Source: Roseateles oligotrophus (GTDB lineage: Bacteria > Pseudomonadota > Gammaproteobacteria > Burkholderiales > Burkholderiaceae_C). From it: DNA of 64,000 bases. Both the position numbers and the translations under genes were made by a program. Of this stretch, positions 1-64,000 are shown one piece after another. Below the pieces are notes generated by a model, which worked only from the letters and a program-made list of their open reading frames with translations, was not told where the DNA came from and ran no database searches. The DNA is taken from contig NZ_JACHLP010000012.1 in NCBI RefSeq assembly GCF_014204525.1, positions 1 to 64,000 of the forward strand. Reading direction: 5' to 3'. Positions within the stretch are counted from its first letter, which is position 1. Every line of letters begins with the position of its first letter.

Positions 1-130
1 AGCGCTTCTTCTGCCGCATCAAGCACTACCGTCGAATCGCCACTCGCTACGAAAAGCTGGCCGAACGGTTTACCTCGTTCATCAGTCTCGTCGGCTCCAT
101 CGTCTGCATGACTTGAATGTCAACACACCC
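1..130 (+). mobile_element. right end of an IS5-family insertion sequence
   Basis: The window opens inside an insertion sequence. A transposase tail is followed, after its stop codon, by about 14 bases ending in CAACACACCC. That sequence looks like the terminal inverted repeat of an IS5-family (IS427-group) element and is followed directly by TAG. The left end and the rest of the element lie outside the window, so the exact terminal repeat and target duplication cannot be confirmed. The right boundary at 130 is inferred from the start of an unrelated palindromic element at 131. Confidence 0.55.
3..116 (+). CDS. IS5-family transposase, C-terminal fragment (cut by window edge)
   Basis: The frame reads 37 residues to a TGA stop and includes FCRIKHYRRIATRY followed by KLAERF. 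This matches the conserved tail of IS5/IS1182-type DDE transposases, which often end with a KHYRRIATRYDK motif followed by a short hydrophobic stretch. Only the C-terminus is visible and the catalytic DDE residues lie to the left. Whether the full gene is intact cannot be judged. Confidence 0.75.
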   Translation, partial: RFFCRIKHYRRIATRYEKLAERFTSFISLVGSIVCMT

Positions 131-295
131 TAGTACCTCGCCCCGGAAGTATCGGAACATGAACGCGCGTCTTCGCCCCCATGGCTGCGTTGCAAATCCT
201 CGCCATAGCTCAAGCTATGTCTGCGGTTTGCGCCTTGCCCTGAAGCCGAATCCATCGCTTTCATTTTGTTCCTCTACTTCCGGGGCGAGGTACTA
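131..295. repeat. 165-bp nested palindromic element (MITE- or REP-like)
   Basis: A perfect 21-bp inverted repeat bounds this stretch. Bases 131-151 (starting TAGTACCTCG) are the reverse complement of 275-295, and similarity continues a few bases inward. Nested inside, at 192-230, is a second palindrome with a CATAGCT/AGCTATG core and GCAAA/TTTGC outer arms. Small palindromes of the second type (GCGTTGCAAATCC...GCTATG...GCGGTTTGC) are common between genes in betaproteobacteria. The element has no convincing coding content. It may be a non-autonomous mobile element, or a REP unit flanked by arms, next to an IS end. Confidence 0.6.
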
Positions 296-327
296 GCGAG
301 GACTTTTGTGAGTCCAAGCGACGCGTA

Positions 328-825
328 TCAGTGGTGGTGCTTGTGCTCGTCGGCGCCTTCGGCCTTGGCCGCCGGTTTGGCCATGCCGCCGAGTTGGCGG
401 GCCTCGGCCTTGATCTCGACCGTCTCGCGCTTTTTGTCGGCGCCCTCGAACACCAGGCTCAGGGGCACGCTATCGCCGGCGTTCACCGGGGCCTTGAGGC
501 CGATCAGCATGACGTGATAGCTGCCGGGCTTGAGTTCCACCGTCTTGCCGGCGGGCAGGTCCAGGGCGGGCACGGCACGCATCTTCATGGTCGTGCCTTC
601 CATCGCCATCTCATGCACCTCGACCACCTCGGCCACGGGCGAGCGCACCTCGACCAGGCGGCTGTCCGTCTTGGCCTTGAGCTGGAAGAAGGCGCCGGTG
701 GCTTTTTGCTGGGCCACGGTGGCGCGCACCCAGGGCTGGCTCACTTCCACCTGGGCCTGGGCCGCGGCGGCGCAGAGCAACAAGGAGGCGAGCAGGGGGA
801 GCGAAAGTTTGTGCATGGATTTCAT
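328..825 (-). CDS. periplasmic copper chaperone PCu(A)C family
   Basis: This 165-residue protein has an N-terminal signal peptide with likely cleavage after AQA at about residue 24. The copper-binding set of the PCu(A)C/DUF461 family is complete: H71, M82, H104 and M106 with the family spacing. Extra methionines lie between residues 73 and 80, and a His-rich tail (HKHHH) closes the protein and may bind more metal. The family carries Cu(I) in the periplasm and helps load the CuA centre of cytochrome oxidase. An internal ATG three codons in is an alternative start. No Sco or oxidase gene is beside it, so the partner is not shown here. Confidence 0.9.
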   Translation of the reverse strand: MKSMHKLSLPLLASLLLCAAAAQAQVEVSQPWVRATVAQQKATGAFFQLKAKTDSRLVEVRSPVAEVVEVHEMAMEGTTMKMRAVPALDLPAGKTVELKPGSYHVMLIGLKAPVNAGDSVPLSLVFEGADKKRETVEIKAEARQLGGMAKPAAKAEGADEHKHHH

Positions 826-897
826 GGTGGCGTGGGTGGAGGTCGGTAGAGGTCGGTAGGGACGCCGCAGCTTAGCAAAGTCTCGGCGGGCCCGGGC

Positions 898-1116
898 TCA
901 GTGCAGGGCCGGCTCGTCCTTGTTTTCCAGCAGGCGGGCGCGCACATTGCGCAGGGCGAAGATGGACAGAAAGCTGCTCACCCGCGCCTCGGCCGCCAGG
1001 GCCTGGCGTTCGCATTCGTAGAGTTGCCGCACATCGTCCAAGTTCCGCTGGGCCTGGGCCGCCAGCGCTTCCAGGGCCTGGCTTTGATCGGCACCGGCAT
1101 TGGGCATCGCGCTCAT
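898..1116 (-). CDS. small DUF3562-like hypothetical protein
   Basis: This is a 72-residue protein. The start at 1116 is chosen because AGGAGG lies five bases upstream on the minus strand; a longer frame to 1218 has no such site. The C-terminal half (residues 25-65) reads as an amphipathic region containing VRQLYECE, then SFLSIFALRNVRARL. It resembles DUF3562-type proteins of Burkholderiales, whose function is unknown. It lies downstream of the M20 peptidase on the same strand and may be cotranscribed. The family assignment is from memory of the pattern and is tentative. Confidence 0.6.
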   Translation of the reverse strand: MSAMPNAGADQSQALEALAAQAQRNLDDVRQLYECERQALAAEARVSSFLSIFALRNVRARLLENKDEPALH

Positions 1117-1214
1117 GAAATCCTCCTGTGGATCACTTGAAGCCCTCAGCCTACGCCCACCCCATGCGCCTGTCTTGTGCGCGGGGCCGCTCGATGCGGC
1201 TTCCATGACCGGGG

Positions 1215-2501
1215 TCAAACTTGGGCGGGTTCAGGCCCGCTCAGCAGCTCCAGCAAGGTGCGCGCCACCACCTGGGTGGCACGGCGCAGATCGGCCAGTT
1301 CCAGGTGCTCGTCCGCGCGCTTGGCATGGCTTTCCAGCACCGTGCGCGGCCCGGCGCCGTAGATGGCGGCCGGGATGCCATGCGCGCCGTAGAGCCGCAC
1401 ATCGGTGTAGAGCGGCGTGCCGGCGCAGGGGATGGGCTCGCCAAACACCGCCTCGCCATGCTTTTGCAGGGCCGCCACCAGGGCCTTGTTGCCGCTCTGC
1501 GGCTGCAGGGCGTGGGCCAGCAGGAGGCGCTTGATCTCCACCTTGATGCCGGGGAATTGGGCGGCCGCCTCGCGGATCAGCTGGCGCAGGCTGGCTTCCA
1601 CCAGGACCGGGTCTTCCTCGGGAATCATGCGGCGGTCCAGCTTGAAGCCGACGCGGCCAGGCACCACATTGGTATTGCTGCCGCCCTCGATGCGGCCCAC
1701 GTTCAAGTAGGGGTGCTTGATGCCCTCGACCTGGGAGCAGACCTGACGGTACAGATCGTTCTGCCTGTACAGCACATTCAAGATGCCGACCGCCGCCTGC
1801 AAGGCGTCCACGCCGCTGTCGGGGATGGCGGCATGGGCGCTCTGGCCCAGCACCGTCACCTCCATCTGCAGGCAGCCGTTGTGCGCCGTCACCACCTGGT
1901 AGCTGAAGCCGGCGGCGATCAGCAGGTCGGGTTTGCTCAGGCCTTCTTTCAGCAGCCAGGCCGGGCCCAGCTCGCCGCCGAATTCTTCGTCGTAGGTGAA
2001 GTGCAGCTCCACCCCGCCACGCAGCTTCGCGCCGCTGAGCGACTCCAACGCACGCAGCGCAAAGGTGTAGGTGGCGAAGTCGCTCTTGCTGACGGCGGCG
2101 GCGCGGCCGTAAAGCCGACCGCTTTGCAGATCGCCGACGATCTCGCCGCTGTAGGGCCCATGGGTCCAGCCCTCGCCGGGGGGCACGACGTCGCCGTGGG
2201 CATTGAGGGCGATCACCGGGCCGCCAGCCCCATGGCTGTCGCCGTAGCGGCGGCGCACGATCAGATTGATGATGCTCTCCATGCCCTGGGCCTGGACCCG
2301 CTCGGCCGGCACGGCATGCTGTTCGGCGCTCAGGCCAAAGCCTTGCAGCAGCTCGGCCGTGCGCCGTGCATGGGGCGCGTTATGGCCCGGCGGGGTGTCG
2401 GTGGGCACTTGCACCAGGGCCTGTAGAAAGGCAACCTGCTCGGCGAAGTGGGCATCAATCCAGGCGTCGAGCTGGGTGTTCAATTCATCGCGGTGGCTCA
2501 T
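1215..2501 (-). CDS. M20 family metallopeptidase (ArgE/DapE type)
   Basis: This 428-residue zinc amidohydrolase/peptidase has the M20 metal ligands in place: H102 and D104 in NAHGDVVPPG, a probable bridging D141, and E172/E173 in DEEFGG. A late His sits near RADEHLE. A dimerisation (lid) domain lies roughly at residues 210-320. It starts four bases after the stop of the uraD-allC fusion, so the two are almost certainly cotranscribed. That suggests it hydrolyses an amide or carbamoyl bond in the purine degradation route or in a peptide. The substrate cannot be read from the sequence; ArgE/DapE-like deacylase is the safe call. Confidence 0.85.
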   Translation of the reverse strand: MSHRDELNTQLDAWIDAHFAEQVAFLQALVQVPTDTPPGHNAPHARRTAELLQGFGLSAEQHAVPAERVQAQGMESIINLIVRRRYGDSHGAGGPVIALNAHGDVVPPGEGWTHGPYSGEIVGDLQSGRLYGRAAAVSKSDFATYTFALRALESLSGAKLRGGVELHFTYDEEFGGELGPAWLLKEGLSKPDLLIAAGFSYQVVTAHNGCLQMEVTVLGQSAHAAIPDSGVDALQAAVGILNVLYRQNDLYRQVCSQVEGIKHPYLNVGRIEGGSNTNVVPGRVGFKLDRRMIPEEDPVLVEASLRQLIREAAAQFPGIKVEIKRLLLAHALQPQSGNKALVAALQKHGEAVFGEPIPCAGTPLYTDVRLYGAHGIPAAIYGAGPRTVLESHAKRADEHLELADLRRATQVVARTLLELLSGPEPAQV

Positions 2502-2504
2502 GGC

Positions 2505-4328
2505 TCAGAACTCCTGGGCTAGCTGGTCGAGCAGGGCTTGCATGGCCTCGGCGGCCAATTGGGCGTCGTCATTGCTGACGGCCTCCAGCGGGTTGTGGCT
2601 GATGCCGCCATTGCCGCCGCGCACAAACAGCATGGCTTGCGGCAGCAGGCGGTGCAGCTGCATGGCGTCGTGGCCGGCGCCGCTGGGCAGTTGGTGCAGG
2701 GGCAGGCCCAGGGCCGCCACGGCGCGGGCCCAGCGGGCCTGCCAGGCCGGGTCGCTGGGGGCGGCATCGGCCACCAGGGTGGGGCTCAGGCTGTGCTGCA
2801 GGCCGCGCCGCTGGCAGATCTCGGCCAGGCCGGCGCGCACCCGGGCGTCGAGGGCGTCGCGAGCGGTGTTGCTGGTGGCGCGCAGGTCCAGACTGAATTC
2901 GCAGCGGCCCGGCACCACATTGATGGAGCCGGCCGGCACCTTGAGCATGCCGACCGTGCCGACGGCATCGGGGATCTGGGCGGCCGCCTGCTCGACCCAC
3001 AAGATCAACTCGGCCGCGGCGGCGGCGGCGTCGTGCCGCCGATTCATGGGCGTGGTGCCGGCATGCGAGGCCTGGCCGCGGATCTCGCCCAGATAGCGCC
3101 GGCTGCCGTTGATGGATGTGACCACGCCCAGCGGCAGGTCCAGCTCGTTGAGCACCGGGCCTTGCTCGATATGCACTTCGACAAAACCCAGATAGTCCTC
3201 GGCCCGGCGCCGCAGGGCCTGGATGGCCTCGATGTTGGCCGGCAGGCCGGCGGCTTGCATGGCGCTGCGCATGGGGATGCCGTCCGCATCCTGCGCATCC
3301 AGCCAGGCCGGGTCGAAATGGCCGGTGAGGGCGCTGGCGGCCAAAAAACTGGTCGGGAAGCGCAGGTTCTCTTCCTCGGCGAAGGCGACGACTTCGATGC
3401 CGAAGGGCAGGCGGCGGCTGGCACCGTGCAGCGCGCGCACGCAGGCCATGGCGGTGAGCACGCCCAGGCGGCCGTCGTATTTGCCGGCATTGCGCACGGT
3501 GTCGTAATGCGAGCCGCTCAGCAGGCGGCGCGGCTCCCTGCCGTCGCCGCGGTAGAGGCCGACCACATTGCCCACGGCGTCGATCTTGACCTCGTCAAAG
3601 CCGCAGTCCTGCTGCATCCACCACTGCAGGCGGCGCGCCACCGTCTGGTGGGCCTCGCTGAGATAGGTGGCGCTCAGCTGGCCCTGGGCGCGGAACTCGG
3701 GTTCCGAATGGGCGGCCAGCTCCTCCGCCCAGTCCAGCAGCAGATTGCCCAGCGCCGGGCTGTGGCCAAACTTGTCGTTCAAGCGGATCTCGGCGATGCG
3801 GTGAATCTGGCGCAGGCACTCGGCCAGCTCCTGCTCCGGGGGGGAGTCCAGGCGGCGCGCGAAGGTGGCCATGATCTCGGCTTTTGTCAGGCCCAAACCG
3901 CGCGGGCCGCGCACCGCCAGGATGAAAGGCCAGCCGAAGCGCTCGGCATAAGCCTTGTTCAGCGCCTGGATGCGGGCCAGCTCCTCGGCCGTGCACTGGG
4001 TCAGGCCGGCGCGGCTTTGTTCCTCGCTCGATTCGGCCGTCAGCGTCTGGCTCTGCATGGCCTTGCCGGCCAGCTCCGGGTGGGCGCGTATCAGGCCCAA
4101 CTGCTCGGCCCGGCTGGCGCCGCGCACCACCTCGGCCAGGGCCTGCTTGAGCCCGGCCAGGCTTGGGAAGGGCCGGCGAGCGGCGGCCCGCTCGGCCACC
4201 CAGGGCGAGTGCTCGTAAATGCCGGCCAGCAGGTGGACGAAGTCTTGGCTGCTGGCGGTGTTGAGGGTGTGCAGATCCATGGTGCGCTGGCCTTGTTGGC
4301 TTGAATCATCCGGTGCTTGCTCTGCCAT
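2505..4328 (-). CDS. uraD-allC: OHCU decarboxylase / allantoate amidohydrolase fusion (UraD-AllC)
   Basis: This 607-residue protein has two enzymes of urate breakdown in one chain. Residues about 20-180 are 2-oxo-4-hydroxy-4-carboxy-5-ureidoimidazoline decarboxylase, with the RAHPELAG motif (H83) and SSEEQ at about 100. Residues about 190-607 are a Zn-dependent M20-type allantoate amidohydrolase with the motifs SGSHYDTV, FAEEEN, HIEQGP and GAGHDAMQ. The first half yields S-allantoin and the second opens allantoate to ureidoglycine, CO2 and ammonia. The start at 4328 overlaps the upstream oxidoreductase gene by 23 bases. An internal ATG at 4280 (MDLHTL) is an alternative start that would remove the overlap. 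Confidence 0.92.
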   Translation of the reverse strand: MAEQAPDDSSQQGQRTMDLHTLNTASSQDFVHLLAGIYEHSPWVAERAAARRPFPSLAGLKQALAEVVRGASRAEQLGLIRAHPELAGKAMQSQTLTAESSEEQSRAGLTQCTAEELARIQALNKAYAERFGWPFILAVRGPRGLGLTKAEIMATFARRLDSPPEQELAECLRQIHRIAEIRLNDKFGHSPALGNLLLDWAEELAAHSEPEFRAQGQLSATYLSEAHQTVARRLQWWMQQDCGFDEVKIDAVGNVVGLYRGDGREPRRLLSGSHYDTVRNAGKYDGRLGVLTAMACVRALHGASRRLPFGIEVVAFAEEENLRFPTSFLAASALTGHFDPAWLDAQDADGIPMRSAMQAAGLPANIEAIQALRRRAEDYLGFVEVHIEQGPVLNELDLPLGVVTSINGSRRYLGEIRGQASHAGTTPMNRRHDAAAAAAELILWVEQAAAQIPDAVGTVGMLKVPAGSINVVPGRCEFSLDLRATSNTARDALDARVRAGLAEICQRRGLQHSLSPTLVADAAPSDPAWQARWARAVAALGLPLHQLPSGAGHDAMQLHRLLPQAMLFVRGGNGGISHNPLEAVSNDDAQLAAEAMQALLDQLAQEF

Positions 4329-5337
4329 GGCTGATCACGACCTTGCCGCTGGCATGGCCGGCCTCCGCATAGGCCATGGCTTCGCGGGCTTGCTCGAAGG
4401 GGTAGACGCGGTCAATCACCGGGCGGATATGGCCTTGGTCTATCAGCTGGGCAATCTCCGCCAGCTGCGCGCCGCTGGGCTGCATCAGCAGGAAGCGGTA
4501 GCGGCAGCCGCAGCGACTGGCCAGGCGCCGGACTCGCCAGCTCAGCAGGGCGATCGCGGCGCGCAGGTAAAAAGGCATGGGCCAGTCGCGGGCCAGCTCG
4601 AGATCCGGCGGCCCCACCACCGAGACGACGATGCCGCCGGGCCGCAGCACCTTGAAGGAGCGGCGCAGTGTCGCCCCGCCCTGGGTGTCGAACACCATAT
4701 CGAAATCACGCAGCAGGGCGCTGAAGTCCTGGGTCCGGTAATCGATCATCTGATCGGCACCCAGGGAGCGCAGCAACTCGTGCTTGGCCTGGCTGGCCGT
4801 GGCCGCCACATGGGCGCCCAGATGCTTGGCGTATTGCACGGCAAAGCTGCCGACCCCGCCCGCGCCCGCATGGATCAAGACCTTGGCGCCGGGGCCGAGG
4901 CGGGCGACATCCCGCATGGCCTGCCGCGTCGTCAGCGCCACCAGGGGGATGGAGGCCGCCTCCTCGAAGCTCAGGCGCCGGGGCTTCAGGGCGACCTCGT
5001 CCTCGTGCACGGCGATGCGCTCGGCGAATGTGCCGATGCGCATTCTGTTGGGGCGGGCGAAGACCGCGTCGCCGACGGCAAAGCGCCTGACCTTGGCGCC
5101 GACGGCGATGACCCGGCCGGCCAGATCGGTGCCCATCAGCAAGGGGAATTTGTATTTGACCAAGGGCCTGAGCGCGCCCTTGCGCACCTTCGCGTCAATC
5201 GGGTTGACGCTGGCGGCGTGGATCTCGATCAGCACATCGGAGGGGCCCGGGCTGGGCTCGGGAAAGTCCCCCAGCGCCATCCGCTCGGGGCCGCCGTAGC
5301 CGGGGATGTACCAGGCCTTCAAGGCTGCTGCCCCCAC
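4306..5337 (-). CDS. zinc-independent MDR-family NAD(P)H:quinone oxidoreductase / alcohol dehydrogenase-like
   Basis: A medium-chain dehydrogenase/reductase fold is clear. The chain begins AWYIPGYGGPE and has a GroES-like domain containing ASVNPIDAKVRKG, a nucleotide-binding GAGGVGSFA motif and a C-terminal GKVVIS ending. The zinc ligands of classical alcohol dehydrogenases are absent, which fits the quinone oxidoreductase branch. There is no ATG at the right place. I take GTG at 5337 (343 residues); TTG at 5322 is equally possible, and an open frame runs further upstream without family similarity. Its end overlaps the uraD-allC start. The substrate is unknown, and its place between purine genes may be incidental. 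Confidence 0.8.
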   Translation of the reverse strand: MGAAALKAWYIPGYGGPERMALGDFPEPSPGPSDVLIEIHAASVNPIDAKVRKGALRPLVKYKFPLLMGTDLAGRVIAVGAKVRRFAVGDAVFARPNRMRIGTFAERIAVHEDEVALKPRRLSFEEAASIPLVALTTRQAMRDVARLGPGAKVLIHAGAGGVGSFAVQYAKHLGAHVAATASQAKHELLRSLGADQMIDYRTQDFSALLRDFDMVFDTQGGATLRRSFKVLRPGGIVVSVVGPPDLELARDWPMPFYLRAAIALLSWRVRRLASRCGCRYRFLLMQPSGAQLAEIAQLIDQGHIRPVIDRVYPFEQAREAMAYAEAGHASGKVVISHGRASTG

Positions 5338-5485
5338 AGCAAGCTCATCGCCGATGCCCAGGCGCAATCCTGTTTTTTCGCATCGCCCGGCAAGCGGCCG
5401 TGCGTATCGATAGTCATCGTCCCGAGCGCCCGCGGCGAGGCTGCGCGGCGCCTGAGGTGGGGTGGGTCCAGCCTTGCATGAGTTT

Positions 5486-6127
5486 TCATAGGTCTTGCGC
5501 CGCGGCTTTGAGCGCGTCCAGGTCCGAGGCGAGGATGCTTGGGAGATGTCGACTGATCTTGGCCGCGGGCCAATGCCACCAAGCCAGGCGTTCAAGCTCC
5601 TGCACCACCTCGTCGCCATAGCGGCGCCGGATCAGCCTGGCAGGGTTGCCACCGACCACGGCATAGGCGGGAACATCGGCGGTGACCACGGCGCGGCTGG
5701 AGATGATGGCTCCATCCCCGATCTTGACGCCCGGCATGATCAGCGCGTCAAAGCCGATCCAGACGTCGTTGCCGATGACGGTGTCGCCTTTATAGGGCAG
5801 CTCGCCAGGCTTGGGGGCGGAGCTTTCCCAGCCGCCGCCGAAGATGAAAAAGGGATAGGTGGAGAAGCCGGCGCTTGGATGGTTGGCGCCGTTCATGATG
5901 AATTTGACCCCGCGCGCAATCGCGCAGAACTTGCCGATGATGAGCTTGTCCCCGATGAAGGGGAAGTGGTAGAGCACATTGCGCTCGAAGTTCTCCGAGT
6001 CTTCGGGGTCGTCGTAATAGCTGTAGTCGCCGACGACGATGTTCGGGTTCTTGACCGTGTTCTTGATGAAGCAGAGCTGTGGGAAGCCTTGCATGGGATG
6101 TGGGTTCTTGGGGTCGGGGCCGTTCAT
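5486..6127 (-). CDS. Vat-like xenobiotic O-acetyltransferase (streptogramin A acetyltransferase family)
   Basis: This 213-residue left-handed beta-helix acyltransferase closely follows the Vat(D) pattern. It begins with [13 protein letters not shown], has [11 protein letters not shown], then [20 protein letters not shown] with the catalytic His at 83. Hexapeptide repeats follow, with [21 protein letters not shown] (21 residues; key part NDVWIG) and [11 protein letters not shown]. Vat enzymes acetylate streptogramin A antibiotics using acetyl-CoA, while the wider XAT family also includes CatB and other sugar or xenobiotic acetyltransferases. Sequence alone cannot say whether this chromosomal copy confers resistance. 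It lies in the minus-strand run between puuE and uraD-allC. Confidence 0.88.
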
Positions 6128-6214
6128 CGGGGATTGACGTCTCGCTGCTGAGATAGAAACAAGCGGCCTTTGCTGCTGGCCCCATGCGGATGGCCAGAAT
6201 CTAGCATCCCGGCC

Positions 6215-6601
6215 TCAGCGCTGCTCGGCAACTCGCTCGCGCAGATAGAGGTAGAGCGGCAAGGCCAGCGAAACGCCGACGCAGAGCAGACCGGCGACGG
6301 GCAGCCACCAACGCTTGATCGGCTTTTGCCGCTGCTGATGCGCGATGAAGACCAGCAAGGTCAGGCCTGAGACCAGCACGTCCGCCCAGGCAAAGGCCGC
6401 CACCGGCGTGGCCATGGCCTGCTGGGTCAGCAGATGAATAGCCAGGCCATGCTGGGCCAGCCAGGGGCCGAAGAACGCATAGGGCAGGGCGGTGCCGAGC
6501 AGGCAGAGCAGGAGGTAGAGGGTCTTCAAAGAAATTGCTGCTGTTGAGGGGTGGTCAATATGGTTTCCGGCCTTCAATGCACGGGTGGGAAACGCAGGCA
6601 T
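6215..6601 (-). CDS. DUF2834-type small membrane protein
   Basis: This 128-residue protein has three predicted membrane segments, near residues 26-46, 62-83 and 98-118. The pattern of a short hydrophobic first helix, then GPWLAQHG, then WADVLVSGLTLLVFI fits DUF2834. The function of that family is unknown. The first 22 residues are polar, and a start nearer the first helix is possible. It lies between the acetyltransferase and puuE on the same strand. Confidence 0.7.
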   Translation of the reverse strand: MPAFPTRALKAGNHIDHPSTAAISLKTLYLLLCLLGTALPYAFFGPWLAQHGLAIHLLTQQAMATPVAAFAWADVLVSGLTLLVFIAHQQRQKPIKRWWLPVAGLLCVGVSLALPLYLYLRERVAEQR

Positions 6602-6741
6602 GGTTGCTGGTTCCAGCGCTCGTACAAATGCTTGTTGTGAATCTTTTCTTCTCCGAGCAGGAGATGCGCCTCGGCGCTATTGGCCGCGCTGCCGTTGAAT
6701 GGTTCGGAACAGGGATCGCCCGAGCGAAAACATGGGCAGGC

Positions 6742-7707
6742 CTATTCCCACACAAACGCCGTCCTCGCATCAAAGGGATGGGTGGCCCGCCAATGCCGGG
6801 CGATGTCCACCCGGCGGCAGATCCAGACGCGATCGTGTTTCTCCACATGGTCAAGGAAGCGCTGCAGGGCGCGCATACGGCCCGGGCGGCCGAGCAGGCG
6901 GCAGTGCATGCCCACGCTCATCATCTTGGGCGCCTGCTGGCCCTCGGCATAGAGCAGGTCGAAGGCGTCGCGCAGATAACTGAAGAACTCATCGCCATGC
7001 GAGAAGCCCTGGGGCAGGGCGAAGCGCATATCGTTGCAGTCCAGGGTGTAGGGCACGACCAGATGTGGCGTTAGCTGGCCATCGCTCTTGCGCACCTGCA
7101 GCCAGAAGGGCAGGTCGTCGCCGTAGTGGTCGGCGTCGTACTCGAAGCCGCCGTAGTCGGCCACCAGGCGGCGGGTGTTGGGGCTGTCGCGGCCGGTGTA
7201 CCAGCCCGAGGGGCGCTCGCCCAGCAGGCGCTGCAAGACGTCCATGCCCTGCTCCAGCTGGGCGCGCTCCTCGGCCTCGGCCATGGTCTGGTGGTTGACC
7301 CAGCGCCAGCCGTGGCAGGCGATCTCGTGGTTCATCTGCTGCAAGGCCTGGGCCAGCTCGGGGTGGCGCTGCAAGGCCATGCCGACGGCGAACACGGTCA
7401 GCGGCAGGCCGCGCGATTCGAACTCGCGCAGCAGGCGCCACACCCCGGCGCGCGAGCCGTATTCGTAAATGCTCTCCATGCTCAGATGGCGGGCCGGGTA
7501 GGCGGGCGGGTTGGCCATCTCGGACAGGAATTGCTCCGAGCCCGCGTCGCCATGCAGCACCGAGTTCTCGCCGCCTTCCTCGTAGTTCAGCACGAACTGC
7601 AGGGCGATGCGGGCCTGGCCCGGCCAGTTGGCATGGGGTGGTTTTTCTCCGTAGCCGATCAGGTCGCGGGGATAGGGCGGCAGCGATATGGGGGCGGACG
7701 CAGTCAT
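6742..7707 (-). CDS. puuE: allantoinase PuuE (polysaccharide deacetylase-type)
   Basis: This 321-residue protein belongs to the PuuE branch of the NodB/polysaccharide deacetylase superfamily. It has the family opening YPRDLIGYGEKPP, FVLNYEEGGENS, and PNTRRLVADYGGFEYDADHY. PuuE hydrolyses allantoin to allantoate without the metal centre of classical AllB allantoinases. That product feeds the allantoate amidohydrolase half of the fusion downstream on the same strand. It is transcribed away from uraH across a 63-bp gap, so one control region probably serves both directions. Confidence 0.93.
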   Translation of the reverse strand: MTASAPISLPPYPRDLIGYGEKPPHANWPGQARIALQFVLNYEEGGENSVLHGDAGSEQFLSEMANPPAYPARHLSMESIYEYGSRAGVWRLLREFESRGLPLTVFAVGMALQRHPELAQALQQMNHEIACHGWRWVNHQTMAEAEERAQLEQGMDVLQRLLGERPSGWYTGRDSPNTRRLVADYGGFEYDADHYGDDLPFWLQVRKSDGQLTPHLVVPYTLDCNDMRFALPQGFSHGDEFFSYLRDAFDLLYAEGQQAPKMMSVGMHCRLLGRPGRMRALQRFLDHVEKHDRVWICRRVDIARHWRATHPFDARTAFVWE

Positions 7708-7770
7708 GGGCTCGATGGGATGCCTACACTGCGGAACAGTTTATCGACAGAAACCCGAAGCCCTTCCGCC

Positions 7771-8133
7771 ATGAGCAAACTGACCACCCATGTGCTGGAC
7801 ACCATGCACGGCAGCCCGGCCGCCGGCATGCAGGTCCGGCTTTATCGCCTGCCGGATGAAGAGGCCGCGCCGGCCTTGCTGCTGAAGTCCCTGCGCCTGA
7901 ACGACGATGGCCGCGCCGACGCGCCCCTGCTGGCCGGGGCCGAGTTCAGCCCGGGCCGCTACCGCCTGGTATTTGCCGTGGCCGATTACTTCAAGGCCCG
8001 CGGCGTGCGCTTGCCCGAGCCGGCCTTTCTCGACCAGGTGCCGCTGGACTTCGGCATTGCCGATGCCTCGCTGCACTACCACGTGCCCCTGCTGGCCAGC
8101 CCCTGGAGCTATTCCACCTACCGGGGCAGCTGA
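7771..8133 (+). CDS. uraH: 5-hydroxyisourate hydrolase (transthyretin-like)
   Basis: This 120-residue protein starts MSKLTTHVLDTMHGSPA and ends with the YRGS tetrapeptide that marks HIU hydrolases. His7 near the N-terminus belongs to the active-site set. It converts 5-hydroxyisourate, the product of the urate oxidase step (PuuD here), to OHCU, the substrate of UraD. It sits head to head with puuE, and its stop is one base before the GTG start of xdhC. Confidence 0.95.
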   Translation: MSKLTTHVLDTMHGSPAAGMQVRLYRLPDEEAAPALLLKSLRLNDDGRADAPLLAGAEFSPGRYRLVFAVADYFKARGVRLPEPAFLDQVPLDFGIADASLHYHVPLLASPWSYSTYRGS

Positions 8134-8134
8134 G

Positions 8135-8953
8135 GTGGGGCCAAGCCCGCTCGAGCAAGTCCTGGCCGCGCTGCTCGAACAGCCCTTGGTGCTGATCGAG
8201 GTGTTGGGCGTCGAAGGCAGCGGCCCGCGTGAAGTGGGGGCCTGGATGGCGCTGGGCGAGGGCCTGGCCCTGGGCTCCATCGGCGGCGGTCAGCTGGAAT
8301 TCGAGGCCATGGCCCTGGCGCGAGCGCTGCTGGCCGTGGCGGACGGAGCGGGGTTCAGTCGCCGCTTTCCGCTCGGCCCCAGCCTGGGCCAGTGCTGCGG
8401 CGGGGTGGTGACGCTGGGCTTCGAGCGCCTGCCCGCAGGCGCCGCGCAGGCCCAGGCCTTGCGCCAGCGCCTCGCCCCGCCGCCCGAGGCCTTGCTGCCG
8501 GTGGCCTTGTTTGGCGGCGGCCATGTGGGCCGCGCCATCGTCGAGCTGCTGGCGCGCCTGCCCTGCCGGGTGTGCTGGGTGGACAGCCGGGAGGCGGTGT
8601 TCCCGCTCGATCTGCCCGCCCATGTGCAGAGCGAATGTTCCGAGCCGGTGCAGGGCGCGGTGGCCGGGCTGGCGCCGGGGGCCCGGGTGCTGATCATGAG
8701 CTTCAGCCATGCGGAGGATCTGGACATCGTCGCCGCCTGCCTGCGCCGCCAGCGCGAGCGGGCCGACCTGGGCTTTATCGGCTTGATAGGCAGCAAGAGC
8801 AAATGGGCTAGCTTTCGCCAGCGCTTGTTGGCGCGGGGCTTTGAGGAGGCCGAGCTGGCCCAGGTCCGTTGCCCGATTGGCCTGCCCGGCATCCGCGGCA
8901 AGCAAGCCGAGGTGATCGCGATCGCCGTTGTCGCCCAGTTGCTGAGTCTGTGA
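8135..8953 (+). CDS. xdhC: xanthine dehydrogenase accessory protein XdhC
   Basis: This 272-residue XdhC/CoxI-family chaperone inserts or sulfurates the molybdenum cofactor of xanthine dehydrogenase. A CCGG motif near residue 88 and an N-terminal XdhC/CoxI domain are followed by a Rossmann-like domain starting FGGGHVGRAIVELL. The GTG start at 8135, one base after the uraH stop, is the only start that fits, because the family N-terminus SPLEQVLAALLEQ follows at once. The enzyme it serves (xdhA/xdhB) lies more than 22 kb away in this window. Confidence 0.9.
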   Translation: MGPSPLEQVLAALLEQPLVLIEVLGVEGSGPREVGAWMALGEGLALGSIGGGQLEFEAMALARALLAVADGAGFSRRFPLGPSLGQCCGGVVTLGFERLPAGAAQAQALRQRLAPPPEALLPVALFGGGHVGRAIVELLARLPCRVCWVDSREAVFPLDLPAHVQSECSEPVQGAVAGLAPGARVLIMSFSHAEDLDIVAACLRRQRERADLGFIGLIGSKSKWASFRQRLLARGFEEAELAQVRCPIGLPGIRGKQAEVIAIAVVAQLLSL

Positions 8954-8966
8954 ATTCTGCCAGTTT

Positions 8967-8983
8967 TGCCTAAAAAATAGGCA
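8967..8983. other. small hairpin after xdhC
   Basis: TGCCTA, a five-A loop and TAGGCA form a 6-bp stem 14 bases after the xdhC stop. No T-run follows on the plus strand, so it is a weak terminator at best. It may also act as an operator for the histidine kinase gene that follows. Confidence 0.3.
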
Positions 8984-9045
8984 GGCATCCCGGCGTATTT
9001 GCTGGGCCCGCAAAACCCGGGCCCAGTCCATAATCGCCCACATCA

Positions 9046-12000
9046 GTGGCAAGACGAGACGAGCGCGTGGACGAAATGCACCGTCGATTGGCAGCCTTGG
9101 AGGATGGTGAATGGGTCGCCCGGACCCTGGCATCCTGGTTGAACTCGGGCCTGCAGGCGCCAAGCGAGCAAGCGCTGGCGCAGGCCTGGCTTGGAGCCTG
9201 CCTTGGCCTGAGCGGCGTGCTGGCCGCGGCCCTGCACAAGCGCGAGCCGGCTGCCTGGGTCTGTGTGCACAGCCAGGCGCAGGCGCCTGAACTGTCTCCG
9301 GCCTGGCCTGGCTGGCCCACGCAGGCCGCGCCGCCCGAGGGGCGCGGCGGCCTTGAGCTCTTGCCGGGCCCGGACGCCGGCCAGGTCTTTTTGCAATGCC
9401 TGCTGCCCGGCGGCACGCAGGCCGACGCGGGCCTGAGCCTGCTCCTGCAAGGCCCGCCCAGCGCGCGCCTGCAAGCCTTGTTGGCCGCCTCGCCCGGGGC
9501 GCTGCAGCCTTGCTGGCAGCGTATGCAGGCCTGCTGGGCACAGCAGGCCCAGTTGGCGGCCACCCTGCAGCAACAGCATTTCTGGCAGGCGGCGATGGAC
9601 AGCCTGCCCCTGCCGGCCTTCTGCCTGGACGAACAGGGCCGCTACGCCGGCATCAATCGCGCCTATGCCCAGGCTTTCGGGCCGCAAGCCCAGACCGTGC
9701 TGGGCAAGACGGTGATGGACTCACCCGATGTGCAGGATGAGTGCCGCGAAGAGTATCTGGGCGAGGACCTGCGGGTGATTCGCGAGACGGGCACGGCGCA
9801 GCGCGTATTCCTGCCCAGTTATGCCGACGGCAGCTGCCACGAGACCTTGTTCCGTTCGGCCGGCTTCCGTGATGCGCAGGGCCGGCCGGCCGGGATGGTG
9901 GGCTGCTTTGTCGATGTCTCGGAGCAGGTGCGGGCCGAGCAGGCCAGCGCCCAGGCGCTGCAGGATCAGCAGGTGATCTTCGAGGCGGTCAGCCTGGGGC
10001 TGATGTATGCGGTGGACCGCCAGATCAAGCGCTGCAACCCCATGTTCGAGCGCTTGTTCGGCTACCAGCCGGGCGAGTTGCTGGGCTGCAGCACCCGCTG
10101 CCTGTTCCTGAGCGACCGGCAGTTCGAGCAGGCCGGCATCGAGCTGTATGCACCCATCCAGCGCGGCGGCCAGTTTGAGGGCGTCTGGCAGCTCAAACGC
10201 AAGGACGGCTCCCTGTTCTGGGGCCGTATGTATGGCCGCGGCGTGATGGACGAGGGCGGGCAGCTGGTGGGCAGCGTCTGGGCTTTTGAGGATGTGACCG
10301 AATCGCGCCGCATCGCCCAGGAGCTGCAGTCGGCCAAGGAGGAGGCCGATGCGGCCAACCAGGCCAAGAGCAATTTCCTGGCGAATATGAGCCATGAAAT
10401 CCGCACGCCGATGAATGCCATCATCGGCCTGTCCTTTCTGGCCCTGTCCACCCAGCTGACGCCGCGCCAGTACGACTACCTCAGCAAGATCCAGCAGTCC
10501 GGCCAGCACCTGCTGGGCATCTTGAACGACATCCTCGACTTCTCCAAGGTCGAGGCCGGCCGCCTGAGCCTGGAGCTGCAGCCCTTCGACCTCAACAAGG
10601 TGATGGCCAATGTGCTGGACCTGGTGTCCGAGAAGGCCAGGGCCAAGGGCCTGGAGCTGGTCTGCGACCTGCCCACCGAGATCCCCTGCTGGCTCACGGG
10701 CGACGCCCTGCGCCTGAGCCAGGTGCTGATCAATCTGGCCAATAACGCCGTCAAGTTCACCCAGGCGGGTGAGATCGTCATCACCGTGCGGGTGGCCGAG
10801 CGCGTCGAGGGCGAGGTGCTGCTGCGCTTCGAGGTGCGCGACACCGGCATCGGCCTGAGCCCCGATCAAACCGGCCGCCTGTTCCAGAGCTTCAGCCAGG
10901 CCGATGGCTCCACCACCCGGCAGTACGGCGGCACCGGCCTGGGCCTGGCGATCGCCAAGCGCCTGGTGGAGCTGATGGGTGGCGATGTGGGCGTGCTGAG
11001 CAAGCTGGGCGAGGGCTCGACCTTCTGGTTCACCACCCGGCTGGGCCTGGCGCCGGGCGAGCAGGGCCAGGCCTTGCTGGACCCCGGCCTGGGCATCAGC
11101 CTGGACGGGCGGCGGGTGCTGGTGGTGGAAGACAACGAGGCGGCCCGCACGGTGCTGGTGTCCATACTCAGCGGTCTGGGCATGGCGGTCAGCGCCGTGC
11201 CGACCGGTGAGGCGGGCCTGAGTGCGGTGGAAGACGCGGCCTTGGGCAGCGAACCCTTTGAGATCGTGCTGATCGACTGGCAGCTGCCCGGCATGGACGG
11301 CCTGGTGCTGGCCGAGCGCCTGGGCGCCATGCCCCTGGCCCCGCGCCCGCGCCTGGCCTTGCTGACGGCGTTTGGACGCGACGATGTGGTGGACGCCGCC
11401 TATCAACTCGGCATCCAGGAGGTGCTGGCCAAGCCCGTCTACCCGCAGGCGGTGCTGGACAGCCTCTTGCGCCTGCTGGAGGTCAAGCAAGGCCGCTCGC
11501 CCACCCAGGGCGGCAGCGCCGTCCAGCTGGAAGGGCTGCGGGCCTTGCGCGGCGCGCGCATCCTGCTGGTGGAAGACAACCCCATCAACCAGCAGGTGGC
11601 CAGCGAAATGCTGCACATGGTGGGCATGGTGGTGGAGCTGGCCGATAACGGCCTGATCGCCGTGCAGAAGGTCACGGCCACGGCCACGGCGCCGGATGCG
11701 GAGGGCCTTGCCGCCTACGATCTGGTCCTGATGGACATGCAGATGCCGGTGATGGACGGCGTGGCCGCCGCCAGCGCCCTGCGTGCCGACGGCCGCTTTG
11801 CCGAGCTGCCCATCGTCGCCATGACGGCCAATGCCATGCAGGTGGACCGGGACCGCTGCGCGGCGGCCGGCATGAACGACTTCGTCGCCAAGCCGATCGA
11901 GCCGGATGATTTATGGCAGGCCCTGCGCCGCTGCATACGCATGCGGCCCGGGCTGGGCGAGGGCAATAGCGGCGGCGGTGAGGACACCCAGGTGTTTGGC

Positions 12001-12651
12001 GCCGGCTTTGCCGCGCTGCTGGACGAGCCGCAGGTGCAGGAGATGCTGGGCCTGCGCCAGGCCGTGCCCGGCCTGGAGCTGCGCCTGGGCCTGCGCCGGG
12101 CGGCAGGCAATCCGCTGCTTTATCTGGCCATGTTGCGCGAGTTCCAGCTCAGCCGGGCGCAGGCCTGCAGCGAGATCGAAGCCTTGCTGCTGAAGGACCG
12201 CAAGGCCGCTGAGCGCGCGGCCCACACCCTCAAGGGCCTGGCCGGCAATATCGGCGCCAGCGCCGTGCAGGCCGCCGCGGCCCAGGTGGAGGAGGGCTTC
12301 CGGGAGGAGCAGTCCCTGGTCAATATCGTCGCCCGCATCACCCCCTTGCGGGTCTTGCTGGCCGCCCTGATCGAGAGCTTGCAGGCGGCCTTGCCGGAGG
12401 AGAGCTCGCCGACCGAGTTCCGCCCGCTGGATGAGGCCGAGGTCGAGGCCCAGCTGCAGGCCTTGCAGTCCCTGCTGCAGCACGACGACCCCGAGGCGCT
12501 GGACCATTTCAAGCAGCACAGCGCCGCCCTGCGGCCGCGCCTGGGCGAGGTGCATGCCGAAATCGCCGAGGCGCTGGACCGCTTCGACTTTGACCGCGCC
12601 AGCCGCAGCCTCAAGACTGTCTTGCGAGAGAAGCGGGCGGCGTCGGGCTAG
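9046..12651 (+). CDS. hybrid sensor histidine kinase with two PAS, two REC and an Hpt domain
   Basis: This 1201-residue protein has no obvious membrane segment. An unassigned N-terminal region (1-185) is followed by PAS domains at about 190-290 and 300-425. The HisKA domain has phospho-acceptor H450 in NMSHEIRTP, and a HATPase domain lies at about 550-670. Receiver domains at about 695-810 (D744) and 835-955 (D897) and an Hpt domain with H1060 in RAAHTLKG complete it. This is a full phosphorelay in one chain, probably cytosolic. The output regulator is not adjacent. The GTG start at 9046 is uncertain; GTG at 9067 or ATG at 9076 are alternatives, and none has a strong ribosome-binding site. 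Confidence 0.92.
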
Positions 12652-12805
12652 CCCCTGCCGGGCCACAATGCCTCCTTAAGCTAGGGGTGTCGGGGCTTGG
12701 GGGACTAACGCAAGATTCCCGCTGCCCTCGGCAAGGCGCCGCGCCTTTGCCTAGGGCCGCTTGGGCAGACCCGGCCCAGCCCCTCGCGCGGTCCCAACAG
12801 GAGAG

Positions 12806-13723
<918 letters not shown>

Positions 13724-13744
<21 letters not shown>

Positions 13745-16621
13745 CGCAGCCCCGGCCTCGACCAGGGTGAAGGCGGCCCAGTAGTAGGGGTGGGTGTAGG
13801 CCAAGCGCCTGTCTTGCAGCGCGGCGGTCTGAGCCCGCTGCAAGGCGCCAGCGTAATCGGCCGGGCGCTTGGCCAGCTCGGCATAGAAGCGGCGCATCAG
13901 CGCGGCGGTTTGGCGGTCATCCACCTTCCAGTGGCTGGCCTCTTCGGCAACCCCGGGCAGGGCGGCATAGCCGGGCCAGGCCTGGGTCAGGCCAAAGCCC
14001 TGCAGTCTTGGCCGGCCTGGGTGGTCCAGCGCCTGCGCCGGCCAGCCCTCCGTGCCGGTCTCTGCCGGCGCGGCGCCGGCCAGCACCAGTCGGTATTTCT
14101 GCGCCAGGTATTGCTTGCCGTCGTGCAGTGCGCCCAGGGGTAGATAGCGCAGGCTGCCATCCAGCCACAGGCGGATCTGGTGCTTGCCCTGGGCCTGCGC
14201 CTGCAGGTCGATCTGCAGGCCCAGTTGCTGGTACAGCCGTTGGGCCAGGGGCAGGGTGTCGCCGCGCTCCTGGAGCAGTTGGAGGAAGCGGGCGATGTCC
14301 TGCTTGAGCTGCCTGCCGTCCAGCGCCTGGCGCTGCAATTGGTAGGTCCCGGCCTGGGAGCTGAGGATGCTGAGGAAGTCGTCGCCTAGCAGGAAATGGG
14401 CATGGAGGGTCTTGGCGTCGGTGCTCGTCAGGCTGGGTGCTGCTGTGGGCTCACTCTTGCCGACGCGGGCTTGCTGCAGGAGTTGAGCCAGCGTTTGCAG
14501 CTCGGCGGCGCGTCTGGCGTTGCTGCCTTGCATCCAGGTCTTGAGTTCCTCTTTTTCCGCCGGGCTCAGTCGCTCGCTGACCAGCAGGCGCAGCATGCGC
14601 TGCCGGGTCTCGCCGGGTTCGGCCTCGGTCCCGAAATGCTGTTCAAGCGCGGCCTGCAAGGCTTGCTCACCGGGGGTCAGCGAGAGGGCGGGCATCTCCG
14701 TTGCAAGGGCTCTTTGTGCGAAGTCATCCTGCTCCCTGAGCCTGACGAGTTGCATGACTTCCAGCGCCTCGGCGATGCGGCCCGCTTGCGCCAGCCAGTC
14801 GGCCAGTTGGCGGTAGATGGTCAGCTTGTTCCTGACAAAGCCGCTGTCCTTGTTGGTGTTCAGGCTCAGCAGATTGCTGCGCATGGCCTGCAGGATGTTG
14901 ACGGCCTGCTTGGCAAAGGCAATCGCCTCGCCCGCCTGGCCCTGCGCCCGGGCGCTCAAGGCCAGTGCCTCGAAGGCTCGCCACTCCAGGTTGGGCATGC
15001 TGCCTGCACGGCCGGCCGCCAGAGCGCGGGCGGCCCAGGCATAGGCCTTGTCCGAGTGTTGCTGGCGGCGTTCCTGGACGGACAGGGCCAGGCTCATCAA
15101 GGCCTCGGTTGAGGGGCTGAGCACGTCGTCGGCGGACTCGTCCCATTGCTTCAGAAAGGCTTGCAAGGCCGGGCAGTCGCCGGGCTCCAGGCGGCAGCGA
15201 TGGCCAAGCAGAAAGAGCCGCATATCGTGCTTGTCTGGATAGATTCTGGCGAAAGCGGTTTCGGCATCCAGCAAGGCCTGGTAGGCCGCAGCGGGCTGGT
15301 CCAGGCCCACCATGACGTCGGCCTTGAGCAACTGGAAGTGGCCGAGCTGGCTGGGCAGGGCGCCCTCGGTCTGCAAATGCTGTTCCGCCGTCTTCAGTGC
15401 CAGTGCCGCCTCGCCCACGTCCCCCAGGTTCAAGAAAACCCGGCTCAGCGCCAGATGGGCCGCCAGCGCTGTAGGTTGATCGGCCCGCTGCCCGCTGGCC
15501 TCCAGCAGCCCAATGCAGCGCTGCAGGGTCTTGAGCGCATCACCCCATTGCCCCAGATTCATTTGCGCAGAGGCCATGCGGCGCAGGGCACGGGCGGCAC
15601 GCGGGCTTTGGGCCAGGGGGCCGGCCTGGAGCAGGGCCTCGGCGGCCCGGCTCATCTCGAGCGCTTCCTGAAACTTGCCGCGGCTGTTCAGCAGCCCGGC
15701 GAAGTTTTCCAGTATCCCTGGCCTGATATGGGCAGGGTCGGGGTCCTCGGGTTGGAACTGGCTCAGCAGCGACCGGAAAGCGGCCTCGGCCTCTTGGAAA
15801 CTGCCCTTGCGGCTGAGCAGGGTTGCAAGGTTCTGCAAGGAGCCGGCCAGATCGGCCTTCAGATGAGCAAGATGCCGCTGTCGCAGCTCGACTTCCTGCT
15901 GCGCGTAGCGGGTGGCATCGGCCAAGCGTTCGGAGCGAGCGGCATTGAAGGTCAGCGCGCGCAGAGCCTGGGCCAGCTGAGGCCTGAGCGCGGCCTGGTC
16001 CTGCAAGGCGGCATAGATGGACTGCAGCAAGGCTTCGGCCTCCGGGCGCTGGTTCGCGGCGGTCAGATAGACGGCATGGTTGATCTGTGCCGTCCAGTAT
16101 TCCCTGGCATCGAAATCCGCGGCGCGAGCCGCCATGGCTTGCAGGGCTTGGGTTGACCAGGCGAGTGCTTTTTCGACCTCGTCGCGTGCATGGTGGGCCG
16201 CCGCAAGTGCCAGGGCCACCCTGCCAGTGCCTTCCAGACCTTCGGGTCCGGCTTGGCCGATCTGCTTAAAAAGGCCGGGCCCCCAGGCCATGGCGAGGTC
16301 TAGCTGCTGGGCCACCACCATGGCCTCGATCACAAAAGCCTGTGCGTTCAAGAGGGCGGGTGCCTGTGCCCCCTGTGCTTCCTGTGTTGCCTGGCTCAGC
16401 TCGGCGAGCTTGCAAGCGATGGGCAGGCTTGCCGGCGCTTCTTCCGCAAGCAGGGTACGGGCTTGCTGTCGCAGCAAGGCCGGCGAGTGCTCGCTCACGG
16501 GGTGTTCGCTCAAGGCCTTGGAACAAACGGCCTCGAGGTTGGCGGGGGCCGCATCAGCAATGCCCGGACTCAGCAAAGCGAGCAGCAGCGCGTGAACTTT
16601 GATTTTCGGCTGCAGCAGCAC
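13724..16621 (-). CDS. TPR-repeat protein with a truncated CHAT domain
   Basis: The 965 residues comprise a signal-like hydrophobic start (residues 8-25), a long TPR-type helical array (about 30-620), and a C-terminal CHAT (caspase HetF-associated with TPRs) domain. The CHAT part has [17 protein letters not shown] and [19 protein letters not shown]. It then passes directly at about residue 895 into [18 protein letters not shown]. In complete CHAT domains the segment between those points is about 120-160 residues and holds the catalytic His and Cys, and neither is present here. The reading frame is kept. The start is GTG at 16621, 20 bases after the preceding gene's stop. It probably acts as a scaffold or regulator and not as a protease. 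Confidence 0.82.
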
Positions 16622-16641
16622 AGGTCGGCGCTCCCGGCCAC

Positions 16642-17304
16642 TCAGGGCTCAAATTCAATCAACAAGCTAGGTCCTTGAGCTTGGTCGAGCTGCAGCGCTT
16701 TGAGCGCTTGGACCTGCTCCGGCGTCAGGCGCTCGGGCAGCTCCAGATCCAGTCCCAGGCGCCCGAGCCGCTCATAGGGCTGGGCATCCAGTTGAACCGC
16801 GCGCAAGGCTTCAAGCATCTGCTGCCGGCGACCGGCCGGATCGGGGCTGCGGATCAGCACGGTGGCGCCGGCCGAGCCGCGTTCGATGCGCTCTTCCGCC
16901 ACTGGGGGGGCAAGCGTGCCGGGCCAGTTCCAATAGCCCAGCACCCCGCAAAACAGCAGGCCCAGGCCAGGAGCCCACAGCTGCGGGCGTAGCAGCTTGT
17001 GCAGCCAAGCCCGGACCTCCCACGCGGGCGATGGCCGAGGCTCAGGTCTTGCCTGCTGTTGGGTGGCGGCCAGGATGCCGGCTGCGCGGGCGCGCTGCAG
17101 CAGGCGCTCGGCCCGGGCCTCGGGATCGGGCATCTGGCCCTGGGGTTGCGCCGGCCGGTAGCTCAGCAGGGCGGCGCGCAGCCAGACGCTTTCTTCCCGC
17201 ATGCGGTGCCGAGCCTCGGGCCGGCTGCGGCCCGCCATCAAGTCCAGCCAGGCCTGGTCATCAGCCGCTTCAGCGTCATCGGCCTGGGACGGATGCTCGT
17301 TCAT
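16642..17304 (-). CDS. single-TM protein in anti-sigma position, function unknown
   Basis: This 220-residue protein has a cytosolic N-terminal region (1-125) with a charged helical stretch, one membrane helix at about residues 130-148 (LWAPGLGLLFCGVLGY) and a periplasmic C-terminal part. Its ATG overlaps the stop of the sigma-factor gene by four bases (ATGA), the usual arrangement of sigma/anti-sigma pairs. No zinc-binding HxxxCxxC motif of ZAS-type anti-sigma factors is visible, so the anti-sigma role rests on position and topology only. Downstream is the TPR-CHAT gene. Confidence 0.65.
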   Translation of the reverse strand: MNEHPSQADDAEAADDQAWLDLMAGRSRPEARHRMREESVWLRAALLSYRPAQPQGQMPDPEARAERLLQRARAAGILAATQQQARPEPRPSPAWEVRAWLHKLLRPQLWAPGLGLLFCGVLGYWNWPGTLAPPVAEERIERGSAGATVLIRSPDPAGRRQQMLEALRAVQLDAQPYERLGRLGLDLELPERLTPEQVQALKALQLDQAQGPSLLIEFEP

Positions 17305-17948
17305 GCGGCCACCTCATCGTCCAGCCTGGGCGCGGCCGCCGGGCTGACCAGGGCGTACCAGGGGGCAAAGAAGGGTCGGGCCTTTTTGCGGCATTGCGAC
17401 ACGAACTCCCGGGTGGCGCCGGGGCTGCGATCCAGTAGCTGAGCCAGCTGCGCGTAGTCCAGGCCCTCATCGACGATCCAGCGCAGCGCGGCGGCGTGCG
17501 CCGGGTGTGCGGCCTGGAAGCGCGCAAAACAGTTGCGGAAGACGGCCTCGATCTGCTTGTTCTTCAAGGCATGCTCCGGCCCCTCGGGCCGCTCCTGTGC
17601 CAGGGCCTGGACGGCACGCTGCACCTCGGCGGTGAACTGCCCATCCTCGTCCTGTTCCAGCGGCTGCTCAGGCCGTTTGGCGCGCAGGCTGTCGATCAGA
17701 CCATTGCGCACGATCTGCCGCACCCAGGCGATGGGATCGGCCGGGCCGCGGAAGGTGGCGCAGCGCAGCCAGACCTTGATCAGCGACTCCTGCACCACAT
17801 CCTCGGCCTGCTGCCAGCAGCGCAGGGCGATGGCGGCCTCGCGGTACAGGGCCGCCCCATGCTCGCGGTCGAACACGCGCAGCCATTGCTCGATCAGCGG
17901 GCCGCCTTGGCGGCAGGCATTCATGAAGCTGCGGGCGTCGAGTTCCAT
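17301..17948 (-). CDS. sigma-70 family (ECF-like) RNA polymerase sigma factor
   Basis: This 215-residue sigma factor shows region 2 in the stretch with AEDVVQESLIKVWLR followed by FRGPADPIAWVRQIVRNGLID. A C-terminal region 4 helix-turn-helix contains YAQLAQLLDRSPGATREFVSQCR. A linker rich in Glu and Gln joins them. The start at 17948 is the first ATG in frame; an upstream TTG at 18023 would add 25 residues without family similarity. It is translationally coupled to the one-TM protein. It probably directs transcription of a local surface or stress regulon, possibly including the CHAT gene and the nearby PEP-CTERM gene. Confidence 0.85.
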   Translation of the reverse strand: MELDARSFMNACRQGGPLIEQWLRVFDREHGAALYREAAIALRCWQQAEDVVQESLIKVWLRCATFRGPADPIAWVRQIVRNGLIDSLRAKRPEQPLEQDEDGQFTAEVQRAVQALAQERPEGPEHALKNKQIEAVFRNCFARFQAAHPAHAAALRWIVDEGLDYAQLAQLLDRSPGATREFVSQCRKKARPFFAPWYALVSPAAAPRLDDEVAA

Positions 17949-18050
17949 GTGGGTAAGCACCGGGTCGGAGGCTTGCTTGTAACTGAATTGTGTTTTGTTC
18001 TGGCGACAAGCAAATACCGCCAAACCCTGAGATTACTTTTCGTGCAACGA

Positions 18051-21000
18051 TCAAGCCCGAGTTGGCAAACGTCTGCGGCCAACGTAAGCGAGCAGCCCAA
18101 GCCCGGCGAGCAGCAGAGCCCAGCTGCTGGGTTCCGGCACGGCGCTGATGCTGCTGACGGTAAAACTCACATCGTGCGCGCCATACTGAATCGTCAGCCC
18201 GTAGTTCAGCCCGTTGCCCACGCCCCAAGCGCTGTCAAAGCCACCGCTGAAGCTGCCGCTGGTGTTGATCAGCGTGAAGTGGTCGCCGAGCTGTGCCTGA
18301 TAGTCGCTGAAGTCCAGCTTGACTTGCCCGTCGTAGACGGCATTGCCTGAGAGATTGAGTCGCCCATGCACGCTGCCCGCTTGCAGGCCTTGCAACGGGC
18401 TTGCCGGCTTGCTGAGTGCGGCGATGTCAAAGGCCAATAGCGAGGGGTCGGCCAATGTCAAGGGCGAGTAGACCGTCATCTGGGCATCGCTGCCGATATG
18501 CAGCCGGCCTTGGCTGTTGTCGAACTGCGTGCCTTGAACGTACAGTGTGCCCGCGTCCGCCGAGATCAGGCCTTGGTTGACGATAGTTCCCGAGCCATCG
18601 CCCAAATAGCCGACGCCGCGCACAGCATGGTCGGCGGCAATGGTCAGCATGTGGCCGTTGTTGCGGATGTAGCCGGAGTAACCGCTGCTGGACGAACTCA
18701 AGATGGTTTGGCCGCTGCCGCTCAAAGTCGTGTCGGCCCCCAGATAGACATAGGAATAGCCGCTGTTGCCGCCCGTCAGATTCAAGCTGCCTTGGTTGGT
18801 GATGGTGCCGGAGGTGTAGAGCGAGGTGCCGCTGGCTACGGTGAAGCTATTGGCAATGGTCAGATTTTTGATGTTGATGGAGCCACTGGAGCTGAAATTA
18901 CCGGTTAGCACGGCCGCTTCAAGGCTGCCGCCGCCCAGCTTGGCCAAGCCCAGGCCCTGGATGCTGCCGTCGCTGAGCGTGCCGCTGAGGTTGAGCGCAG
19001 CGCCGTCGGCAATCTGGACAACACCATGGCTGTTGTCAAAGGTCCGGCCGCTGCTGCTTCCCACCTGGATGTAGAGCGGGCTGCTGCCCTCGGCCATCAC
19101 CAAACCCTTGTTGACGATGCCACCCGAGCCGTCGCCCAAATAGCCAGCACCGCGTACCGTGTGATCGGCGGCAATGGTCAGCGTGTGGCCGTTGTTGCTG
19201 AGGTAGCCGGAGTAGCCGCTATTGGACGAACTCAAGATGGTTTGGCCGCTGCCGCTCAAAGTCGTGTCGGCCCCCAGATAGACATAGGAATAGCCGCTGT
19301 TGCCGCCTGAAAGGTTGAGCGTGCCCACGTTGTTGATGGCACCTGAAACAGTGGCCGAATTGCCACTTTTGACTTGAAGCGACCCGGCCAGGCTCAGGTC
19401 TTGATAGCTACCGCCATGGAGATTGGCCGAACCTGTCCCTTCAAGCCGCCCACCGCTCAGGATTCCGCTGAGGTTGAGCGCAGCGCCGTCGGCAATCTGG
19501 ACAACACCATGGCTGTTGTCAAAGGTCTGGCCGCTGCCGCTGCCCATCTGGATGTAGAGCGGGCTGCTGCCTTCGGCCATCACCAAACCCTTGTTGACGA
19601 TGCCACCCGAGCCGTCGCCCAGATAGCTATTGCCGCGTACCGTGTGATCGGCGGCGATGGTCAGCGTGTGGCCGTTGTTGCTGAGGTAGCCGGAGTAGCC
19701 GCTATTGGACGAACTCAAGATGGTTTGGCCGCTGCCGCTCAAAGTCGTGTCGGCCCCCAGGTAGACATAGGAATAGCCGCTGTTGCCACCGGTCAGATTC
19801 AAGCTGCCCTGGTTGGTGATGGTGCCGGAGGTGTAGAGCGAGGTGCCGCCGGCCACGGTGAAGCTGTTGGCAATGGTCAGATTTTTGATGTTGGTGTAGC
19901 CACTGGAGCTGAAATTACCGGTTAGCACGGCCGCTTCAAAGCTGCCGCCGCCCAGCTTGGCCAAGCCCTGGCTCCGGATGCTGCCGCCGCTGAGCGTGCC
20001 GCTGAGGTTGAGCGCAGCGCCGTCGGCAATCTGGACAACACCATGGCTGTTGTCAAAGGTCTGGCCGCTGCTGCTGCCCATCTGGATGTAGAGCGGGCTG
20101 CTGCCCTCGGCCATCACCAAACCCTTGTTGACGATGCCACCCGAGCCATCGCCCAAATAGCCATTGCCGCGTACCGTGTGATCGGAGGCGATGGTCAGCG
20201 TGTGGCCGTTGTTGCTGAGGTAGCCGGAGTAGCCGCTATTGGACGAACTCAAGATGGTTTGGCCGCTGCCACTCAAAGTCGTGTCGGCCCCCAGGTAGAC
20301 ATAGGAATAGCCGCTGTTGCCACCGGTCAGATTCAAGCTGCCCTGGTTGGTGATGGTGCCGGAGGTGTAGAGCGAGGTGCCGCCGGCGACGGTGAAGCTG
20401 TTGGCAATGGTCAGATTCTTGATGTTGGTGGAGCCACTGGAGCTGAAATTACCGGTTAGCACGGTCGCTTCAAAGCTGCCGCCGCCCAGCTTGGCCAAGC
20501 CCTGGCTCCGGATGCTGCCGCCGCTGAGCGTGCCGCTGAGGTTGAGCGCAGCGCCGTCGGCAATCTGGACAACACCATGGCTGTTGTCAAAGGTCTGGCC
20601 GCTGCTGCTGCCCATCTGGATGTAGAGCGGGCTGCTGCCCTCGGCCATCACCAAACCCTTGTTGACGATGCCACCCGAGCCGTCGCCCAAATAGCCATTG
20701 CCGCGTACCGTGTGATCGGCGGCGATGGTCAGCGTGTGGCCGTTGTTGCGGAGGTAGCCGGAGTAGCCGCTATTGGATGAACTCAAGATGGTTTGGCCGC
20801 TGCCGCTGAAGGTGGTGTCAGCCCCCAGGTAAAGCGTGGCGTAGCCGCTGCTGCCACCTGCCAGGTCCAAACGGCCGCTGTTGTTGATGACGCCGCCGTA
20901 AAGGTAGAGGGCGGCACCGCTGGCGATGCTCAGCTTGTCGCCGCTGTTGATGGTCAGCCGCCCAATGCTGCGTGTGCTGGCGAGTGTGAGCAGCGAGGGG

Positions 21001-21221
21001 GTGTTGGGGCCGCTATTGCCCACCAACACGTCGATCAGGCTGTCATTGGGCGCGGCCAGCGTGCTCCAAGCCAGGTCATTTTCCCAATTGCCCGTGCCGC
21101 CCAGCCAGACGGCTTCCAGGGCCTGGGCCGAGGGCTGGGCGAGCAGGGCGGCCGAGCCGACCAGGGCGATTTGAATGGCCCGTTGCAGGGGCGAGGGGCG
21201 GGCTGCGGTGTGTGCGTTCAT
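18051..21221 (-). CDS. PEP-CTERM surface protein with long tandem repeats
   Basis: This 1056-residue exported protein has a signal peptide at about 1-35 (ending SAQA). A beta-helix-like body follows, rich in Gly, Ser, Asn and Thr and built of near-identical repeats of 178 residues plus one of 161. The C-terminal sorting signal is VPEPSSWALLLAGLGLLAYV followed by GRRRLPTRA. PEP-CTERM proteins are processed by exosortase and exported to biofilm matrix or surface. Repeats contain motifs such as LTIAADHTVRG, YLGDGSGGIVNKG and GQTILSSSNSGYSGY, which recall autotransporter-type passenger helices. AGGAAA lies before the ATG. Exosortase genes are not in this window. Confidence 0.9.
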   Translation of the reverse strand: MNAHTAARPSPLQRAIQIALVGSAALLAQPSAQALEAVWLGGTGNWENDLAWSTLAAPNDSLIDVLVGNSGPNTPSLLTLASTRSIGRLTINSGDKLSIASGAALYLYGGVINNSGRLDLAGGSSGYATLYLGADTTFSGSGQTILSSSNSGYSGYLRNNGHTLTIAADHTVRGNGYLGDGSGGIVNKGLVMAEGSSPLYIQMGSSSGQTFDNSHGVVQIADGAALNLSGTLSGGSIRSQGLAKLGGGSFEATVLTGNFSSSGSTNIKNLTIANSFTVAGGTSLYTSGTITNQGSLNLTGGNSGYSYVYLGADTTLSGSGQTILSSSNSGYSGYLSNNGHTLTIASDHTVRGNGYLGDGSGGIVNKGLVMAEGSSPLYIQMGSSSGQTFDNSHGVVQIADGAALNLSGTLSGGSIRSQGLAKLGGGSFEAAVLTGNFSSSGYTNIKNLTIANSFTVAGGTSLYTSGTITNQGSLNLTGGNSGYSYVYLGADTTLSGSGQTILSSSNSGYSGYLSNNGHTLTIAADHTVRGNSYLGDGSGGIVNKGLVMAEGSSPLYIQMGSGSGQTFDNSHGVVQIADGAALNLSGILSGGRLEGTGSANLHGGSYQDLSLAGSLQVKSGNSATVSGAINNVGTLNLSGGNSGYSYVYLGADTTLSGSGQTILSSSNSGYSGYLSNNGHTLTIAADHTVRGAGYLGDGSGGIVNKGLVMAEGSSPLYIQVGSSSGRTFDNSHGVVQIADGAALNLSGTLSDGSIQGLGLAKLGGGSLEAAVLTGNFSSSGSINIKNLTIANSFTVASGTSLYTSGTITNQGSLNLTGGNSGYSYVYLGADTTLSGSGQTILSSSSSGYSGYIRNNGHMLTIAADHAVRGVGYLGDGSGTIVNQGLISADAGTLYVQGTQFDNSQGRLHIGSDAQMTVYSPLTLADPSLLAFDIAALSKPASPLQGLQAGSVHGRLNLSGNAVYDGQVKLDFSDYQAQLGDHFTLINTSGSFSGGFDSAWGVGNGLNYGLTIQYGAHDVSFTVSSISAVPEPSSWALLLAGLGLLAYVGRRRLPTRA
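18560..20870. repeat. five-copy tandem repeat (534-bp unit, one 483-bp variant)
   Basis: Equivalent marker sequences in the coding repeat occur at 18624, 19158, 19641, 20175 and 20709, giving periods of 534, 483, 534 and 534 bases. Long runs are identical between copies at DNA level. The shorter interval, around 19310-19460, replaces the usual linker with a different segment. The outermost copies are the most diverged. The outer boundaries given here are approximate. Confidence 0.85.
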
Positions 21222-21361
21222 TGCGATTTCCTGAGAGGGTGGGCTGAGGACGAATGGCTTGCTTGGGGCGGCGGGCTGCCGAGGTTCAATGGGCTTGAAG
21301 TTTTTGCGATCTTTGAGACGGGGGATGCGGCGCTGGCGCTGCGCGTGACAAGCCCCCGCAT

Positions 21362-22120
21362 TCAGGGGGTGGCCAGAGAGGTGTCGCCTGCCAGCTTGGC
21401 CTTGAGTTGCAGGTACAGGGCCGCGCTCTCGTTGCTGAGGAGGCGGCCTTGTTCGGCGCGCAAATGGCCCAGGCTGTGCTCAAAGGCCTGGCGCAGTTCC
21501 TGCTGGCGGCCGGCCCCCGTGAGGGCGCGCATCAGGCGGCGCAACACCGCCTCATCGCTGGGATGCAGGGTGTGCAAACGCTGGAGCAGCGCCAGCGCCT
21601 GCCCGAGTTCGCCCTTGGCTTCGCAGAGCGAGATCGCCCCTTGCAGCTGTTGGGTTTGTTCGGCCATCGCCTTGCTGCGCTGGATTTGAATCCAGTCATT
21701 CAGCCTGGGCTGTTGCTCGAAGCGCAGGCCCTGCAGGAATTCTGTTTCCTGGGCAGGGAGCCGCTCCCAGCAGGGCGAGGTCAGTTGCAACTCGGGGCTG
21801 GCGGACAGTCGTGTCTGCCCCTGGAGCAGGCGTTGGGCTGGCACTCGCCGATTCAGTCTGGTGATGCGTTGACGCAGATTGCTCAAGGCCATGCTGGCGC
21901 TTTGCTCCGGCCAAAACAAGTGGGCGATTTGGGTGCGATCTTGGGGGCCGTCGATCAAGAGCAGCGCCAGCAAGGCCGCATCCATGGGCCTGAGCTCAGC
22001 CTTGGCCGGGTAGGCATGCGCGGACCCGGCCGTCCACTCGAACAACTGGGCGGGACCGTAGACCTGCAATTCAAAACGAACTTTTGGCTTGGACGGCTCC
22101 GTGCTTGGGTTTGCCTTCAT
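21362..22120 (-). CDS. transcriptional regulator with BTAD domain (SARP-like)
   Basis: This 252-residue protein has a winged-helix-type N-terminal region (about 15-100), including AALLALLLIDGPQDRTQIAHLF and LSNLRQRITRLNRR (short extracts of one helix-rich stretch). A helical bacterial transcriptional activator domain (about 125-245) with TPR-like helices such as ALALLQRLHTLHPSDEAVLRR completes it. No receiver domain is present. It lies 140 bases upstream of the repeat PEP-CTERM gene on the same strand and probably controls it. It is divergent from puuD over a 190-bp gap. Confidence 0.75.
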   Translation of the reverse strand: MKANPSTEPSKPKVRFELQVYGPAQLFEWTAGSAHAYPAKAELRPMDAALLALLLIDGPQDRTQIAHLFWPEQSASMALSNLRQRITRLNRRVPAQRLLQGQTRLSASPELQLTSPCWERLPAQETEFLQGLRFEQQPRLNDWIQIQRSKAMAEQTQQLQGAISLCEAKGELGQALALLQRLHTLHPSDEAVLRRLMRALTGAGRQQELRQAFEHSLGHLRAEQGRLLSNESAALYLQLKAKLAGDTSLATP

Positions 22121-22310
22121 GCTGCTGTTTCCTCCGGGCTTGCTCGTTTGCTCTGAGGTAGACGAGTGGCCTGGGAATTTGTCAGGGCTTCGTCGCTACA
22201 CTGGCCGCCAGACAGACCGGGTCGCAGCGGCGTTGCAGGTGGACGCGACCGGAACCGTGGCTCACAGCGCCCGCTTTGTGGTGAGCCGCCCTTCACGGGA
22301 TCTTGTTTGA

Positions 22311-23522
22311 ATGGAAAGCTATCTGCTCGACTGGGCCAATCTGCTCTTGCGCTGGCTGCATGTGATCGTGGGCATTGCCTGGATAGGCGCTTCCTTCTAC
22401 TTCGTCTGGCTGGACAATCATTTGCACAGGCCCAGCGACCCGGCCCTGCAGGCCAAGGGCGTGGATGGCGAGTTATGGGCCGTGCACGGCGGCGGCTTCT
22501 ACAACCCGCAGAAGTACTTGGTGGCGCCCGGCCATCTGCCCCAGCAGCTGCACTGGTTTTACTGGGAGAGCTACTGGACCTGGATGAGCGGCTTCGCGCT
22601 CTTCGTCGTGCTCTATCTCTTCAATGCCAGCAGCTTTCTGATCGACAAACGGGTGCTGGACTGGCCGCCGGCCGCGGCGATCGCCACGGCGCTGGCTTTT
22701 CTGGCCGCCGGCTGGCTGGTCTATGACCAGATCTGCCGCCGCTTCGGCCATGACCGCAAGAGCGGCGCCATCGGTAATGACGGCCTGGTGCTGGGCCTGA
22801 TCGCCGTCTTCGTGGCCCTGGCGAGCTGGGCCGCCTGCCAGCTGTTTGCCGGGCGCGCGGCCTTTCTGATCATTGGCGCCATGCTGGCCACGATGATGAG
22901 CGCCAATGTCTTCTTCTGGATCATCCCGGGCCAGCGGGAGGTGATCGCCGATATGCGGGCCGGCCGCAAGCCCAGCCCCCTGCACGGCCAGCGCGGCAAG
23001 CAGCGCAGCGTGCACAACACCTATTTCGGCCTGCCGGTGCTGGTGGCCATGCTGAGCAACCATTACGGCATGTTGTACAGCGCGCGCTGGAACTGGGCCG
23101 TCTTGATCGCCCTGATGCTGGCCGGCGTCTTGATTCGCAGCTACTTCGTCAAGCGCCACAAAGGCCTCAATGCCTGGGGCCTGTTGCTGGCGGCGCTGGC
23201 CTTGCTGGCCGGCTTGATCGTGGCCCTGGCGCCCGCCAGCCGGGCGAGCCTGGCGGTGCAGGCCCCGGCCGCCCCGACCCTGGCCCAGGTGCAAGGCATC
23301 GTCGCCCAGCGCTGCCAGATCTGCCATAACGCCAGCTTGGCGCAGAAGAATATCCAGCTGCACACGCCGGCCCTGATCGAGCAGAACGCCCAGGCGCTGT
23401 ACCAGCAGGCGGTGCTGCTGAAGCTGATGCCGCTCAACAATGCCACCCAGATCACCGAGCAGGAGCGGGCGCTGCTGGGGCGCTGGTACGAGTCCCGGGA
23501 CGCTTCGAGCACGGAACGCTGA
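22311..23522 (+). CDS. puuD: urate oxidase/hydroxylase PuuD (membrane-bound, cytochrome c)
   Basis: This 403-residue integral membrane protein has about eight helices and starts LLLRWLHVIVGIAWIGASFY. A C-terminal cytochrome c domain has the haem site C335-Q-I-C338-H339. PuuD oxidises urate to 5-hydroxyisourate and passes electrons to its own haem c and the respiratory chain, in contrast to oxygen-using soluble uricases. The product is the substrate of UraH, encoded 14 kb to the left. Regulator genes flank it and no other purine gene is directly adjacent. The start has only a weak upstream ribosome-binding site. Confidence 0.93.
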   Translation: MESYLLDWANLLLRWLHVIVGIAWIGASFYFVWLDNHLHRPSDPALQAKGVDGELWAVHGGGFYNPQKYLVAPGHLPQQLHWFYWESYWTWMSGFALFVVLYLFNASSFLIDKRVLDWPPAAAIATALAFLAAGWLVYDQICRRFGHDRKSGAIGNDGLVLGLIAVFVALASWAACQLFAGRAAFLIIGAMLATMMSANVFFWIIPGQREVIADMRAGRKPSPLHGQRGKQRSVHNTYFGLPVLVAMLSNHYGMLYSARWNWAVLIALMLAGVLIRSYFVKRHKGLNAWGLLLAALALLAGLIVALAPASRASLAVQAPAAPTLAQVQGIVAQRCQICHNASLAQKNIQLHTPALIEQNAQALYQQAVLLKLMPLNNATQITEQERALLGRWYESRDASSTER

Positions 23523-23539
23523 GCGCCCTTCTTGGGCGC
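23523..23539. terminator. weak hairpin after puuD
   Basis: GCGCCC, a TTCTT loop and GGGCGC form a 6-bp GC-rich stem beginning immediately after the puuD stop. There is no T-run, so intrinsic termination is doubtful. Confidence 0.3.
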
Positions 23540-23656
23540 GCCCAAGCTTGGCATGCCGCAAACCGGCGTGAAAAGAGCGGACGCGGGTGGCGAGGCCGCG
23601 CCGCCGTTTGACTTCGCTCAAAGACGGTGCCGGGCAAAAGCCTGAAAGTCGCCTCC

Positions 23657-24469
23657 ATGCAGCGACTTCCGGACCACCCCGCCGTGGAAACTACCACCCT
23701 CAAGGCCAGCCCCAACCCGCCCGAGCCCAAGCTCGCCAGCCGGGCTTTGCTTCGTTCCGCTGAGAGCCTGGCCAGCAGGCGCTCCCTGCCCATCGCCGAC
23801 TTGCGGGTCAGCGCCGAGCAATGGGCCGCGCTGATGGGCGAGCCCGGGTTGAGCCCGGATGAGCTGCAGGCCCTGGAGGCCTTGGGCCGCTGCCGCCGGG
23901 TGGCGCCGGGCGAGCCGGTGTTCCAGAAAACCCAGGCGGCCGAGCATCTGGTGGCCGTGCTGGACGGCGTGGTGGGCCTGGGCAGCATGGCGGCCGAGCG
24001 GCAATTCCATCTGGAGCGCAGCGTGCACGGCCCGGCCTGGCTGGACCTCAGCAGCGCCTGGATGGGGGCGGGCCACGGGCAGGACGCGCAGGCCATGAGC
24101 CCGGCCGCTTTGCTGGAGCTCCCGCTCAGCGGCCTGCGCCCCTTGCTGCAGCGCTTTCCCGCGCTGAACGAGCGCCTGCTGATGGCCCTGGCCCAGACGG
24201 TGCAAAAGCTCACCGGCGCCACCCATGATTTGATGGCCAAGGACGCGCAAAAACGCCTGATCACCTGGCTGCTGTCGCGCGCCGCCGCCCCCGACGGCGA
24301 TGTGGCCCTGCGCGAACGCAAGCGCGAGCTGGCGGCCCAGCTGGCCATCACGCCCGAGACCCTGTCCCGCCTCCTGCGCCAGCTGATGAGCGCCGGCCTG
24401 ATCGAGGTGCGCGGCTATTCCATCAAGCTGCTGAACCCGGTGGCGCTGCGTGCCCTGATGCAGGCTTGA
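23657..24469 (+). CDS. Crp/Fnr family transcriptional regulator
   Basis: This 270-residue protein has a cyclic-nucleotide-binding-like beta-roll at about 75-170, a long dimer helix and a C-terminal HTH_Crp domain at about 200-265 (RKRELAAQLAITPETLSRLL). No Cys cluster for a 4Fe-4S centre is present in the N-terminal region, so it is unlikely to be an Fnr-type oxygen sensor. ATG at 23627 would add ten residues. The place directly after puuD suggests control of urate or nitrogen metabolism, but this is inference only. Confidence 0.82.
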   Translation: MQRLPDHPAVETTTLKASPNPPEPKLASRALLRSAESLASRRSLPIADLRVSAEQWAALMGEPGLSPDELQALEALGRCRRVAPGEPVFQKTQAAEHLVAVLDGVVGLGSMAAERQFHLERSVHGPAWLDLSSAWMGAGHGQDAQAMSPAALLELPLSGLRPLLQRFPALNERLLMALAQTVQKLTGATHDLMAKDAQKRLITWLLSRAAAPDGDVALRERKRELAAQLAITPETLSRLLRQLMSAGLIEVRGYSIKLLNPVALRALMQA

Positions 24470-24609
24470 AGCTCGGAGTGGGGGGGGATTCCCCGTTATT
24501 TGTGCGTGGCGTTGGCGGCTTGCCAACCGTAGACTGCTTTCGAGCTTGTGGCCATTCCGGCCCGGGCCGCACCGCTTGCCGGTGACCCCCATGCTTGAGG
24601 AGCCATGCC

Positions 24610-25440
24610 GTGAGTCTTGCCGCCGAGAAGTTTTTCCAGAACAGTGCCGCCATCCCCACCATGCCCGAGGTGGCGAATCGCCTGATTCGCAGCTTCGACG
24701 ATGAGAACGTCAGCCTGGGCGCAATTGCCGATCTGATCGGCAAGGACTCGGGCCTCTCGGCCAAGGTCTTGCGCCTGGCCAATTCGGCCCGCTACAGCCC
24801 CTCGCACCAGATCGCCAGCCTGCAGGACGCCGCCGCCGCCCTGGGCCTGGAGACCTTGCGCAATCTCTCGCTGGCGGCCTGCTTGTCGGGGGCTTTTCCC
24901 AATGTCAAAGGCCTGGACCGCGCGGCTTTCTGGCGCCACAGCATCGCCACCGCGGCCTATGCCCGCATCCTGGGCAAGATGGTGCGTCTGGATGCCGACA
25001 CCGCCTACCTCTCCGGCCTGATGCTGCGCACCGGCCAGATCCTGATGGCCCTGGCCGAACCCGCCCTGGTCGGCGAGGTGGAGACCCTGGCGGTGGAGCC
25101 GGGCAGTCGCTACTCGCTGGAGCAGCATCGCTTTGCCTGCAGCCATGCCGATGTGACGGCCTCGCTGGCCTCGCACTGGCATTTCCCGGCGCAGATGGTG
25201 CAGGCCTTCACGGACGCCAATGCGCCGATGGACAGCCGCCCCTTCTCCCTGATGGCCGCCGTGCTGCATATGGCCGAGGTGCTGGCCGACGCGGCGCAGC
25301 AGCATGACCAGCCGGTGGCGGCCTTGAACGCCGCCGTGCCCGAGCTGGTGGAGCATCTGCATCTGGACCTGGACTTTCTGGAAGCCAAGCTGCAGGCCGC
25401 CGGTGATGTGGCCAGCGATGTAGAGCAATTGCTGCACTGA
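24610..25440 (+). CDS. HDOD domain protein
   Basis: This 276-residue protein carries an HDOD domain over most of its length. It has the family features IPTMPEVANRLIRSFDDE, LGAIADLIGKDSGLSAKVLRLANSA (key part KDSGLSAKVLRLANSA) and WRHSIATAAYARIL. HDOD proteins are HD-related but usually non-catalytic and act in signalling. The start is GTG at 24610, seven bases after GAGGAG; a TTG five codons upstream is the alternative. The gene lies alone between the Crp/Fnr gene and the repeat-rich gap, so no partner can be named. Confidence 0.85.
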   Translation: MSLAAEKFFQNSAAIPTMPEVANRLIRSFDDENVSLGAIADLIGKDSGLSAKVLRLANSARYSPSHQIASLQDAAAALGLETLRNLSLAACLSGAFPNVKGLDRAAFWRHSIATAAYARILGKMVRLDADTAYLSGLMLRTGQILMALAEPALVGEVETLAVEPGSRYSLEQHRFACSHADVTASLASHWHFPAQMVQAFTDANAPMDSRPFSLMAAVLHMAEVLADAAQQHDQPVAALNAAVPELVEHLHLDLDFLEAKLQAAGDVASDVEQLLH

Positions 25441-25444
25441 GCCC

Positions 25445-25603
25445 GGACACAAGGCCCGGAAGGGGCTTGTGCCTCGGCCAGAGGCCTCGGCCTTCGCCAG
25501 GCAGTCACAGTCCACAGGACTGTGACTGTCCGGGCTCAGCCTGGCGAAGGCCCAGGCGCGATACAAGCGCATGGGCTGAGCGTGGACACAAGGCCCGGAA
25601 GGG
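25445..25603. repeat. intergenic repeat element: 20-bp direct repeats around two nested hairpins
   Basis: A 20-bp direct repeat (GGACACAAGGCCCGGAAGGG) occurs at 25445-25464 and 25584-25603. Between them a 14-bp inverted repeat (25489-25502 with 25539-25552, GGCCTTCGCCAGGC) encloses a 12-bp stem with a three-base loop (25502-25513 with 25517-25528, CAGTCACAGTCC). The element fills most of the gap between the HDOD gene and the DUF3857 gene. It could be a transposable palindromic unit, a terminator region or a structured RNA; no coding content is seen. Confidence 0.6.
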
Positions 25604-25691
25604 CTCAGTCTGGGCTGAGGTTTTCCGGCCACAGCGCGGCCGCCTGCGTACCGCACAATCGCGCCATCAACCCAAGCGGGAGGGTGTGCTG

Positions 25692-28604
25692 ATGCTGCGA
25701 AGCTTTGATTGGCGCAAGTCGCTGCGGGTGGCGGGGCTGCCACTGTTATTGCTGCTGCTGGCTGGCGGCCCGGCCTGGGCGCAGGACCCGGCCAAGCCGG
25801 TCGGCAAACTCAGCAAGCCCAAGGACGCTCCCTATCCCGCCGTGGCGGCCGGCGCCGGCTATCGCTTCGCCCCGTTGCCGGCCTGGGTCAAGCCGGTGCC
25901 GGCGGCGGGGAATATTCCCGGCCCGGCGAACGCGCCCGCGGCCACCGGCGGCGCCCGGGCCCGGCGCGACCGCCTGGTCGATGTGCAGATCCAGCTGCAG
26001 GCCAAGGACAGCCACAGCTTTTTCCGCCTGCACACCCAGGCGCTGGACAACTCCACCTTGCGCGAGGTCTCGGAGCCGCAGATCAGCTTCAACCCGGCCT
26101 ACCAGACCCTGGTCATCCACAGCGCCAGCCTGCTGCGCGAGGGCCAGCGCCTGGACCGGCTGAAGAGCGCTCGCATCGAGATCCTGCGGCGCGAGCAGCA
26201 GTTGGAGCAGCAGCTGATCGACGGCGTGCGCACCGCCCTGGTCGTGTTGAGCGATGTGCGCGTGGGCGATGTGGTGGAGCTGGCCTACACGGTGGAGGGC
26301 GAGAACCCGATCTACGGTCATCGCTTCGCAACGCTTTTGCAATTGGCGGCCGACACGCCCATCGATCGGCTGCATCTGCGCGTGACCGCCCCGCCGGGCC
26401 GCAAGCTCTACAGCCGCGGCATCGGCGCGGAGCTGCAGCCCGAGCGCCTGGAGGAGGGCGGCCAACAGGTCTTGCGCGTGCTGCGCGAGCAGGTGGCGCC
26501 GGTGCTGGCCGAGGTCGGCACGCCGCCCTGGTTCAAGGTCTACCCGGCCCTGCAGATCAGCGAATACGCCAGCTGGGCCGAGCTGGACCAATGGGCGCAG
26601 GCCCTGTTCACGCCCGAGCCCGGCGGCACGCCGGCCACGGCCCAGATTGTCGAGCAGGTGGCGGCCCTGCGCGCCCTGGGCCTGCCGCCCGAGCCGACGG
26701 TGGCGGCCGCGCTGCGCTTTGTGCAGGACGAGGTGCGTTACTTCTCGGCCAGCCTGGGCGAGAGCTCGCACCGCCCCAAGCCCGCCTCGCGCACCCTGGC
26801 CGAACGCCTGGGCGACTGCAAGGACAAGGTCATGCTGCTCAATGCCTTGCTCGGCGGCCTGGGTTTCGAGGCGCGGCCCACCCTGGTCTCGATGGCGCGC
26901 AACCGCGGCCTGGCCAATTACCTGCCGGCGCATGACCAGTTCGACCATGTGATCAGCCGGGTGCAGGTGGGCGAGCAGGTCTATTTCCTCGACCCCACCA
27001 TCGCCAACCAGGGGCTAACCCTGCAATCACGCGGCTACTATCCCTACGGCCTGGGTCTGGTGGTGGGCGGGGCCAGGCCGGGCGGCGAGGTCGCCCTGCA
27101 AAGCGTGATGCCGCCCAGCTTTGCCGAAGACAGCCTGAGCTATCGCCAGGACTGGGATCTGCACGATTTGCAGCAGGCGCCGCAGCTCAAGACGGCGCTG
27201 ATCGCCCGCGGCCTGGCCGCCGAGCGCTGGCGAGCCGGCTTCGCCAATGCCGGCGTGGATCGCATCGCCCAGGCCCTGGCCGGCGCCTATCTGCGCCAGC
27301 TGCCCGGCTTGCAGGCGCTGGGCCAGCCCGAGCTGCTGGACGATCGCCAGAGCAATCAGCTGGAGCTGCGCATGAACTTCCAGAACCCTGGCCTGGGCAG
27401 TTATTCCCGCGGTGGCCTGGAGCTGGACCTGCCCGCCGCCGAGCTGGCCGATCTGTTGCTGCTGCCGCCCGAGGCCCAGCGCCGCATGCCTTTCATGCTG
27501 GCGCAGACCCAGACGGTGGAGCGGCAGCTGGTCTTGAAGGCACCGCGCGCCTTTGTCGGCCAGCCGCCGCCGCTGCAGCAGGTGGGCGACAAGCATTTCA
27601 GGCTCAGCAGCCGTGTGGAGCTGCAAGAGCACAAGATCAGCATCAGCGCCAAGTTCGAACGCCGCAGCGACGAGGTGTTGCCGGCCGATCTGGAGGCCTT
27701 TCGCGAACGGGTGGCCAAGGCCAGGCAGATCGTCGGCAATCGCCTGCGCCTGAACCTGCTCGACAGCAAGGCCTTGCAAGGCCAGTTCGCCGACAGCGAG
27801 CGCTGGCTGGCCAAGTTCCGCAAAGGCCAGCCCGATGCGCTGTTCCAGATCCTGCAGCAAAACGAGATCAGCCGCGTCGCGGCCGGCTCGGTGCTGCCTA
27901 AGCTCGACCCCAAGAGCCGCTGGGCCGCCCAGCTGCGGGTGGAGCGGGCGCAGGCCAATAACCATCTGGGCTATTTCGAGCATGCCTTGAACGATGCCCA
28001 GGCCGCCATCGACTCCCCCGCCGTCGGCCCGAACGAGCTGGGCGGCGCCTGGGAGGCGCGCGGCGTGGCCCTGGTCGGTCTGGGGCGGCCGGAGCAGGCC
28101 TTGCAAGCCTTCCAGACCCGCGCCGGCCTGCCCGATGCCGGCAGCGCGGGCAATTGGCTGGCCAGCACCCACTATCTGCTGGGCGACTATGCCCTGGCCG
28201 AGCAGGCCCTGCGCCAGAGCCTGGGCAATAGCAATGGTGCCGAGCGCGAGTTCAGCCTGCTGTGGCTTTACTTTGCCGCCGAGCAGCAGGGCGGTGGCAA
28301 GGGCCGCGCCGCCATCGCGCCCGAGCTGGCCTCGGTGGACGCGGGCAAATGGCCCGGTGCCATGCTGCATTACCTGAGCGGCAGCCTGGACCGGGACGCC
28401 TTGCTGCGCCTGGCGCGTGAACGGCCGGACCAGGAGCGCCTGCGCCTGGCCGAGGCCTATTTCTACATCGGCCAGCAGCTGGCGGCCCAGGGCCGGCGCG
28501 CCGAGGCTAAACCCTGGTTTGAGCGCACCCTGGACACCCAGGCCCTGCCTTACCGCGAGTTCACGCTGGCGCAGTGGGAGTTGAGGCGCGGCGCCACCCC
28601 CTAA
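25692..28604 (+). CDS. exported DUF3857 / transglutaminase-like / TPR protein
   Basis: The protein has 970 residues. A signal peptide (about 1-29, ending AWA) is followed by a DUF3857 domain (about 60-250). A transglutaminase-like core has an intact-looking catalytic triad of C376 (GDCKDK), H419 (FDHVI) and D434 (FLDPT). A C-terminal TPR region (about 730-960) contains paired helices such as NNHLGYFEHALNDAQAAID. Such proteins are periplasmic and may act in surface polymer or protein cross-linking or hydrolysis; the exact reaction is unknown. The ATG start at 25692 follows GGGAGGG. Confidence 0.85.
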   Translation: MLRSFDWRKSLRVAGLPLLLLLLAGGPAWAQDPAKPVGKLSKPKDAPYPAVAAGAGYRFAPLPAWVKPVPAAGNIPGPANAPAATGGARARRDRLVDVQIQLQAKDSHSFFRLHTQALDNSTLREVSEPQISFNPAYQTLVIHSASLLREGQRLDRLKSARIEILRREQQLEQQLIDGVRTALVVLSDVRVGDVVELAYTVEGENPIYGHRFATLLQLAADTPIDRLHLRVTAPPGRKLYSRGIGAELQPERLEEGGQQVLRVLREQVAPVLAEVGTPPWFKVYPALQISEYASWAELDQWAQALFTPEPGGTPATAQIVEQVAALRALGLPPEPTVAAALRFVQDEVRYFSASLGESSHRPKPASRTLAERLGDCKDKVMLLNALLGGLGFEARPTLVSMARNRGLANYLPAHDQFDHVISRVQVGEQVYFLDPTIANQGLTLQSRGYYPYGLGLVVGGARPGGEVALQSVMPPSFAEDSLSYRQDWDLHDLQQAPQLKTALIARGLAAERWRAGFANAGVDRIAQALAGAYLRQLPGLQALGQPELLDDRQSNQLELRMNFQNPGLGSYSRGGLELDLPAAELADLLLLPPEAQRRMPFMLAQTQTVERQLVLKAPRAFVGQPPPLQQVGDKHFRLSSRVELQEHKISISAKFERRSDEVLPADLEAFRERVAKARQIVGNRLRLNLLDSKALQGQFADSERWLAKFRKGQPDALFQILQQNEISRVAAGSVLPKLDPKSRWAAQLRVERAQANNHLGYFEHALNDAQAAIDSPAVGPNELGGAWEARGVALVGLGRPEQALQAFQTRAGLPDAGSAGNWLASTHYLLGDYALAEQALRQSLGNSNGAEREFSLLWLYFAAEQQGGGKGRAAIAPELASVDAGKWPGAMLHYLSGSLDRDALLRLARERPDQERLRLAEAYFYIGQQLAAQGRRAEAKPWFERTLDTQALPYREFTLAQWELRRGATP

Positions 28605-28742
28605 TTTGCAGGGGGCATCCGCCACTTCCGCCTGCCCATCAGGGGAAACCGGGGTGTCTGTTTTGACGATCGCGGCAATACTTCACGCGAACCGGGCGCT
28701 CATCGGCGCTTTTCCCTTGACCTTGACCGAGGAGTGTTTTGC

Positions 28743-29315
28743 GTGAACAAGCGTTTGAAAACCATCGCGGCCCTGCTGCTGAGCGCGGCCGCCGGCCTGT
28801 CGCAGGCGGCGCAGTACGACTTTGCGGGCGGCCTGTCCTTTGACAATAGCGTGGCCAGGATCCAGTTCAGCGTCAGCAGCGCCGTTGCCGACTTCAAGTT
28901 CTGGACCGACTCCTTCAATAGCGGCACGAATTTCGACCCGGTGATCCAGCTCTGGTCCATGAGCAGCCCCACGAGCGGCGTGCTGCTGGGTGAGAACGAC
29001 GACTTCAGCGGCCCCGCCATGGCCGGCCAAAGCAGCGCCGACGCCACGCTGCGCCTGGCCAGCCTGACGGCCGGCAACTATCTGCTGACCATCGTGGCCA
29101 GTCCCAATTTCGCCAATTCCGCCTCCTATGCCGATGGCTTCGCCCTGGACGGCGCCACACCCGGCGCCCTGCAAGGTCTGCCGGGCTACACGGCCCATAT
29201 CAGCGCCGATGGCAATGGCCTCAATGTGACGGCCGTGCCCGAGCCCGGCACCTGGGCCCTGATGCTGATGGGCGCGGCCGGCCTGGCCCTGAGCCAGCGC
29301 AAGCGCAAGGCCTGA
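28743..29315 (+). CDS. PEP-CTERM protein with DVUA0089-type domain
   Basis: This is a 190-residue exported protein. The GTG start at 28743 is chosen because GAGGAG lies eight bases upstream. The signal peptide ends near LSQAA, and a beta-rich body contains FWTDSFNSGTNFDPVIQLW. The C-terminal PEP-CTERM signal reads VPEPGTWALMLMGAAGLAL followed by a basic tail. The body pattern, a beta-sandwich like the pre-peptidase C-terminal domain, fits the DVUA0089 family. It is followed on the same strand by an S8 peptidase gene after 107 bases. Confidence 0.88.
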   Translation: MNKRLKTIAALLLSAAAGLSQAAQYDFAGGLSFDNSVARIQFSVSSAVADFKFWTDSFNSGTNFDPVIQLWSMSSPTSGVLLGENDDFSGPAMAGQSSADATLRLASLTAGNYLLTIVASPNFANSASYADGFALDGATPGALQGLPGYTAHISADGNGLNVTAVPEPGTWALMLMGAAGLALSQRKRKA

Positions 29316-29422
29316 GGGCCCGGGCCGGACGGCCCGCTGTCCTCTGCTGTACCCCGATGAATCTCGCTGCATCCAGGCTTCCCGGCCTTGATGCGCCCGA
29401 TGTTTTCTGCAAGGAATGAGCG

Positions 29423-31831
29423 ATGCAACACAAGGCAATCAAGAACAAGCGCGCCCTGCTGGCCACCAGCGTGGCGCTGGCGCTGTCCACCCTGGCGCTG
29501 TCCGCCGCGGCCCAGACCAGTCCCAAGCTGGGCCTGGGCCTGCGTGAGCTGGCCGCCCAGCAGCAAGGCCTGAGCGCCGCCAACAGCCGCACGACGGCGC
29601 TGGCCGGCAAGCAGGCCTTGCGTGCGGGCGATGCCCTGCTGTTCGACGCCCAGGAGCGGGTGCGCGTCAAGGTCACGCTGGACGGCCAACAGCCCCTGCC
29701 GGCGGTGCTGGCCGCCACCGAAGGCCTGGGCTCGCGCGTGCTGGCCTCCAGCGACAAATACCGCAAGGGCGTGCTGACGGCCTATGTGCCCGTCGGCGCG
29801 CTGAACAGCCTGGCCGAGACCGCGGGCGTGCGCTCGGTGGTGCTGGCCCTGGGCCTGGAAACCAATGTGGGTGCCACCACCTCGCAGGGCGCACCGGCCA
29901 TGCGCACCGATCAGGTCAATGCCCAGGGCATCACCGGCGCGGGCATCACCGTGGGCGTGATGTCCGACAGCTATAACACCAGCACCAATGCCGTCAAGGC
30001 CGCCAACGATGTGGCCAGCGGCGACCTGCCTGGCGCCGGCAACCCCCTGGGCAACACGGCCGAGGTGGTGGTGGTGAAGGACCAGGCCGGCGGCAGCGAC
30101 GAGGGCCGGGCCATGGCCCAGATCGTCCATGACCTGGCGCCGGGCGCCAAGCTCTGCTTCGCCACGGCCTATAACACCGAGGTCGACTTCGCCAACAATA
30201 TCCGCGCCCTGGCCGACAAGTCCGGCGCCTGCAAGGCCGATGTCATCGTGGATGACATCATCTATCTGGCCGAGCCCTTCTTCTCCGACGGCATCGTTGC
30301 CCAGGCGGCCGACGAGGTGGCGGCGGCCGGCGTGCCTTACTTCTCCTCGGCCGGCAATCGCAGCGCCAGCCAGGGCTATCTGTCGGACTTCCGTTCGGTC
30401 AGCAAGGCGGCGGCCACCACCGCCGGCCAGAGCGTCAACCTGGCCCTGATCGCCGACGCCGACAGCAGCGGCGGCTTCCACAACTTCAATAGCGGCGCGG
30501 GTGCGCCCGATGTGTCGCAGACCATCCAGTTCGGCGCCAACGGCCGGGTGGTGTTCCAGTGGAACGACCCCTTCGATGCGGGCAGGGTCACGACCGACTA
30601 CGACATCTACCTCTTCAATGCCGCGGGCACGGCCATCGTCTATTCCTCCAAGGACGACAACCTGGCCACCGACCAGCCGCTGGAATACATCTCCGCCCCG
30701 GCCGCCACCTACCAGTTGGTGGTGGTGCGCAAGGGCGCGGCCCCGGCCACGCCGGTGGCGAGCAAGCTGCGCTATGTGCTGTTCGGCTCGGTGGTGAATG
30801 CCGAGTATGTCGACTACAACACCCCCGTCACCTATGGCCACAACTCGGCCGCCGGCGCCATCGGCACGGCCGCCATTCCCTGGTTCCAGACCTACCAGCC
30901 CGAGTCCTTCACCTCGCCCGGCATGGTGCGCATGTATTTCGACCGGGCCGGCAACCGCCTGGCCGAACCCGAGGTGCGCATGAAGCCCGATGTGGCCGCC
31001 ATCGATGGCGTCAACACCACCTTCTTCAGCTCGGACTCTGCCGAGGACGCCGACACCTTCCCCAACTTCTTCGGCACCAGCGCGGCGGCTCCCCATGCCG
31101 CGGCCGTGGCGGCCCTGCTGCTGCAGAAGGCCGGTGGCCCGGGCTCGCTGACGCCCGCCCAGGTGCGCAGCGTGCTGCAGAGCACGGCCCTGCCGCACAG
31201 CCTGCAGCCCAATCTGGTGGAGGCCGTGGCCATTGCCGGGGCGGCCAAGGTGACGGTGTCGGCCGAGGGCAATGGCGACACGCCCAGCTCCTTCAACCCG
31301 AATGCCTTCAAGCTGTCCATGGTGGCGCCGGCTGGTTACACCTTGCAGAACGTGGTGCTGGACCTCAGCACCGCCAATGCCGCCCGGGTGCGCCTGGGCG
31401 TGCCCGCGCCGGGCATGTTGTTCGATCCGCGCGCGGCCACCACCGGCTACCCGCTGACCCTGGGCGCGCTGAAGAATATCAGCGCCGGCCAGATCAGCTT
31501 CAGCCGCGCCGGCGTGCTGGCCAACACCCAGTTCGACAAGCTGACGGTCAATTTCACGGCCGGCGCTTTCGGCAACAAGAGCAGCATGGGCTTTGGCGTC
31601 GACCGGGACGAGCGCGCCACCGGCGGCGGCGGCAATGCCGCCGATCTGCTGGCCGGTGCCACCGTCAGCGGCGTGGTGGCGGTGCCGGGCGGCGGCACGA
31701 TTCCCTTCAGCACCACGCTCAAGCCAAGGCAGTTCGCCAAGGGCTTCTCGCCCCTGGATGGCTTCGGCTTGATCGACGCGCTGAGCGCCGTCAACGCGGT
31801 CAATCCGCTCCCGACCAAGTCGGCCCGCTGA
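29423..31831 (+). CDS. secreted subtilisin-family (S8) serine peptidase
   Basis: This 802-residue protein has a signal peptide (1-30) and an S8 domain. The Asp is D182 (VGVMSDSYN) and the nucleophile is S553 in GTSAAAPH. The usual HGT-type His motif is replaced by D226-E-G-R followed by VHD with H236, as in a divergent S8 branch. An N-terminal stretch of about 150 residues and a C-terminal region of about 230 residues flank the domain. No PEP-CTERM or other anchor is visible, so it is probably released or periplasmic. AAGGAA precedes the ATG. It may process surface proteins such as the neighbouring PEP-CTERM protein; that is inference. Confidence 0.88.
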   Translation: MQHKAIKNKRALLATSVALALSTLALSAAAQTSPKLGLGLRELAAQQQGLSAANSRTTALAGKQALRAGDALLFDAQERVRVKVTLDGQQPLPAVLAATEGLGSRVLASSDKYRKGVLTAYVPVGALNSLAETAGVRSVVLALGLETNVGATTSQGAPAMRTDQVNAQGITGAGITVGVMSDSYNTSTNAVKAANDVASGDLPGAGNPLGNTAEVVVVKDQAGGSDEGRAMAQIVHDLAPGAKLCFATAYNTEVDFANNIRALADKSGACKADVIVDDIIYLAEPFFSDGIVAQAADEVAAAGVPYFSSAGNRSASQGYLSDFRSVSKAAATTAGQSVNLALIADADSSGGFHNFNSGAGAPDVSQTIQFGANGRVVFQWNDPFDAGRVTTDYDIYLFNAAGTAIVYSSKDDNLATDQPLEYISAPAATYQLVVVRKGAAPATPVASKLRYVLFGSVVNAEYVDYNTPVTYGHNSAAGAIGTAAIPWFQTYQPESFTSPGMVRMYFDRAGNRLAEPEVRMKPDVAAIDGVNTTFFSSDSAEDADTFPNFFGTSAAAPHAAAVAALLLQKAGGPGSLTPAQVRSVLQSTALPHSLQPNLVEAVAIAGAAKVTVSAEGNGDTPSSFNPNAFKLSMVAPAGYTLQNVVLDLSTANAARVRLGVPAPGMLFDPRAATTGYPLTLGALKNISAGQISFSRAGVLANTQFDKLTVNFTAGAFGNKSSMGFGVDRDERATGGGGNAADLLAGATVSGVVAVPGGGTIPFSTTLKPRQFAKGFSPLDGFGLIDALSAVNAVNPLPTKSAR

Positions 31832-31840
31832 GGCTCTGGC

Positions 31841-34129
31841 CTAGGTCTGGCTCAGCGCCTGCAGCACCCGCTCGGCCGTGGCGGGTGCGTGCAGCAGCGG
31901 GTCGCAGCCCGCCGGCCCGCAGGCCGCCACAGCATCCTTCAGGGCCAGCAGCACGGCAAAGCCCAGCAGCAGGGGTGGCTCGCCGACGGCCTTGGAGCAG
32001 TGGATGCTGTCGGCCGCATTGGGCTGGGCGTAGAGACTAACTCTAAAGTCGGGCGGCATATCGTTGGCCGTCGGGATTTTGTAGGTGCTGGGGGCGTGGG
32101 TCCTCAGCAGGCCGGAGTCGGGATGCCAGACCAGCTCCTCGGTCGTCAGCCAGCCGGCGCCCTGCACAAAAGCGCCCTCGACCTGGCCGATGTCCAGCGC
32201 CGGGTTGATGGACTGGCCGGCATCGTGCAGCAGGTCGGCGCGCAGCATGCGGTTCTCGCCGGTCAGCGTGTCGATGAGGACCTCGGCCACGGCGGCGCCG
32301 TAGGCGAAGTAGTAGAAGGGCTTGCCCTGCAGCTTCTCGCGGTCCCAGCACAGGCCGGGCGTGGCGTAAAAGCCCTCGCTCCACAGCTGCACTCTTTGCA
32401 GATAGGCCTGGGCGACCAGCTCGCGAAAACTCAATCGCCGCTCGCCCGCGCCAATCTGGCCCTGGGCAAAGCACACATCGGCTTCGCTGCAGCCCAGCAG
32501 CTTGGCCGCCACGGGCAGCAGGCGCTGCTTGATGCGCCGAGCCGCATCCTGGGCCGCCTTGCCGTTCAGATCGCTGCCGGTGGAGGCGGCGGTGGCCGAG
32601 GTGTTGGCGATCTTCTGCGTGTCGGTGGCGCTGCAGCGTACCTGGGCCATGTCCAGGCCCAGCTCCTGCGCCACCACCTGGGCCACCTTGGTGTTCAGGC
32701 CCTGGCCCATCTCGGTGCCGCCATGGTTCACCAGCACCGAGCCGTCGGTGTAGACATGGACCAGGGCGCCGGCCTGGTTGAGGTGGACCACATTGAAGGA
32801 GATGCCGAACTTCACCGGCGTCAGCGCCAGGCCTTTTTTCAGCAGGGGGCTGCTGGCATTGAAGGCGGCAATTTCGGCGCGGCGGGCGTGGTAATCGCTG
32901 CTGGCGATCAATTGCTCGGTCAGCGCGTGTAACTGGTTATCTTCCACCGTCTGGCCATAGGGCGTGGTGTTGTGCCCAGCTTCGTCACGGTAGAAATTGC
33001 GCTGCCGAACCAGCAGCGGGTCCAGCTGCAGGCGGCGTGCCACCGAGTCCAGAATCATCTCGATGGCCAGGGCGCCTTGCGGCCCGCCAAAACCGCGGAA
33101 GGCGGTATTGCTCTGGGTATTGGTGCGGGCGCAAAAGCCGTGCATGGCCACATGGGGCAGCCAGTAGGCATTGTCGAAATGGCAGAGCGCGCGCGCCATC
33201 ACCGGGGCGGACAGATCGGCCGAGTGGCCGCAGTTGGCGATCAGCTCGACCTCGGCCGCCAGGATCTGGCCCTGCCCGTCAAAGCCGAGCTGCCAGCGGT
33301 AGTCAAAGCCGTGGCGGCGGCCGGTGATGAGGAAGTCGTCATCGCGGTCCAGGCGCAGCTTGACCGGCCGGCCCAGCCGGTGCGCGGCGATGGCGGCCAC
33401 GCAGGCGAACAGGGCCGACTGCGACTCCTTGCCGCCAAAGCCGCCCCCCATGCGCCGGCACTGCAGCTGCACGGCATGCGCCTGCCAACCCAGGGCGTGG
33501 GCGACCAGTTGCTGCATCTCGCTGGGGTGCTGGGTGGAGCAATGGATCAGCAGGCTGTCCTGCTCCTGCGGCAGGGCGTAGCTGATCTGGCCTTCCAGAT
33601 AAAACTGTTCTTGGCCGCCCACGCGCCATTCCCCAATCAGGCGATGCGGCGCGGCCTGCAGGGCGGCGGCGGCATCGCCACGGCTCAGATGCATGGGCGG
33701 GATCACGTACTGGCCGGCGGCATGGGCCTCCAGCGCCGTCAAGACCGGTGGCAGGGCCTCGCACCGGATCGCTTGCCTGGCCAGCGCGGCCGCACGCCGC
33801 GCCAGCTCGCGGCTGCTGGCGATGATGGCGAACACCGGCTGGCCCAGATAACTCAATTTTTCGGCGGCAAGAATGGGGTCGTCATGCAGCAGCGGGCCGC
33901 AGTTGTTCTCGCCCGGAATATCGGCCGCCGTCAGCACCGCCACGACGCCGGGCTGGCGGCGCAGCAGTTCCAGATCGATGGACAGTAGGTGGCCATGGGC
34001 TATCGGCGACAGGCCCAAGGCCGCATGCAGCGTGCCCTGCAGCTCCGGCAAGTCATCGCAGTAGCGGGCCTCGCCCGAGACATGCAGGGCGGCGGATTCG
34101 TGCGTGCGGTTTTTTCCGACAGCGCTCAT
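31841..34129 (-). CDS. xdhB: xanthine dehydrogenase, molybdopterin-binding subunit
   Basis: This 762-residue large subunit holds the molybdenum site of the two-subunit bacterial xanthine dehydrogenase, which oxidises hypoxanthine and xanthine to urate. Family motifs are GGGFGGKE, RGFGGPQGA, GGTEMGQGLNTK and the catalytic-Glu stretch KAVGEPPLLL. The start at 34129 is set by AGGAG upstream and by the ATGA overlap with the xdhA stop; a longer frame to 34201 has no support. It is cotranscribed with xdhA. Cofactor insertion should depend on XdhC, encoded far to the left. Confidence 0.95.
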   Translation of the reverse strand: MSAVGKNRTHESAALHVSGEARYCDDLPELQGTLHAALGLSPIAHGHLLSIDLELLRRQPGVVAVLTAADIPGENNCGPLLHDDPILAAEKLSYLGQPVFAIIASSRELARRAAALARQAIRCEALPPVLTALEAHAAGQYVIPPMHLSRGDAAAALQAAPHRLIGEWRVGGQEQFYLEGQISYALPQEQDSLLIHCSTQHPSEMQQLVAHALGWQAHAVQLQCRRMGGGFGGKESQSALFACVAAIAAHRLGRPVKLRLDRDDDFLITGRRHGFDYRWQLGFDGQGQILAAEVELIANCGHSADLSAPVMARALCHFDNAYWLPHVAMHGFCARTNTQSNTAFRGFGGPQGALAIEMILDSVARRLQLDPLLVRQRNFYRDEAGHNTTPYGQTVEDNQLHALTEQLIASSDYHARRAEIAAFNASSPLLKKGLALTPVKFGISFNVVHLNQAGALVHVYTDGSVLVNHGGTEMGQGLNTKVAQVVAQELGLDMAQVRCSATDTQKIANTSATAASTGSDLNGKAAQDAARRIKQRLLPVAAKLLGCSEADVCFAQGQIGAGERRLSFRELVAQAYLQRVQLWSEGFYATPGLCWDREKLQGKPFYYFAYGAAVAEVLIDTLTGENRMLRADLLHDAGQSINPALDIGQVEGAFVQGAGWLTTEELVWHPDSGLLRTHAPSTYKIPTANDMPPDFRVSLYAQPNAADSIHCSKAVGEPPLLLGFAVLLALKDAVAACGPAGCDPLLHAPATAERVLQALSQT

Positions 34130-35664
34130 GCTTGGCTCCTGAGCTGCCAGATCCGGCTTTGTTGCGCCAGCAAGGGCTGCTCCGGTCGCGTCTCCAGCCA
34201 CAACTTGTGCATCAGGTTTTGCGCCACCCTGAGGCGGTAGTCGCTGCTGGCCCGCATATCGCTCAGGGGCTGGAAGTCCTGACTCAAGGCTTGAGCGGCA
34301 AGCGCCGCCGCCTCGGCCGACCAGGCTTGGCCCAGCAAGGCCGCTTCGGCGGCGGCCGCGCGCTTGACGGTGGCAGCCATGCCGCCAAACACCAGGCGGG
34401 CCTGACGCACGGTTTGATCGGCATCCAGCTGCAGGGCGAAGACGGCGCAGAGGGCGGAGATATCGCTATCAAAGCGCTTGCTGATCTTGTAGGCGCGCAG
34501 CGGCTGATTCGCTGCGGGCAGGGGCAGGTGCAGGGCTTCGACAAACTCGCCGGGCCGCAGCGCGTTCTTCATATAGTCCAGATAAAAGTCCTGCAAGGGC
34601 AGGCGGCGCTGCGCGGCGCTTTGGCGCAGCACGATGTCGGCGCCCAGGGCGATCAGGGCCGGCGCGCCGTCGCCGATGGGCGAGCCATTGGCGATATTGC
34701 CGCCCAGGGTGCCGGCCTGGCGCACCGGCGGCGAGGCAAAGCGCAGCCACAGCTCGCGCAGCTCGGGCGCGGCCTCGCTGAGCGCGGCCCAGGCCTGTTC
34801 CAGCCGGGCGCCCGCGCCTATCCACAGGCCGGGGCGGCTATCCGCCCAGGGCTCGCTGCGGATCTCGCGCAGCGCGGCGACGGCACCCAGATAAATGAGC
34901 TCGCCCAGATCGCGGAATTGCTTGTTGTGCCAGAGGGCTATATCGGTGCTGCCGGCCAGCAGCCGGGCCTGGGGCAGGGCCAGGCGGAGTTCGGCCAGTG
35001 CCGCCAGCGAGCGGGGGGCGTGGAAGTGGTCGATGCGCTGTTGGAATGCCGGGTTGGCCGCGGCGTAATGCAGGGGTGGGTCTTGCTGCAGCTGCTGCAG
35101 CGCGGCCGTGATGGGGGCGCTGTTGATGCGCTGCTGGGGCCGCTCGAACATGGCCTGGCCGGCATCCAGGATGGGCCGGTAGCCGGTGCAGCGGCAGAGA
35201 TTGCCGGCCAGATCGTCGGCCAGCTGCTGGCGCGTGGGCCGGCTGCCGGCCTCGCAGTGGCGCTCGTAGCAGGCTTGCAAGCTCATCACAAAGCCGGGGG
35301 TGCAGAAGCCGCACTGGCTGGCGTGGCAGTCCAGCATGGCTTGCTGGACCGGGTTGAGCGCCTGGCTGCTGCCCAGATCCTCCACCGTCAACAAGGCCAG
35401 GCCGTCCAGCGTGGGCAGGAACTGGGTGCAGGCATTGACATTGCGCAGCTGCAACTGGCCGTCCACCAGCTCGCCCAGCAAGACGGTGCAGGCGCCGCAA
35501 TCGCCCTCGGCGCAGCCTTCCTTCGTGCCCGTGCAGTGCGCGTGCTCGCGCAGCCATTGCAAGACCGTGGTGCTGGGGGCCAGGTCTTGCACCGAGCGGA
35601 TCTCGCCGCCTTGGAAGAAGCGGATGGGACGCGGCGCGATCGTTGTTGGGGGGCTTGTGCTCAT
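34126..35664 (-). CDS. xdhA: xanthine dehydrogenase, FeS/FAD subunit
   Basis: This 512-residue small subunit has two 2Fe-2S clusters: EGDCGACTVLLGEL near residue 55, then GFCTPGF and LCRCTGYRPI. An FAD domain with GGNIANGSPIGDGAPAL and a C-terminal CO-dehydrogenase-flavoprotein-type domain follow. It carries electrons from the Mo site to NAD+. The start at 35664 begins MSTSPPT; an open frame extends 23 codons further. Its stop overlaps the xdhB start by four bases. The gene is divergent from guanine deaminase over only 46 bases, so the two promoters must overlap. Confidence 0.95.
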   Translation of the reverse strand: MSTSPPTTIAPRPIRFFQGGEIRSVQDLAPSTTVLQWLREHAHCTGTKEGCAEGDCGACTVLLGELVDGQLQLRNVNACTQFLPTLDGLALLTVEDLGSSQALNPVQQAMLDCHASQCGFCTPGFVMSLQACYERHCEAGSRPTRQQLADDLAGNLCRCTGYRPILDAGQAMFERPQQRINSAPITAALQQLQQDPPLHYAAANPAFQQRIDHFHAPRSLAALAELRLALPQARLLAGSTDIALWHNKQFRDLGELIYLGAVAALREIRSEPWADSRPGLWIGAGARLEQAWAALSEAAPELRELWLRFASPPVRQAGTLGGNIANGSPIGDGAPALIALGADIVLRQSAAQRRLPLQDFYLDYMKNALRPGEFVEALHLPLPAANQPLRAYKISKRFDSDISALCAVFALQLDADQTVRQARLVFGGMAATVKRAAAAEAALLGQAWSAEAAALAAQALSQDFQPLSDMRASSDYRLRVAQNLMHKLWLETRPEQPLLAQQSRIWQLRSQA

Positions 35665-35710
35665 GGGGAAAGGCCAGGGCTGCGGGCGCAAAGATATAGG
35701 ATGCCACGGT

Positions 35711-37060
35711 ATGTCATTTGCCGCCGCCTCCACCCCCTCTGTTTCCCCAACTAGCAGATTGGCCCTGCGTGGCGATTTGCTGGACTTCGTGGCTCAAGCT
35801 GAATGGGGTGAGCTGGAAACTTCCGCCCTGCGCTTTCAGCCCGATCACTGGCTCTTGATTGAAAACGGCCGTGTGCAGGGCACGCAAGCTCAGGCGCCCG
35901 ATGCGGCCGAGGGTTGGGACTTGCAGGACTTCAGTGGCCGACTGATCCTGCCGGGCTTTATCGACAGCCATGTGCATTGCCCGCAGCTGGATGTGATCGC
36001 CTCCTACGGCGCGGAGCTGCTGGACTGGCTCAATACCTATACCTTCCCGGCCGAATGCCGCTACGCCGATCCGGCCGTGGCGCAGCAGGGTGCCCAGCGT
36101 TTTCTCGATGCTTTGCTGGCCCATGGCACGACGGCGGCGGTGGTCTTCCCCACCGTGCACAAGGTGTCAGTCGAGGCCTTGTTCGCGGCCGCCGAGCAGC
36201 GCGGCATGCGCCTGATCACCGGCAAGGTCTTGATGGACCGCAACGCCCCGCCGGCCCTGCTGGACGATGTGCAGAGCGCCGAGCGCGATTGCCTGGACCT
36301 GATCTCTCGCTGGCATGGCCGGGGCCGCCTGGCCTATGCGGTGACGCCCCGCTTCGCCCCCACCAGCACGCCCGCGCAGCTGGCCATGGCCGGTGCCCTG
36401 TGCCGTGCCGATGCCTCGTTATTCATGCAAACCCATGTGGCCGAGAACCGGGATGAGGTGCGCTGGGTGGCGGAGTTATTCCCCACCGCACGCAGCTATC
36501 TCGATGTGTACGAGCGGGCCGGCTTGCTGCACCCCCGTGCCTTGCTGGCCCACGGCATCTGGCTGGACGAGGCGGACCGCCGGGCGTTGGCGCGCAGCGG
36601 GGCGCAGCTGGTGTTCTGCCCCTCGTCCAATCTATTCCTGGGCAGCGGTTTGTTCGACTGGCCGGCGGCGCATCAGGCCGGGGTGAATATCAGCCTGGCC
36701 AGCGATGTGGGCGGCGGCAGCAGCCTGTCCATGCAGCGCAATCTGCTGGATGCCTACAAGGTGCAGGCGCTGGCGGGGCGGCGCATGACGGCCTGGTCCG
36801 GCCTCTACGCCGCCACCCGCGGCGCGGCCGAGGCCCTGGGTTTGGCGCAGGAGATGGGGCATTTCGGCGTCGGTACACTGGCCGATGTGTGCGTGTGGGA
36901 TTGGGCACAGGGCCCGGTGGCCCGGGCGCGGGACGAGGTCGTGCGGGGTCTGCACGAACGCGTGTTCGCCTGGATGTGCTTGTCTGACGAGCGCAATCTG
37001 CTGCGCAGCTATGTGTCTGGGAAAATACGCTATTCACGTGACGAAGGCATGAAGGGCTGA
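35711..37060 (+). CDS. guaD: guanine deaminase
   Basis: This 449-residue amidohydrolase-superfamily enzyme converts guanine to xanthine, the substrate of the neighbouring xanthine dehydrogenase. Metal-binding and family motifs are PGFIDSHVHCPQ, THVAEN, FCPSSNLFLGSG and SDVGGGSSLSMQ. The ATG start at 35711 begins MSFAAAS. The gene is divergent from xdhAB and 48 bases upstream of the importer ATPase gene on its own strand, so guanine deamination and purine uptake are probably coexpressed. Confidence 0.94.
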   Translation: MSFAAASTPSVSPTSRLALRGDLLDFVAQAEWGELETSALRFQPDHWLLIENGRVQGTQAQAPDAAEGWDLQDFSGRLILPGFIDSHVHCPQLDVIASYGAELLDWLNTYTFPAECRYADPAVAQQGAQRFLDALLAHGTTAAVVFPTVHKVSVEALFAAAEQRGMRLITGKVLMDRNAPPALLDDVQSAERDCLDLISRWHGRGRLAYAVTPRFAPTSTPAQLAMAGALCRADASLFMQTHVAENRDEVRWVAELFPTARSYLDVYERAGLLHPRALLAHGIWLDEADRRALARSGAQLVFCPSSNLFLGSGLFDWPAAHQAGVNISLASDVGGGSSLSMQRNLLDAYKVQALAGRRMTAWSGLYAATRGAAEALGLAQEMGHFGVGTLADVCVWDWAQGPVARARDEVVRGLHERVFAWMCLSDERNLLRSYVSGKIRYSRDEGMKG

Positions 37061-37108
37061 GCCCTGTTTCTTCGCTGCCGTCTCTTCGCCCTCAGCCCTT
37101 TCTTTTCG

Positions 37109-38644
37109 ATGAAACCACGCCTGGAACTCAGCGGCATCAGCAAGCAGTACCCGGCCGTCAAGGCCAATGACGGGGTCAGCCTCAGCGTGAGCCCGGGGCA
37201 GATCCACGCCGTGCTGGGCGAGAACGGCGCCGGCAAATCCACCTTGATGAAGATCATCTACGGCGCGGTCCAGCCCGACGCCGGCGAGATCCGCTGGAAC
37301 GGCCAGGCCTTGGCGCTGAAGAGCCCGGCCGAGGCCAGGGCACTGGGCATCAGCATGGTCTACCAGCATTTCTCGCTGTTCGACACGCTGACCGCGGCCG
37401 AGAACGTCTGGCTGGGTCTGGACAAAACGCTGAGCCTGGCCGAGGTGATTGCGCGCATCCGCAAGCTGGCGCAGAGCTACGGCCTGGAGGTGGACCCCAT
37501 GCGGCCGGTGCACACCTTGTCGGTGGGCGAGCGCCAGCGGGTCGAGATCGTGCGGGCCTTGCTGGGCCGGCCCCAGCTGCTGATCCTGGACGAGCCCACC
37601 TCGGTGCTGACCCCGCAGGCGGTGGAAAAGCTGTTTGCCACCCTGCGCCTGCTGGCGGGTGAGGGCTGCTCCATCCTCTACATCAGCCACAAGCTGGACG
37701 AGATCCGTGCCCTCTGCGATCACTGCACGGTGATGCGGGCCGGCAAGGTCACAGGCGAGTTGGACCCGCGCGCCAGCAGCAATGCCGAGCTCTCGCGCCT
37801 GATGATAGGCAGCGAGCCGCCGCCGCTGCGCGCCGCACCGGCCGCCGCGGCGCGCAAGAGCGAGCTGCCGGCCCTGGCCCTGCGCCGCCTGAGCCTGGCC
37901 AAGTCGCAGGCCTTCGGCACCACCCTGGTCGATCTGGAACTGGAGCTGCGCAGCGGCGAGATCCTCGGCGTGGCCGGGGTGTCGGGCAATGGCCAGCAGG
38001 AGTTGATGGCGGCGCTGTCGGGCGAGGACCCGCGCGGCGAAGCGGGTTCGGTGCAGCTCTTCGGCCAGGACATCGCCCGCAGCAGCGCGCGCAAACGCCG
38101 CCATCTGGGCCTGCACTTTGTGCCGGAGGAACGGTTGGGGCGGGGCGCGGTGCCCGATTTGTCGCTGGCGCAGAACACCTTGCTGACGCGGACCGAGAGC
38201 GTCGGCCGCTGGGGCTGGATCCGGCTAGGCCAGGTCCAGCATCTGGCCGAGAGCTTGATCGCCCGCTTCAATGTCCGCGCCGGTGGCGCGGGTGCGGCGG
38301 CGCGCAGCCTGTCGGGCGGCAATCTGCAGAAATTCATCGTCGGCCGCGAGATCTCGGCCGCGCCCAAGGTCTTGATCATCGCGCAGCCGACCTGGGGCGT
38401 GGATGTGGGCGCGGCGGCGCAGATCCGCGCCGAGTTGCTGAAATTGCGCGATAGCGGCTGCGCCGTCTTGGTGCTGAGCGAGGAGTTGGACGAGTTGTTT
38501 GAGATCAGTGATCGCCTGGTGGTGATGGCCCAGGGCCGTCTGTCGCCGGTGCTGCCCATCGCGCAGGCCAATCGCGAGTTGGTGGGCGAGTGGATGAGCG
38601 GGCTGTGGCAGGCGGGCCAGCAGGGAGGGGCTCGATATGTTTAA
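37109..38644 (+). CDS. BMP-type nucleoside/purine ABC importer, ATP-binding protein (two ABC domains)
   Basis: This 511-residue ATPase has two ABC domains. The first has a full Walker A (GENGAGKST), signature LSVGERQR and Walker B LLILDEPTS. The second has a degenerate Walker A (GVSGNGQQE) and signature SGGNLQKF, normal for the RbsA/YufO group. With two permeases and a BMP-family binding protein it forms a purine nucleoside or base importer of the Nup/Bmp type. Context with guaD and xdh makes purines or nucleosides the likely cargo. The following permease gene overlaps its end by eight bases. Confidence 0.92.
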   Translation: MKPRLELSGISKQYPAVKANDGVSLSVSPGQIHAVLGENGAGKSTLMKIIYGAVQPDAGEIRWNGQALALKSPAEARALGISMVYQHFSLFDTLTAAENVWLGLDKTLSLAEVIARIRKLAQSYGLEVDPMRPVHTLSVGERQRVEIVRALLGRPQLLILDEPTSVLTPQAVEKLFATLRLLAGEGCSILYISHKLDEIRALCDHCTVMRAGKVTGELDPRASSNAELSRLMIGSEPPPLRAAPAAAARKSELPALALRRLSLAKSQAFGTTLVDLELELRSGEILGVAGVSGNGQQELMAALSGEDPRGEAGSVQLFGQDIARSSARKRRHLGLHFVPEERLGRGAVPDLSLAQNTLLTRTESVGRWGWIRLGQVQHLAESLIARFNVRAGGAGAAARSLSGGNLQKFIVGREISAAPKVLIIAQPTWGVDVGAAAQIRAELLKLRDSGCAVLVLSEELDELFEISDRLVVMAQGRLSPVLPIAQANRELVGEWMSGLWQAGQQGGARYV

Positions 38645-39710
38645 GCTGGAAGCGCGCCCCCAGCCTTCCAAGCTGATGGCCCTGGCCTCGCCGCTGATGG
38701 CGCTGGCCCTCACGGTGGCGCTGGGCCTGGCCTTGTTCCTGCTGCTGGGCAAGGATCCGTTGCGCGGCCTGCAGATGTTCTTTTGGGAGCCCATACGCAG
38801 CGCCTACGCCTGGAGTGAGCTGGGCCTGAAGGCCACGCCGCTGATCCTGATCGCCCTGGGCCTGGCCCTGTGCTTTCGCTCCAATGTCTGGAATATCGGG
38901 GCCGAGGGCCAGTTCATCATCGGCGCCCTGGCCGGGGGCTGGGTGGCCATGCAGGCCGATGCGGGCTCCAGCCGCGTCCTGCTGGTGACGGCGATTCTGC
39001 TGGCCGGCAGCCTGGGCGGCATGGCTTGGGCCGCCATCACGGCGGGCCTGCGCTCGCGCTTCAACGCCAACGAGATTCTGGTCAGCCTGATGCTGGTCTA
39101 TGTGGCCGATCTGCTCTTGAGCTATCTGGTCTACGGGCCCTGGAAGGACCCGGCCGGCTACAACTTCCCGCAGTCCATCAGCTTTTTGGCGGTCAGCAAG
39201 ATCCCCAAGCTGATCGAGGGCACGCGCCTGCATATCGGCGTGCTGATCGCGGCCGGCGCGGTGCTGGCCATGTGGGTCTTCATGTTCCGCAGCTATGCGG
39301 GCTTTGCCCTGCAGGTGGGCGGCCTGGCGCCGGCGGCGGCGCGCTATGCGGGCTTTTCTTCACAAGGGGCGTTGTGGACGACCTTGCTGGTCTCGGGCGG
39401 CCTGGCCGGCCTGGCCGGGGCGCTGGAGGTGGCGGGGCCGCTGGGCCAGTTGACGCCCTATGTGCCGGCGGGCTACGGCTTTGCCGCCATCATCGTGGCC
39501 TTTGTCGGGCGTCTGCATCCGCTGGGCATTGTGTTCTCGGGCCTGTTGATGAGCATGTTCTATATCGGCGGCGAGCTGGCGCAGTCGCGCCTGGGCCTGC
39601 CCAAATCCATCACCGGGGTGTTCCAGGGCCTGCTGCTGTTCAGCCTGCTGGCCAGCGACACCTTGATCCATTACCGCTTGCGCCGGGCCTCTGGGCCCCA
39701 AGCCAAATAA
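38637..39710 (+). CDS. ABC importer permease (NupP/YufP-like)
   Basis: This 357-residue membrane protein has about ten helices and belongs to the branched-chain-type/BPD_transp_2 permease family. It includes NVWNIGAEGQFIIGALAGG, where the NIGAEG motif contacts the ATPase. The ATG lies within the end of the ATPase gene. It is one of two permeases that form the channel of the purine importer. Confidence 0.92.
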   Translation: MFKLEARPQPSKLMALASPLMALALTVALGLALFLLLGKDPLRGLQMFFWEPIRSAYAWSELGLKATPLILIALGLALCFRSNVWNIGAEGQFIIGALAGGWVAMQADAGSSRVLLVTAILLAGSLGGMAWAAITAGLRSRFNANEILVSLMLVYVADLLLSYLVYGPWKDPAGYNFPQSISFLAVSKIPKLIEGTRLHIGVLIAAGAVLAMWVFMFRSYAGFALQVGGLAPAAARYAGFSSQGALWTTLLVSGGLAGLAGALEVAGPLGQLTPYVPAGYGFAAIIVAFVGRLHPLGIVFSGLLMSMFYIGGELAQSRLGLPKSITGVFQGLLLFSLLASDTLIHYRLRRASGPQAK

Positions 39711-39719
39711 GGAGTTCGC

Positions 39720-40640
39720 GTGGAGTCTTTTGCACTCTTGATCGCCGCCTCCTTGAGCGCCGGCACCTTGCTGGCGCTGGCGGCCTTGGGCCTGCTCATC
39801 AACGAGCGGGCCGGCATCGTCAATCTGGGCGCCGAAGGCATGATGCTGGTGGCGGCCATGGTGGGTTTTGCCACCGCGTTTCATACCGGCAGCGATGCGC
39901 TGGCCCTGGTCGCCGGCATGGGGGCGGGCGCGCTGATGGCGGCGTTGTTCGGCCTGCTGGTGATCTGGCTGAACACCAATCAGTACGCGGCCGGCCTGGC
40001 CCTGAGCCTGTTTGGCGCCGGCTTTTCGGCCTTTGCCGGCATCCGCTACACCCAGGAAAAGTTGGGGCCGCGGGCTTTGTTTGAAATTCCCGGCCTGGCG
40101 GACGTTCCCCTGCTGGGCCAGGCCTTGTTCAAGCAGCATCCGCTGGTTTATGGCGCCATGTTTTTGACGGCGGCCGTCGCCTGGTTTCTGTATCGCTCGC
40201 GCGCGGGCCTGGTCTTGCGCGCCGTGGGCGAGTCGCCCGAATCGGCCCACGCCCTGGGCTACCCGGTGCGGCGCATCCGGCTGGCCGCGGTGATGGCGGG
40301 CGGGGCGCTGTGCGGCCTGGCCGGCGCCTATGTCTCGGTGATCTACACCCCGCTGTGGGTGGAGGGCATGATTGCCGGCAAGGGCTGGATCGCCCTGGCG
40401 CTGACGACATTCGCCACCTGGCGGCCGGGGCGCATCCTGGCCGGCGCCTATCTCTTCGGCTTTGTCACCATGTTGCAATTCCATCTGCAGGGCCAGGGTG
40501 TGGCCATCGCCAGCCAGTTTCTCAGCATGCTGCCCTATCTGGCCACCATCACCGTGCTGGTGCTGATCTCCAGCAAGGCCAGCTTCATACGCGCCAATAT
40601 GCCGGCCTCGCTGGGCAAACCGTTTTTTCCGGGGTCTTGA
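39720..40640 (+). CDS. ABC importer permease (NupQ/YufQ-like)
   Basis: This 306-residue membrane protein is the second permease of the importer and also of the BPD_transp_2 family, with AGIVNLGAEGMMLVAAM near residue 35. The GTG start at 39720 follows AGGAG. The gene begins nine bases after the first permease stop, so the two are translated from one message. Confidence 0.92.
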   Translation: MESFALLIAASLSAGTLLALAALGLLINERAGIVNLGAEGMMLVAAMVGFATAFHTGSDALALVAGMGAGALMAALFGLLVIWLNTNQYAAGLALSLFGAGFSAFAGIRYTQEKLGPRALFEIPGLADVPLLGQALFKQHPLVYGAMFLTAAVAWFLYRSRAGLVLRAVGESPESAHALGYPVRRIRLAAVMAGGALCGLAGAYVSVIYTPLWVEGMIAGKGWIALALTTFATWRPGRILAGAYLFGFVTMLQFHLQGQGVAIASQFLSMLPYLATITVLVLISSKASFIRANMPASLGKPFFPGS

Positions 40641-40662
40641 CCCATTTTCTTCAGGAGAAACC

Positions 40663-41811
40663 ATGAATCCATTCAAATCACAAGGCCAACTCGTCCTGGC
40701 ACTGAGCGTCGCTGCGGCCCTGGTGGCTTGCGGCAAGAAGGAGGAGCCGGCTACGGTCCAGGCTCCTTCGGCCCCGGCCGCGGCGGCCAAGGCCGAGCCC
40801 TTGAAGATCGCTTTTGCCTATGTCGGCCCGGTGGGTGACGGTGGCTGGACCTTTGCCCACGACAATGCCCGCAAGGCGCTGGAAAAGGAGTTCGGCGACA
40901 AGATCTCCACCAGCTTCGTCGAGAAAGTGCCCGAGGCGGCCGATGCCGAGCGGGTGTTCCGCGATATGGTGGGTCAAGGCAATAAGCTGATCTTCGGAAC
41001 CACCTTCGGTTATATGGAACCCATGCTCAAGGTGACGCCGGATGCCAAGGATGTGAAATTCGAGCATGCCACCGGCTACAAGCAGGCCGAGAACCTGCGC
41101 AGCTATGACTCGCGTACCTATGAGGGCGCCTATCTGGCGGGCGTGATCGCCGGCAAGATGAGCAAGACCGGCACTCTGGGCGTGGTGGGCTCCATCCCCA
41201 TCCCCGAGGTGATCCGCAATATCAACAGCTTCACGCTGGGCGCGCAGACGGGCAATCCGAAGATCAAGGTCAAGGTGGTCTGGGTCAATAAGTGGTTCGA
41301 CCCGCCGCAGGAAACCGAGGCCGCCCAGACCCTGATCAACGGCGGTGCCGATGTGCTGATGCAGAACACCGACTCCAGCGCCGTGCTGCAGACGGCCGAG
41401 AAGAACGGCAAGTACGCCTTCGGCTGGGACTCCGATATGACGGCTTATGGCCCCAAGGCCCATCTGGGTTCGGCGGTCATCAACTGGGCGCCTTACTACA
41501 TCGCCACGGTGCGGGAAGCCTTGGACGGCAAGTGGACGGCCGGCCCTGGCAAGCATTCCTGGTGGGGCGTCAAGGAAGGCGCCATCGATCTGGTCTCGAT
41601 TGCCGATGCCGTGCCGGCCGAGGTCAAGGCCGAGGTCGAGAAGATCAAGGCCGGTTTGAAGGAGGGGAGCTACACCATCTGGAAGGGCCCGCTGCTGGCC
41701 CAGGACGGCAAGGAAGTGCTGAAGAAGGACGAGGTGGCCGACGACAAATTCCTCTCCGGTATCAACTTCTACCTCAAGGGTGTGGAAGGCAAGCTGCCGG
41801 GCAGCAAGTAA
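40663..41811 (+). CDS. BMP family ABC importer substrate-binding lipoprotein
   Basis: This 382-residue lipoprotein has a lipobox LVAC with lipid-modified Cys at about residue 23. The Bmp (PnrA-like) domain follows, with IAFAYVGPVGDGGWTFAHD, GTTFGYMEP, AGVIAGKMSKTGTLGVVGS (extract) and QNTDSSAVLQTAEKNG. PnrA-type proteins bind purine nucleosides. AGGAGA precedes the ATG. It closes the importer operon and is followed by a strong bidirectional terminator. Confidence 0.92.
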   Translation: MNPFKSQGQLVLALSVAAALVACGKKEEPATVQAPSAPAAAAKAEPLKIAFAYVGPVGDGGWTFAHDNARKALEKEFGDKISTSFVEKVPEAADAERVFRDMVGQGNKLIFGTTFGYMEPMLKVTPDAKDVKFEHATGYKQAENLRSYDSRTYEGAYLAGVIAGKMSKTGTLGVVGSIPIPEVIRNINSFTLGAQTGNPKIKVKVVWVNKWFDPPQETEAAQTLINGGADVLMQNTDSSAVLQTAEKNGKYAFGWDSDMTAYGPKAHLGSAVINWAPYYIATVREALDGKWTAGPGKHSWWGVKEGAIDLVSIADAVPAEVKAEVEKIKAGLKEGSYTIWKGPLLAQDGKEVLKKDEVADDKFLSGINFYLKGVEGKLPGSK

Positions 41812-41890
41812 GCGCAGCGGCCCTCTCCCTTGGCGAGGGCCGCCTGCTTTGGCAAACAGCTCCGCGTCCGGCGGAGGTCGATCGGGGCAC

Positions 41891-41920
41891 AAAAAAAGCA
41901 GCCTTGCAGCTGCTTTTTGC
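41891..41920. terminator. bidirectional intrinsic terminator
   Basis: AAAAAGCAGC (41893-41902), a six-base CTTGCA loop and GCTGCTTTTT (41909-41918) form a 10-bp stem with an A-run on the left and a T-run on the right. It lies between the convergent importer operon and the PEP-CTERM gene and can serve both. Confidence 0.85.
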
Positions 41921-41941
41921 TTGGGCTGAAGGCCTGGGCGA

Positions 41942-42811
41942 TCAGTTGGCGCGACGGCGACGAGCCAGGAAGCCCAGGGCGCCGATACCGGCCAGCAAGA
42001 GGCTGTAGGTCGAGGGCTCGGGCACAGCCGTGGTGAAGGTGTTGGAGCCATCAACTTTCAGCAAAACGTCGTTCTGGCCCACGGCATAGGTCGGATAGAT
42101 GTCCGACCAGTTGTTCGGTGTGTTGTTGTGGAAAGAGGTGGTCGACGAGGTGCCGGCCGGCAGGCTTTGGTTGGAGGTGAAATTGATACCTGTGATGGCA
42201 CCTGTGGTGCTGCTCAGGTAGTTGGTGTCCACCATACCCAGGGTCTGGAAGTTGAAGGCCGCCGAGCCGATACCGGTATTGGGACCGGTGCCATAAAAGG
42301 ATGAGACGCCACCAGGCAGCACATTGAACATGCCGATCAGGCGGCCATCATCAAAGCCATTGCCTGTCGCCGTATTCGACTTGACGCCACCCTGAGCCGT
42401 GTTGTCGAAGTACAGGCCAGCATTGCCGCCCACGGCCGCAAAGGTTGCGAAGAAAGCTCCACCGCCCAGCAAGGTCACATTGGTTACCTTGAGTTGCAAA
42501 TGCGCCACCAGGGTCAACTCATAGCCGCCTGAGGCAAAGCTGCCATTCAAGGTGGACGAGGAACCGCCAGTAAAGCCAACCACATTGGATTGATAAAGAT
42601 AGTCTTGTATCGAGCCCAGTGTAGGAATGCCGGAAGCTCCGCCGATGATGACGCCGCTGCCCGTCTCGTTTTCGTCAAAGGACACGACATTCGAGGCCAA
42701 AGTACCTCCCACACCGTCCTTGACCGTGATGGAGGCGAATGCCCCTGCCGCCCATGTCGTGGCAAGTCCTGCCGCCAACAAACCCCGAACCAATTTATTG
42801 CATCTAATCAT
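41942..42811 (-). CDS. PEP-CTERM sorting domain protein
   Basis: This 289-residue exported protein has a signal peptide that ends near GAFA at residue 26. The body is a low-complexity, Gly/Ser/Thr/Asn-rich beta structure with no domain I can name. The C-terminal signal reads VPEPSTYSLLLAGIGALGF followed by a basic LARRRRAN tail. GGAG lies nine bases before the ATG. Base composition looks less GC-rich than neighbouring genes. It is expected to be exported and cut by an exosortase encoded elsewhere. Confidence 0.88.
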   Translation of the reverse strand: MIRCNKLVRGLLAAGLATTWAAGAFASITVKDGVGGTLASNVVSFDENETGSGVIIGGASGIPTLGSIQDYLYQSNVVGFTGGSSSTLNGSFASGGYELTLVAHLQLKVTNVTLLGGGAFFATFAAVGGNAGLYFDNTAQGGVKSNTATGNGFDDGRLIGMFNVLPGGVSSFYGTGPNTGIGSAAFNFQTLGMVDTNYLSSTTGAITGINFTSNQSLPAGTSSTTSFHNNTPNNWSDIYPTYAVGQNDVLLKVDGSNTFTTAVPEPSTYSLLLAGIGALGFLARRRRAN

Positions 42812-43131
42812 GGTTTCATCTCCACTGAAAACGTGACCTAAATCGTCAGCCGTCTAGAGGGCGCAGGTTTTGCGTCAAACGGCAAGGGCAATTCACAACT
42901 CAAGAGTCATGTCACTCGACGAGTGATTGGCGGCGTGAACACGAAATGAGTCGGCAAGAGGGCTCGCGCCCACTTGTCTGGACTGATTATGGACCGCTGG
43001 CCAAAAAATTCACCCCCTAGTTCCCCAATAAATAGGGGATGGAGTAAACCCTTGTTTTCAGATCTCAACCACGATGAACAGGGCGATGTGGGCGGCCAGC
43101 CCAGGTGCTGCTGGCCGCTTGTGCCGGGCGT
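42812..43131. other. 320-bp intergenic region with palindromes
   Basis: No gene is seen here. Upstream of the PEP-CTERM gene (minus strand) are two short palindromes, ACTCAAGAGT at 42898-42907 and CACTCGACGAGTG at 42913-42925. An AT-rich loop closed by TCCCC/GGGGA lies at 43022-43039. Near the end of the cyanophycin synthetase gene a 9-bp stem (GCGGCCAGC at 43092-43100 with GCTGGCCGC at 43110-43118) may end its transcript, although no T-run follows. Confidence 0.55.
42898..42925. promoter_or_regulatory. candidate operator: two adjacent palindromes
   Basis: ACTCAAGAGT and CACTCGACGAGTG lie six bases apart and about 90-110 bases before the PEP-CTERM start. Both carry an ACTC/GAGT half-site. 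This looks like tandem binding sites for one dimeric regulator, unidentified. Confidence 0.35.
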
Positions 43132-45711
43132 TCAGCCTTGGGCGATGCGCTGGGCCAGGTGAGCGAGCGCTTCTTCAACCTGGTCGACCAGGACCAGGCA
43201 GAGCTCGCCCGGCTGCAGCTTTTCGAGGGCTCGATCGATGGCGATGAACTCGCCGCGGACCTCCTCAATATGGCTGACGCGGGTGGCGCCCTCCAGCCCC
43301 TGGCGAAGCAGGGCCAGTACTTCGCCGTCTTCACGGCCACGCTGGCAGGCATCCTGGAACAGGATGACTTCGTCAAAGGCCTGGCCCAGGATCTGGGTCT
43401 GCACACGGATGTCTTCGTCGCGGCGGTCGCCGGCGCCCGAGATCACGACCGAGCGGCGCTTGGCCGGCAAGGCCTCCACCGCAGCGACCAGGGCCGTCAT
43501 GGCATCGCCGTTGTGGCCGTAGTCGGCGATGACGGTGGCGCCGCGGTAGTCCATCACATTGAAGCGGCCGGGCGCATTGTCGGCGTCGTTGGCGAAGCTG
43601 GCGACGCCGCGGCGCACCGTGTCCCAGTCCAGGCCCACGCCCCAGGCGGCGGCCACCGAGGCCATGGCGTTCTCGACCTGGAAGCCGATGGCGCCGTTGC
43701 GGGTGATGGGGATTTCGCGCAGCGGGATGGATTCGCGCCAGCTGCCCTGGGCCGCCACCAGCATGTCGCCGTCGATATAGACGCAGCGCTTGCCCTGGGC
43801 GCGATGGGTGGCCATCAGCGGGTGGTGGCGGTCGGCGGCGAAGAAGATGATCTGGCCGGGGCAGGTGGCGGCCATGGCGGCCACATGGGGGTCGGCCGCG
43901 TTCAGCACGGCATAACCGTTGGGTGCCACGTTTTGCACGATGACGCGCTTGACCAGGGCCAGCTCTTCCACGGTGTTGAGGAAGTTCATGCCCAGATGGT
44001 CGCCGGCGCCAAGGTTGGTCACCACGGCCACCTGGCAGCGGTCGAAGCCCAGGCCTTCGCGCAGCACGCCGCCACGGGCGGTCTCGAACACGGCGGCTTC
44101 CACGTCCGGGTGCATCAGCACATTGCGGGCGCTTTTCGGGCCCGAGCAATCGCCGCTGTCGATCTGGCGGCCGTCGACGTAGACGCCATCGGTATTGGTC
44201 ATGCCGACCTTCAACCCGCAGGTGGCGAAAAGGTGGGCGATCAGGCGCGAGGTGGTGGTCTTGCCATTGGTGCCGGTGACGGCCACGACGGGGATGCGGC
44301 CGTCCTCGCCCTTGTGGCCATGGCCGTAGAGGTGGGCAATGATGGCCTCGCCCACATTGCGGCCCTTGCCGAAGCTGGGGTTCAGGTGCATGCGCAGGCC
44401 GGGCGCGGCGTTGACCTCGACGATGCCGCCGCTCTGCTCCTCCAGCGGGCGCAGCACGCCCTCGGCCACGACGTCGACGCCGCAGACATGCAGGCCCACG
44501 ACCTGGGCCGCGGCGATGGCGCGGGCGGCCACATCGGGGTGGACGTCGTCGGTCACATCGGTGGCGGTGCCGCCGGTGGACAGGTTGGCGTTATTGCGCA
44601 GAATGACGCGGCGGCCTTTCTCGGGCACGGACTCGGGCGTCAGGCCTTGCTGGGTCAGGCGCTCGACGGCGATGTCGTCAAAACGGATCTTGGTCAAGGA
44701 GGTGGCATGGCCGTCGCCACGCTTGGGGTCGGCATTGACCTTGTCCACCAGTTGCTTGACGGTCAGCGCGCCGTCACCGATCACATGGGGCGGGTCGCGG
44801 CGGGCGGCGGCCACCAGCTTGTCGCCGATGACCAGCAGGCGGTAGTCGCTGCCGGGCAGGAACTTCTCCACCATCACCGTGCCGATGTCCTCGGCGGCCT
44901 TGTAGGCGCTTTCCATCTGCTCGCGGGTGACGACGTTGACCGTCACGCCCTTGCCCTGGTTGCCGTCCTGCGGCTTGACGACCACCGGCAGGCCCACTTC
45001 CAGGGCCACGGCCCAAGCCTCGTCCACCGAGCTCACCGGGCTGCCTATGGGCACGGGCACGCCGGCCGATTGCAGCAGGCGCTTGCTGAGGTCTTTGTCC
45101 TGCGCGATCGATTCGGACACGGCGCTGGTGGCGTCCACCTCGGCGGCCCAGATGCGGCGCTGCTTGGCGCCCCAGCCGAACTGCACCAGGCTGCCTTGCG
45201 TCAGGCGGCGATAGGGCACGCCGCGGGCCACGGCCGCGTTGACGATGGAGCCGGTCGAGGGGCCCATGCGCACGTCTTCGTCCAGCTCGCGCAGCTGGGC
45301 CAGGGTAGCGTCGACATCAAATGTGCCGCCGTTCACGGCGGCCTCAATCAGCTGGCAGGCGCGCTCGAAGGCCAGGCGGCCCACGTCTTCCTCGCTGTAC
45401 TCCACCACCACCTGGTAGCTACCTAACTCCGAGGTCACATGGGTGTGGCTGAAGGTCACCGGGCAACCGGCCTGGGCTTGCAGGGCCAGCGTGGCCTGCT
45501 CCAGCACATGGGCCAGGGAGATGGGCTTGCCGCTGGCGCTGGCGGTTCGCAGCGCGCCGATGCTGGGGAAGAGGGCGCGCAGCCGGGCTTCGAAGTCCGG
45601 CATCTCGGCCATTGATTGCTCTTGCGGCGGGCAATGCACGACGGCCTCGATGGCCGTATGGCGGCTCCACATATTCGGGCCACGCAGTGCGCGGGTGCGA
45701 GAGACTTCCAT
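43132..45711 (-). CDS. cphA: cyanophycin synthetase (complete, CphA1-like)
   Basis: This 859-residue enzyme makes the Asp-Arg polymer cyanophycin, a nitrogen and carbon store, from aspartate, arginine and ATP. An N-terminal domain (1-160) and an ATP-grasp domain (about 215-470, with VVVKPQDGNQGKGVTV) precede a Mur-ligase-like domain. Its intact P-loop is GTNGKTTT (K484), followed by the DxxN-type and ligase motifs of the family. The neighbouring upstream gene, 51 bases away on the same strand, is a second cyanophycin synthetase. Expression as one unit is likely. Confidence 0.93.
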   Translation of the reverse strand: MEVSRTRALRGPNMWSRHTAIEAVVHCPPQEQSMAEMPDFEARLRALFPSIGALRTASASGKPISLAHVLEQATLALQAQAGCPVTFSHTHVTSELGSYQVVVEYSEEDVGRLAFERACQLIEAAVNGGTFDVDATLAQLRELDEDVRMGPSTGSIVNAAVARGVPYRRLTQGSLVQFGWGAKQRRIWAAEVDATSAVSESIAQDKDLSKRLLQSAGVPVPIGSPVSSVDEAWAVALEVGLPVVVKPQDGNQGKGVTVNVVTREQMESAYKAAEDIGTVMVEKFLPGSDYRLLVIGDKLVAAARRDPPHVIGDGALTVKQLVDKVNADPKRGDGHATSLTKIRFDDIAVERLTQQGLTPESVPEKGRRVILRNNANLSTGGTATDVTDDVHPDVAARAIAAAQVVGLHVCGVDVVAEGVLRPLEEQSGGIVEVNAAPGLRMHLNPSFGKGRNVGEAIIAHLYGHGHKGEDGRIPVVAVTGTNGKTTTSRLIAHLFATCGLKVGMTNTDGVYVDGRQIDSGDCSGPKSARNVLMHPDVEAAVFETARGGVLREGLGFDRCQVAVVTNLGAGDHLGMNFLNTVEELALVKRVIVQNVAPNGYAVLNAADPHVAAMAATCPGQIIFFAADRHHPLMATHRAQGKRCVYIDGDMLVAAQGSWRESIPLREIPITRNGAIGFQVENAMASVAAAWGVGLDWDTVRRGVASFANDADNAPGRFNVMDYRGATVIADYGHNGDAMTALVAAVEALPAKRRSVVISGAGDRRDEDIRVQTQILGQAFDEVILFQDACQRGREDGEVLALLRQGLEGATRVSHIEEVRGEFIAIDRALEKLQPGELCLVLVDQVEEALAHLAQRIAQG

Positions 45712-45762
45712 GGTTTGCTGTCTTTCGATTCTTTTTGGGGGATGCAGATTGCTTGGGGCCGC

Positions 45763-47952
45763 TCAGGCTTGCAGTTCGGGCACAAAGGTATCCAGGCCGG
45801 CGGAGATCAGCTCGGGCGGGATATTCATGGCCCAGGCCGTGGCCACGGCGGCCAGGGCCACCGAGGCGTCGATCTCGGCGCTGGTGGCGGCCGAGCTGGC
45901 GGCAAAGCGGCGCAGCAAGGCTTCCACATTGGCGCCCGAGGTTTCGGACGAGCCCTGCGCCAGCACGGCGGCGCCCCCACGCAGGAAGACGGCGCGGCCG
46001 CCCTTGGCGCGGTGCTCGGCCAGGGCCGGCGCGTCGCCGTCGGCGCCGTAGAGGATCACCTCGCCGTCGCTCAGCTCGGCCATGTCCAGCAGACGGGCCA
46101 CATCGGCGTTGAGCACGGCCGCGCCCTCGCTCAGCACCACATCGACCTGGGTGCGCAAGACCTTGTAGAGCTGGTCTTCGCTCAGCACATCGAATTCGCT
46201 CAAGGACGCGATGCCGCCCATATCGGTGATGACGCCGACCTGGCAGCGGTCGTAGGCCAGGCCATCGCGCAGCACCGATTCGGCGCTGTTCTCGATCACC
46301 ACGGCGTCCACGCCACGGTTCATCAGCAGGCGGTGCGAAGCCTCCCAGCGCGCGCTGTTCTTGCGCTCGACCCGGCGCGGGCCCAGGAACAGGCCGTCGC
46401 GGCAGGCCAGGCCCACATGGCGGCCGTTGAGGTGTAGCAGCCAGGCGACGATGCGGGCGACGGTATGGGTGCCGCGCGAGCCGGCAATGCCGACGATGGG
46501 GATGCGGCCGTTCTCGTCCTCGGCAAACAGATGGTCGATGATGGCCTGGCCAACCGGCTGGGGCATGCCCTCGGCCGGCTTCAGATGCATCAGCAAGCCG
46601 GGGCCGGCATTCACTTCCACGATGGCGCCGCCCTGCTCTTGCAGGGGGCGGCCGATGTCGCGGGCCACCACGTCGACGCCGGCGATGTCCAGGCCGATGA
46701 CCCGGGCCGCCAGCGAGACGGTGTGGGCCACCTCGGGGTGGACCTGGTCGGTACAGTCGATCGCCACATTGCCATTGCGCTGGATCAGCACCTGGCGGCC
46801 GGCGGTGGGCACGTCGTCCAGCTTGAGCCCCTGGCGTTCCAGGTCCAGCAGGATGACGGCATCTTCCAGCGGGTTGATGCGGTTGAGCGGGAATTCCTCG
46901 GTCAGGCCGCGGCGCGGGTCGGTGTTGATCTGCGAGTCGATCAGCTGGGCCACGGTCTGCACGCCGTCGCCGGTGACGGTGGCGATATCGCCGCGCGCGG
47001 CCGCCACCACCTTGCCCCCCACCACCAGCAGGCGGTGTTCGTTGCCGGGGATATAGCTTTCCACCAGCACCTCGCTGCCATGTTCCTCGGCCAGCTTGAA
47101 GGCGGCCATCACATCCTCGCGCAGGCGCAGGTCCAGGGTCACGCCGCGGCCGTGGTTGCCGTCCGAGGGTTTGACGACCACCGGCAGGCCCAGCTCCTGG
47201 GCGGCGTCCCAGGCGGCTTCGGCCGACTTGACGGCGGCGCCTTCGGGCACCGGCACGCCGCAGGACTTCAGCAAGGTCTTGGTCAGATCCTTGTCGCCGG
47301 CAATGCCTTCGGCGATGGCGCTGGTCATATCGGTCTCGGCCGTCCAGATGCGGCGCTGGCGGGCGCCATGGCCCAGCTGCACCAGATTGCCGTCATTCAG
47401 GCGGATATGCGGGATGCGGCGGTCGGTGGCGGCGGCCACGATGGCGGCCGTCGAGGGGCCGAGGTAGCAGTCGTCCAGCTTGTCGCGCACGCGGGCCACG
47501 GCGGCGTCCACATCGAAAGCCTCGTCATTGATGGCGGCCATCAGCAGCGTGTGGCCCTCGGCCAGGGCGCAGCGGGCGACCTGTTCGTCACGGGCACGGA
47601 ACACCATGCGGTAGACGCCGCGCTGGCTGGTGCTGCGGGTCTGGCCAAAGCCGGTGGGCATGCCGGCCAGGTTCAGCAACTCGATGACGATGTGCTCCAG
47701 CACATGGCCGCACCAAGTGCCTTCCTGCAAGCGCTGCAGGAAGCCGCCACGTTCGCCGACGCCGCAGTGGTGTTCGATCAGGGCGGGCAGGGCGGCGGTC
47801 AGGCGTTCGGTGAAGCCGGGCAGCAGATTGCTGGGGTAGTCCTCCAGCTTGCCCAGGTCCAACCAGACCTCCAGTACCGGGCGGTAAGTCCACATATTGG
47901 GACCGCGCAGGTAATTGATGCGCAACAGCTTGATGTCTTCTTGTCTGCTCAT
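45763..47952 (-). CDS. cphA: second cyanophycin synthetase with degenerate Mur-ligase P-loop (CphA2-like)
   Basis: This 729-residue protein has the same N-terminal opening (LRGPNMWTYRPV) and an ATP-grasp domain with VVVKPSDGNHGRGVTL. In the Mur-ligase part the nucleotide loop reads GSRGTHT at about residue 492 instead of GTNGKTT, so the Lys is missing. The protein is also about 130 residues shorter than its neighbour, mostly at the C-terminus. This pattern recalls CphA2-type enzymes, which use one ATP site to polymerise beta-Asp-Arg dipeptides. The exact role here is inferred. It is transcribed away from the ABC transporter gene across a 287-bp gap. Confidence 0.88.
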   Translation of the reverse strand: MSRQEDIKLLRINYLRGPNMWTYRPVLEVWLDLGKLEDYPSNLLPGFTERLTAALPALIEHHCGVGERGGFLQRLQEGTWCGHVLEHIVIELLNLAGMPTGFGQTRSTSQRGVYRMVFRARDEQVARCALAEGHTLLMAAINDEAFDVDAAVARVRDKLDDCYLGPSTAAIVAAATDRRIPHIRLNDGNLVQLGHGARQRRIWTAETDMTSAIAEGIAGDKDLTKTLLKSCGVPVPEGAAVKSAEAAWDAAQELGLPVVVKPSDGNHGRGVTLDLRLREDVMAAFKLAEEHGSEVLVESYIPGNEHRLLVVGGKVVAAARGDIATVTGDGVQTVAQLIDSQINTDPRRGLTEEFPLNRINPLEDAVILLDLERQGLKLDDVPTAGRQVLIQRNGNVAIDCTDQVHPEVAHTVSLAARVIGLDIAGVDVVARDIGRPLQEQGGAIVEVNAGPGLLMHLKPAEGMPQPVGQAIIDHLFAEDENGRIPIVGIAGSRGTHTVARIVAWLLHLNGRHVGLACRDGLFLGPRRVERKNSARWEASHRLLMNRGVDAVVIENSAESVLRDGLAYDRCQVGVITDMGGIASLSEFDVLSEDQLYKVLRTQVDVVLSEGAAVLNADVARLLDMAELSDGEVILYGADGDAPALAEHRAKGGRAVFLRGGAAVLAQGSSETSGANVEALLRRFAASSAATSAEIDASVALAAVATAWAMNIPPELISAGLDTFVPELQA

Positions 47953-48239
47953 GGATGGCGTGGCCTGGAGGGAATTTTGCGAAATCGGCGTTGAGGGGAC
48001 GCTGCAGGGCGCAATTGTGCGCCCACTTGGACGCTCCGTCGGGAGCGAGCTAGGCCGGGTGCGGGCGTTGCGCTAGCGTAAGCCCGCTGGCGCTGGTGTT
48101 TGCGTTGGTTTTGTGCACGCTTTGTGTCGGCCGGTCGTTAGATCCAGCTGTATTCGCTGAGCGCACAAGCGCATGAGTGAAAATCCGGGTCCAAACATCG
48201 CCAAAACGCTTCTTCTTTTCGCCTTGGCTCAAAAACACA
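47953..48239. promoter_or_regulatory. divergent control region of the cyanophycin locus
   Basis: This 287-bp gap must hold promoters for both the synthetase pair (minus) and the transporter/DUF1854 pair (plus). It contains an 18-bp palindrome GGGCGCAATTGTGCGCCC-like at 48007-48024 (7-bp arms, ATTG centre) and a 6-bp stem CGCTCC/GGAGCG at 48032-48047. The first is a fair operator candidate for a nitrogen or arginine regulator. No regulator gene lies beside it, and no consensus promoter boxes are clear. Confidence 0.4.
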
Positions 48240-50516
48240 ATGCACCATCATCATCCTGTTGAAGCGTCGCCGCAGCATCCGCAATGGAGCACCTTGCAAG
48301 CTCGCCTTTCTGGCGAGGAGAACGTTCAAGCCCATCTGGAGGTTGACCTCGATTCACAGATGCGCTTTGCCAGCGGCCTGCTGGCGCTGACGAATCAGCG
48401 CTTGCTGGCCTGGGATCCGGCCACGGGCGAATGGCGTGAGTGGGCGCTGACACCGGCGACCGAGCTGCGCATCAGCGATCACGCCGGCATCGGCAGCCTG
48501 GAGTTGCAGAACGAGCAAGGGCGCCTGGCCCTCTGGCGCTTCACGCTGCAGATCAATCTGCAGGCCCAGCGCTTCCAGGAGGCTTTTGAGCGCCGCGCCG
48601 AAGTGGGCGGCGGCGAGGGCGAGGACCTGGAGTTCTGCCCCAGCTGCAAGGCGCCCCTGCCGGCCGAGAGCGAGGAATGCCCCACCTGCGCCCGCGAGCT
48701 GCACACCCCGCCCTCGACCTGGGTGCTCTTGCGCCTGTGGCGTTTTGCCCGGCCCTACCAGGGCCAGCTGCTGCTGGGCTTCATGCTGATGTTGGGCGCC
48801 ACCGGCGCCACCCTGGTCGGCCCCTATCTGTACCGGCCGCTGATGGACGAGGTGCTGATCCCCTTCCAGGCCGGCCAGAAGATAGACCCCGGCCTGGTGG
48901 CTTTTTACTTGAGCGGACTCTTGGGCGCCGGCCTGGTGTCCTGGCTGCTGGGCTGGGCCAAGACCTATGTGTTGGCCCTGGTGTCGGAGCGCATCGCCGC
49001 CGATCTGCGCACCCACACCTTCGAACACCTGCTGTCGCTGTCGCTGGAGTATTTCGGCAATAAGCGCACCGGGGATCTGATGTCCCGCATCGGCTCCGAG
49101 ACCGACCGCATCAGCGTCTTCCTGTCCCTGCATGCGTTGGACTTCATCTCCGACGTGCTGATGCTGACCATGACGGCGGTGATTCTGTTCAATATCAATC
49201 ACTGGCTGGCCTTGGCCACCCTGGTGCCCCTGCCCTTCATCGCCTGGATGATCCATCTGGTGCGCGACCGCCTGCGCACCGGCTTCGAGAAGATAGACCG
49301 GGTCTGGGGCGAGGTGACCTCGGTGCTGGCCGACACCATCCCCGGCATCCGCGTGGTCAAGGCCTTCGCCCAGGAAAAGCGCGAGGCCAAGCGCTTCAAG
49401 GACGCCAACGACAACAACCTCAAGGTCAATGACAAGCTGAACAAGACCTGGAGCTTGTTCACCCCCACCGTCTCCCTGCTGACCGAGATGGGCTTGCTGG
49501 TGGTCTGGGCCTACGGCATCTACCTGATCTCGCATCAGGACATCACGGTGGGCGTGCTGACCTCCTTCCTGGCCTATATCGGCCGCTTCTACGGCCGCAT
49601 GGATTCGATGAGCCGCATCGTCTCGGTGACGCAGAAGGCGGCGGCCGGCGCCAAGCGCATCTTCGACATCCTGGACCACCAATCCAATGTGCCCGAGCCC
49701 GCCAACCCGGTGGCGCTAGACAAGGTGCAGGGCGGTCTGCAGATCGAGGACATCGGCTTCCGCTACGGCAACCGTGCCGTCATCCGCGGCCTCAGCCTGG
49801 AGATCAAGCCCGGTGAGATGATTGGTTTGGTCGGCCATAGCGGCTCGGGCAAGAGCACGCTGGTGAATTTGATCTGCCGCTTCTACGACGTCACCGAGGG
49901 CGGCATCCGCGTCGATGGCGTGGACCTGCGCCGCATCCGTGTGGCCGACTACCGCCGCCACATCGGCCTGGTGCTGCAAGAGCCCTTCCTCTTCTTCGGC
50001 ACCATTGCCGAGAACATCGCCTACGGCAAGCCGGACGCCACGCGCGAGGAAATCGTCGCCGCCGCCCGCGCCGCCCATGCGCATGAGTTCATCCTGCGCC
50101 TGCCCCAGGGCTATGACTCCCTGGTGGGCGAGCGCGGCCAGGGTCTTTCGGGCGGCGAGCGTCAGCGCATCTCCATCGCCCGCGCCCTCTTGATCGACCC
50201 GCGCATCCTGATCCTCGACGAAGCCACCTCCTCGGTGGACACCGAGACCGAGAAGGAAATCCAGAAGGCGCTGGACAATCTGGTGCAGGGCCGCACGACG
50301 ATTGCCATCGCCCACCGCCTGTCAACGCTGCGCAAGGCCGACCGCCTGGTGGTGATGGATCGCGGCCAGGTGGTGGAAGTGGGCCCGCACGACGAGTTGA
50401 TGGAAAAGCGCGGCCATTACTGGCGCCTCTACGAAGCGCAGGCTCGCCGCATCGATGCCGAGGACGAAGTGCCCCTGCTGCCGCCCAATCTGTCCGCCCA
50501 CACGATCAGCGCCTGA
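48240..50516 (+). CDS. cyanophycin metabolism-associated ABC transporter (exporter type, zinc ribbon)
   Basis: The protein has 758 residues. The N-terminal region (1-125) is a PH-like beta domain without membrane segments. A zinc ribbon follows with C133, C136, C147 and C150 (CPSC...CPTC). Six membrane helices (about 165-450) and one ATPase domain complete it, with Walker A GHSGSGKST (K538), signature LSGGERQRIS and Walker B ILILDEATSS. It works as a homodimer or with a partner. ABC proteins of this kind occur next to cyanophycin synthetases in betaproteobacteria; the cargo is unknown. The ATG start at 48240 has no clear ribosome site; a GTG at 48177 is the alternative. Confidence 0.85.
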   Translation: MHHHHPVEASPQHPQWSTLQARLSGEENVQAHLEVDLDSQMRFASGLLALTNQRLLAWDPATGEWREWALTPATELRISDHAGIGSLELQNEQGRLALWRFTLQINLQAQRFQEAFERRAEVGGGEGEDLEFCPSCKAPLPAESEECPTCARELHTPPSTWVLLRLWRFARPYQGQLLLGFMLMLGATGATLVGPYLYRPLMDEVLIPFQAGQKIDPGLVAFYLSGLLGAGLVSWLLGWAKTYVLALVSERIAADLRTHTFEHLLSLSLEYFGNKRTGDLMSRIGSETDRISVFLSLHALDFISDVLMLTMTAVILFNINHWLALATLVPLPFIAWMIHLVRDRLRTGFEKIDRVWGEVTSVLADTIPGIRVVKAFAQEKREAKRFKDANDNNLKVNDKLNKTWSLFTPTVSLLTEMGLLVVWAYGIYLISHQDITVGVLTSFLAYIGRFYGRMDSMSRIVSVTQKAAAGAKRIFDILDHQSNVPEPANPVALDKVQGGLQIEDIGFRYGNRAVIRGLSLEIKPGEMIGLVGHSGSGKSTLVNLICRFYDVTEGGIRVDGVDLRRIRVADYRRHIGLVLQEPFLFFGTIAENIAYGKPDATREEIVAAARAAHAHEFILRLPQGYDSLVGERGQGLSGGERQRISIARALLIDPRILILDEATSSVDTETEKEIQKALDNLVQGRTTIAIAHRLSTLRKADRLVVMDRGQVVEVGPHDELMEKRGHYWRLYEAQARRIDAEDEVPLLPPNLSAHTISA

Positions 50517-50526
50517 GGTGCCCATC

Positions 50527-51000
50527 ATGACCATCACCGCTTATCAAAAACTGCAACGCAATGCCTTCGGCCGCCTGGTGCTGACCGACACCGAGGGCCA
50601 GGTGCACGAGGGCGTCGTGCCCGTGCGTGCCCACCCGATCTCGGCGCCGGACGAGGGCGTCTCCCTGGTCGGCCAGGACGGCCACGAGCTGCTGTGGGTG
50701 GACCGCCTCTCGGCCCTGCCCGCGGCCGAGCGCGAGCTGTTGCAGGCCGAGTTGGCCAGCCGCGACTTCATGCCCAGCATCCAGCGCATCCGCAAGGTCT
50801 CGACCTTCTCCACCCCCAGCCAGTGGACGGTGGAGACCGACCGCGGCGAGACGCAATTCATCCTGCGTACCGAGGAAGACATCCGCCGCCTGGGCGAGGG
50901 CCGCCTGCTGATCGCCAGCAGCCACGGCCTGCAGATGCTGGTGCCCGACCGCTTCGCGCTGGACAAGGGCTCCAAGAAGTTGCTGGAGCGCTTCTTGTAA
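50527..51000 (+). CDS. DUF1854 protein, cyanophycin-associated
   Basis: This 157-residue soluble protein starts 10 bases after the ABC gene stop. It contains FGRLVLTDTEGQVHEGVVPVRAHPIS (26 residues; key part EGVVPVRAHPIS) and a middle motif VSTFSTPSQWTVETDRGETQF. A C-terminal LIASSHGLQMLVPD closes the domain. This is the DUF1854 pattern, a family found with the ABC transporter above. It has no catalytic signature that I recognise. A role as an accessory or regulatory subunit of the transporter is likely from position. Confidence 0.85.
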   Translation: MTITAYQKLQRNAFGRLVLTDTEGQVHEGVVPVRAHPISAPDEGVSLVGQDGHELLWVDRLSALPAAERELLQAELASRDFMPSIQRIRKVSTFSTPSQWTVETDRGETQFILRTEEDIRRLGEGRLLIASSHGLQMLVPDRFALDKGSKKLLERFL

Positions 51001-51003
51001 ATC

Positions 51004-51669
51004 TCAGCGGGCCAGGCCGCGCCACAGCAGCCAGGCCGCCACCACCGGGTAGAGCAGGCCCAGCGGCGCCAGCATCAGCAGATTCGCCTGTTGGCCGATA
51101 AAGCCCTGGGCCACGGTGACGATCTGCAGCAGCGTGGCGGCCACGCCCAAGCCCAGCAGGGCTCGCGGCAGGGCGGCCGCCCGCGCCAGCAAGACAAAGA
51201 ACAGCAAGAGGCCCAGTCCGCCAAAAGCCTTGCCCGCGTAGTGGAAACCATTGCGCAAGCCCTTCAGCAGCTCGGCCACCGGGCCGTAGGCCTCGGCCAG
51301 CTGGGGCTGGGCCAGAAAGCTGGCGCTGAGGCTGCGCATGGCCGCCAAGGCGCTGCCCTCCACCAGGCATAGCGCCAGCTCGGCCACCGACAAAGCCAGG
51401 CAGAAGATGCTCAGCAAGGGCTGGCGATCGCCGTAGCGCTGGCGCAGCAGCACGCTGATCCACAGGCCTAGCAGGGCCAGGCTCAAATCCATCAGCACCG
51501 CCGCGCCAATGGCCGGGCCCTGGCCGGCCGCCTCGGGCAGAAAGCCGGCCTTGCCCCAGACCAGGGGCTGCAGGGCGAAGTTGGAGAGCAGCCCCAGCGC
51601 GAAGCTCAAAAGCATCAGGGCGCCGATCAGGCGGTCCGGGGCGAGGGGCTGGTTTGGCTTGGAATTCAT
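51004..51669 (-). CDS. DUF4386-type membrane protein
   Basis: This 221-residue protein has about six membrane helices and starts with the polar MNSKPNQPLAPDRLIGALMLLSFA. The spacing of helices and the RNGFHYAGKAFGGLGLLLFF stretch match DUF4386 proteins, whose role is unknown. It ends three bases after the DUF1854 gene end, tail to tail. It is probably not part of the cyanophycin unit. Confidence 0.7.
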   Translation of the reverse strand: MNSKPNQPLAPDRLIGALMLLSFALGLLSNFALQPLVWGKAGFLPEAAGQGPAIGAAVLMDLSLALLGLWISVLLRQRYGDRQPLLSIFCLALSVAELALCLVEGSALAAMRSLSASFLAQPQLAEAYGPVAELLKGLRNGFHYAGKAFGGLGLLLFFVLLARAAALPRALLGLGVAATLLQIVTVAQGFIGQQANLLMLAPLGLLYPVVAAWLLWRGLAR

Positions 51670-51792
51670 GGCGCATGCTCAGGGTTGAGATGAGCCTCAC
51701 TGTGCGCATCGCCGCCCTGGCCCTCAAGCGCGCTGCGCATGAGCCGCCGCTACAGCCACATGAGTGGCGCTGGGCGCGGCCCCAATTTCTTT

Positions 51793-52596
51793 TCAATCGG
51801 CGCGGAAGTGGTGCACAAAGCTGCGGCTGACCGGCAGCACTTCGGGCCTGTCCTTCAGATGCAGCTCGGCCGTCTCGTTGGCGCCGCGCACGACCTGGCG
51901 CACGGCCGCCAGATTGACGGCGACCGAGCGGTGGATCTGCTGGAACTGCGCCGGGTCCAGCTGGGCGAGCAAGTCCTTCAGCGGGGTCCGCACCACGGCT
52001 TCGGCCGGCCCCGCGCCCTCGCCGCGCCAGGCGATCACGGTGTAGCGCTCGTCGGAGCGCAGATAGGCGATCTCCTGCACCGGGATCAGGCGCAGCACCG
52101 CGCCCACCGAGGCCTTGATCCAGCGCAGCGCTGCGGGCTTGGCGGCCGGGGCCGGGCTGGGCCCCTGGGCTTGCAGCTGCAGCAGCAGGCGCGCCAGCAA
52201 GGCGTCGTCCAGGGTCGGGGCCGCCGGGCTCAGGGCCAGGCGTTCACGCAGGCGGGCCACGCAGCGGGCCAGGCGTTCGGCCTCGACCGGCTTGACCAGA
52301 TAGTCCAGCGCGCCCTGCTCGAAAGCCTGCAAGGCGTACTGGTCGTAGGCGCTGATGAAGACGATGTGGCAGCGGCCGGCCAGTTTGCGGGCCAGCTCGA
52401 TGCCGCTGAGGCCCGGCATGTGGATATCCAGAAAGCACACATCGGGCCGCTGCTGCTCAAACATCTCCAGCGCCTCCAGGCCGTGGCGGGCCTGGGCGCA
52501 GACCTGCAACTCGGGCCAGCAAGCGGCGAGCTGGCGTTGCAGGCGCTGGCGCAGCAGGGGCTCGTCGTCTGCGATCAGGGCGCGGGGTGGGTTCAT
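51793..52596 (-). CDS. LytTR-type response regulator
   Basis: This 267-residue regulator has a receiver domain (1-120, phospho-acceptor D57 in VCFLDIHMPG). A LytTR DNA-binding domain follows at about 165-265, containing VQEIAYLRSDERYT, then QIHRSVAVN. AGGAGG lies before the ATG at 52596. It follows its partner kinase by 11 bases on the same strand. The target genes are unknown. Confidence 0.92.
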   Translation of the reverse strand: MNPPRALIADDEPLLRQRLQRQLAACWPELQVCAQARHGLEALEMFEQQRPDVCFLDIHMPGLSGIELARKLAGRCHIVFISAYDQYALQAFEQGALDYLVKPVEAERLARCVARLRERLALSPAAPTLDDALLARLLLQLQAQGPSPAPAAKPAALRWIKASVGAVLRLIPVQEIAYLRSDERYTVIAWRGEGAGPAEAVVRTPLKDLLAQLDPAQFQQIHRSVAVNLAAVRQVVRGANETAELHLKDRPEVLPVSRSFVHHFRAD

Positions 52597-52607
52597 CCTT
52601 GTCCTCC

Positions 52608-53660
52608 TCAGTCTTTGCGGGCCGGCCATTCCAGTTCGACGGTGAAACCGTGAGGTTCCGGTGCGCTGAGCTTCAGGCTTATGTCTGGGCCAAACAAGGC
52701 CTCCAGGCGCTCGCGCAGGCGGATCAGGCCGGTGCCCAGGCCGCTGCTGTGGGCTTGCAGGCCCTCGCCGCTGTCGCTGACGCGGGCGCGGCAGCGGCCC
52801 GCCTGTTCTTGCACCGTCAGTTCGATATGGCCACCGTCGAGGCTGGGGTCTAGCCCATGGCGGATGGCGTTCTCCACCAGGGTCATCAGGGTCAGCGGTG
52901 GGCAGAGCAAGGCCTCGCAGCCGGGTCCGATTTCGATGCAGAACGTCAGCCGGTCCGGCATGCGCAATTGCATCAGGGCCAGATAGGCACGCACCCGCTC
53001 CAGCTCCTGGCCCAGGCGGGCCTGCGGCTCGTGCAGACGCGGCACGGCGGCGCGCAGATAGGCGATCAGCTGGCTCAGCACCGGGCCGGCCTGGGGCGAG
53101 CCCTCTTCCACCAGGGCCTGCACATTGGCCAGGGTGTTGAACAGGAAATGCGGTTGCACCTGGGCTTGCAGCAGCTGCAGTTGGGCGCCCAGCACCTGGC
53201 GCTCCAGCTCGCCGCGCTGCTGCTCGGCCTGGCGCACGGCGGCGTCGCGCTGGCGCAGCAGGGCGCTCATGGCCGTCCAGGGGCCGATCAGGCAGCCCAG
53301 AAAGCAAAAGGCGAATACGGCCTCCAGCCGCTTGGGGTCTTGCCAGAAGGGGCCGGCCTCGGCCGGAAAGGCCAGTTGGTAGAACAGCAGCACCGTGAGC
53401 GGAATCGCCAGCGCTACCGCGCCGACCTGCCAGGCCCAGCGTGCAATGCCTGCGGGCAGGCGGCGCGGCCAGCGCTCGGCGATGCAAAACGCCGCCAGGC
53501 CGGCCAAGGTGGGCAGGCCCACGCGCAGCAGCAGGGCGGCCCAGCGGTCCAGCCACAACGGCAGAAAAAAGAGATAGACCGGCAGGGCGGCCAGCAAGGC
53601 CGTGCGCAGGCGGCGCCAGCCCGGCAGGCGTTGGAGGGTGCTGAGACTTGGCAGGGGCAT
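52608..53660 (-). CDS. LytS/AlgZ-type sensor histidine kinase
   Basis: This 350-residue kinase has four membrane helices at its N-terminus (about 20-135). The His_kinase domain has the acceptor in QVQPHFLFN (H171), and the ATPase domain has ENAIRHG and GLGTGLIRLRERL. It lacks an extracellular sensor domain. It forms a two-component system with the LytTR regulator immediately downstream. The signal cannot be told from the sequence. Confidence 0.9.
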   Translation of the reverse strand: MPLPSLSTLQRLPGWRRLRTALLAALPVYLFFLPLWLDRWAALLLRVGLPTLAGLAAFCIAERWPRRLPAGIARWAWQVGAVALAIPLTVLLFYQLAFPAEAGPFWQDPKRLEAVFAFCFLGCLIGPWTAMSALLRQRDAAVRQAEQQRGELERQVLGAQLQLLQAQVQPHFLFNTLANVQALVEEGSPQAGPVLSQLIAYLRAAVPRLHEPQARLGQELERVRAYLALMQLRMPDRLTFCIEIGPGCEALLCPPLTLMTLVENAIRHGLDPSLDGGHIELTVQEQAGRCRARVSDSGEGLQAHSSGLGTGLIRLRERLEALFGPDISLKLSAPEPHGFTVELEWPARKD

Positions 53661-53738
53661 GCCCCAGTGTCGCAGCCTGGCGGCGGGCGGGGCAGGGCGT
53701 CCTGCTTGAGTGGCGCCTGGCGCGCCACGAGATGCGGT

Positions 53739-54716
53739 TTAAGCCATCACCTGCTGCGCCACCCAGGTGTAGAGCGGGATGCCCAGCAAGATATTGAAGG
53801 GGAAGGTCAGGCCCAGCGACATGCCCAGGTAGAGCGAGGGGTTGGCCTCGGGGATGGCATGCCGTATCACCGCCGGCACGGCGATATAGGAGGCGCTGGC
53901 CGCCAGCACCATCAGCAGGGCGGTGTCGCCGACCGAGAGGCTCAGGGCCGCCGCCATGCCTAGCGCCAAGCCTGCATGCACCAGCGGGAAGACCAGGGCG
54001 TAGACGATCAGCCAGGGCGACTGATTCCTCAGCCCGCCCATATTGCGCGCCGCCGCCAGGCCCATGTCCAGCAGGAAGAAGGACAACATGCCCTTGAAAA
54101 GATCGGTGGAGAAGGGCTTGAGCGCCGCCTGGCCCGCATCGCCGCTGAGCAGGCCCACGGCCATGGCACCCAGCAGCAGCAGCTGGGCGCCGTCGGTCAG
54201 CGATTCGTGCAGGATCTTGCCCAGCGGGGCGTCGGTCGCCTGAGTGGCCGGGGCGCCGGCCTGGCGCTGCTGCTTGCGCACCCAGTTGGCCAGCAGCACG
54301 GCCATGATGATGGCGGGTGATTCCATCAAGGCCATGGCCGCCGCCATATGGCCGCCGTAGGCGATGTCGTGGTTATTGAGGTACTGGGTGGCGGTGATGA
54401 AGCTGACGGCGCTGACCGAGCCGTAGGTGGCGGCGATGGCGGCGGCGTCAAAACCGCCGATGCGGCGCTTGAGCAGGACATATCCCAGGGCGGGCACCAG
54501 CACGGCCAGAGCCAAGGCCACGCCCAGGCTCAGCGCCACCTCACGCGTCAGGCCTGACTGGGCCAGGGCGAAACCGCCCTTCAGCCCGAGCGCCATCAGC
54601 AGATAGAGCGATAGAAAGCGCGAGATGGGGGCCGGAATCTCCAGATTCGATTTCAGCGCCCCCGCCAAAATACCAAAAACAAAGAACAGGATGGCGGGGT
54701 CGAGAAAGCTCTGCAT
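53739..54716 (-). CDS. sbtA: SbtA-like sodium-dependent bicarbonate permease
   Basis: This 325-residue membrane protein of the SbtA family has ten helices in two inverted halves. Recognisable parts are FFVFGILAGALKSNLEIP, AATYGSVSAVSFITATQYL and NHDIAYGGHMAAAMALMESPA. Cyanobacterial SbtA imports bicarbonate with sodium. Homologues are frequent in heterotrophs, where they may supply bicarbonate for carboxylases. No SbtB (PII-like) gene is beside it. A carbonic anhydrase gene lies 4.3 kb away on the other strand. Confidence 0.85.
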   Translation of the reverse strand: MQSFLDPAILFFVFGILAGALKSNLEIPAPISRFLSLYLLMALGLKGGFALAQSGLTREVALSLGVALALAVLVPALGYVLLKRRIGGFDAAAIAATYGSVSAVSFITATQYLNNHDIAYGGHMAAAMALMESPAIIMAVLLANWVRKQQRQAGAPATQATDAPLGKILHESLTDGAQLLLLGAMAVGLLSGDAGQAALKPFSTDLFKGMLSFFLLDMGLAAARNMGGLRNQSPWLIVYALVFPLVHAGLALGMAAALSLSVGDTALLMVLAASASYIAVPAVIRHAIPEANPSLYLGMSLGLTFPFNILLGIPLYTWVAQQVMA

Positions 54717-54760
54717 GTCCGGCTAAAAGCCCTTCTTGGTTTGGGTGGCGCTGCGTGGCC

Positions 54761-54916
54761 TCAGGTCAACCAGGCGCCGAGACCGGCGATCATGCTGCCG
54801 GTGCCGACACCGGCCAGCAATTTGGCATCGCGCGGATTGTCATTGCGGAATTCGCAAAAAGCCGCCCAGAGGACGGCTGCTGCGATGAAGGCGATGCACA
54901 GAAAAAGGCTGTTCAT
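54761..54916 (-). CDS. small membrane protein of 51 residues
   Basis: The frame starts ATG and reads MNSLFLCIAFIAAAVLWAAF, then a polar CEFRNDNPRDAKLLAG stretch, then a second hydrophobic part ending GAWLT and a stop. It lies between the Bax-inhibitor-like gene and the SbtA-like gene on their shared strand. The hydrophobic helix, charged middle and absence of internal stops make it a plausible small protein. No ribosome site is seen and no family is known to me. Confidence 0.45.
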   Translation of the reverse strand: MNSLFLCIAFIAAAVLWAAFCEFRNDNPRDAKLLAGVGTGSMIAGLGAWLT

Positions 54917-54938
54917 GCGCGTCTGTTGACAGTGTATT

Positions 54939-55688
54939 TCAGTCGTTAGAGCTGCCGAAGCCGAACAGGCTCAGCAAGCTGGTGAACAGATTGAAGATGG
55001 AGACGAACAGGCTCACCGTGGCCAGCACATAGTTGGTCTCGCCACCGTTCACGATGCGGCTGGTCTCGAACATGATCAGGCCGGCCGACAGCAGGGCCAC
55101 CATGGCGGAGACGGCCAGGCTCAGCGCCGGGATCTGCAGGAAGGCGGCGGCCAGGCCGGTCAGCACCGCGATCACCATGCCGGCGAACAGGAAGCCGCCC
55201 ATGAAGCTCAGGTCACGCTTGCTGCTCAGCACCCAGGCCGACAGGGCCAGGAAGGTGGCGCCGGTGGCGGCCAGGGCCAGCATCACGGTTTGCGCGCCGC
55301 CCGGCAGGGACAGGGACTTGGCCAGCAAGGGGCCCAGGGAGTAGCCCATGAAGCCGGTCAGGGCGAACACCAGGGGCACGGCGACGCCGCTGTTCTGCTT
55401 TTTGTGGATGGCGAACAGCAGGCCGAAGTAGGCGACCAGGGTGATGATCAGCCCGGGTGCGGGCAGCTTGAAGGCCACGCCAGCGGCGGCCACGGCCGCG
55501 CTGAACAGCAGGGTCATGGACAGCAGGGCGTAGGTATTGCGCAGCACGCGGCTGGCCGAGGGCGCCAGGGCCTGGCTGCCGTGCTGCGAGGCAGGCATGC
55601 TGTAGGGTTGGGCCTCATGCGGCAAAGGCATGGCCGTGGCTTGGGCGGGCTTGGCGTCTTGGCGGGGGTAGGAGTCGTACAGGCTCAT
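54939..55688 (-). CDS. Bax inhibitor-1 / YccA family membrane protein
   Basis: This 249-residue protein starts MSLYDSYPRQDAK with AAAGGAAA upstream. A polar N-terminal tail (1-50) is followed by seven membrane helices. The helices carry BI-1 family features, including RNTYALLSMTLLFSA and VALLSAGLIMFETSRIVNGG. YccA in E. coli interacts with the FtsH protease; the role here is inferred by family only. A longer frame to 55751 lacks family similarity. Confidence 0.9.
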   Translation of the reverse strand: MSLYDSYPRQDAKPAQATAMPLPHEAQPYSMPASQHGSQALAPSASRVLRNTYALLSMTLLFSAAVAAAGVAFKLPAPGLIITLVAYFGLLFAIHKKQNSGVAVPLVFALTGFMGYSLGPLLAKSLSLPGGAQTVMLALAATGATFLALSAWVLSSKRDLSFMGGFLFAGMVIAVLTGLAAAFLQIPALSLAVSAMVALLSAGLIMFETSRIVNGGETNYVLATVSLFVSIFNLFTSLLSLFGFGSSND

Positions 55689-55840
55689 CGCGTTTCCTTT
55701 GGCGGTGGACGAACAGAGGTTTCGTGAATGAGGGGCAGGATAGGCGAGCAAGCCTGCAAGAAAAAGCAGAGAATGGATGACAGACGCTTCCGAAAAACAT
55801 TGGACATTCCAGTGCCGACGGAGGCCAGCGAGGAGCGGAT

Positions 55841-56728
55841 ATGAGTCTTGATTTCAGCTATCGGCATCTGTACTACTTCTGGGTCGTGGCCAAGGAGGGC
55901 GGTTTGTCCAAGGCCGCCGAGCGCTTAGGCATGGCGGTGCAGACGGTCAGCACCCAGGTGCGGGAGCTGGAGCGCTCGCTGGGCTTTGCCCTGCTCAAGC
56001 CGGCCGGGCGCGGCGTGGCCCTGACCGACGCGGGCGTGGCGGCGCTGCGCCAGGCCGACCAGATCTTTCAGCTGGGCGAGCAATTGCCGGCCCTGCTGCG
56101 CGAGGCCGTGGGTTCGCCGGTGGTGCGTCTGGCCGTGGGCATCTCGGACGGCCTGCCCAAGCTGGCGGTGCGCCAGCTGATGCAGCCCATCGTCGACGCC
56201 GAGCCCAATCTGCGCCTGCTCTGCCACGAAGATCAGTTCGAAGGCCTGCTGGCCGAGCTGGCCCTGCACCGCCTGGACGTGGTTTTGTCCGACCGGCCCG
56301 CGCCCACCAATCCCAATCTCAAGGTCTACAGCCATTCCCTGGGTTTCTCGGCCATGGCCTGGTATGCGCCGGCGGCCTTGTACGAGACGGCGGCGCGCGA
56401 CTTCCCGCGCTCCCTGGCCGATGTGCCCCTGCTGCTGCCCACCACCCAGGCGGCCGTGCGCCTGCGCCTGGACCAATGGCTGGAGCGCCAAGGCATACGC
56501 GCCCGCATTGCCGGCGAGTTCGAGGACAGCGCCTTGCTGGCCACGTTCGGCTCGGGCGGCTTCGGCGTCTTCCCGGCGGCCGAGCTGATGCAGGAAAAGC
56601 TCACCGCCCGCTACGAGCTGCGCAAGGTGGGCGTCTGCGAAGGGGTGGAGGAGCATTACTTCGCCATCGGCACGAACAAGAAAATCTCCCACCCGCTGGT
56701 GCGCCGCCTGCTGCCGGACCGGGTTTGA
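55841..56728 (+). CDS. LysR-family regulator, NhaR type
   Basis: This 295-residue protein has an N-terminal helix-turn-helix (5-65: YYFWVVAKEGGLSKAAERLG). An effector domain at about 90-290 contains FGSGGFGVFPA. The opening LDFSYRHLYYFWVVAKEGG and the body follow the NhaR subgroup, which activates the sodium/proton antiporter gene nhaA in E. coli. No nhaA gene is near. It is divergent from the BI-1 gene over about 150 bases, and that may be its target. Confidence 0.85.
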   Translation: MSLDFSYRHLYYFWVVAKEGGLSKAAERLGMAVQTVSTQVRELERSLGFALLKPAGRGVALTDAGVAALRQADQIFQLGEQLPALLREAVGSPVVRLAVGISDGLPKLAVRQLMQPIVDAEPNLRLLCHEDQFEGLLAELALHRLDVVLSDRPAPTNPNLKVYSHSLGFSAMAWYAPAALYETAARDFPRSLADVPLLLPTTQAAVRLRLDQWLERQGIRARIAGEFEDSALLATFGSGGFGVFPAAELMQEKLTARYELRKVGVCEGVEEHYFAIGTNKKISHPLVRRLLPDRV

Positions 56729-56777
56729 AGGACTTGACCTCGCCGGGGGCGCAAGCCTTAGAATCCGGCGCTAGTTG

Positions 56778-56793
56778 ACGTTTACGTAAACGT
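56778..56793. promoter_or_regulatory. perfect 16-bp palindrome upstream of isovaleryl-CoA dehydrogenase
   Basis: ACGTTTACGTAAACGT reads the same on both strands and lies 86 bases before the liuA start, just inside a TTGACG box. MerR-family LiuR regulators of leucine/isovalerate degradation in proteobacteria are known to bind ACGT-rich palindromes of this kind. That comparison is from memory. A second short inverted repeat (AGTCAA/TTGACT) follows at 56834-56850. Confidence 0.6.
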
Positions 56794-56878
56794 TAGTTGA
56801 GCGTTGGGCGAGGCGGCCACTCTCGCGCCAGCAAGTCAAAAAAATTGACTCTGACCCCAATAATTTCTGGAGACACGC

Positions 56879-58057
56879 ATGAATCTGCCCGGCTTGAATT
56901 TCCAACTTGGTGAAGACATCGACGCGCTGCGCGATGCGGTGCGTGATTTCGCGCAGGCAGAGATTGCGCCGCGTGCGGCGGAGATCGACCGCAGCGACCA
57001 GTTCCCCATGGATCTGTGGCGCAAGATGGGCGATCTGGGCGTGCTGGGCATCACCGTGGGCGAGGAGTACGGCGGCGCGAATATGGGCTATCTGGCGCAC
57101 ATGATCGCGATGGAAGAAATCAGCCGCGCCAGCGCCTCGGTGGGCCTGAGCTACGGCGCGCACAGCAATCTGTGCGTGAACCAGATCAAGCGCAACGGCA
57201 ATGCCGCGCAAAAAGCCAAATACCTGCCCAAGCTGATCAGCGGCGAGCATGTCGGTGCGCTGGCGATGAGCGAGCCCGGCGCCGGCTCCGATGTCTTGAG
57301 CATGAAGCTCAAGGCCGAAGACAAGGGCGGCTACTACCTGCTCAACGGCAGCAAGATGTGGATCACCAATGGCCCCGATGCCGACACCCTGGTGGTCTAC
57401 GCCAAGAGCGAGCCCGAGCTGGGCGCGCGCGGCGTCACCGCCTTCCTGATCGAGAAGGGCATGGCCGGCTTCAGCATCGCGCAAAAGCTGGACAAGCTGG
57501 GCATGCGCGGCAGCCACACGGGCGAGTTGGTTTTCAACAATGTGGAAGTGCCGGCCGAGAACGTGCTGGGTGCCGTCAACGGTGGCGCCAAGGTGCTGAT
57601 GTCGGGCCTGGACTACGAGCGCGCCGTGCTGACCGGCGGCCCGCTGGGCATCATGCAAAGCGTGATGGACAACGTGATCCCCTACATCCACGACCGCAAG
57701 CAGTTTGGCCAGAGCATCGGCGAATTCCAGCTGATCCAGGGCAAGGTCGCGGACATGTACACCGTGCTGCAAGCCGGCCGCTCCTTTGCCTACACCGTGG
57801 CCAAGAACCTCGACCTGCTGGGCGCCGAGCATGTGCGCCAGGTGCGCAAGGACTGCGCCTCGGTGATTCTGTGGACGGCCGAGAAAGCCACCTGGATGGC
57901 CGGCGAAGGCGTGCAGATCTTCGGCGGCAATGGCTATATCAACGAGTACCCGCTGGGCCGCCTGTGGCGCGATGCCAAGCTCTACGAGATCGGCGCGGGC
58001 ACCAGCGAGATCCGCCGCATGCTGATCGGCCGTGAGCTGTTTGCGGAGACGATGTAA
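56879..58057 (+). CDS. liuA: isovaleryl-CoA dehydrogenase
   Basis: This 392-residue acyl-CoA dehydrogenase has the three-domain family fold. Motifs are [26 protein letters not shown], the catalytic Glu in GLDYERA (E247) and C-terminal [18 protein letters not shown]. The Glu in the DYER context is typical of isovaleryl-CoA dehydrogenases. It performs the third step of leucine degradation, making 3-methylcrotonyl-CoA. The usual liuBCD partners are not seen downstream; instead a dehydratase gene follows at once. Confidence 0.92.
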
Positions 58058-58981
58058 TTGACGCAGCAGCCCGCTCCCCTGCACCTCAACACGCCCTTGC
58101 TGCGTGCCGCCCCGGGCCTGTTTCCGCAAGCTGAGGTCTGGCTCAAGATGGACGCGTTGCAGCCCAGCGGCAGCTTCAAGCTGCGCGGCGTCGGGCGTCT
58201 GGTGCAGCAGGCGGCCGCTGAGGGCGCGCGCGAAATCGTCTGTGCCTCCGGCGGCAACGCCGGCTTTGCCGCCGCCCATGCGGCGCTCGCCCTGGGCCTG
58301 GCCGTCACCATCGTCCTGCCCGAGAGCAGCAGTGCCGCCGTGGCCGAGAAGATCGCCGCCCGCGGCGCCACCGTGCTGCGGCATGGCGCGATGTTTGATG
58401 AAGCCAATGCCTTTGCCCAGGCCCTGGCGGCCGAGCGCGGTGCCCGCTATGTGCACCCCTTCGACCACCCCTTGCTGTGGGCCGGCCACTCGACGCTGAT
58501 CGACGAGGTGCAGGCCGAGGGCCTGGACTTCGACGCCGTCATCACCGCCGTCGGCGGCGGCGGCCTGTTCTGCGGCATCGTGCAAGGCCTGCAGCGTCAC
58601 GGCCTGCACCATGTGCCGGTGATTGCCGTCGAAACCCTGGGTGCCGACAGCCTGAGCCAAAGCCTGCGTGCCGGCCAAGCCATCACGCTGCCAGCCATCA
58701 CCTCGGTCGCCACCTCGCTGGGCGCGCGCCGTGTGGCCGACGAGGCCTTGCGCCTGGCGCAAAGCCATCCGACCCTCAGCCTGACGGTGACGGACGCGCA
58801 AGCCACCCAGGCCTGCGTGCGCTTTGCCGATGCCATGCGGGTGATGGTGGAGCCCGCCTGCGGTGCGGCCCTGGCCGCGCTCAGCGTCCATGCCCCGGCC
58901 CTGGCCGGATTCAAGCGGCCGCTGGTCGAGGTCTGCGGCGGCATCGGCGTCTCGCTGGCCTTGCTGCAAGCATGGGCATGA
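58058..58981 (+). CDS. PLP-dependent serine/threonine dehydratase
   Basis: This 307-residue fold-type II PLP enzyme has the cofactor Lys at 41 (SGSFKLRG), a CASGGNAGFAAAHA substrate loop and a GGGGLFCG phosphate-binding loop. Length and motifs fit the SDH/L-serine dehydratase branch without a regulatory domain. TTG at 58058 directly follows the isovaleryl-CoA dehydrogenase stop and is the only start in place; GGAGA lies upstream. It is cotranscribed with liuA. Exact substrate (Ser or Thr) is open. Confidence 0.82.
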   Translation: MTQQPAPLHLNTPLLRAAPGLFPQAEVWLKMDALQPSGSFKLRGVGRLVQQAAAEGAREIVCASGGNAGFAAAHAALALGLAVTIVLPESSSAAVAEKIAARGATVLRHGAMFDEANAFAQALAAERGARYVHPFDHPLLWAGHSTLIDEVQAEGLDFDAVITAVGGGGLFCGIVQGLQRHGLHHVPVIAVETLGADSLSQSLRAGQAITLPAITSVATSLGARRVADEALRLAQSHPTLSLTVTDAQATQACVRFADAMRVMVEPACGAALAALSVHAPALAGFKRPLVEVCGGIGVSLALLQAWA

Positions 58982-59029
58982 GCGGGGCGCCGCAAGCATG
59001 TCGTCATCCGATCCGCTGACAATGCAGGC

Positions 59030-59719
59030 ATGAGTACCAATCTTCAAGAGCTGCTGGACAGCAACAAGCAATGGGCCGCCAACACCGAGGCGCGTGAGCC
59101 GGGCTTCTTCAGCCGTCTGCTCAAGCAGCAGACGCCGCAATACCTGTGGATAGGCTGCGCCGACAGCCGCGTGCCCGCCAATGAGCTGGTCAATCTGCTG
59201 CCGGGCGAGCTGTTCGTGCACCGCAATGTGGCCAATGTGGTGGTGCATTCCGACCTGAACTGCCTCTCGGTGATGCAGTTCGCCGTCGACGCCTTGAAGG
59301 TCAAGCACATCATCGTGGTCGGCCACAGCAACTGCGGCGGCGTCAAGTCGGCCTTGCTGGACTCGCGTGTGGGCCTGGTGGACAACTGGCTGCGCCATGT
59401 GCAGGACGTGCGCAACCATCATCAGGAGTGGCTGGATCAGCTGCAGCCCGAGCAGCGCGTCAACGCCCTGTGCGAGCTCAATGTGCTGGAGCAGGCCCGC
59501 AACGCCTGCCAGACCACGGTGGTGCAGGACGCCTGGGCGCGCGGCCAGGAGGTGGTGGTGCACGGCTGGGTCTACGGCCTGCACAACGGCTTGCTGGAAG
59601 ACCTGGCCATCACCGCCGCCGCGGCCGACGAAGTGGCGCCCGCATTCCAGCATGCCTTGCGCGCCGTCAAGCAACGCTACGAGCAGGCGCGCTTTTCTCA
59701 ACTCAGCTCGAAGACTTAG
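59030..59719 (+). CDS. can: beta-class carbonic anhydrase
   Basis: This 229-residue enzyme interconverts CO2 and bicarbonate. Zinc ligands are C43, H99 and C102 (CADSR and GHSNCGG), and D45 and R47 form the catalytic dyad. The chain length and N-terminal [12 protein letters not shown] match the Can/YadF group. It is 49 bases downstream of the dehydratase gene and 33 bases upstream of aceK on the same strand. Confidence 0.95.
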
Positions 59720-59751
59720 CGGCAAGCGCCGCTTGCCTGCTCGGAGTGCCG

Positions 59752-61584
59752 ATGTTCCCGCAGAAGCTGAACGATCCGCGTGCTTTCGAAATCGCCAAAG
59801 CCATGCTGGGCGGCTTCAACCGGCACTATCGCTTGTTCCGCGGCACCAGCGCCGAGGCCAAGAAGCGCTTCGAGCAGGCCGACTGGCAGGGCCAGCAAAG
59901 CGCGCAGCGCGAGCGTATCGAGTTCTACGACCGGCGGGTGGACGAGGCGGTGGCCAGCCTGGAAGAACGCTTCCAGACCAGTCAGCTGGCGATGGAGGTC
60001 TGGCAGCAGGTCAAGCTGCACTACATCGGCCTGCTGGTCGACCACCACCAGCCCGAGCTGGCCGAGACCTTTTTCAACTCGGTCTGCACCCGCATCCTGC
60101 ACCACAGCTACTTCAACAACGACTTCATCTTCGTGCGCCCGGCCGTCTCCACCGAATACATCGAGAACGACGAGCCCGCCGCCAAGCCCACCTTCCGCGC
60201 CTACTACCCCGCGCCCCATGCGCCGAATGCCTTGCGCGAGACCCTGCGCCGCATCGTCACCAACTTCCAGCTCGACCTGGAGTTTGAAGACCTGGGCCGC
60301 GACATCGAGCATGTGATGGCGGCGCTGCAAAAGGAGATGGGCGACTACCGCCGGCGCACCAATTTCCAGATCCAGGTGCTGTCCAGCCTGTTCTTCCGCA
60401 ACAAGGGCGCCTACCTGGTCGGCAAGATCATCAATGGCTTCCACGAGACCGCCTTCGCCCTGCCCATCCTGCACGGCGAGACCGGCATGCTCTACATCGA
60501 CGCCGCGCTCTTCGGCGAAGACGATTTGCTGATGCTGTTCAGCTTTGCGCGGGCCTACTTCATGGTCGATATGGAAGTGCCCAGCGCCTATGTGCAGTTC
60601 CTGCGCTCGCTGATGCCGCGCAAGCCGCGCTCGGAAATCTATGCCGCCCTCGGCCTGCAGAAGCAGGGCAAGAACCTGTTCTACCGAGATTTTCTTCACC
60701 ACCTGCGCCACTCCAGCGACAAGTTCCGCATCGCCCCCGGCATCAAGGGCATGGTGATGCTGGTGTTCGACCTGCCCTCCTTCCCCTTCGTCTTCAAGGT
60801 CATCAAGGACTTCTACCCGGCGCAGAAGGAAACCAGCCGCGAGCTGATCAAGAGCAAATACCTGCTGGTCAAGCAGCACGACCGCGTCGGCCGCATGGCC
60901 GACACGCTGGAATACAGCAATGTCGCCTTCCCCCGCTACCGCTTTGACGAGGAGTTATTGGCCGAGCTGCGCCACTTCTGCGGCAGCCTGCTGATCGAGG
61001 GTGGCGACAACCTCGTGCTGCGCCACGTCTATATCGAACGCCGCATGGTGCCGCTCAATATCTATCTGCAAGAGGCTACGCCCGAGCAGATGGAGCATGC
61101 CGTCATCGAGTACGGCAACGCCATCAAGGACCTGGTGGCCGCCAATATTTTTCCCGGCGATATGTTGTGGAAGAACTTCGGCGTCACCCGCCACGGCAAG
61201 GTCGTGTTCTACGACTACGACGAGATCGAATACCTCAGCGACTGCAACTTCCGCTATGTGCCCGAGCCGCGCAACGAGGAGGAAGAGATGTCCGGCGAGG
61301 TCTGGTACAAGGTCGGCCCGCGCGACGTCTTCCCCGAGACCTTTGCCCCCTTTCTGCTCGGCCACCCCGGCGTGCGCGCCCTGTTCATGCGCCACCACGC
61401 CGAGCTGCTCGACGCCGCCTTCTGGCAGCAGCACAAGGCCCGCATCCAGGCCGGCTATGTGCACGATGTCTTTCCCTACGAGGCGCACAAGCGCTTCTAT
61501 GCCGCGCTCAAACCGCGCATCACCCCGCATGTCGATGGCGCGGCCCTGATCGCCGCCAGCCATCACGATCTGCCCGTTCAATAA
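59752..61584 (+). CDS. aceK: isocitrate dehydrogenase kinase/phosphatase
   Basis: This 610-residue bifunctional enzyme phosphorylates and dephosphorylates isocitrate dehydrogenase, which controls the split between the TCA and glyoxylate routes. It follows the AceK pattern from [21 protein letters not shown] (key part HYRLFRGTS) to the kinase-like C-terminal half. That half contains [22 protein letters not shown] (key part FYDYDEI). The ATG start at 59752 begins MFPQKLND. No glyoxylate-cycle genes are adjacent, but thiolase and acyl-CoA dehydrogenase context fits growth on acetyl-CoA-yielding substrates. Confidence 0.95.
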
Positions 61585-61612
61585 CCCTCTAACGTCCTCA
61601 AGGAGAGCCCCC

Positions 61613-62794
61613 ATGTCTACCGATTCCATCGTCATTGTTTCCGCTGCACGCACGCCCATCGGCGGCCTGCTGGGCGACTTCGCCGGCCTGCAAGCCTGGG
61701 AGCTGGCGGCCGTGGCCATCAAGGCCGCCGTCGAGCGCGCCGGCATCCCCGGCGACGCCATCCAAGAAGCCTTCATCGGCAACTGCCTGATGGCCGGCCA
61801 GGGCCAGGCCCCGGCCCGCCAGGCCGTGCTCAAGGCCGGCCTGCCGCAGTCGGTCGGTGCCGTCACGCTGAGCAAGATGTGCGGCGCCGGCATGCGCGCC
61901 ACCATGTTCGCCCACGACACGCTGAAGGCCGAAAGCGCCGACGTGCTGATCGCCGGCGGCATGGAGAGCATGACCAATGCCCCCCACCTGATGTTCGCCC
62001 GCAAAGGCGTCAAGTACGGCGGCACGCCCATGTACGACCACATGGCCCTGGACGGCCTGGAAGACGCCTACCAACGCGGCAAGGCCATGGGCGTGTTCGC
62101 CGAACAATGCGTGGCCAAGTACGCCTTCACCCGCGAGGCGCAAGACGCCTTCGCCGTCGCCTCCACCGAGCGCGCCAAGCGCGCCAATGAAGACGGCAGC
62201 TTCGCCTGGGAAATCGCCCCCGTGACCGTGGCCGGCCGCGCCGGCGACACCGTCTTCAGCCGCGACGAACAGCCCTTCAAGGCCAAGCTGGACAAGATCG
62301 CCGGCTTGAAGCCCGCCTTCGTCAAAGACGGCACCATCACCGCCGCCACCTCCAGCTCCATCTCCGACGGCGCCGCCGCCCTGGTGCTGATGCGCGAGAG
62401 CACCGCTGCCAAGCTGGGCGTCCAACCGGTGGCGCGCATCGTCGGCACCGCCGTGCACGCCAACGCGCCCGAGTGGTTCACCACCGCCCCGGTCGGCGCC
62501 ATCCAGAAGCTGCTGGCCAAGAACGGCTGGGACGCCAAGAGCGTCGACTTGTGGGAAGTCAACGAAGCCTTCGCCGCCGTCACCATGGCCGCCATGGCCG
62601 AGTTCAAGCTGCCGCATGAAATCGTCAACGTCAACGGCGGCGCCGTCGCCCTGGGCCACCCCATCGGCGCCTCGGGTGCCCGCATCCTGGTCACGCTGAT
62701 CGGCGCTTTGAAGCATCGCGGCCTGAAGCGCGGCGTGGCGTCGTTGTGCATCGGCGGTGGCGAGGCGACGGCGATGGGTGTGGAGTTGCTGTGA
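61613..62794 (+). CDS. acetyl-CoA C-acetyltransferase (thiolase)
   Basis: This 393-residue thiolase has the nucleophile C90 (SKMCGAGMRA), H349 (ALGHPIGASG) and C379 (CIGGGEATAM). It condenses two acetyl-CoA to acetoacetyl-CoA or cleaves the reverse. The biosynthetic-type length and NEAFA motif fit the AtoB/PhaA group. AAGGAGAG precedes the ATG. It closes a five-gene run with liuA, dehydratase, can and aceK, followed by a strong terminator. In leucine breakdown it could handle the acetoacetate-derived product. Confidence 0.92.
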   Translation: MSTDSIVIVSAARTPIGGLLGDFAGLQAWELAAVAIKAAVERAGIPGDAIQEAFIGNCLMAGQGQAPARQAVLKAGLPQSVGAVTLSKMCGAGMRATMFAHDTLKAESADVLIAGGMESMTNAPHLMFARKGVKYGGTPMYDHMALDGLEDAYQRGKAMGVFAEQCVAKYAFTREAQDAFAVASTERAKRANEDGSFAWEIAPVTVAGRAGDTVFSRDEQPFKAKLDKIAGLKPAFVKDGTITAATSSSISDGAAALVLMRESTAAKLGVQPVARIVGTAVHANAPEWFTTAPVGAIQKLLAKNGWDAKSVDLWEVNEAFAAVTMAAMAEFKLPHEIVNVNGGAVALGHPIGASGARILVTLIGALKHRGLKRGVASLCIGGGEATAMGVELL

Positions 62795-62860
62795 CGCTTC
62801 GCATGGTTGCTTGAGCCGAAGCGCCGGGCCGAGCTGAATTCGGCTTGAGACCCTCCGGTA

Positions 62861-62907
62861 AAAAAAGAGCCAGCGGACCTTCGGGTCGCTGGCTCTTTCT
62901 TTTTTTG
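62861..62907 (+). terminator. intrinsic terminator with C(UUCG)G loop
   Basis: AGAGCCAGC pairs with GCTGGCTCT, then one bulged G, then GACC pairs with GGTC around a TTCG tetraloop. A-run and T-run flank the stem. This is a strong terminator for the thiolase operon. Confidence 0.92.
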
Positions 62908-62963
62908 ATTACTTGCTTCGCTCGATTAATAGATGTACGATGCATCAAACGAATAGGTAAATC
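62905..62963 (+). promoter_or_regulatory. candidate promoter of the Prs-like/NadV pair
   Basis: TTGATT at 62905-62910 and TAATAG at 62927-62932 are separated by 16 bases and lie in an AT-rich stretch before the Prs-like start. Both are near sigma-70 consensus. The first box overlaps the T-tract of the terminator upstream. Confidence 0.4.
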
Positions 62964-63827
62964 ATGCAATCCAAGCTGACTCTTCATTCATCCCTCACCC
63001 CCGATAGCCGCGAGGCCGGCCGGGAGCACCCGGGCATCCAGTGCCTTGGCTTTCCGGGCGGCGAGCGCCATGTGCGCTTGCCCGAGAGCGTGCTCGGCTC
63101 CACGGATCGCTGCTGGATGATCACGGCCGGCCTCTACTCGGCCGAGGGAGTGATGGAGCTGTTGTTGTTGAGCGATGCGCTCAAGCGCGCGATCCCGGTG
63201 GAGGCATCAATTCATCTGCAATTGCCCTATGTGCCTTATGCCCGCCAGGACCGTGTCGCCGTTGAAGGCGAGCCGCTGTCGGCCGCGGTTTTCTGCCAGT
63301 TGATCAACAGCGCCGAGTTCGCCTCCGTCACGGTGAGCGACCCGCATAGCGATGTTGTCTCCGCTCTGCTGAAAAACGTCCGCATCATTCCAGCGGCTCA
63401 TTATGTTCAACAGCTGCGCGAGGGCGCCCTGGCTCATGTCCCGGCGCTCGCCGTCGTCGCGCCCGACGCCGGCGCGCGCAAGCGCGTCGAGACCGTTGCC
63501 AAGGCGATCGGAGCCCCGGTGGTCTATGCAAGCAAGCGTCGCAACCCCCTGAGCGGAAAGCTCAGCGATGCCGCCGTCGAGTCCGAGTTGCCCGAGCTTC
63601 CTCTGCTGGTGGTGGACGACATCTGCGACGGTGGTGGCACCTTCATCGCCCTGGCCGCGGCGCTGCGCGAGCGCAGCCGCCAGTCGCTCTACCTCTACGT
63701 GACCCACGGGCTCTTCACCAAGGGGCTGGCGCCGCTGACGCCGCATTTCGACGCCATCTTCACCCCCTTCTGCGCCGACCCCGCCCTGGCCGAGCAGACC
63801 TGCATCCACCGCGCCAAGCCCGCCTGA
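62964..63827 (+). CDS. ribose-phosphate pyrophosphokinase-like protein (NAD salvage)
   Basis: This 287-residue protein has the type I phosphoribosyltransferase fold of PRPP synthetases. An N-terminal half contains PYVPYARQDRV, and the PRPP loop is LLVVDDICDGGGTF. It is shorter than housekeeping Prs (about 315) and lacks some of the usual N-terminal motif. It is directly upstream of a nicotinamide phosphoribosyltransferase gene, so it probably supplies PRPP for NAD salvage. The pair also occurs in some phages and bacteria as a unit. Confidence 0.88.
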   Translation: MQSKLTLHSSLTPDSREAGREHPGIQCLGFPGGERHVRLPESVLGSTDRCWMITAGLYSAEGVMELLLLSDALKRAIPVEASIHLQLPYVPYARQDRVAVEGEPLSAAVFCQLINSAEFASVTVSDPHSDVVSALLKNVRIIPAAHYVQQLREGALAHVPALAVVAPDAGARKRVETVAKAIGAPVVYASKRRNPLSGKLSDAAVESELPELPLLVVDDICDGGGTFIALAAALRERSRQSLYLYVTHGLFTKGLAPLTPHFDAIFTPFCADPALAEQTCIHRAKPA

Positions 63828-63868
63828 CAGCCTGGCCCCGTCATTCAAGAAACACCGAGGAGGAACCC

Positions 63869-64000
63869 ATGAAAATCAACCCGCTGAACCTGATCGACTT
63901 TTACAAATCGGGCCATGTCTTCCAGTACCCCGAGGGCACGCAGAAGGTGTACTCGAACTTCACGCCGCGCTCGGACCGGCTGGCGCCGGTGCTGCGCGAA
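63869..64000 (+). CDS. nadV: nicotinamide phosphoribosyltransferase (NadV), N-terminal part
   Basis: The first 44 residues are visible before the window ends. They read MKINPLNLIDFYKSGHVFQY, then PEGTQKVYSNFTPRSDR. This is the conserved opening of NadV/NAMPT enzymes (DFYKSGH and YSNFTPR). The enzyme makes nicotinamide mononucleotide from nicotinamide and PRPP. GAGGAGG precedes the ATG. The rest of the gene lies to the right. Confidence 0.88.
   Translation, partial: MKINPLNLIDFYKSGHVFQYPEGTQKVYSNFTPRSDRLAPVLRE

Follow-up and report, generated by a model that had tools for sequence, protein, structure and literature searches.

When the genes for an ECF sigma factor, a protein with one transmembrane segment (one-TM), a TPR-CHAT protein and a caspase lie side by side, does a caspase-clan protease control the sigma factor, and if so which one? 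Such an arrangement is found in the 64,000-nucleotide stretch of Roseateles oligotrophus DNA analysed here (the window), and the original prediction was that the caspase cleaves the one-TM or the CHAT protein, as part of either a protease-gated transcription switch or a cell-suicide or defence module. Proteases of the caspase clan are widespread among bacteria, and to our knowledge few of their substrates have been established. We favor, at a probability of about 0.55, the reading that the cluster belongs to a kind of module in which an ECF sigma factor and its anti-sigma factor signal from the envelope under the control of exported caspase-clan proteases, and that the window copy is protease-dead.

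The gene arrangement (Table 1) largely agrees with what had been described. The sigma stop codon (17301–17303) overlaps the ATG of the one-TM gene as an ATGA, as expected for the proposed coupling; the one-TM stop codon and the GTG start of the TPR-CHAT gene are indeed 20 bases apart, and the caspase and TPR-CHAT genes converge and share 21 bases at their 3′ ends. The caspase gene had been assigned to the interval 13724–17948 but, at 12806–13744, falls almost wholly outside it. A PEP-CTERM gene that had escaped comment adjoins the sigma gene directly upstream and on the same strand. The ECF-like identity of the sigma factor is confirmed by a Pfam search, in which Sigma70_r2 (PF04542) is matched at 46.2 bits, and by a TIGR02937 match of 54.7 bits (cut-off 42.9); region 4 is weakly matched, at 13.1 bits, which is below cut-off.

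Table 1. Positions of the sigma cluster and adjoining features in the window.
Feature	Coordinates	Strand	Basis or remark
Caspase-family (C14) protein, resident, dyad intact	12806..13744	plus	Judged a neighbour, not part of the module
TPR protein with truncated CHAT, exported-looking	13724..16621	minus	Pfam CHAT and TPR matches
CHAT in-frame deletion junction (codons of residues 894 and 895)	13937..13942	minus	
One-TM protein, likely anti-sigma	16642..17304	minus	ATGA overlap, single hydrophobic segment, AlphaFold2 model
ECF-type sigma factor	17304..17948	minus	Coding part; Sigma70_r2 and TIGR02937 matches
PEP-CTERM surface protein	18051..21221	minus	PEP-CTERM motif; five long internal repeats; also within block absent from relatives
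BTAD-domain regulator	21362..22120	minus	Within block absent from relatives (empty-site comparison)

The one-TM protein is likely an anti-sigma factor, having the two features by which membrane anti-sigma factors are recognised, a gene coupled to that of the sigma factor and a single membrane segment. A search for known anti-sigma families gave no Pfam family above cut-off and no NCBIfam family. The window protein has an N-terminal helical part, one hydrophobic segment at about residues 104–125 and a C-terminal alpha/beta domain at about 138–220, and an AlphaFold2 model likewise has helices before the segment and an alpha/beta domain after it. The segment is weak in the window protein (17-residue mean 1.41), and one is present between the N- and C-terminal parts in all 22 one-TM sequences, not all of which are independent. 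In the linker outside the membrane, 21 of the 22 have an arginine in the same aligned column, the last having it one column away, and a glycine follows in 19; in the window protein the pair is Arg142-Gly143, within the juxtamembrane stretch. Bacterial caspases are described as cleaving after basic residues (PMC6426788).

Both domain types expected of the TPR-CHAT protein are matched, but its CHAT domain is not intact. The CHAT match (PF12770, 62.3 bits against a Pfam cut-off of 24) falls in two separated stretches that leave profile positions ~64–227 of 289 unmatched, and in the alignment a single in-frame gap after residue 894 removes both catalytic residues. The missing stretch comprises 115–138 residues in relatives, and the catalytic His and Cys columns that it carries are kept in 14 of 14 aligned relatives and are a gap in the window protein. 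The N-terminus, which had also gone unremarked, is signal-peptide-like, and 11 of the 15 CHAT proteins examined, counting this one, have a hydrophobic stretch near the start; we predict that both this protein and the outer domain of the one-TM protein lie outside the cytoplasm.

The association of one-TM proteins with caspase-clan proteases is not peculiar to the window. A CHAT or caspase (C14) domain is encoded within 6.5 kb at 16 of 17 one-TM loci where 0.29 would be expected, an excess over chance; with the window included, CHAT is present at 12 of the 17, C14 at 10, and both at six. A search for co-occurrence of the four families, one of the checks suggested with the original prediction, found them together in G449 (on one strand), in a second locus of the window's own genome (G000:C13, motifs intact), and in G001, G007, G009 and G011. 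Three loci (L020, L046 and L091) share a same-strand order of caspase and sigma genes. A PEP-CTERM gene lies upstream of the sigma gene in four of the five closest loci, counting the window, the equivalent position being occupied by a PEP-CTERM-motif gene in L081, in L083 (the intact set of Paucibacter sp. PLA-PC-4) and in L015, where two frames share the gene. The predicted protease-gated switch is thus supported insofar as sigma/one-TM pairs recur with caspase-clan proteases, but not for the window, where the caspase stands apart and the CHAT protein, itself a candidate for the gating protease, is without catalytic residues.

According to the reading we favor, the one-TM protein, translated together with the ECF sigma factor, would keep the latter at the inner membrane and would present its own outer domain to an exported TPR protein that bears a caspase-clan protease domain, which is CHAT in the window and a caspase or both at other loci. 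Where the module is intact, the TPR part would sense an envelope signal and the protease would cut the one-TM protein outside the membrane, after which further proteolysis would free the sigma factor. The sigma factor would then turn on genes close by, and in the group to which the window belongs this is probably the gene of the PEP-CTERM surface protein. Because the cutting core of CHAT is deleted in the window, this copy may be unlocked in trans by a protease such as that of the intact set at G000:C13, its TPR protein may act as a binder alone, or the switch may be stuck. A more specific version, which we put forward tentatively, is a four-part envelope switch in which an exported caspase and a TPR-CHAT protein, encoded together, would cut the one-TM anti-sigma factor after its near-invariant juxtamembrane arginine and so release the ECF sigma factor; this would be a periplasmic caspase-clan relay outside CRISPR, with the window a natural protease-dead version that the intact set of the same genome may unlock. 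Gene order, its recurrence, the missing catalytic residues and the empty site described below are observed; the anti-sigma role, export, cleavage and the targets of the sigma factor are inferred.

The loss of the catalytic core could also mean that an acquired module, once its protease core was gone, has drifted on as a remnant without regulation, which we consider rather unlikely. In favor of decay are the deletion itself, the poor modelling of the region after it, and the divergence of the window CHAT protein, which is only 32–33% identical to four relatives that share 61–69% among themselves, whereas identity to the counterparts in these relatives is 59–62% for the sigma factor and 42–46% for the one-TM protein. 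In the model of the TPR-CHAT protein, pLDDT is below 50 at residues 849–905 and 941–965. However, the reading frames of the module are open, with a third-position GC of ~0.8 that is near the value of their neighbours, the TPR solenoid is modelled with high pLDDT, and in the CHAT tree the window protein does not have a longer branch (0.89) than an orphan with intact CHAT (1.07). The same unbroken frame and solenoid, together with the signal-peptide-like start, are consistent with a pseudoprotease that would gate the sigma factor purely by binding, both to the one-TM protein and to a ligand in the envelope, and bacterial caspases are reported to have pseudo-variants (PMC6426788); but the window is the single case seen, the Cys motif being kept in 19 of 20 CHAT proteins scanned, and we regard this explanation as improbable.

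It is very unlikely that the adjacent caspase cuts the one-TM or CHAT protein here, whether as a switch or as a suicide module. This caspase does adjoin the cluster, it matches Peptidase_C14 at 75.4 bits (Pfam), and its SGHG and DSCH motifs agree with the predicted intact H104/C155 dyad when counted from the ATG at 12806; caspases are also present in sister modules. It is, however, a genus-core gene, with orthologues 72–85% identical in 13 of 17 other genomes of the genus. A urate-oxidase gene follows it, directly or past a giant CHAT gene, in six of seven relatives read, the contig of the seventh ending there; in the window a block of ~8.5 kb that includes the sigma cluster lies between the two genes, and in G008 and G015 the site is empty, which already argues against cutting by this caspase. 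No sigma module lies beside the orthologue in the six relatives whose flanks were fully read (the contig of the seventh ends just after the caspase). Its adjacency is explained by residence, given the genus-core distribution and the empty-site comparison. It lacks a hydrophobic N-terminus, while the CHAT protein and the outer one-TM domain are predicted to lie outside the cytoplasm; a strong export-type N-terminus is present in only five of 10 module caspases tested, some module caspases having no clear export signal, so this feature does not define the module group. In the caspase tree the window protein and its orthologues occupy their own branch (0.999), apart from the module caspases, which are themselves divided among three groups. 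The caspase is a long-term resident that probably lies outside the sigma cluster.

An anti-phage or abortive-infection role, for which Craspase is a precedent (PMC10028731), is the least probable of all. For the suggested defence or cell-suicide function, PADLOC gave only weak or single-gene matches among the seven proteins scanned: a caspase model at 38.8 bits for the window caspase and 65.3 for that of L020, and weak matches at E ~0.001 each of the window TPR-CHAT protein to a TPR model and that of L015 to BovA. Against such a role, none of the sigma, one-TM and giant CHAT proteins in that scan was matched, the parts are predicted outside the cytoplasm, and the neighbours encode surface proteins.

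In the one-TM family, the one-TM protein itself is a candidate substrate, its near-invariant Arg-Gly just beyond the membrane is where a cut might fall, and release of the sigma factor would serve as a readout, so that the role of caspase-clan proteases can be tested directly in an ordinary laboratory strain. The window copy, as a natural case of catalytic loss, poses the question of whether the sensing part functions once the cutting part is gone.

Comparison with known systems shows both likenesses and differences. In Craspase a CHAT protein is described as cutting the inhibitor (PMC10028731), but relative to Craspase/CASP (Cas7-11, Csx29, Csx30 and CASP-sigma) the partner here is membrane-spanning and the CHAT proteins look exported; Craspase needs a TPR-CHAT protein with catalytic residues, which the window protein lacks, and no Cas7-11 was noticed on reading through the genes of the loci. 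Membrane anti-sigma factors of the RseA/RsiW type, for which DegS and other proteases are reported to make the first cut (PMC10028731), are similarly single-pass proteins co-encoded with an ECF sigma factor, and release by a cut outside the membrane is predicted here too; the window one-TM protein differs in that its sequence matches none of the known anti-sigma families, and the proteases encoded nearby are of the CHAT or caspase type rather than DegS-like. Sigma-70/metacaspase operons were described in 2012 in Myxococcus, other deltaproteobacteria, Ralstonia and Fibrobacter (PMC3501461), in a section that mentions neither a membrane anti-sigma partner nor CHAT proteins; L020, L046 and L091 resemble them in having a caspase gene in an operon with the sigma gene, unlike the window, where the caspase is on the convergent strand, of separate origin and outside the operon. 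EACC2-caspase neighbourhoods are reported to contain an ECF sigma factor and a DUF1822 TPR protein (PMC8195603). DUF1822 was not matched among the seven window proteins scanned (Pfam); a caspase, an ECF sigma factor and a TPR protein adjoin here as well, but with the TPR fused to CHAT and a one-TM partner present.

The sigma factor, one-TM protein and TPR-CHAT genes of the window form a minus-strand series that reads downward from position 22120, behind a BTAD regulator and a PEP-CTERM surface protein, with an ATGA overlap joining the sigma and one-TM genes and 20 bases separating the latter from the CHAT gene. The CHAT gene lies tail to tail with the plus-strand caspase gene, and the two overlap by 21 bases. 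The sigma, CHAT, TPR and caspase assignments are each backed by Pfam matches, and the one-TM protein matches no family above the cut-off in the Pfam and NCBIfam profile searches. Because coordinates, overlaps and Pfam matches agree, the original prediction was right about gene order, spacing and the convergent caspase. The PEP-CTERM gene contains five 300-base repeats, 72–88% identical to the reference copy and spaced 483–534 bases apart.

Coordinates of features in the window and at loci of related interest
Feature	Sequence	Position	Strand
BTAD regulator	window	21362..22120	minus
PEP-CTERM surface protein	window	18051..21221	minus
Five-repeat region	window	18556-20940	
ECF sigma factor	window	17304..17948	minus
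One-TM protein	window	16642..17304	minus
TPR-CHAT protein	window	13724..16621	minus
Block between caspase and urate oxidase (ends approximate)	window	within 13745-22310	
C14 caspase	window	12806..13744	plus
Four-family locus	L050 (G000:C13)	6549-11884	
Stretch with orphan TPR-CHAT gene	L016 (G000:C8)	3668-10020	
Giant protein	L077 (G011)	10329-16439	
Lipoprotein-like and caspase-domain genes	L017 (G011)	11462-16299	
Genes upstream of four-gene set	L091 (G449)	10946-13864	
Lipoprotein start	L045 (G308)	1-333	

One-TM family searches and reading of neighbourhoods gave 22 loci, of which 17 lie in genomes that were searched for CHAT and C14 domains as well. At 16 of these 17 a CHAT or C14 domain lies within 6.5 kb of the one-TM gene, with 0.29 expected from random placement, although the loci are not independent (genomes G002, G009 and G011 are close relatives, as are G013 and G017); CHAT is present at 12, C14 at 10 and both at six, with the window counted in all three. 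The sole exception, in G308, is on a 4.3 kb contig, where the gene after the sigma/one-TM pair breaks off at the contig end; what remains of it resembles, by eye, the start of a lipoprotein with a PDZ-like sequence. The association originally predicted recurs in other genomes, and all four families are found together at further loci. On another contig of the window's own genome (G000:C13), sigma and one-TM genes are divergent from TPR-CHAT and caspase genes that have intact motifs, the caspase start being signal-like; in G449, outside the window's order and inside its phylum, the sigma, one-TM, caspase and TPR-CHAT genes share one strand, with a 147-residue frame between the last two. Two sets of sigma, one-TM and caspase genes are present in G050. 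Judged by gene neighbourhood, the sigma/one-TM/protease module is real, and caspases belong to its kind. Upstream of the G449 set are FecR-like, CHASE2-like membrane protein and cyclase-like genes (by eye), and in G011, G009 and G002 sigma is divergent from a caspase-domain gene and a pair of genes that look lipoprotein-like by eye.

The caspase of the window probably does not belong to the cluster, although the original prediction placed it there. Orthologues at 72–85% identity are present in 13 of the 17 other genomes of the genus, these and the window caspase make a branch of their own in the caspase tree, and no sigma module was seen beside any of the seven whose flanks were taken (G001, G003, G004, G007, G008, G011 and G015; the G004 contig stops just after the caspase). 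We therefore regard it as a resident gene; its N-terminus has no hydrophobic stretch. A urate-oxidase gene follows the caspase by about 36 bases in G008 and G015, a giant protein lies between the two in G001, G003, G007 and G011, and the window has a block of about 8.5 kb there. G015 does carry a sigma module, located on a different contig from its caspase. Among the six remaining orthologues, those of G005, G006, G009 and G012 lie roughly 4–5 kb from a frame of about 1980–2035 residues that contains a CHAT domain. At L077 to L080 a protein of 1972–2036 residues begins about 3–43 bases after the resident caspase on the same strand; the one scanned (G011) contains DUF7379, an LCAT-like alpha/beta hydrolase and a CHAT domain, and the pair looks like a separate caspase/CHAT-hydrolase operon of the genus.

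The CHAT domain of the window is evidently broken. Its Pfam match is confined to profile positions 2–63 and 228–287 of 289, and in an alignment of 15 TPR-CHAT proteins it alone lacks the catalytic His and Cys columns, both kept in the other 14. The gap, which follows residue 894 and is in frame, corresponds to 115–138 residues in relatives (133–138 in the first seven listed); the deletion may be an assembly error. Of 20 CHAT proteins scanned for the catalytic motifs, 19 match the Cys pattern and 17 the His pattern; that of the window matches neither, and those of loci L043a and L048 miss only the His pattern, as we defined it for the search. The structure model has a well-folded TPR solenoid (most ten-residue means above 80), moderate first CHAT strands, and pLDDT below 50 at residues 849–905 and 941–965. 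The protein is also unusually diverged, with 32–33% identity to four relatives that share 61–69% among themselves, compared with 59–62% for the sigma factor and 42–46% for the one-TM protein; in the tree, however, an intact orphan has a branch at least as long.

Complete catalytic patterns were found in the module caspases of G050 (one per set), G001, G000:C13 and G449, and in the seven others scanned the patterns used detected the His alone (six) or neither residue (one); in the caspases divergent from sigma in G011, G009 and G002, SAHG is present and the Cys was not found by the pattern used. Module caspases fall into three groups in the tree: the five with complete patterns; those of G007 and G288 with a second one of G050; and those of G009 and G011. 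Five of ten tested have a strongly hydrophobic N-terminus. The starts of the G000:C13 and G449 caspases were judged by eye. Because the L020 operon caspase (Tat-like by eye), one of those at L044 and those of L017–L019 have none, their export is uncertain.

A hydrophobic segment is found in each of the 22 one-TM sequences and is weakest in that of the window. In the structure model the N-part is helical and the C-part alpha/beta, both confident, with a poorly defined stretch between them, and the charges flanking the hydrophobic segment, read by eye, suggest that the N-part is inside. A strongly hydrophobic stretch (12-residue mean of at least 2.0) lies near the start of 11 of 15 CHAT proteins examined; in those of L016 and L048 it is about 60 residues in, behind a possibly too early start, that of L018 is signal-like by eye only, and that of L081 was read from too early a start. 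Together these features suggest a cytoplasmic sigma holder whose outer domain faces exported proteases. An Arg between membrane and outer domain occupies the same aligned column in 21 of the 22 sequences, one column off in the other, and is followed by Gly in 19. Orthocaspases are described as cleaving after basic residues (PMC6426788), and a protease might cut the one-TM protein at this juxtamembrane Arg. The model puts this residue in an edge strand, predicted with moderate confidence, and it may therefore have a structural role.

In the window, as at L015 (where it is split into two frames), L081 and L083, the gene immediately upstream of sigma encodes a PEP-CTERM motif; this is not so in Pelomonas V22 (L084). 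Elsewhere in the window's genome (L016), an orphan TPR-CHAT gene with intact motifs has near it a gene that shares 28% identity with part of the window PEP-CTERM protein; no sigma pair was seen in that stretch. From these positions, control of surface proteins would be the likeliest output of the sigma factor.

Among the best matches listed from the open-licence literature, we found no report of a membrane anti-sigma factor with exported CHAT or caspase proteases. Related arrangements have been described: in Craspase a TPR-CHAT protease is linked to an inhibitor and a sigma factor (PMC10028731), metacaspase/sigma-70 operons have been on record since 2012, Ralstonia included (PMC3501461), and EACC2-caspase neighbourhoods contain an ECF sigma factor and a TPR protein (PMC8195603).
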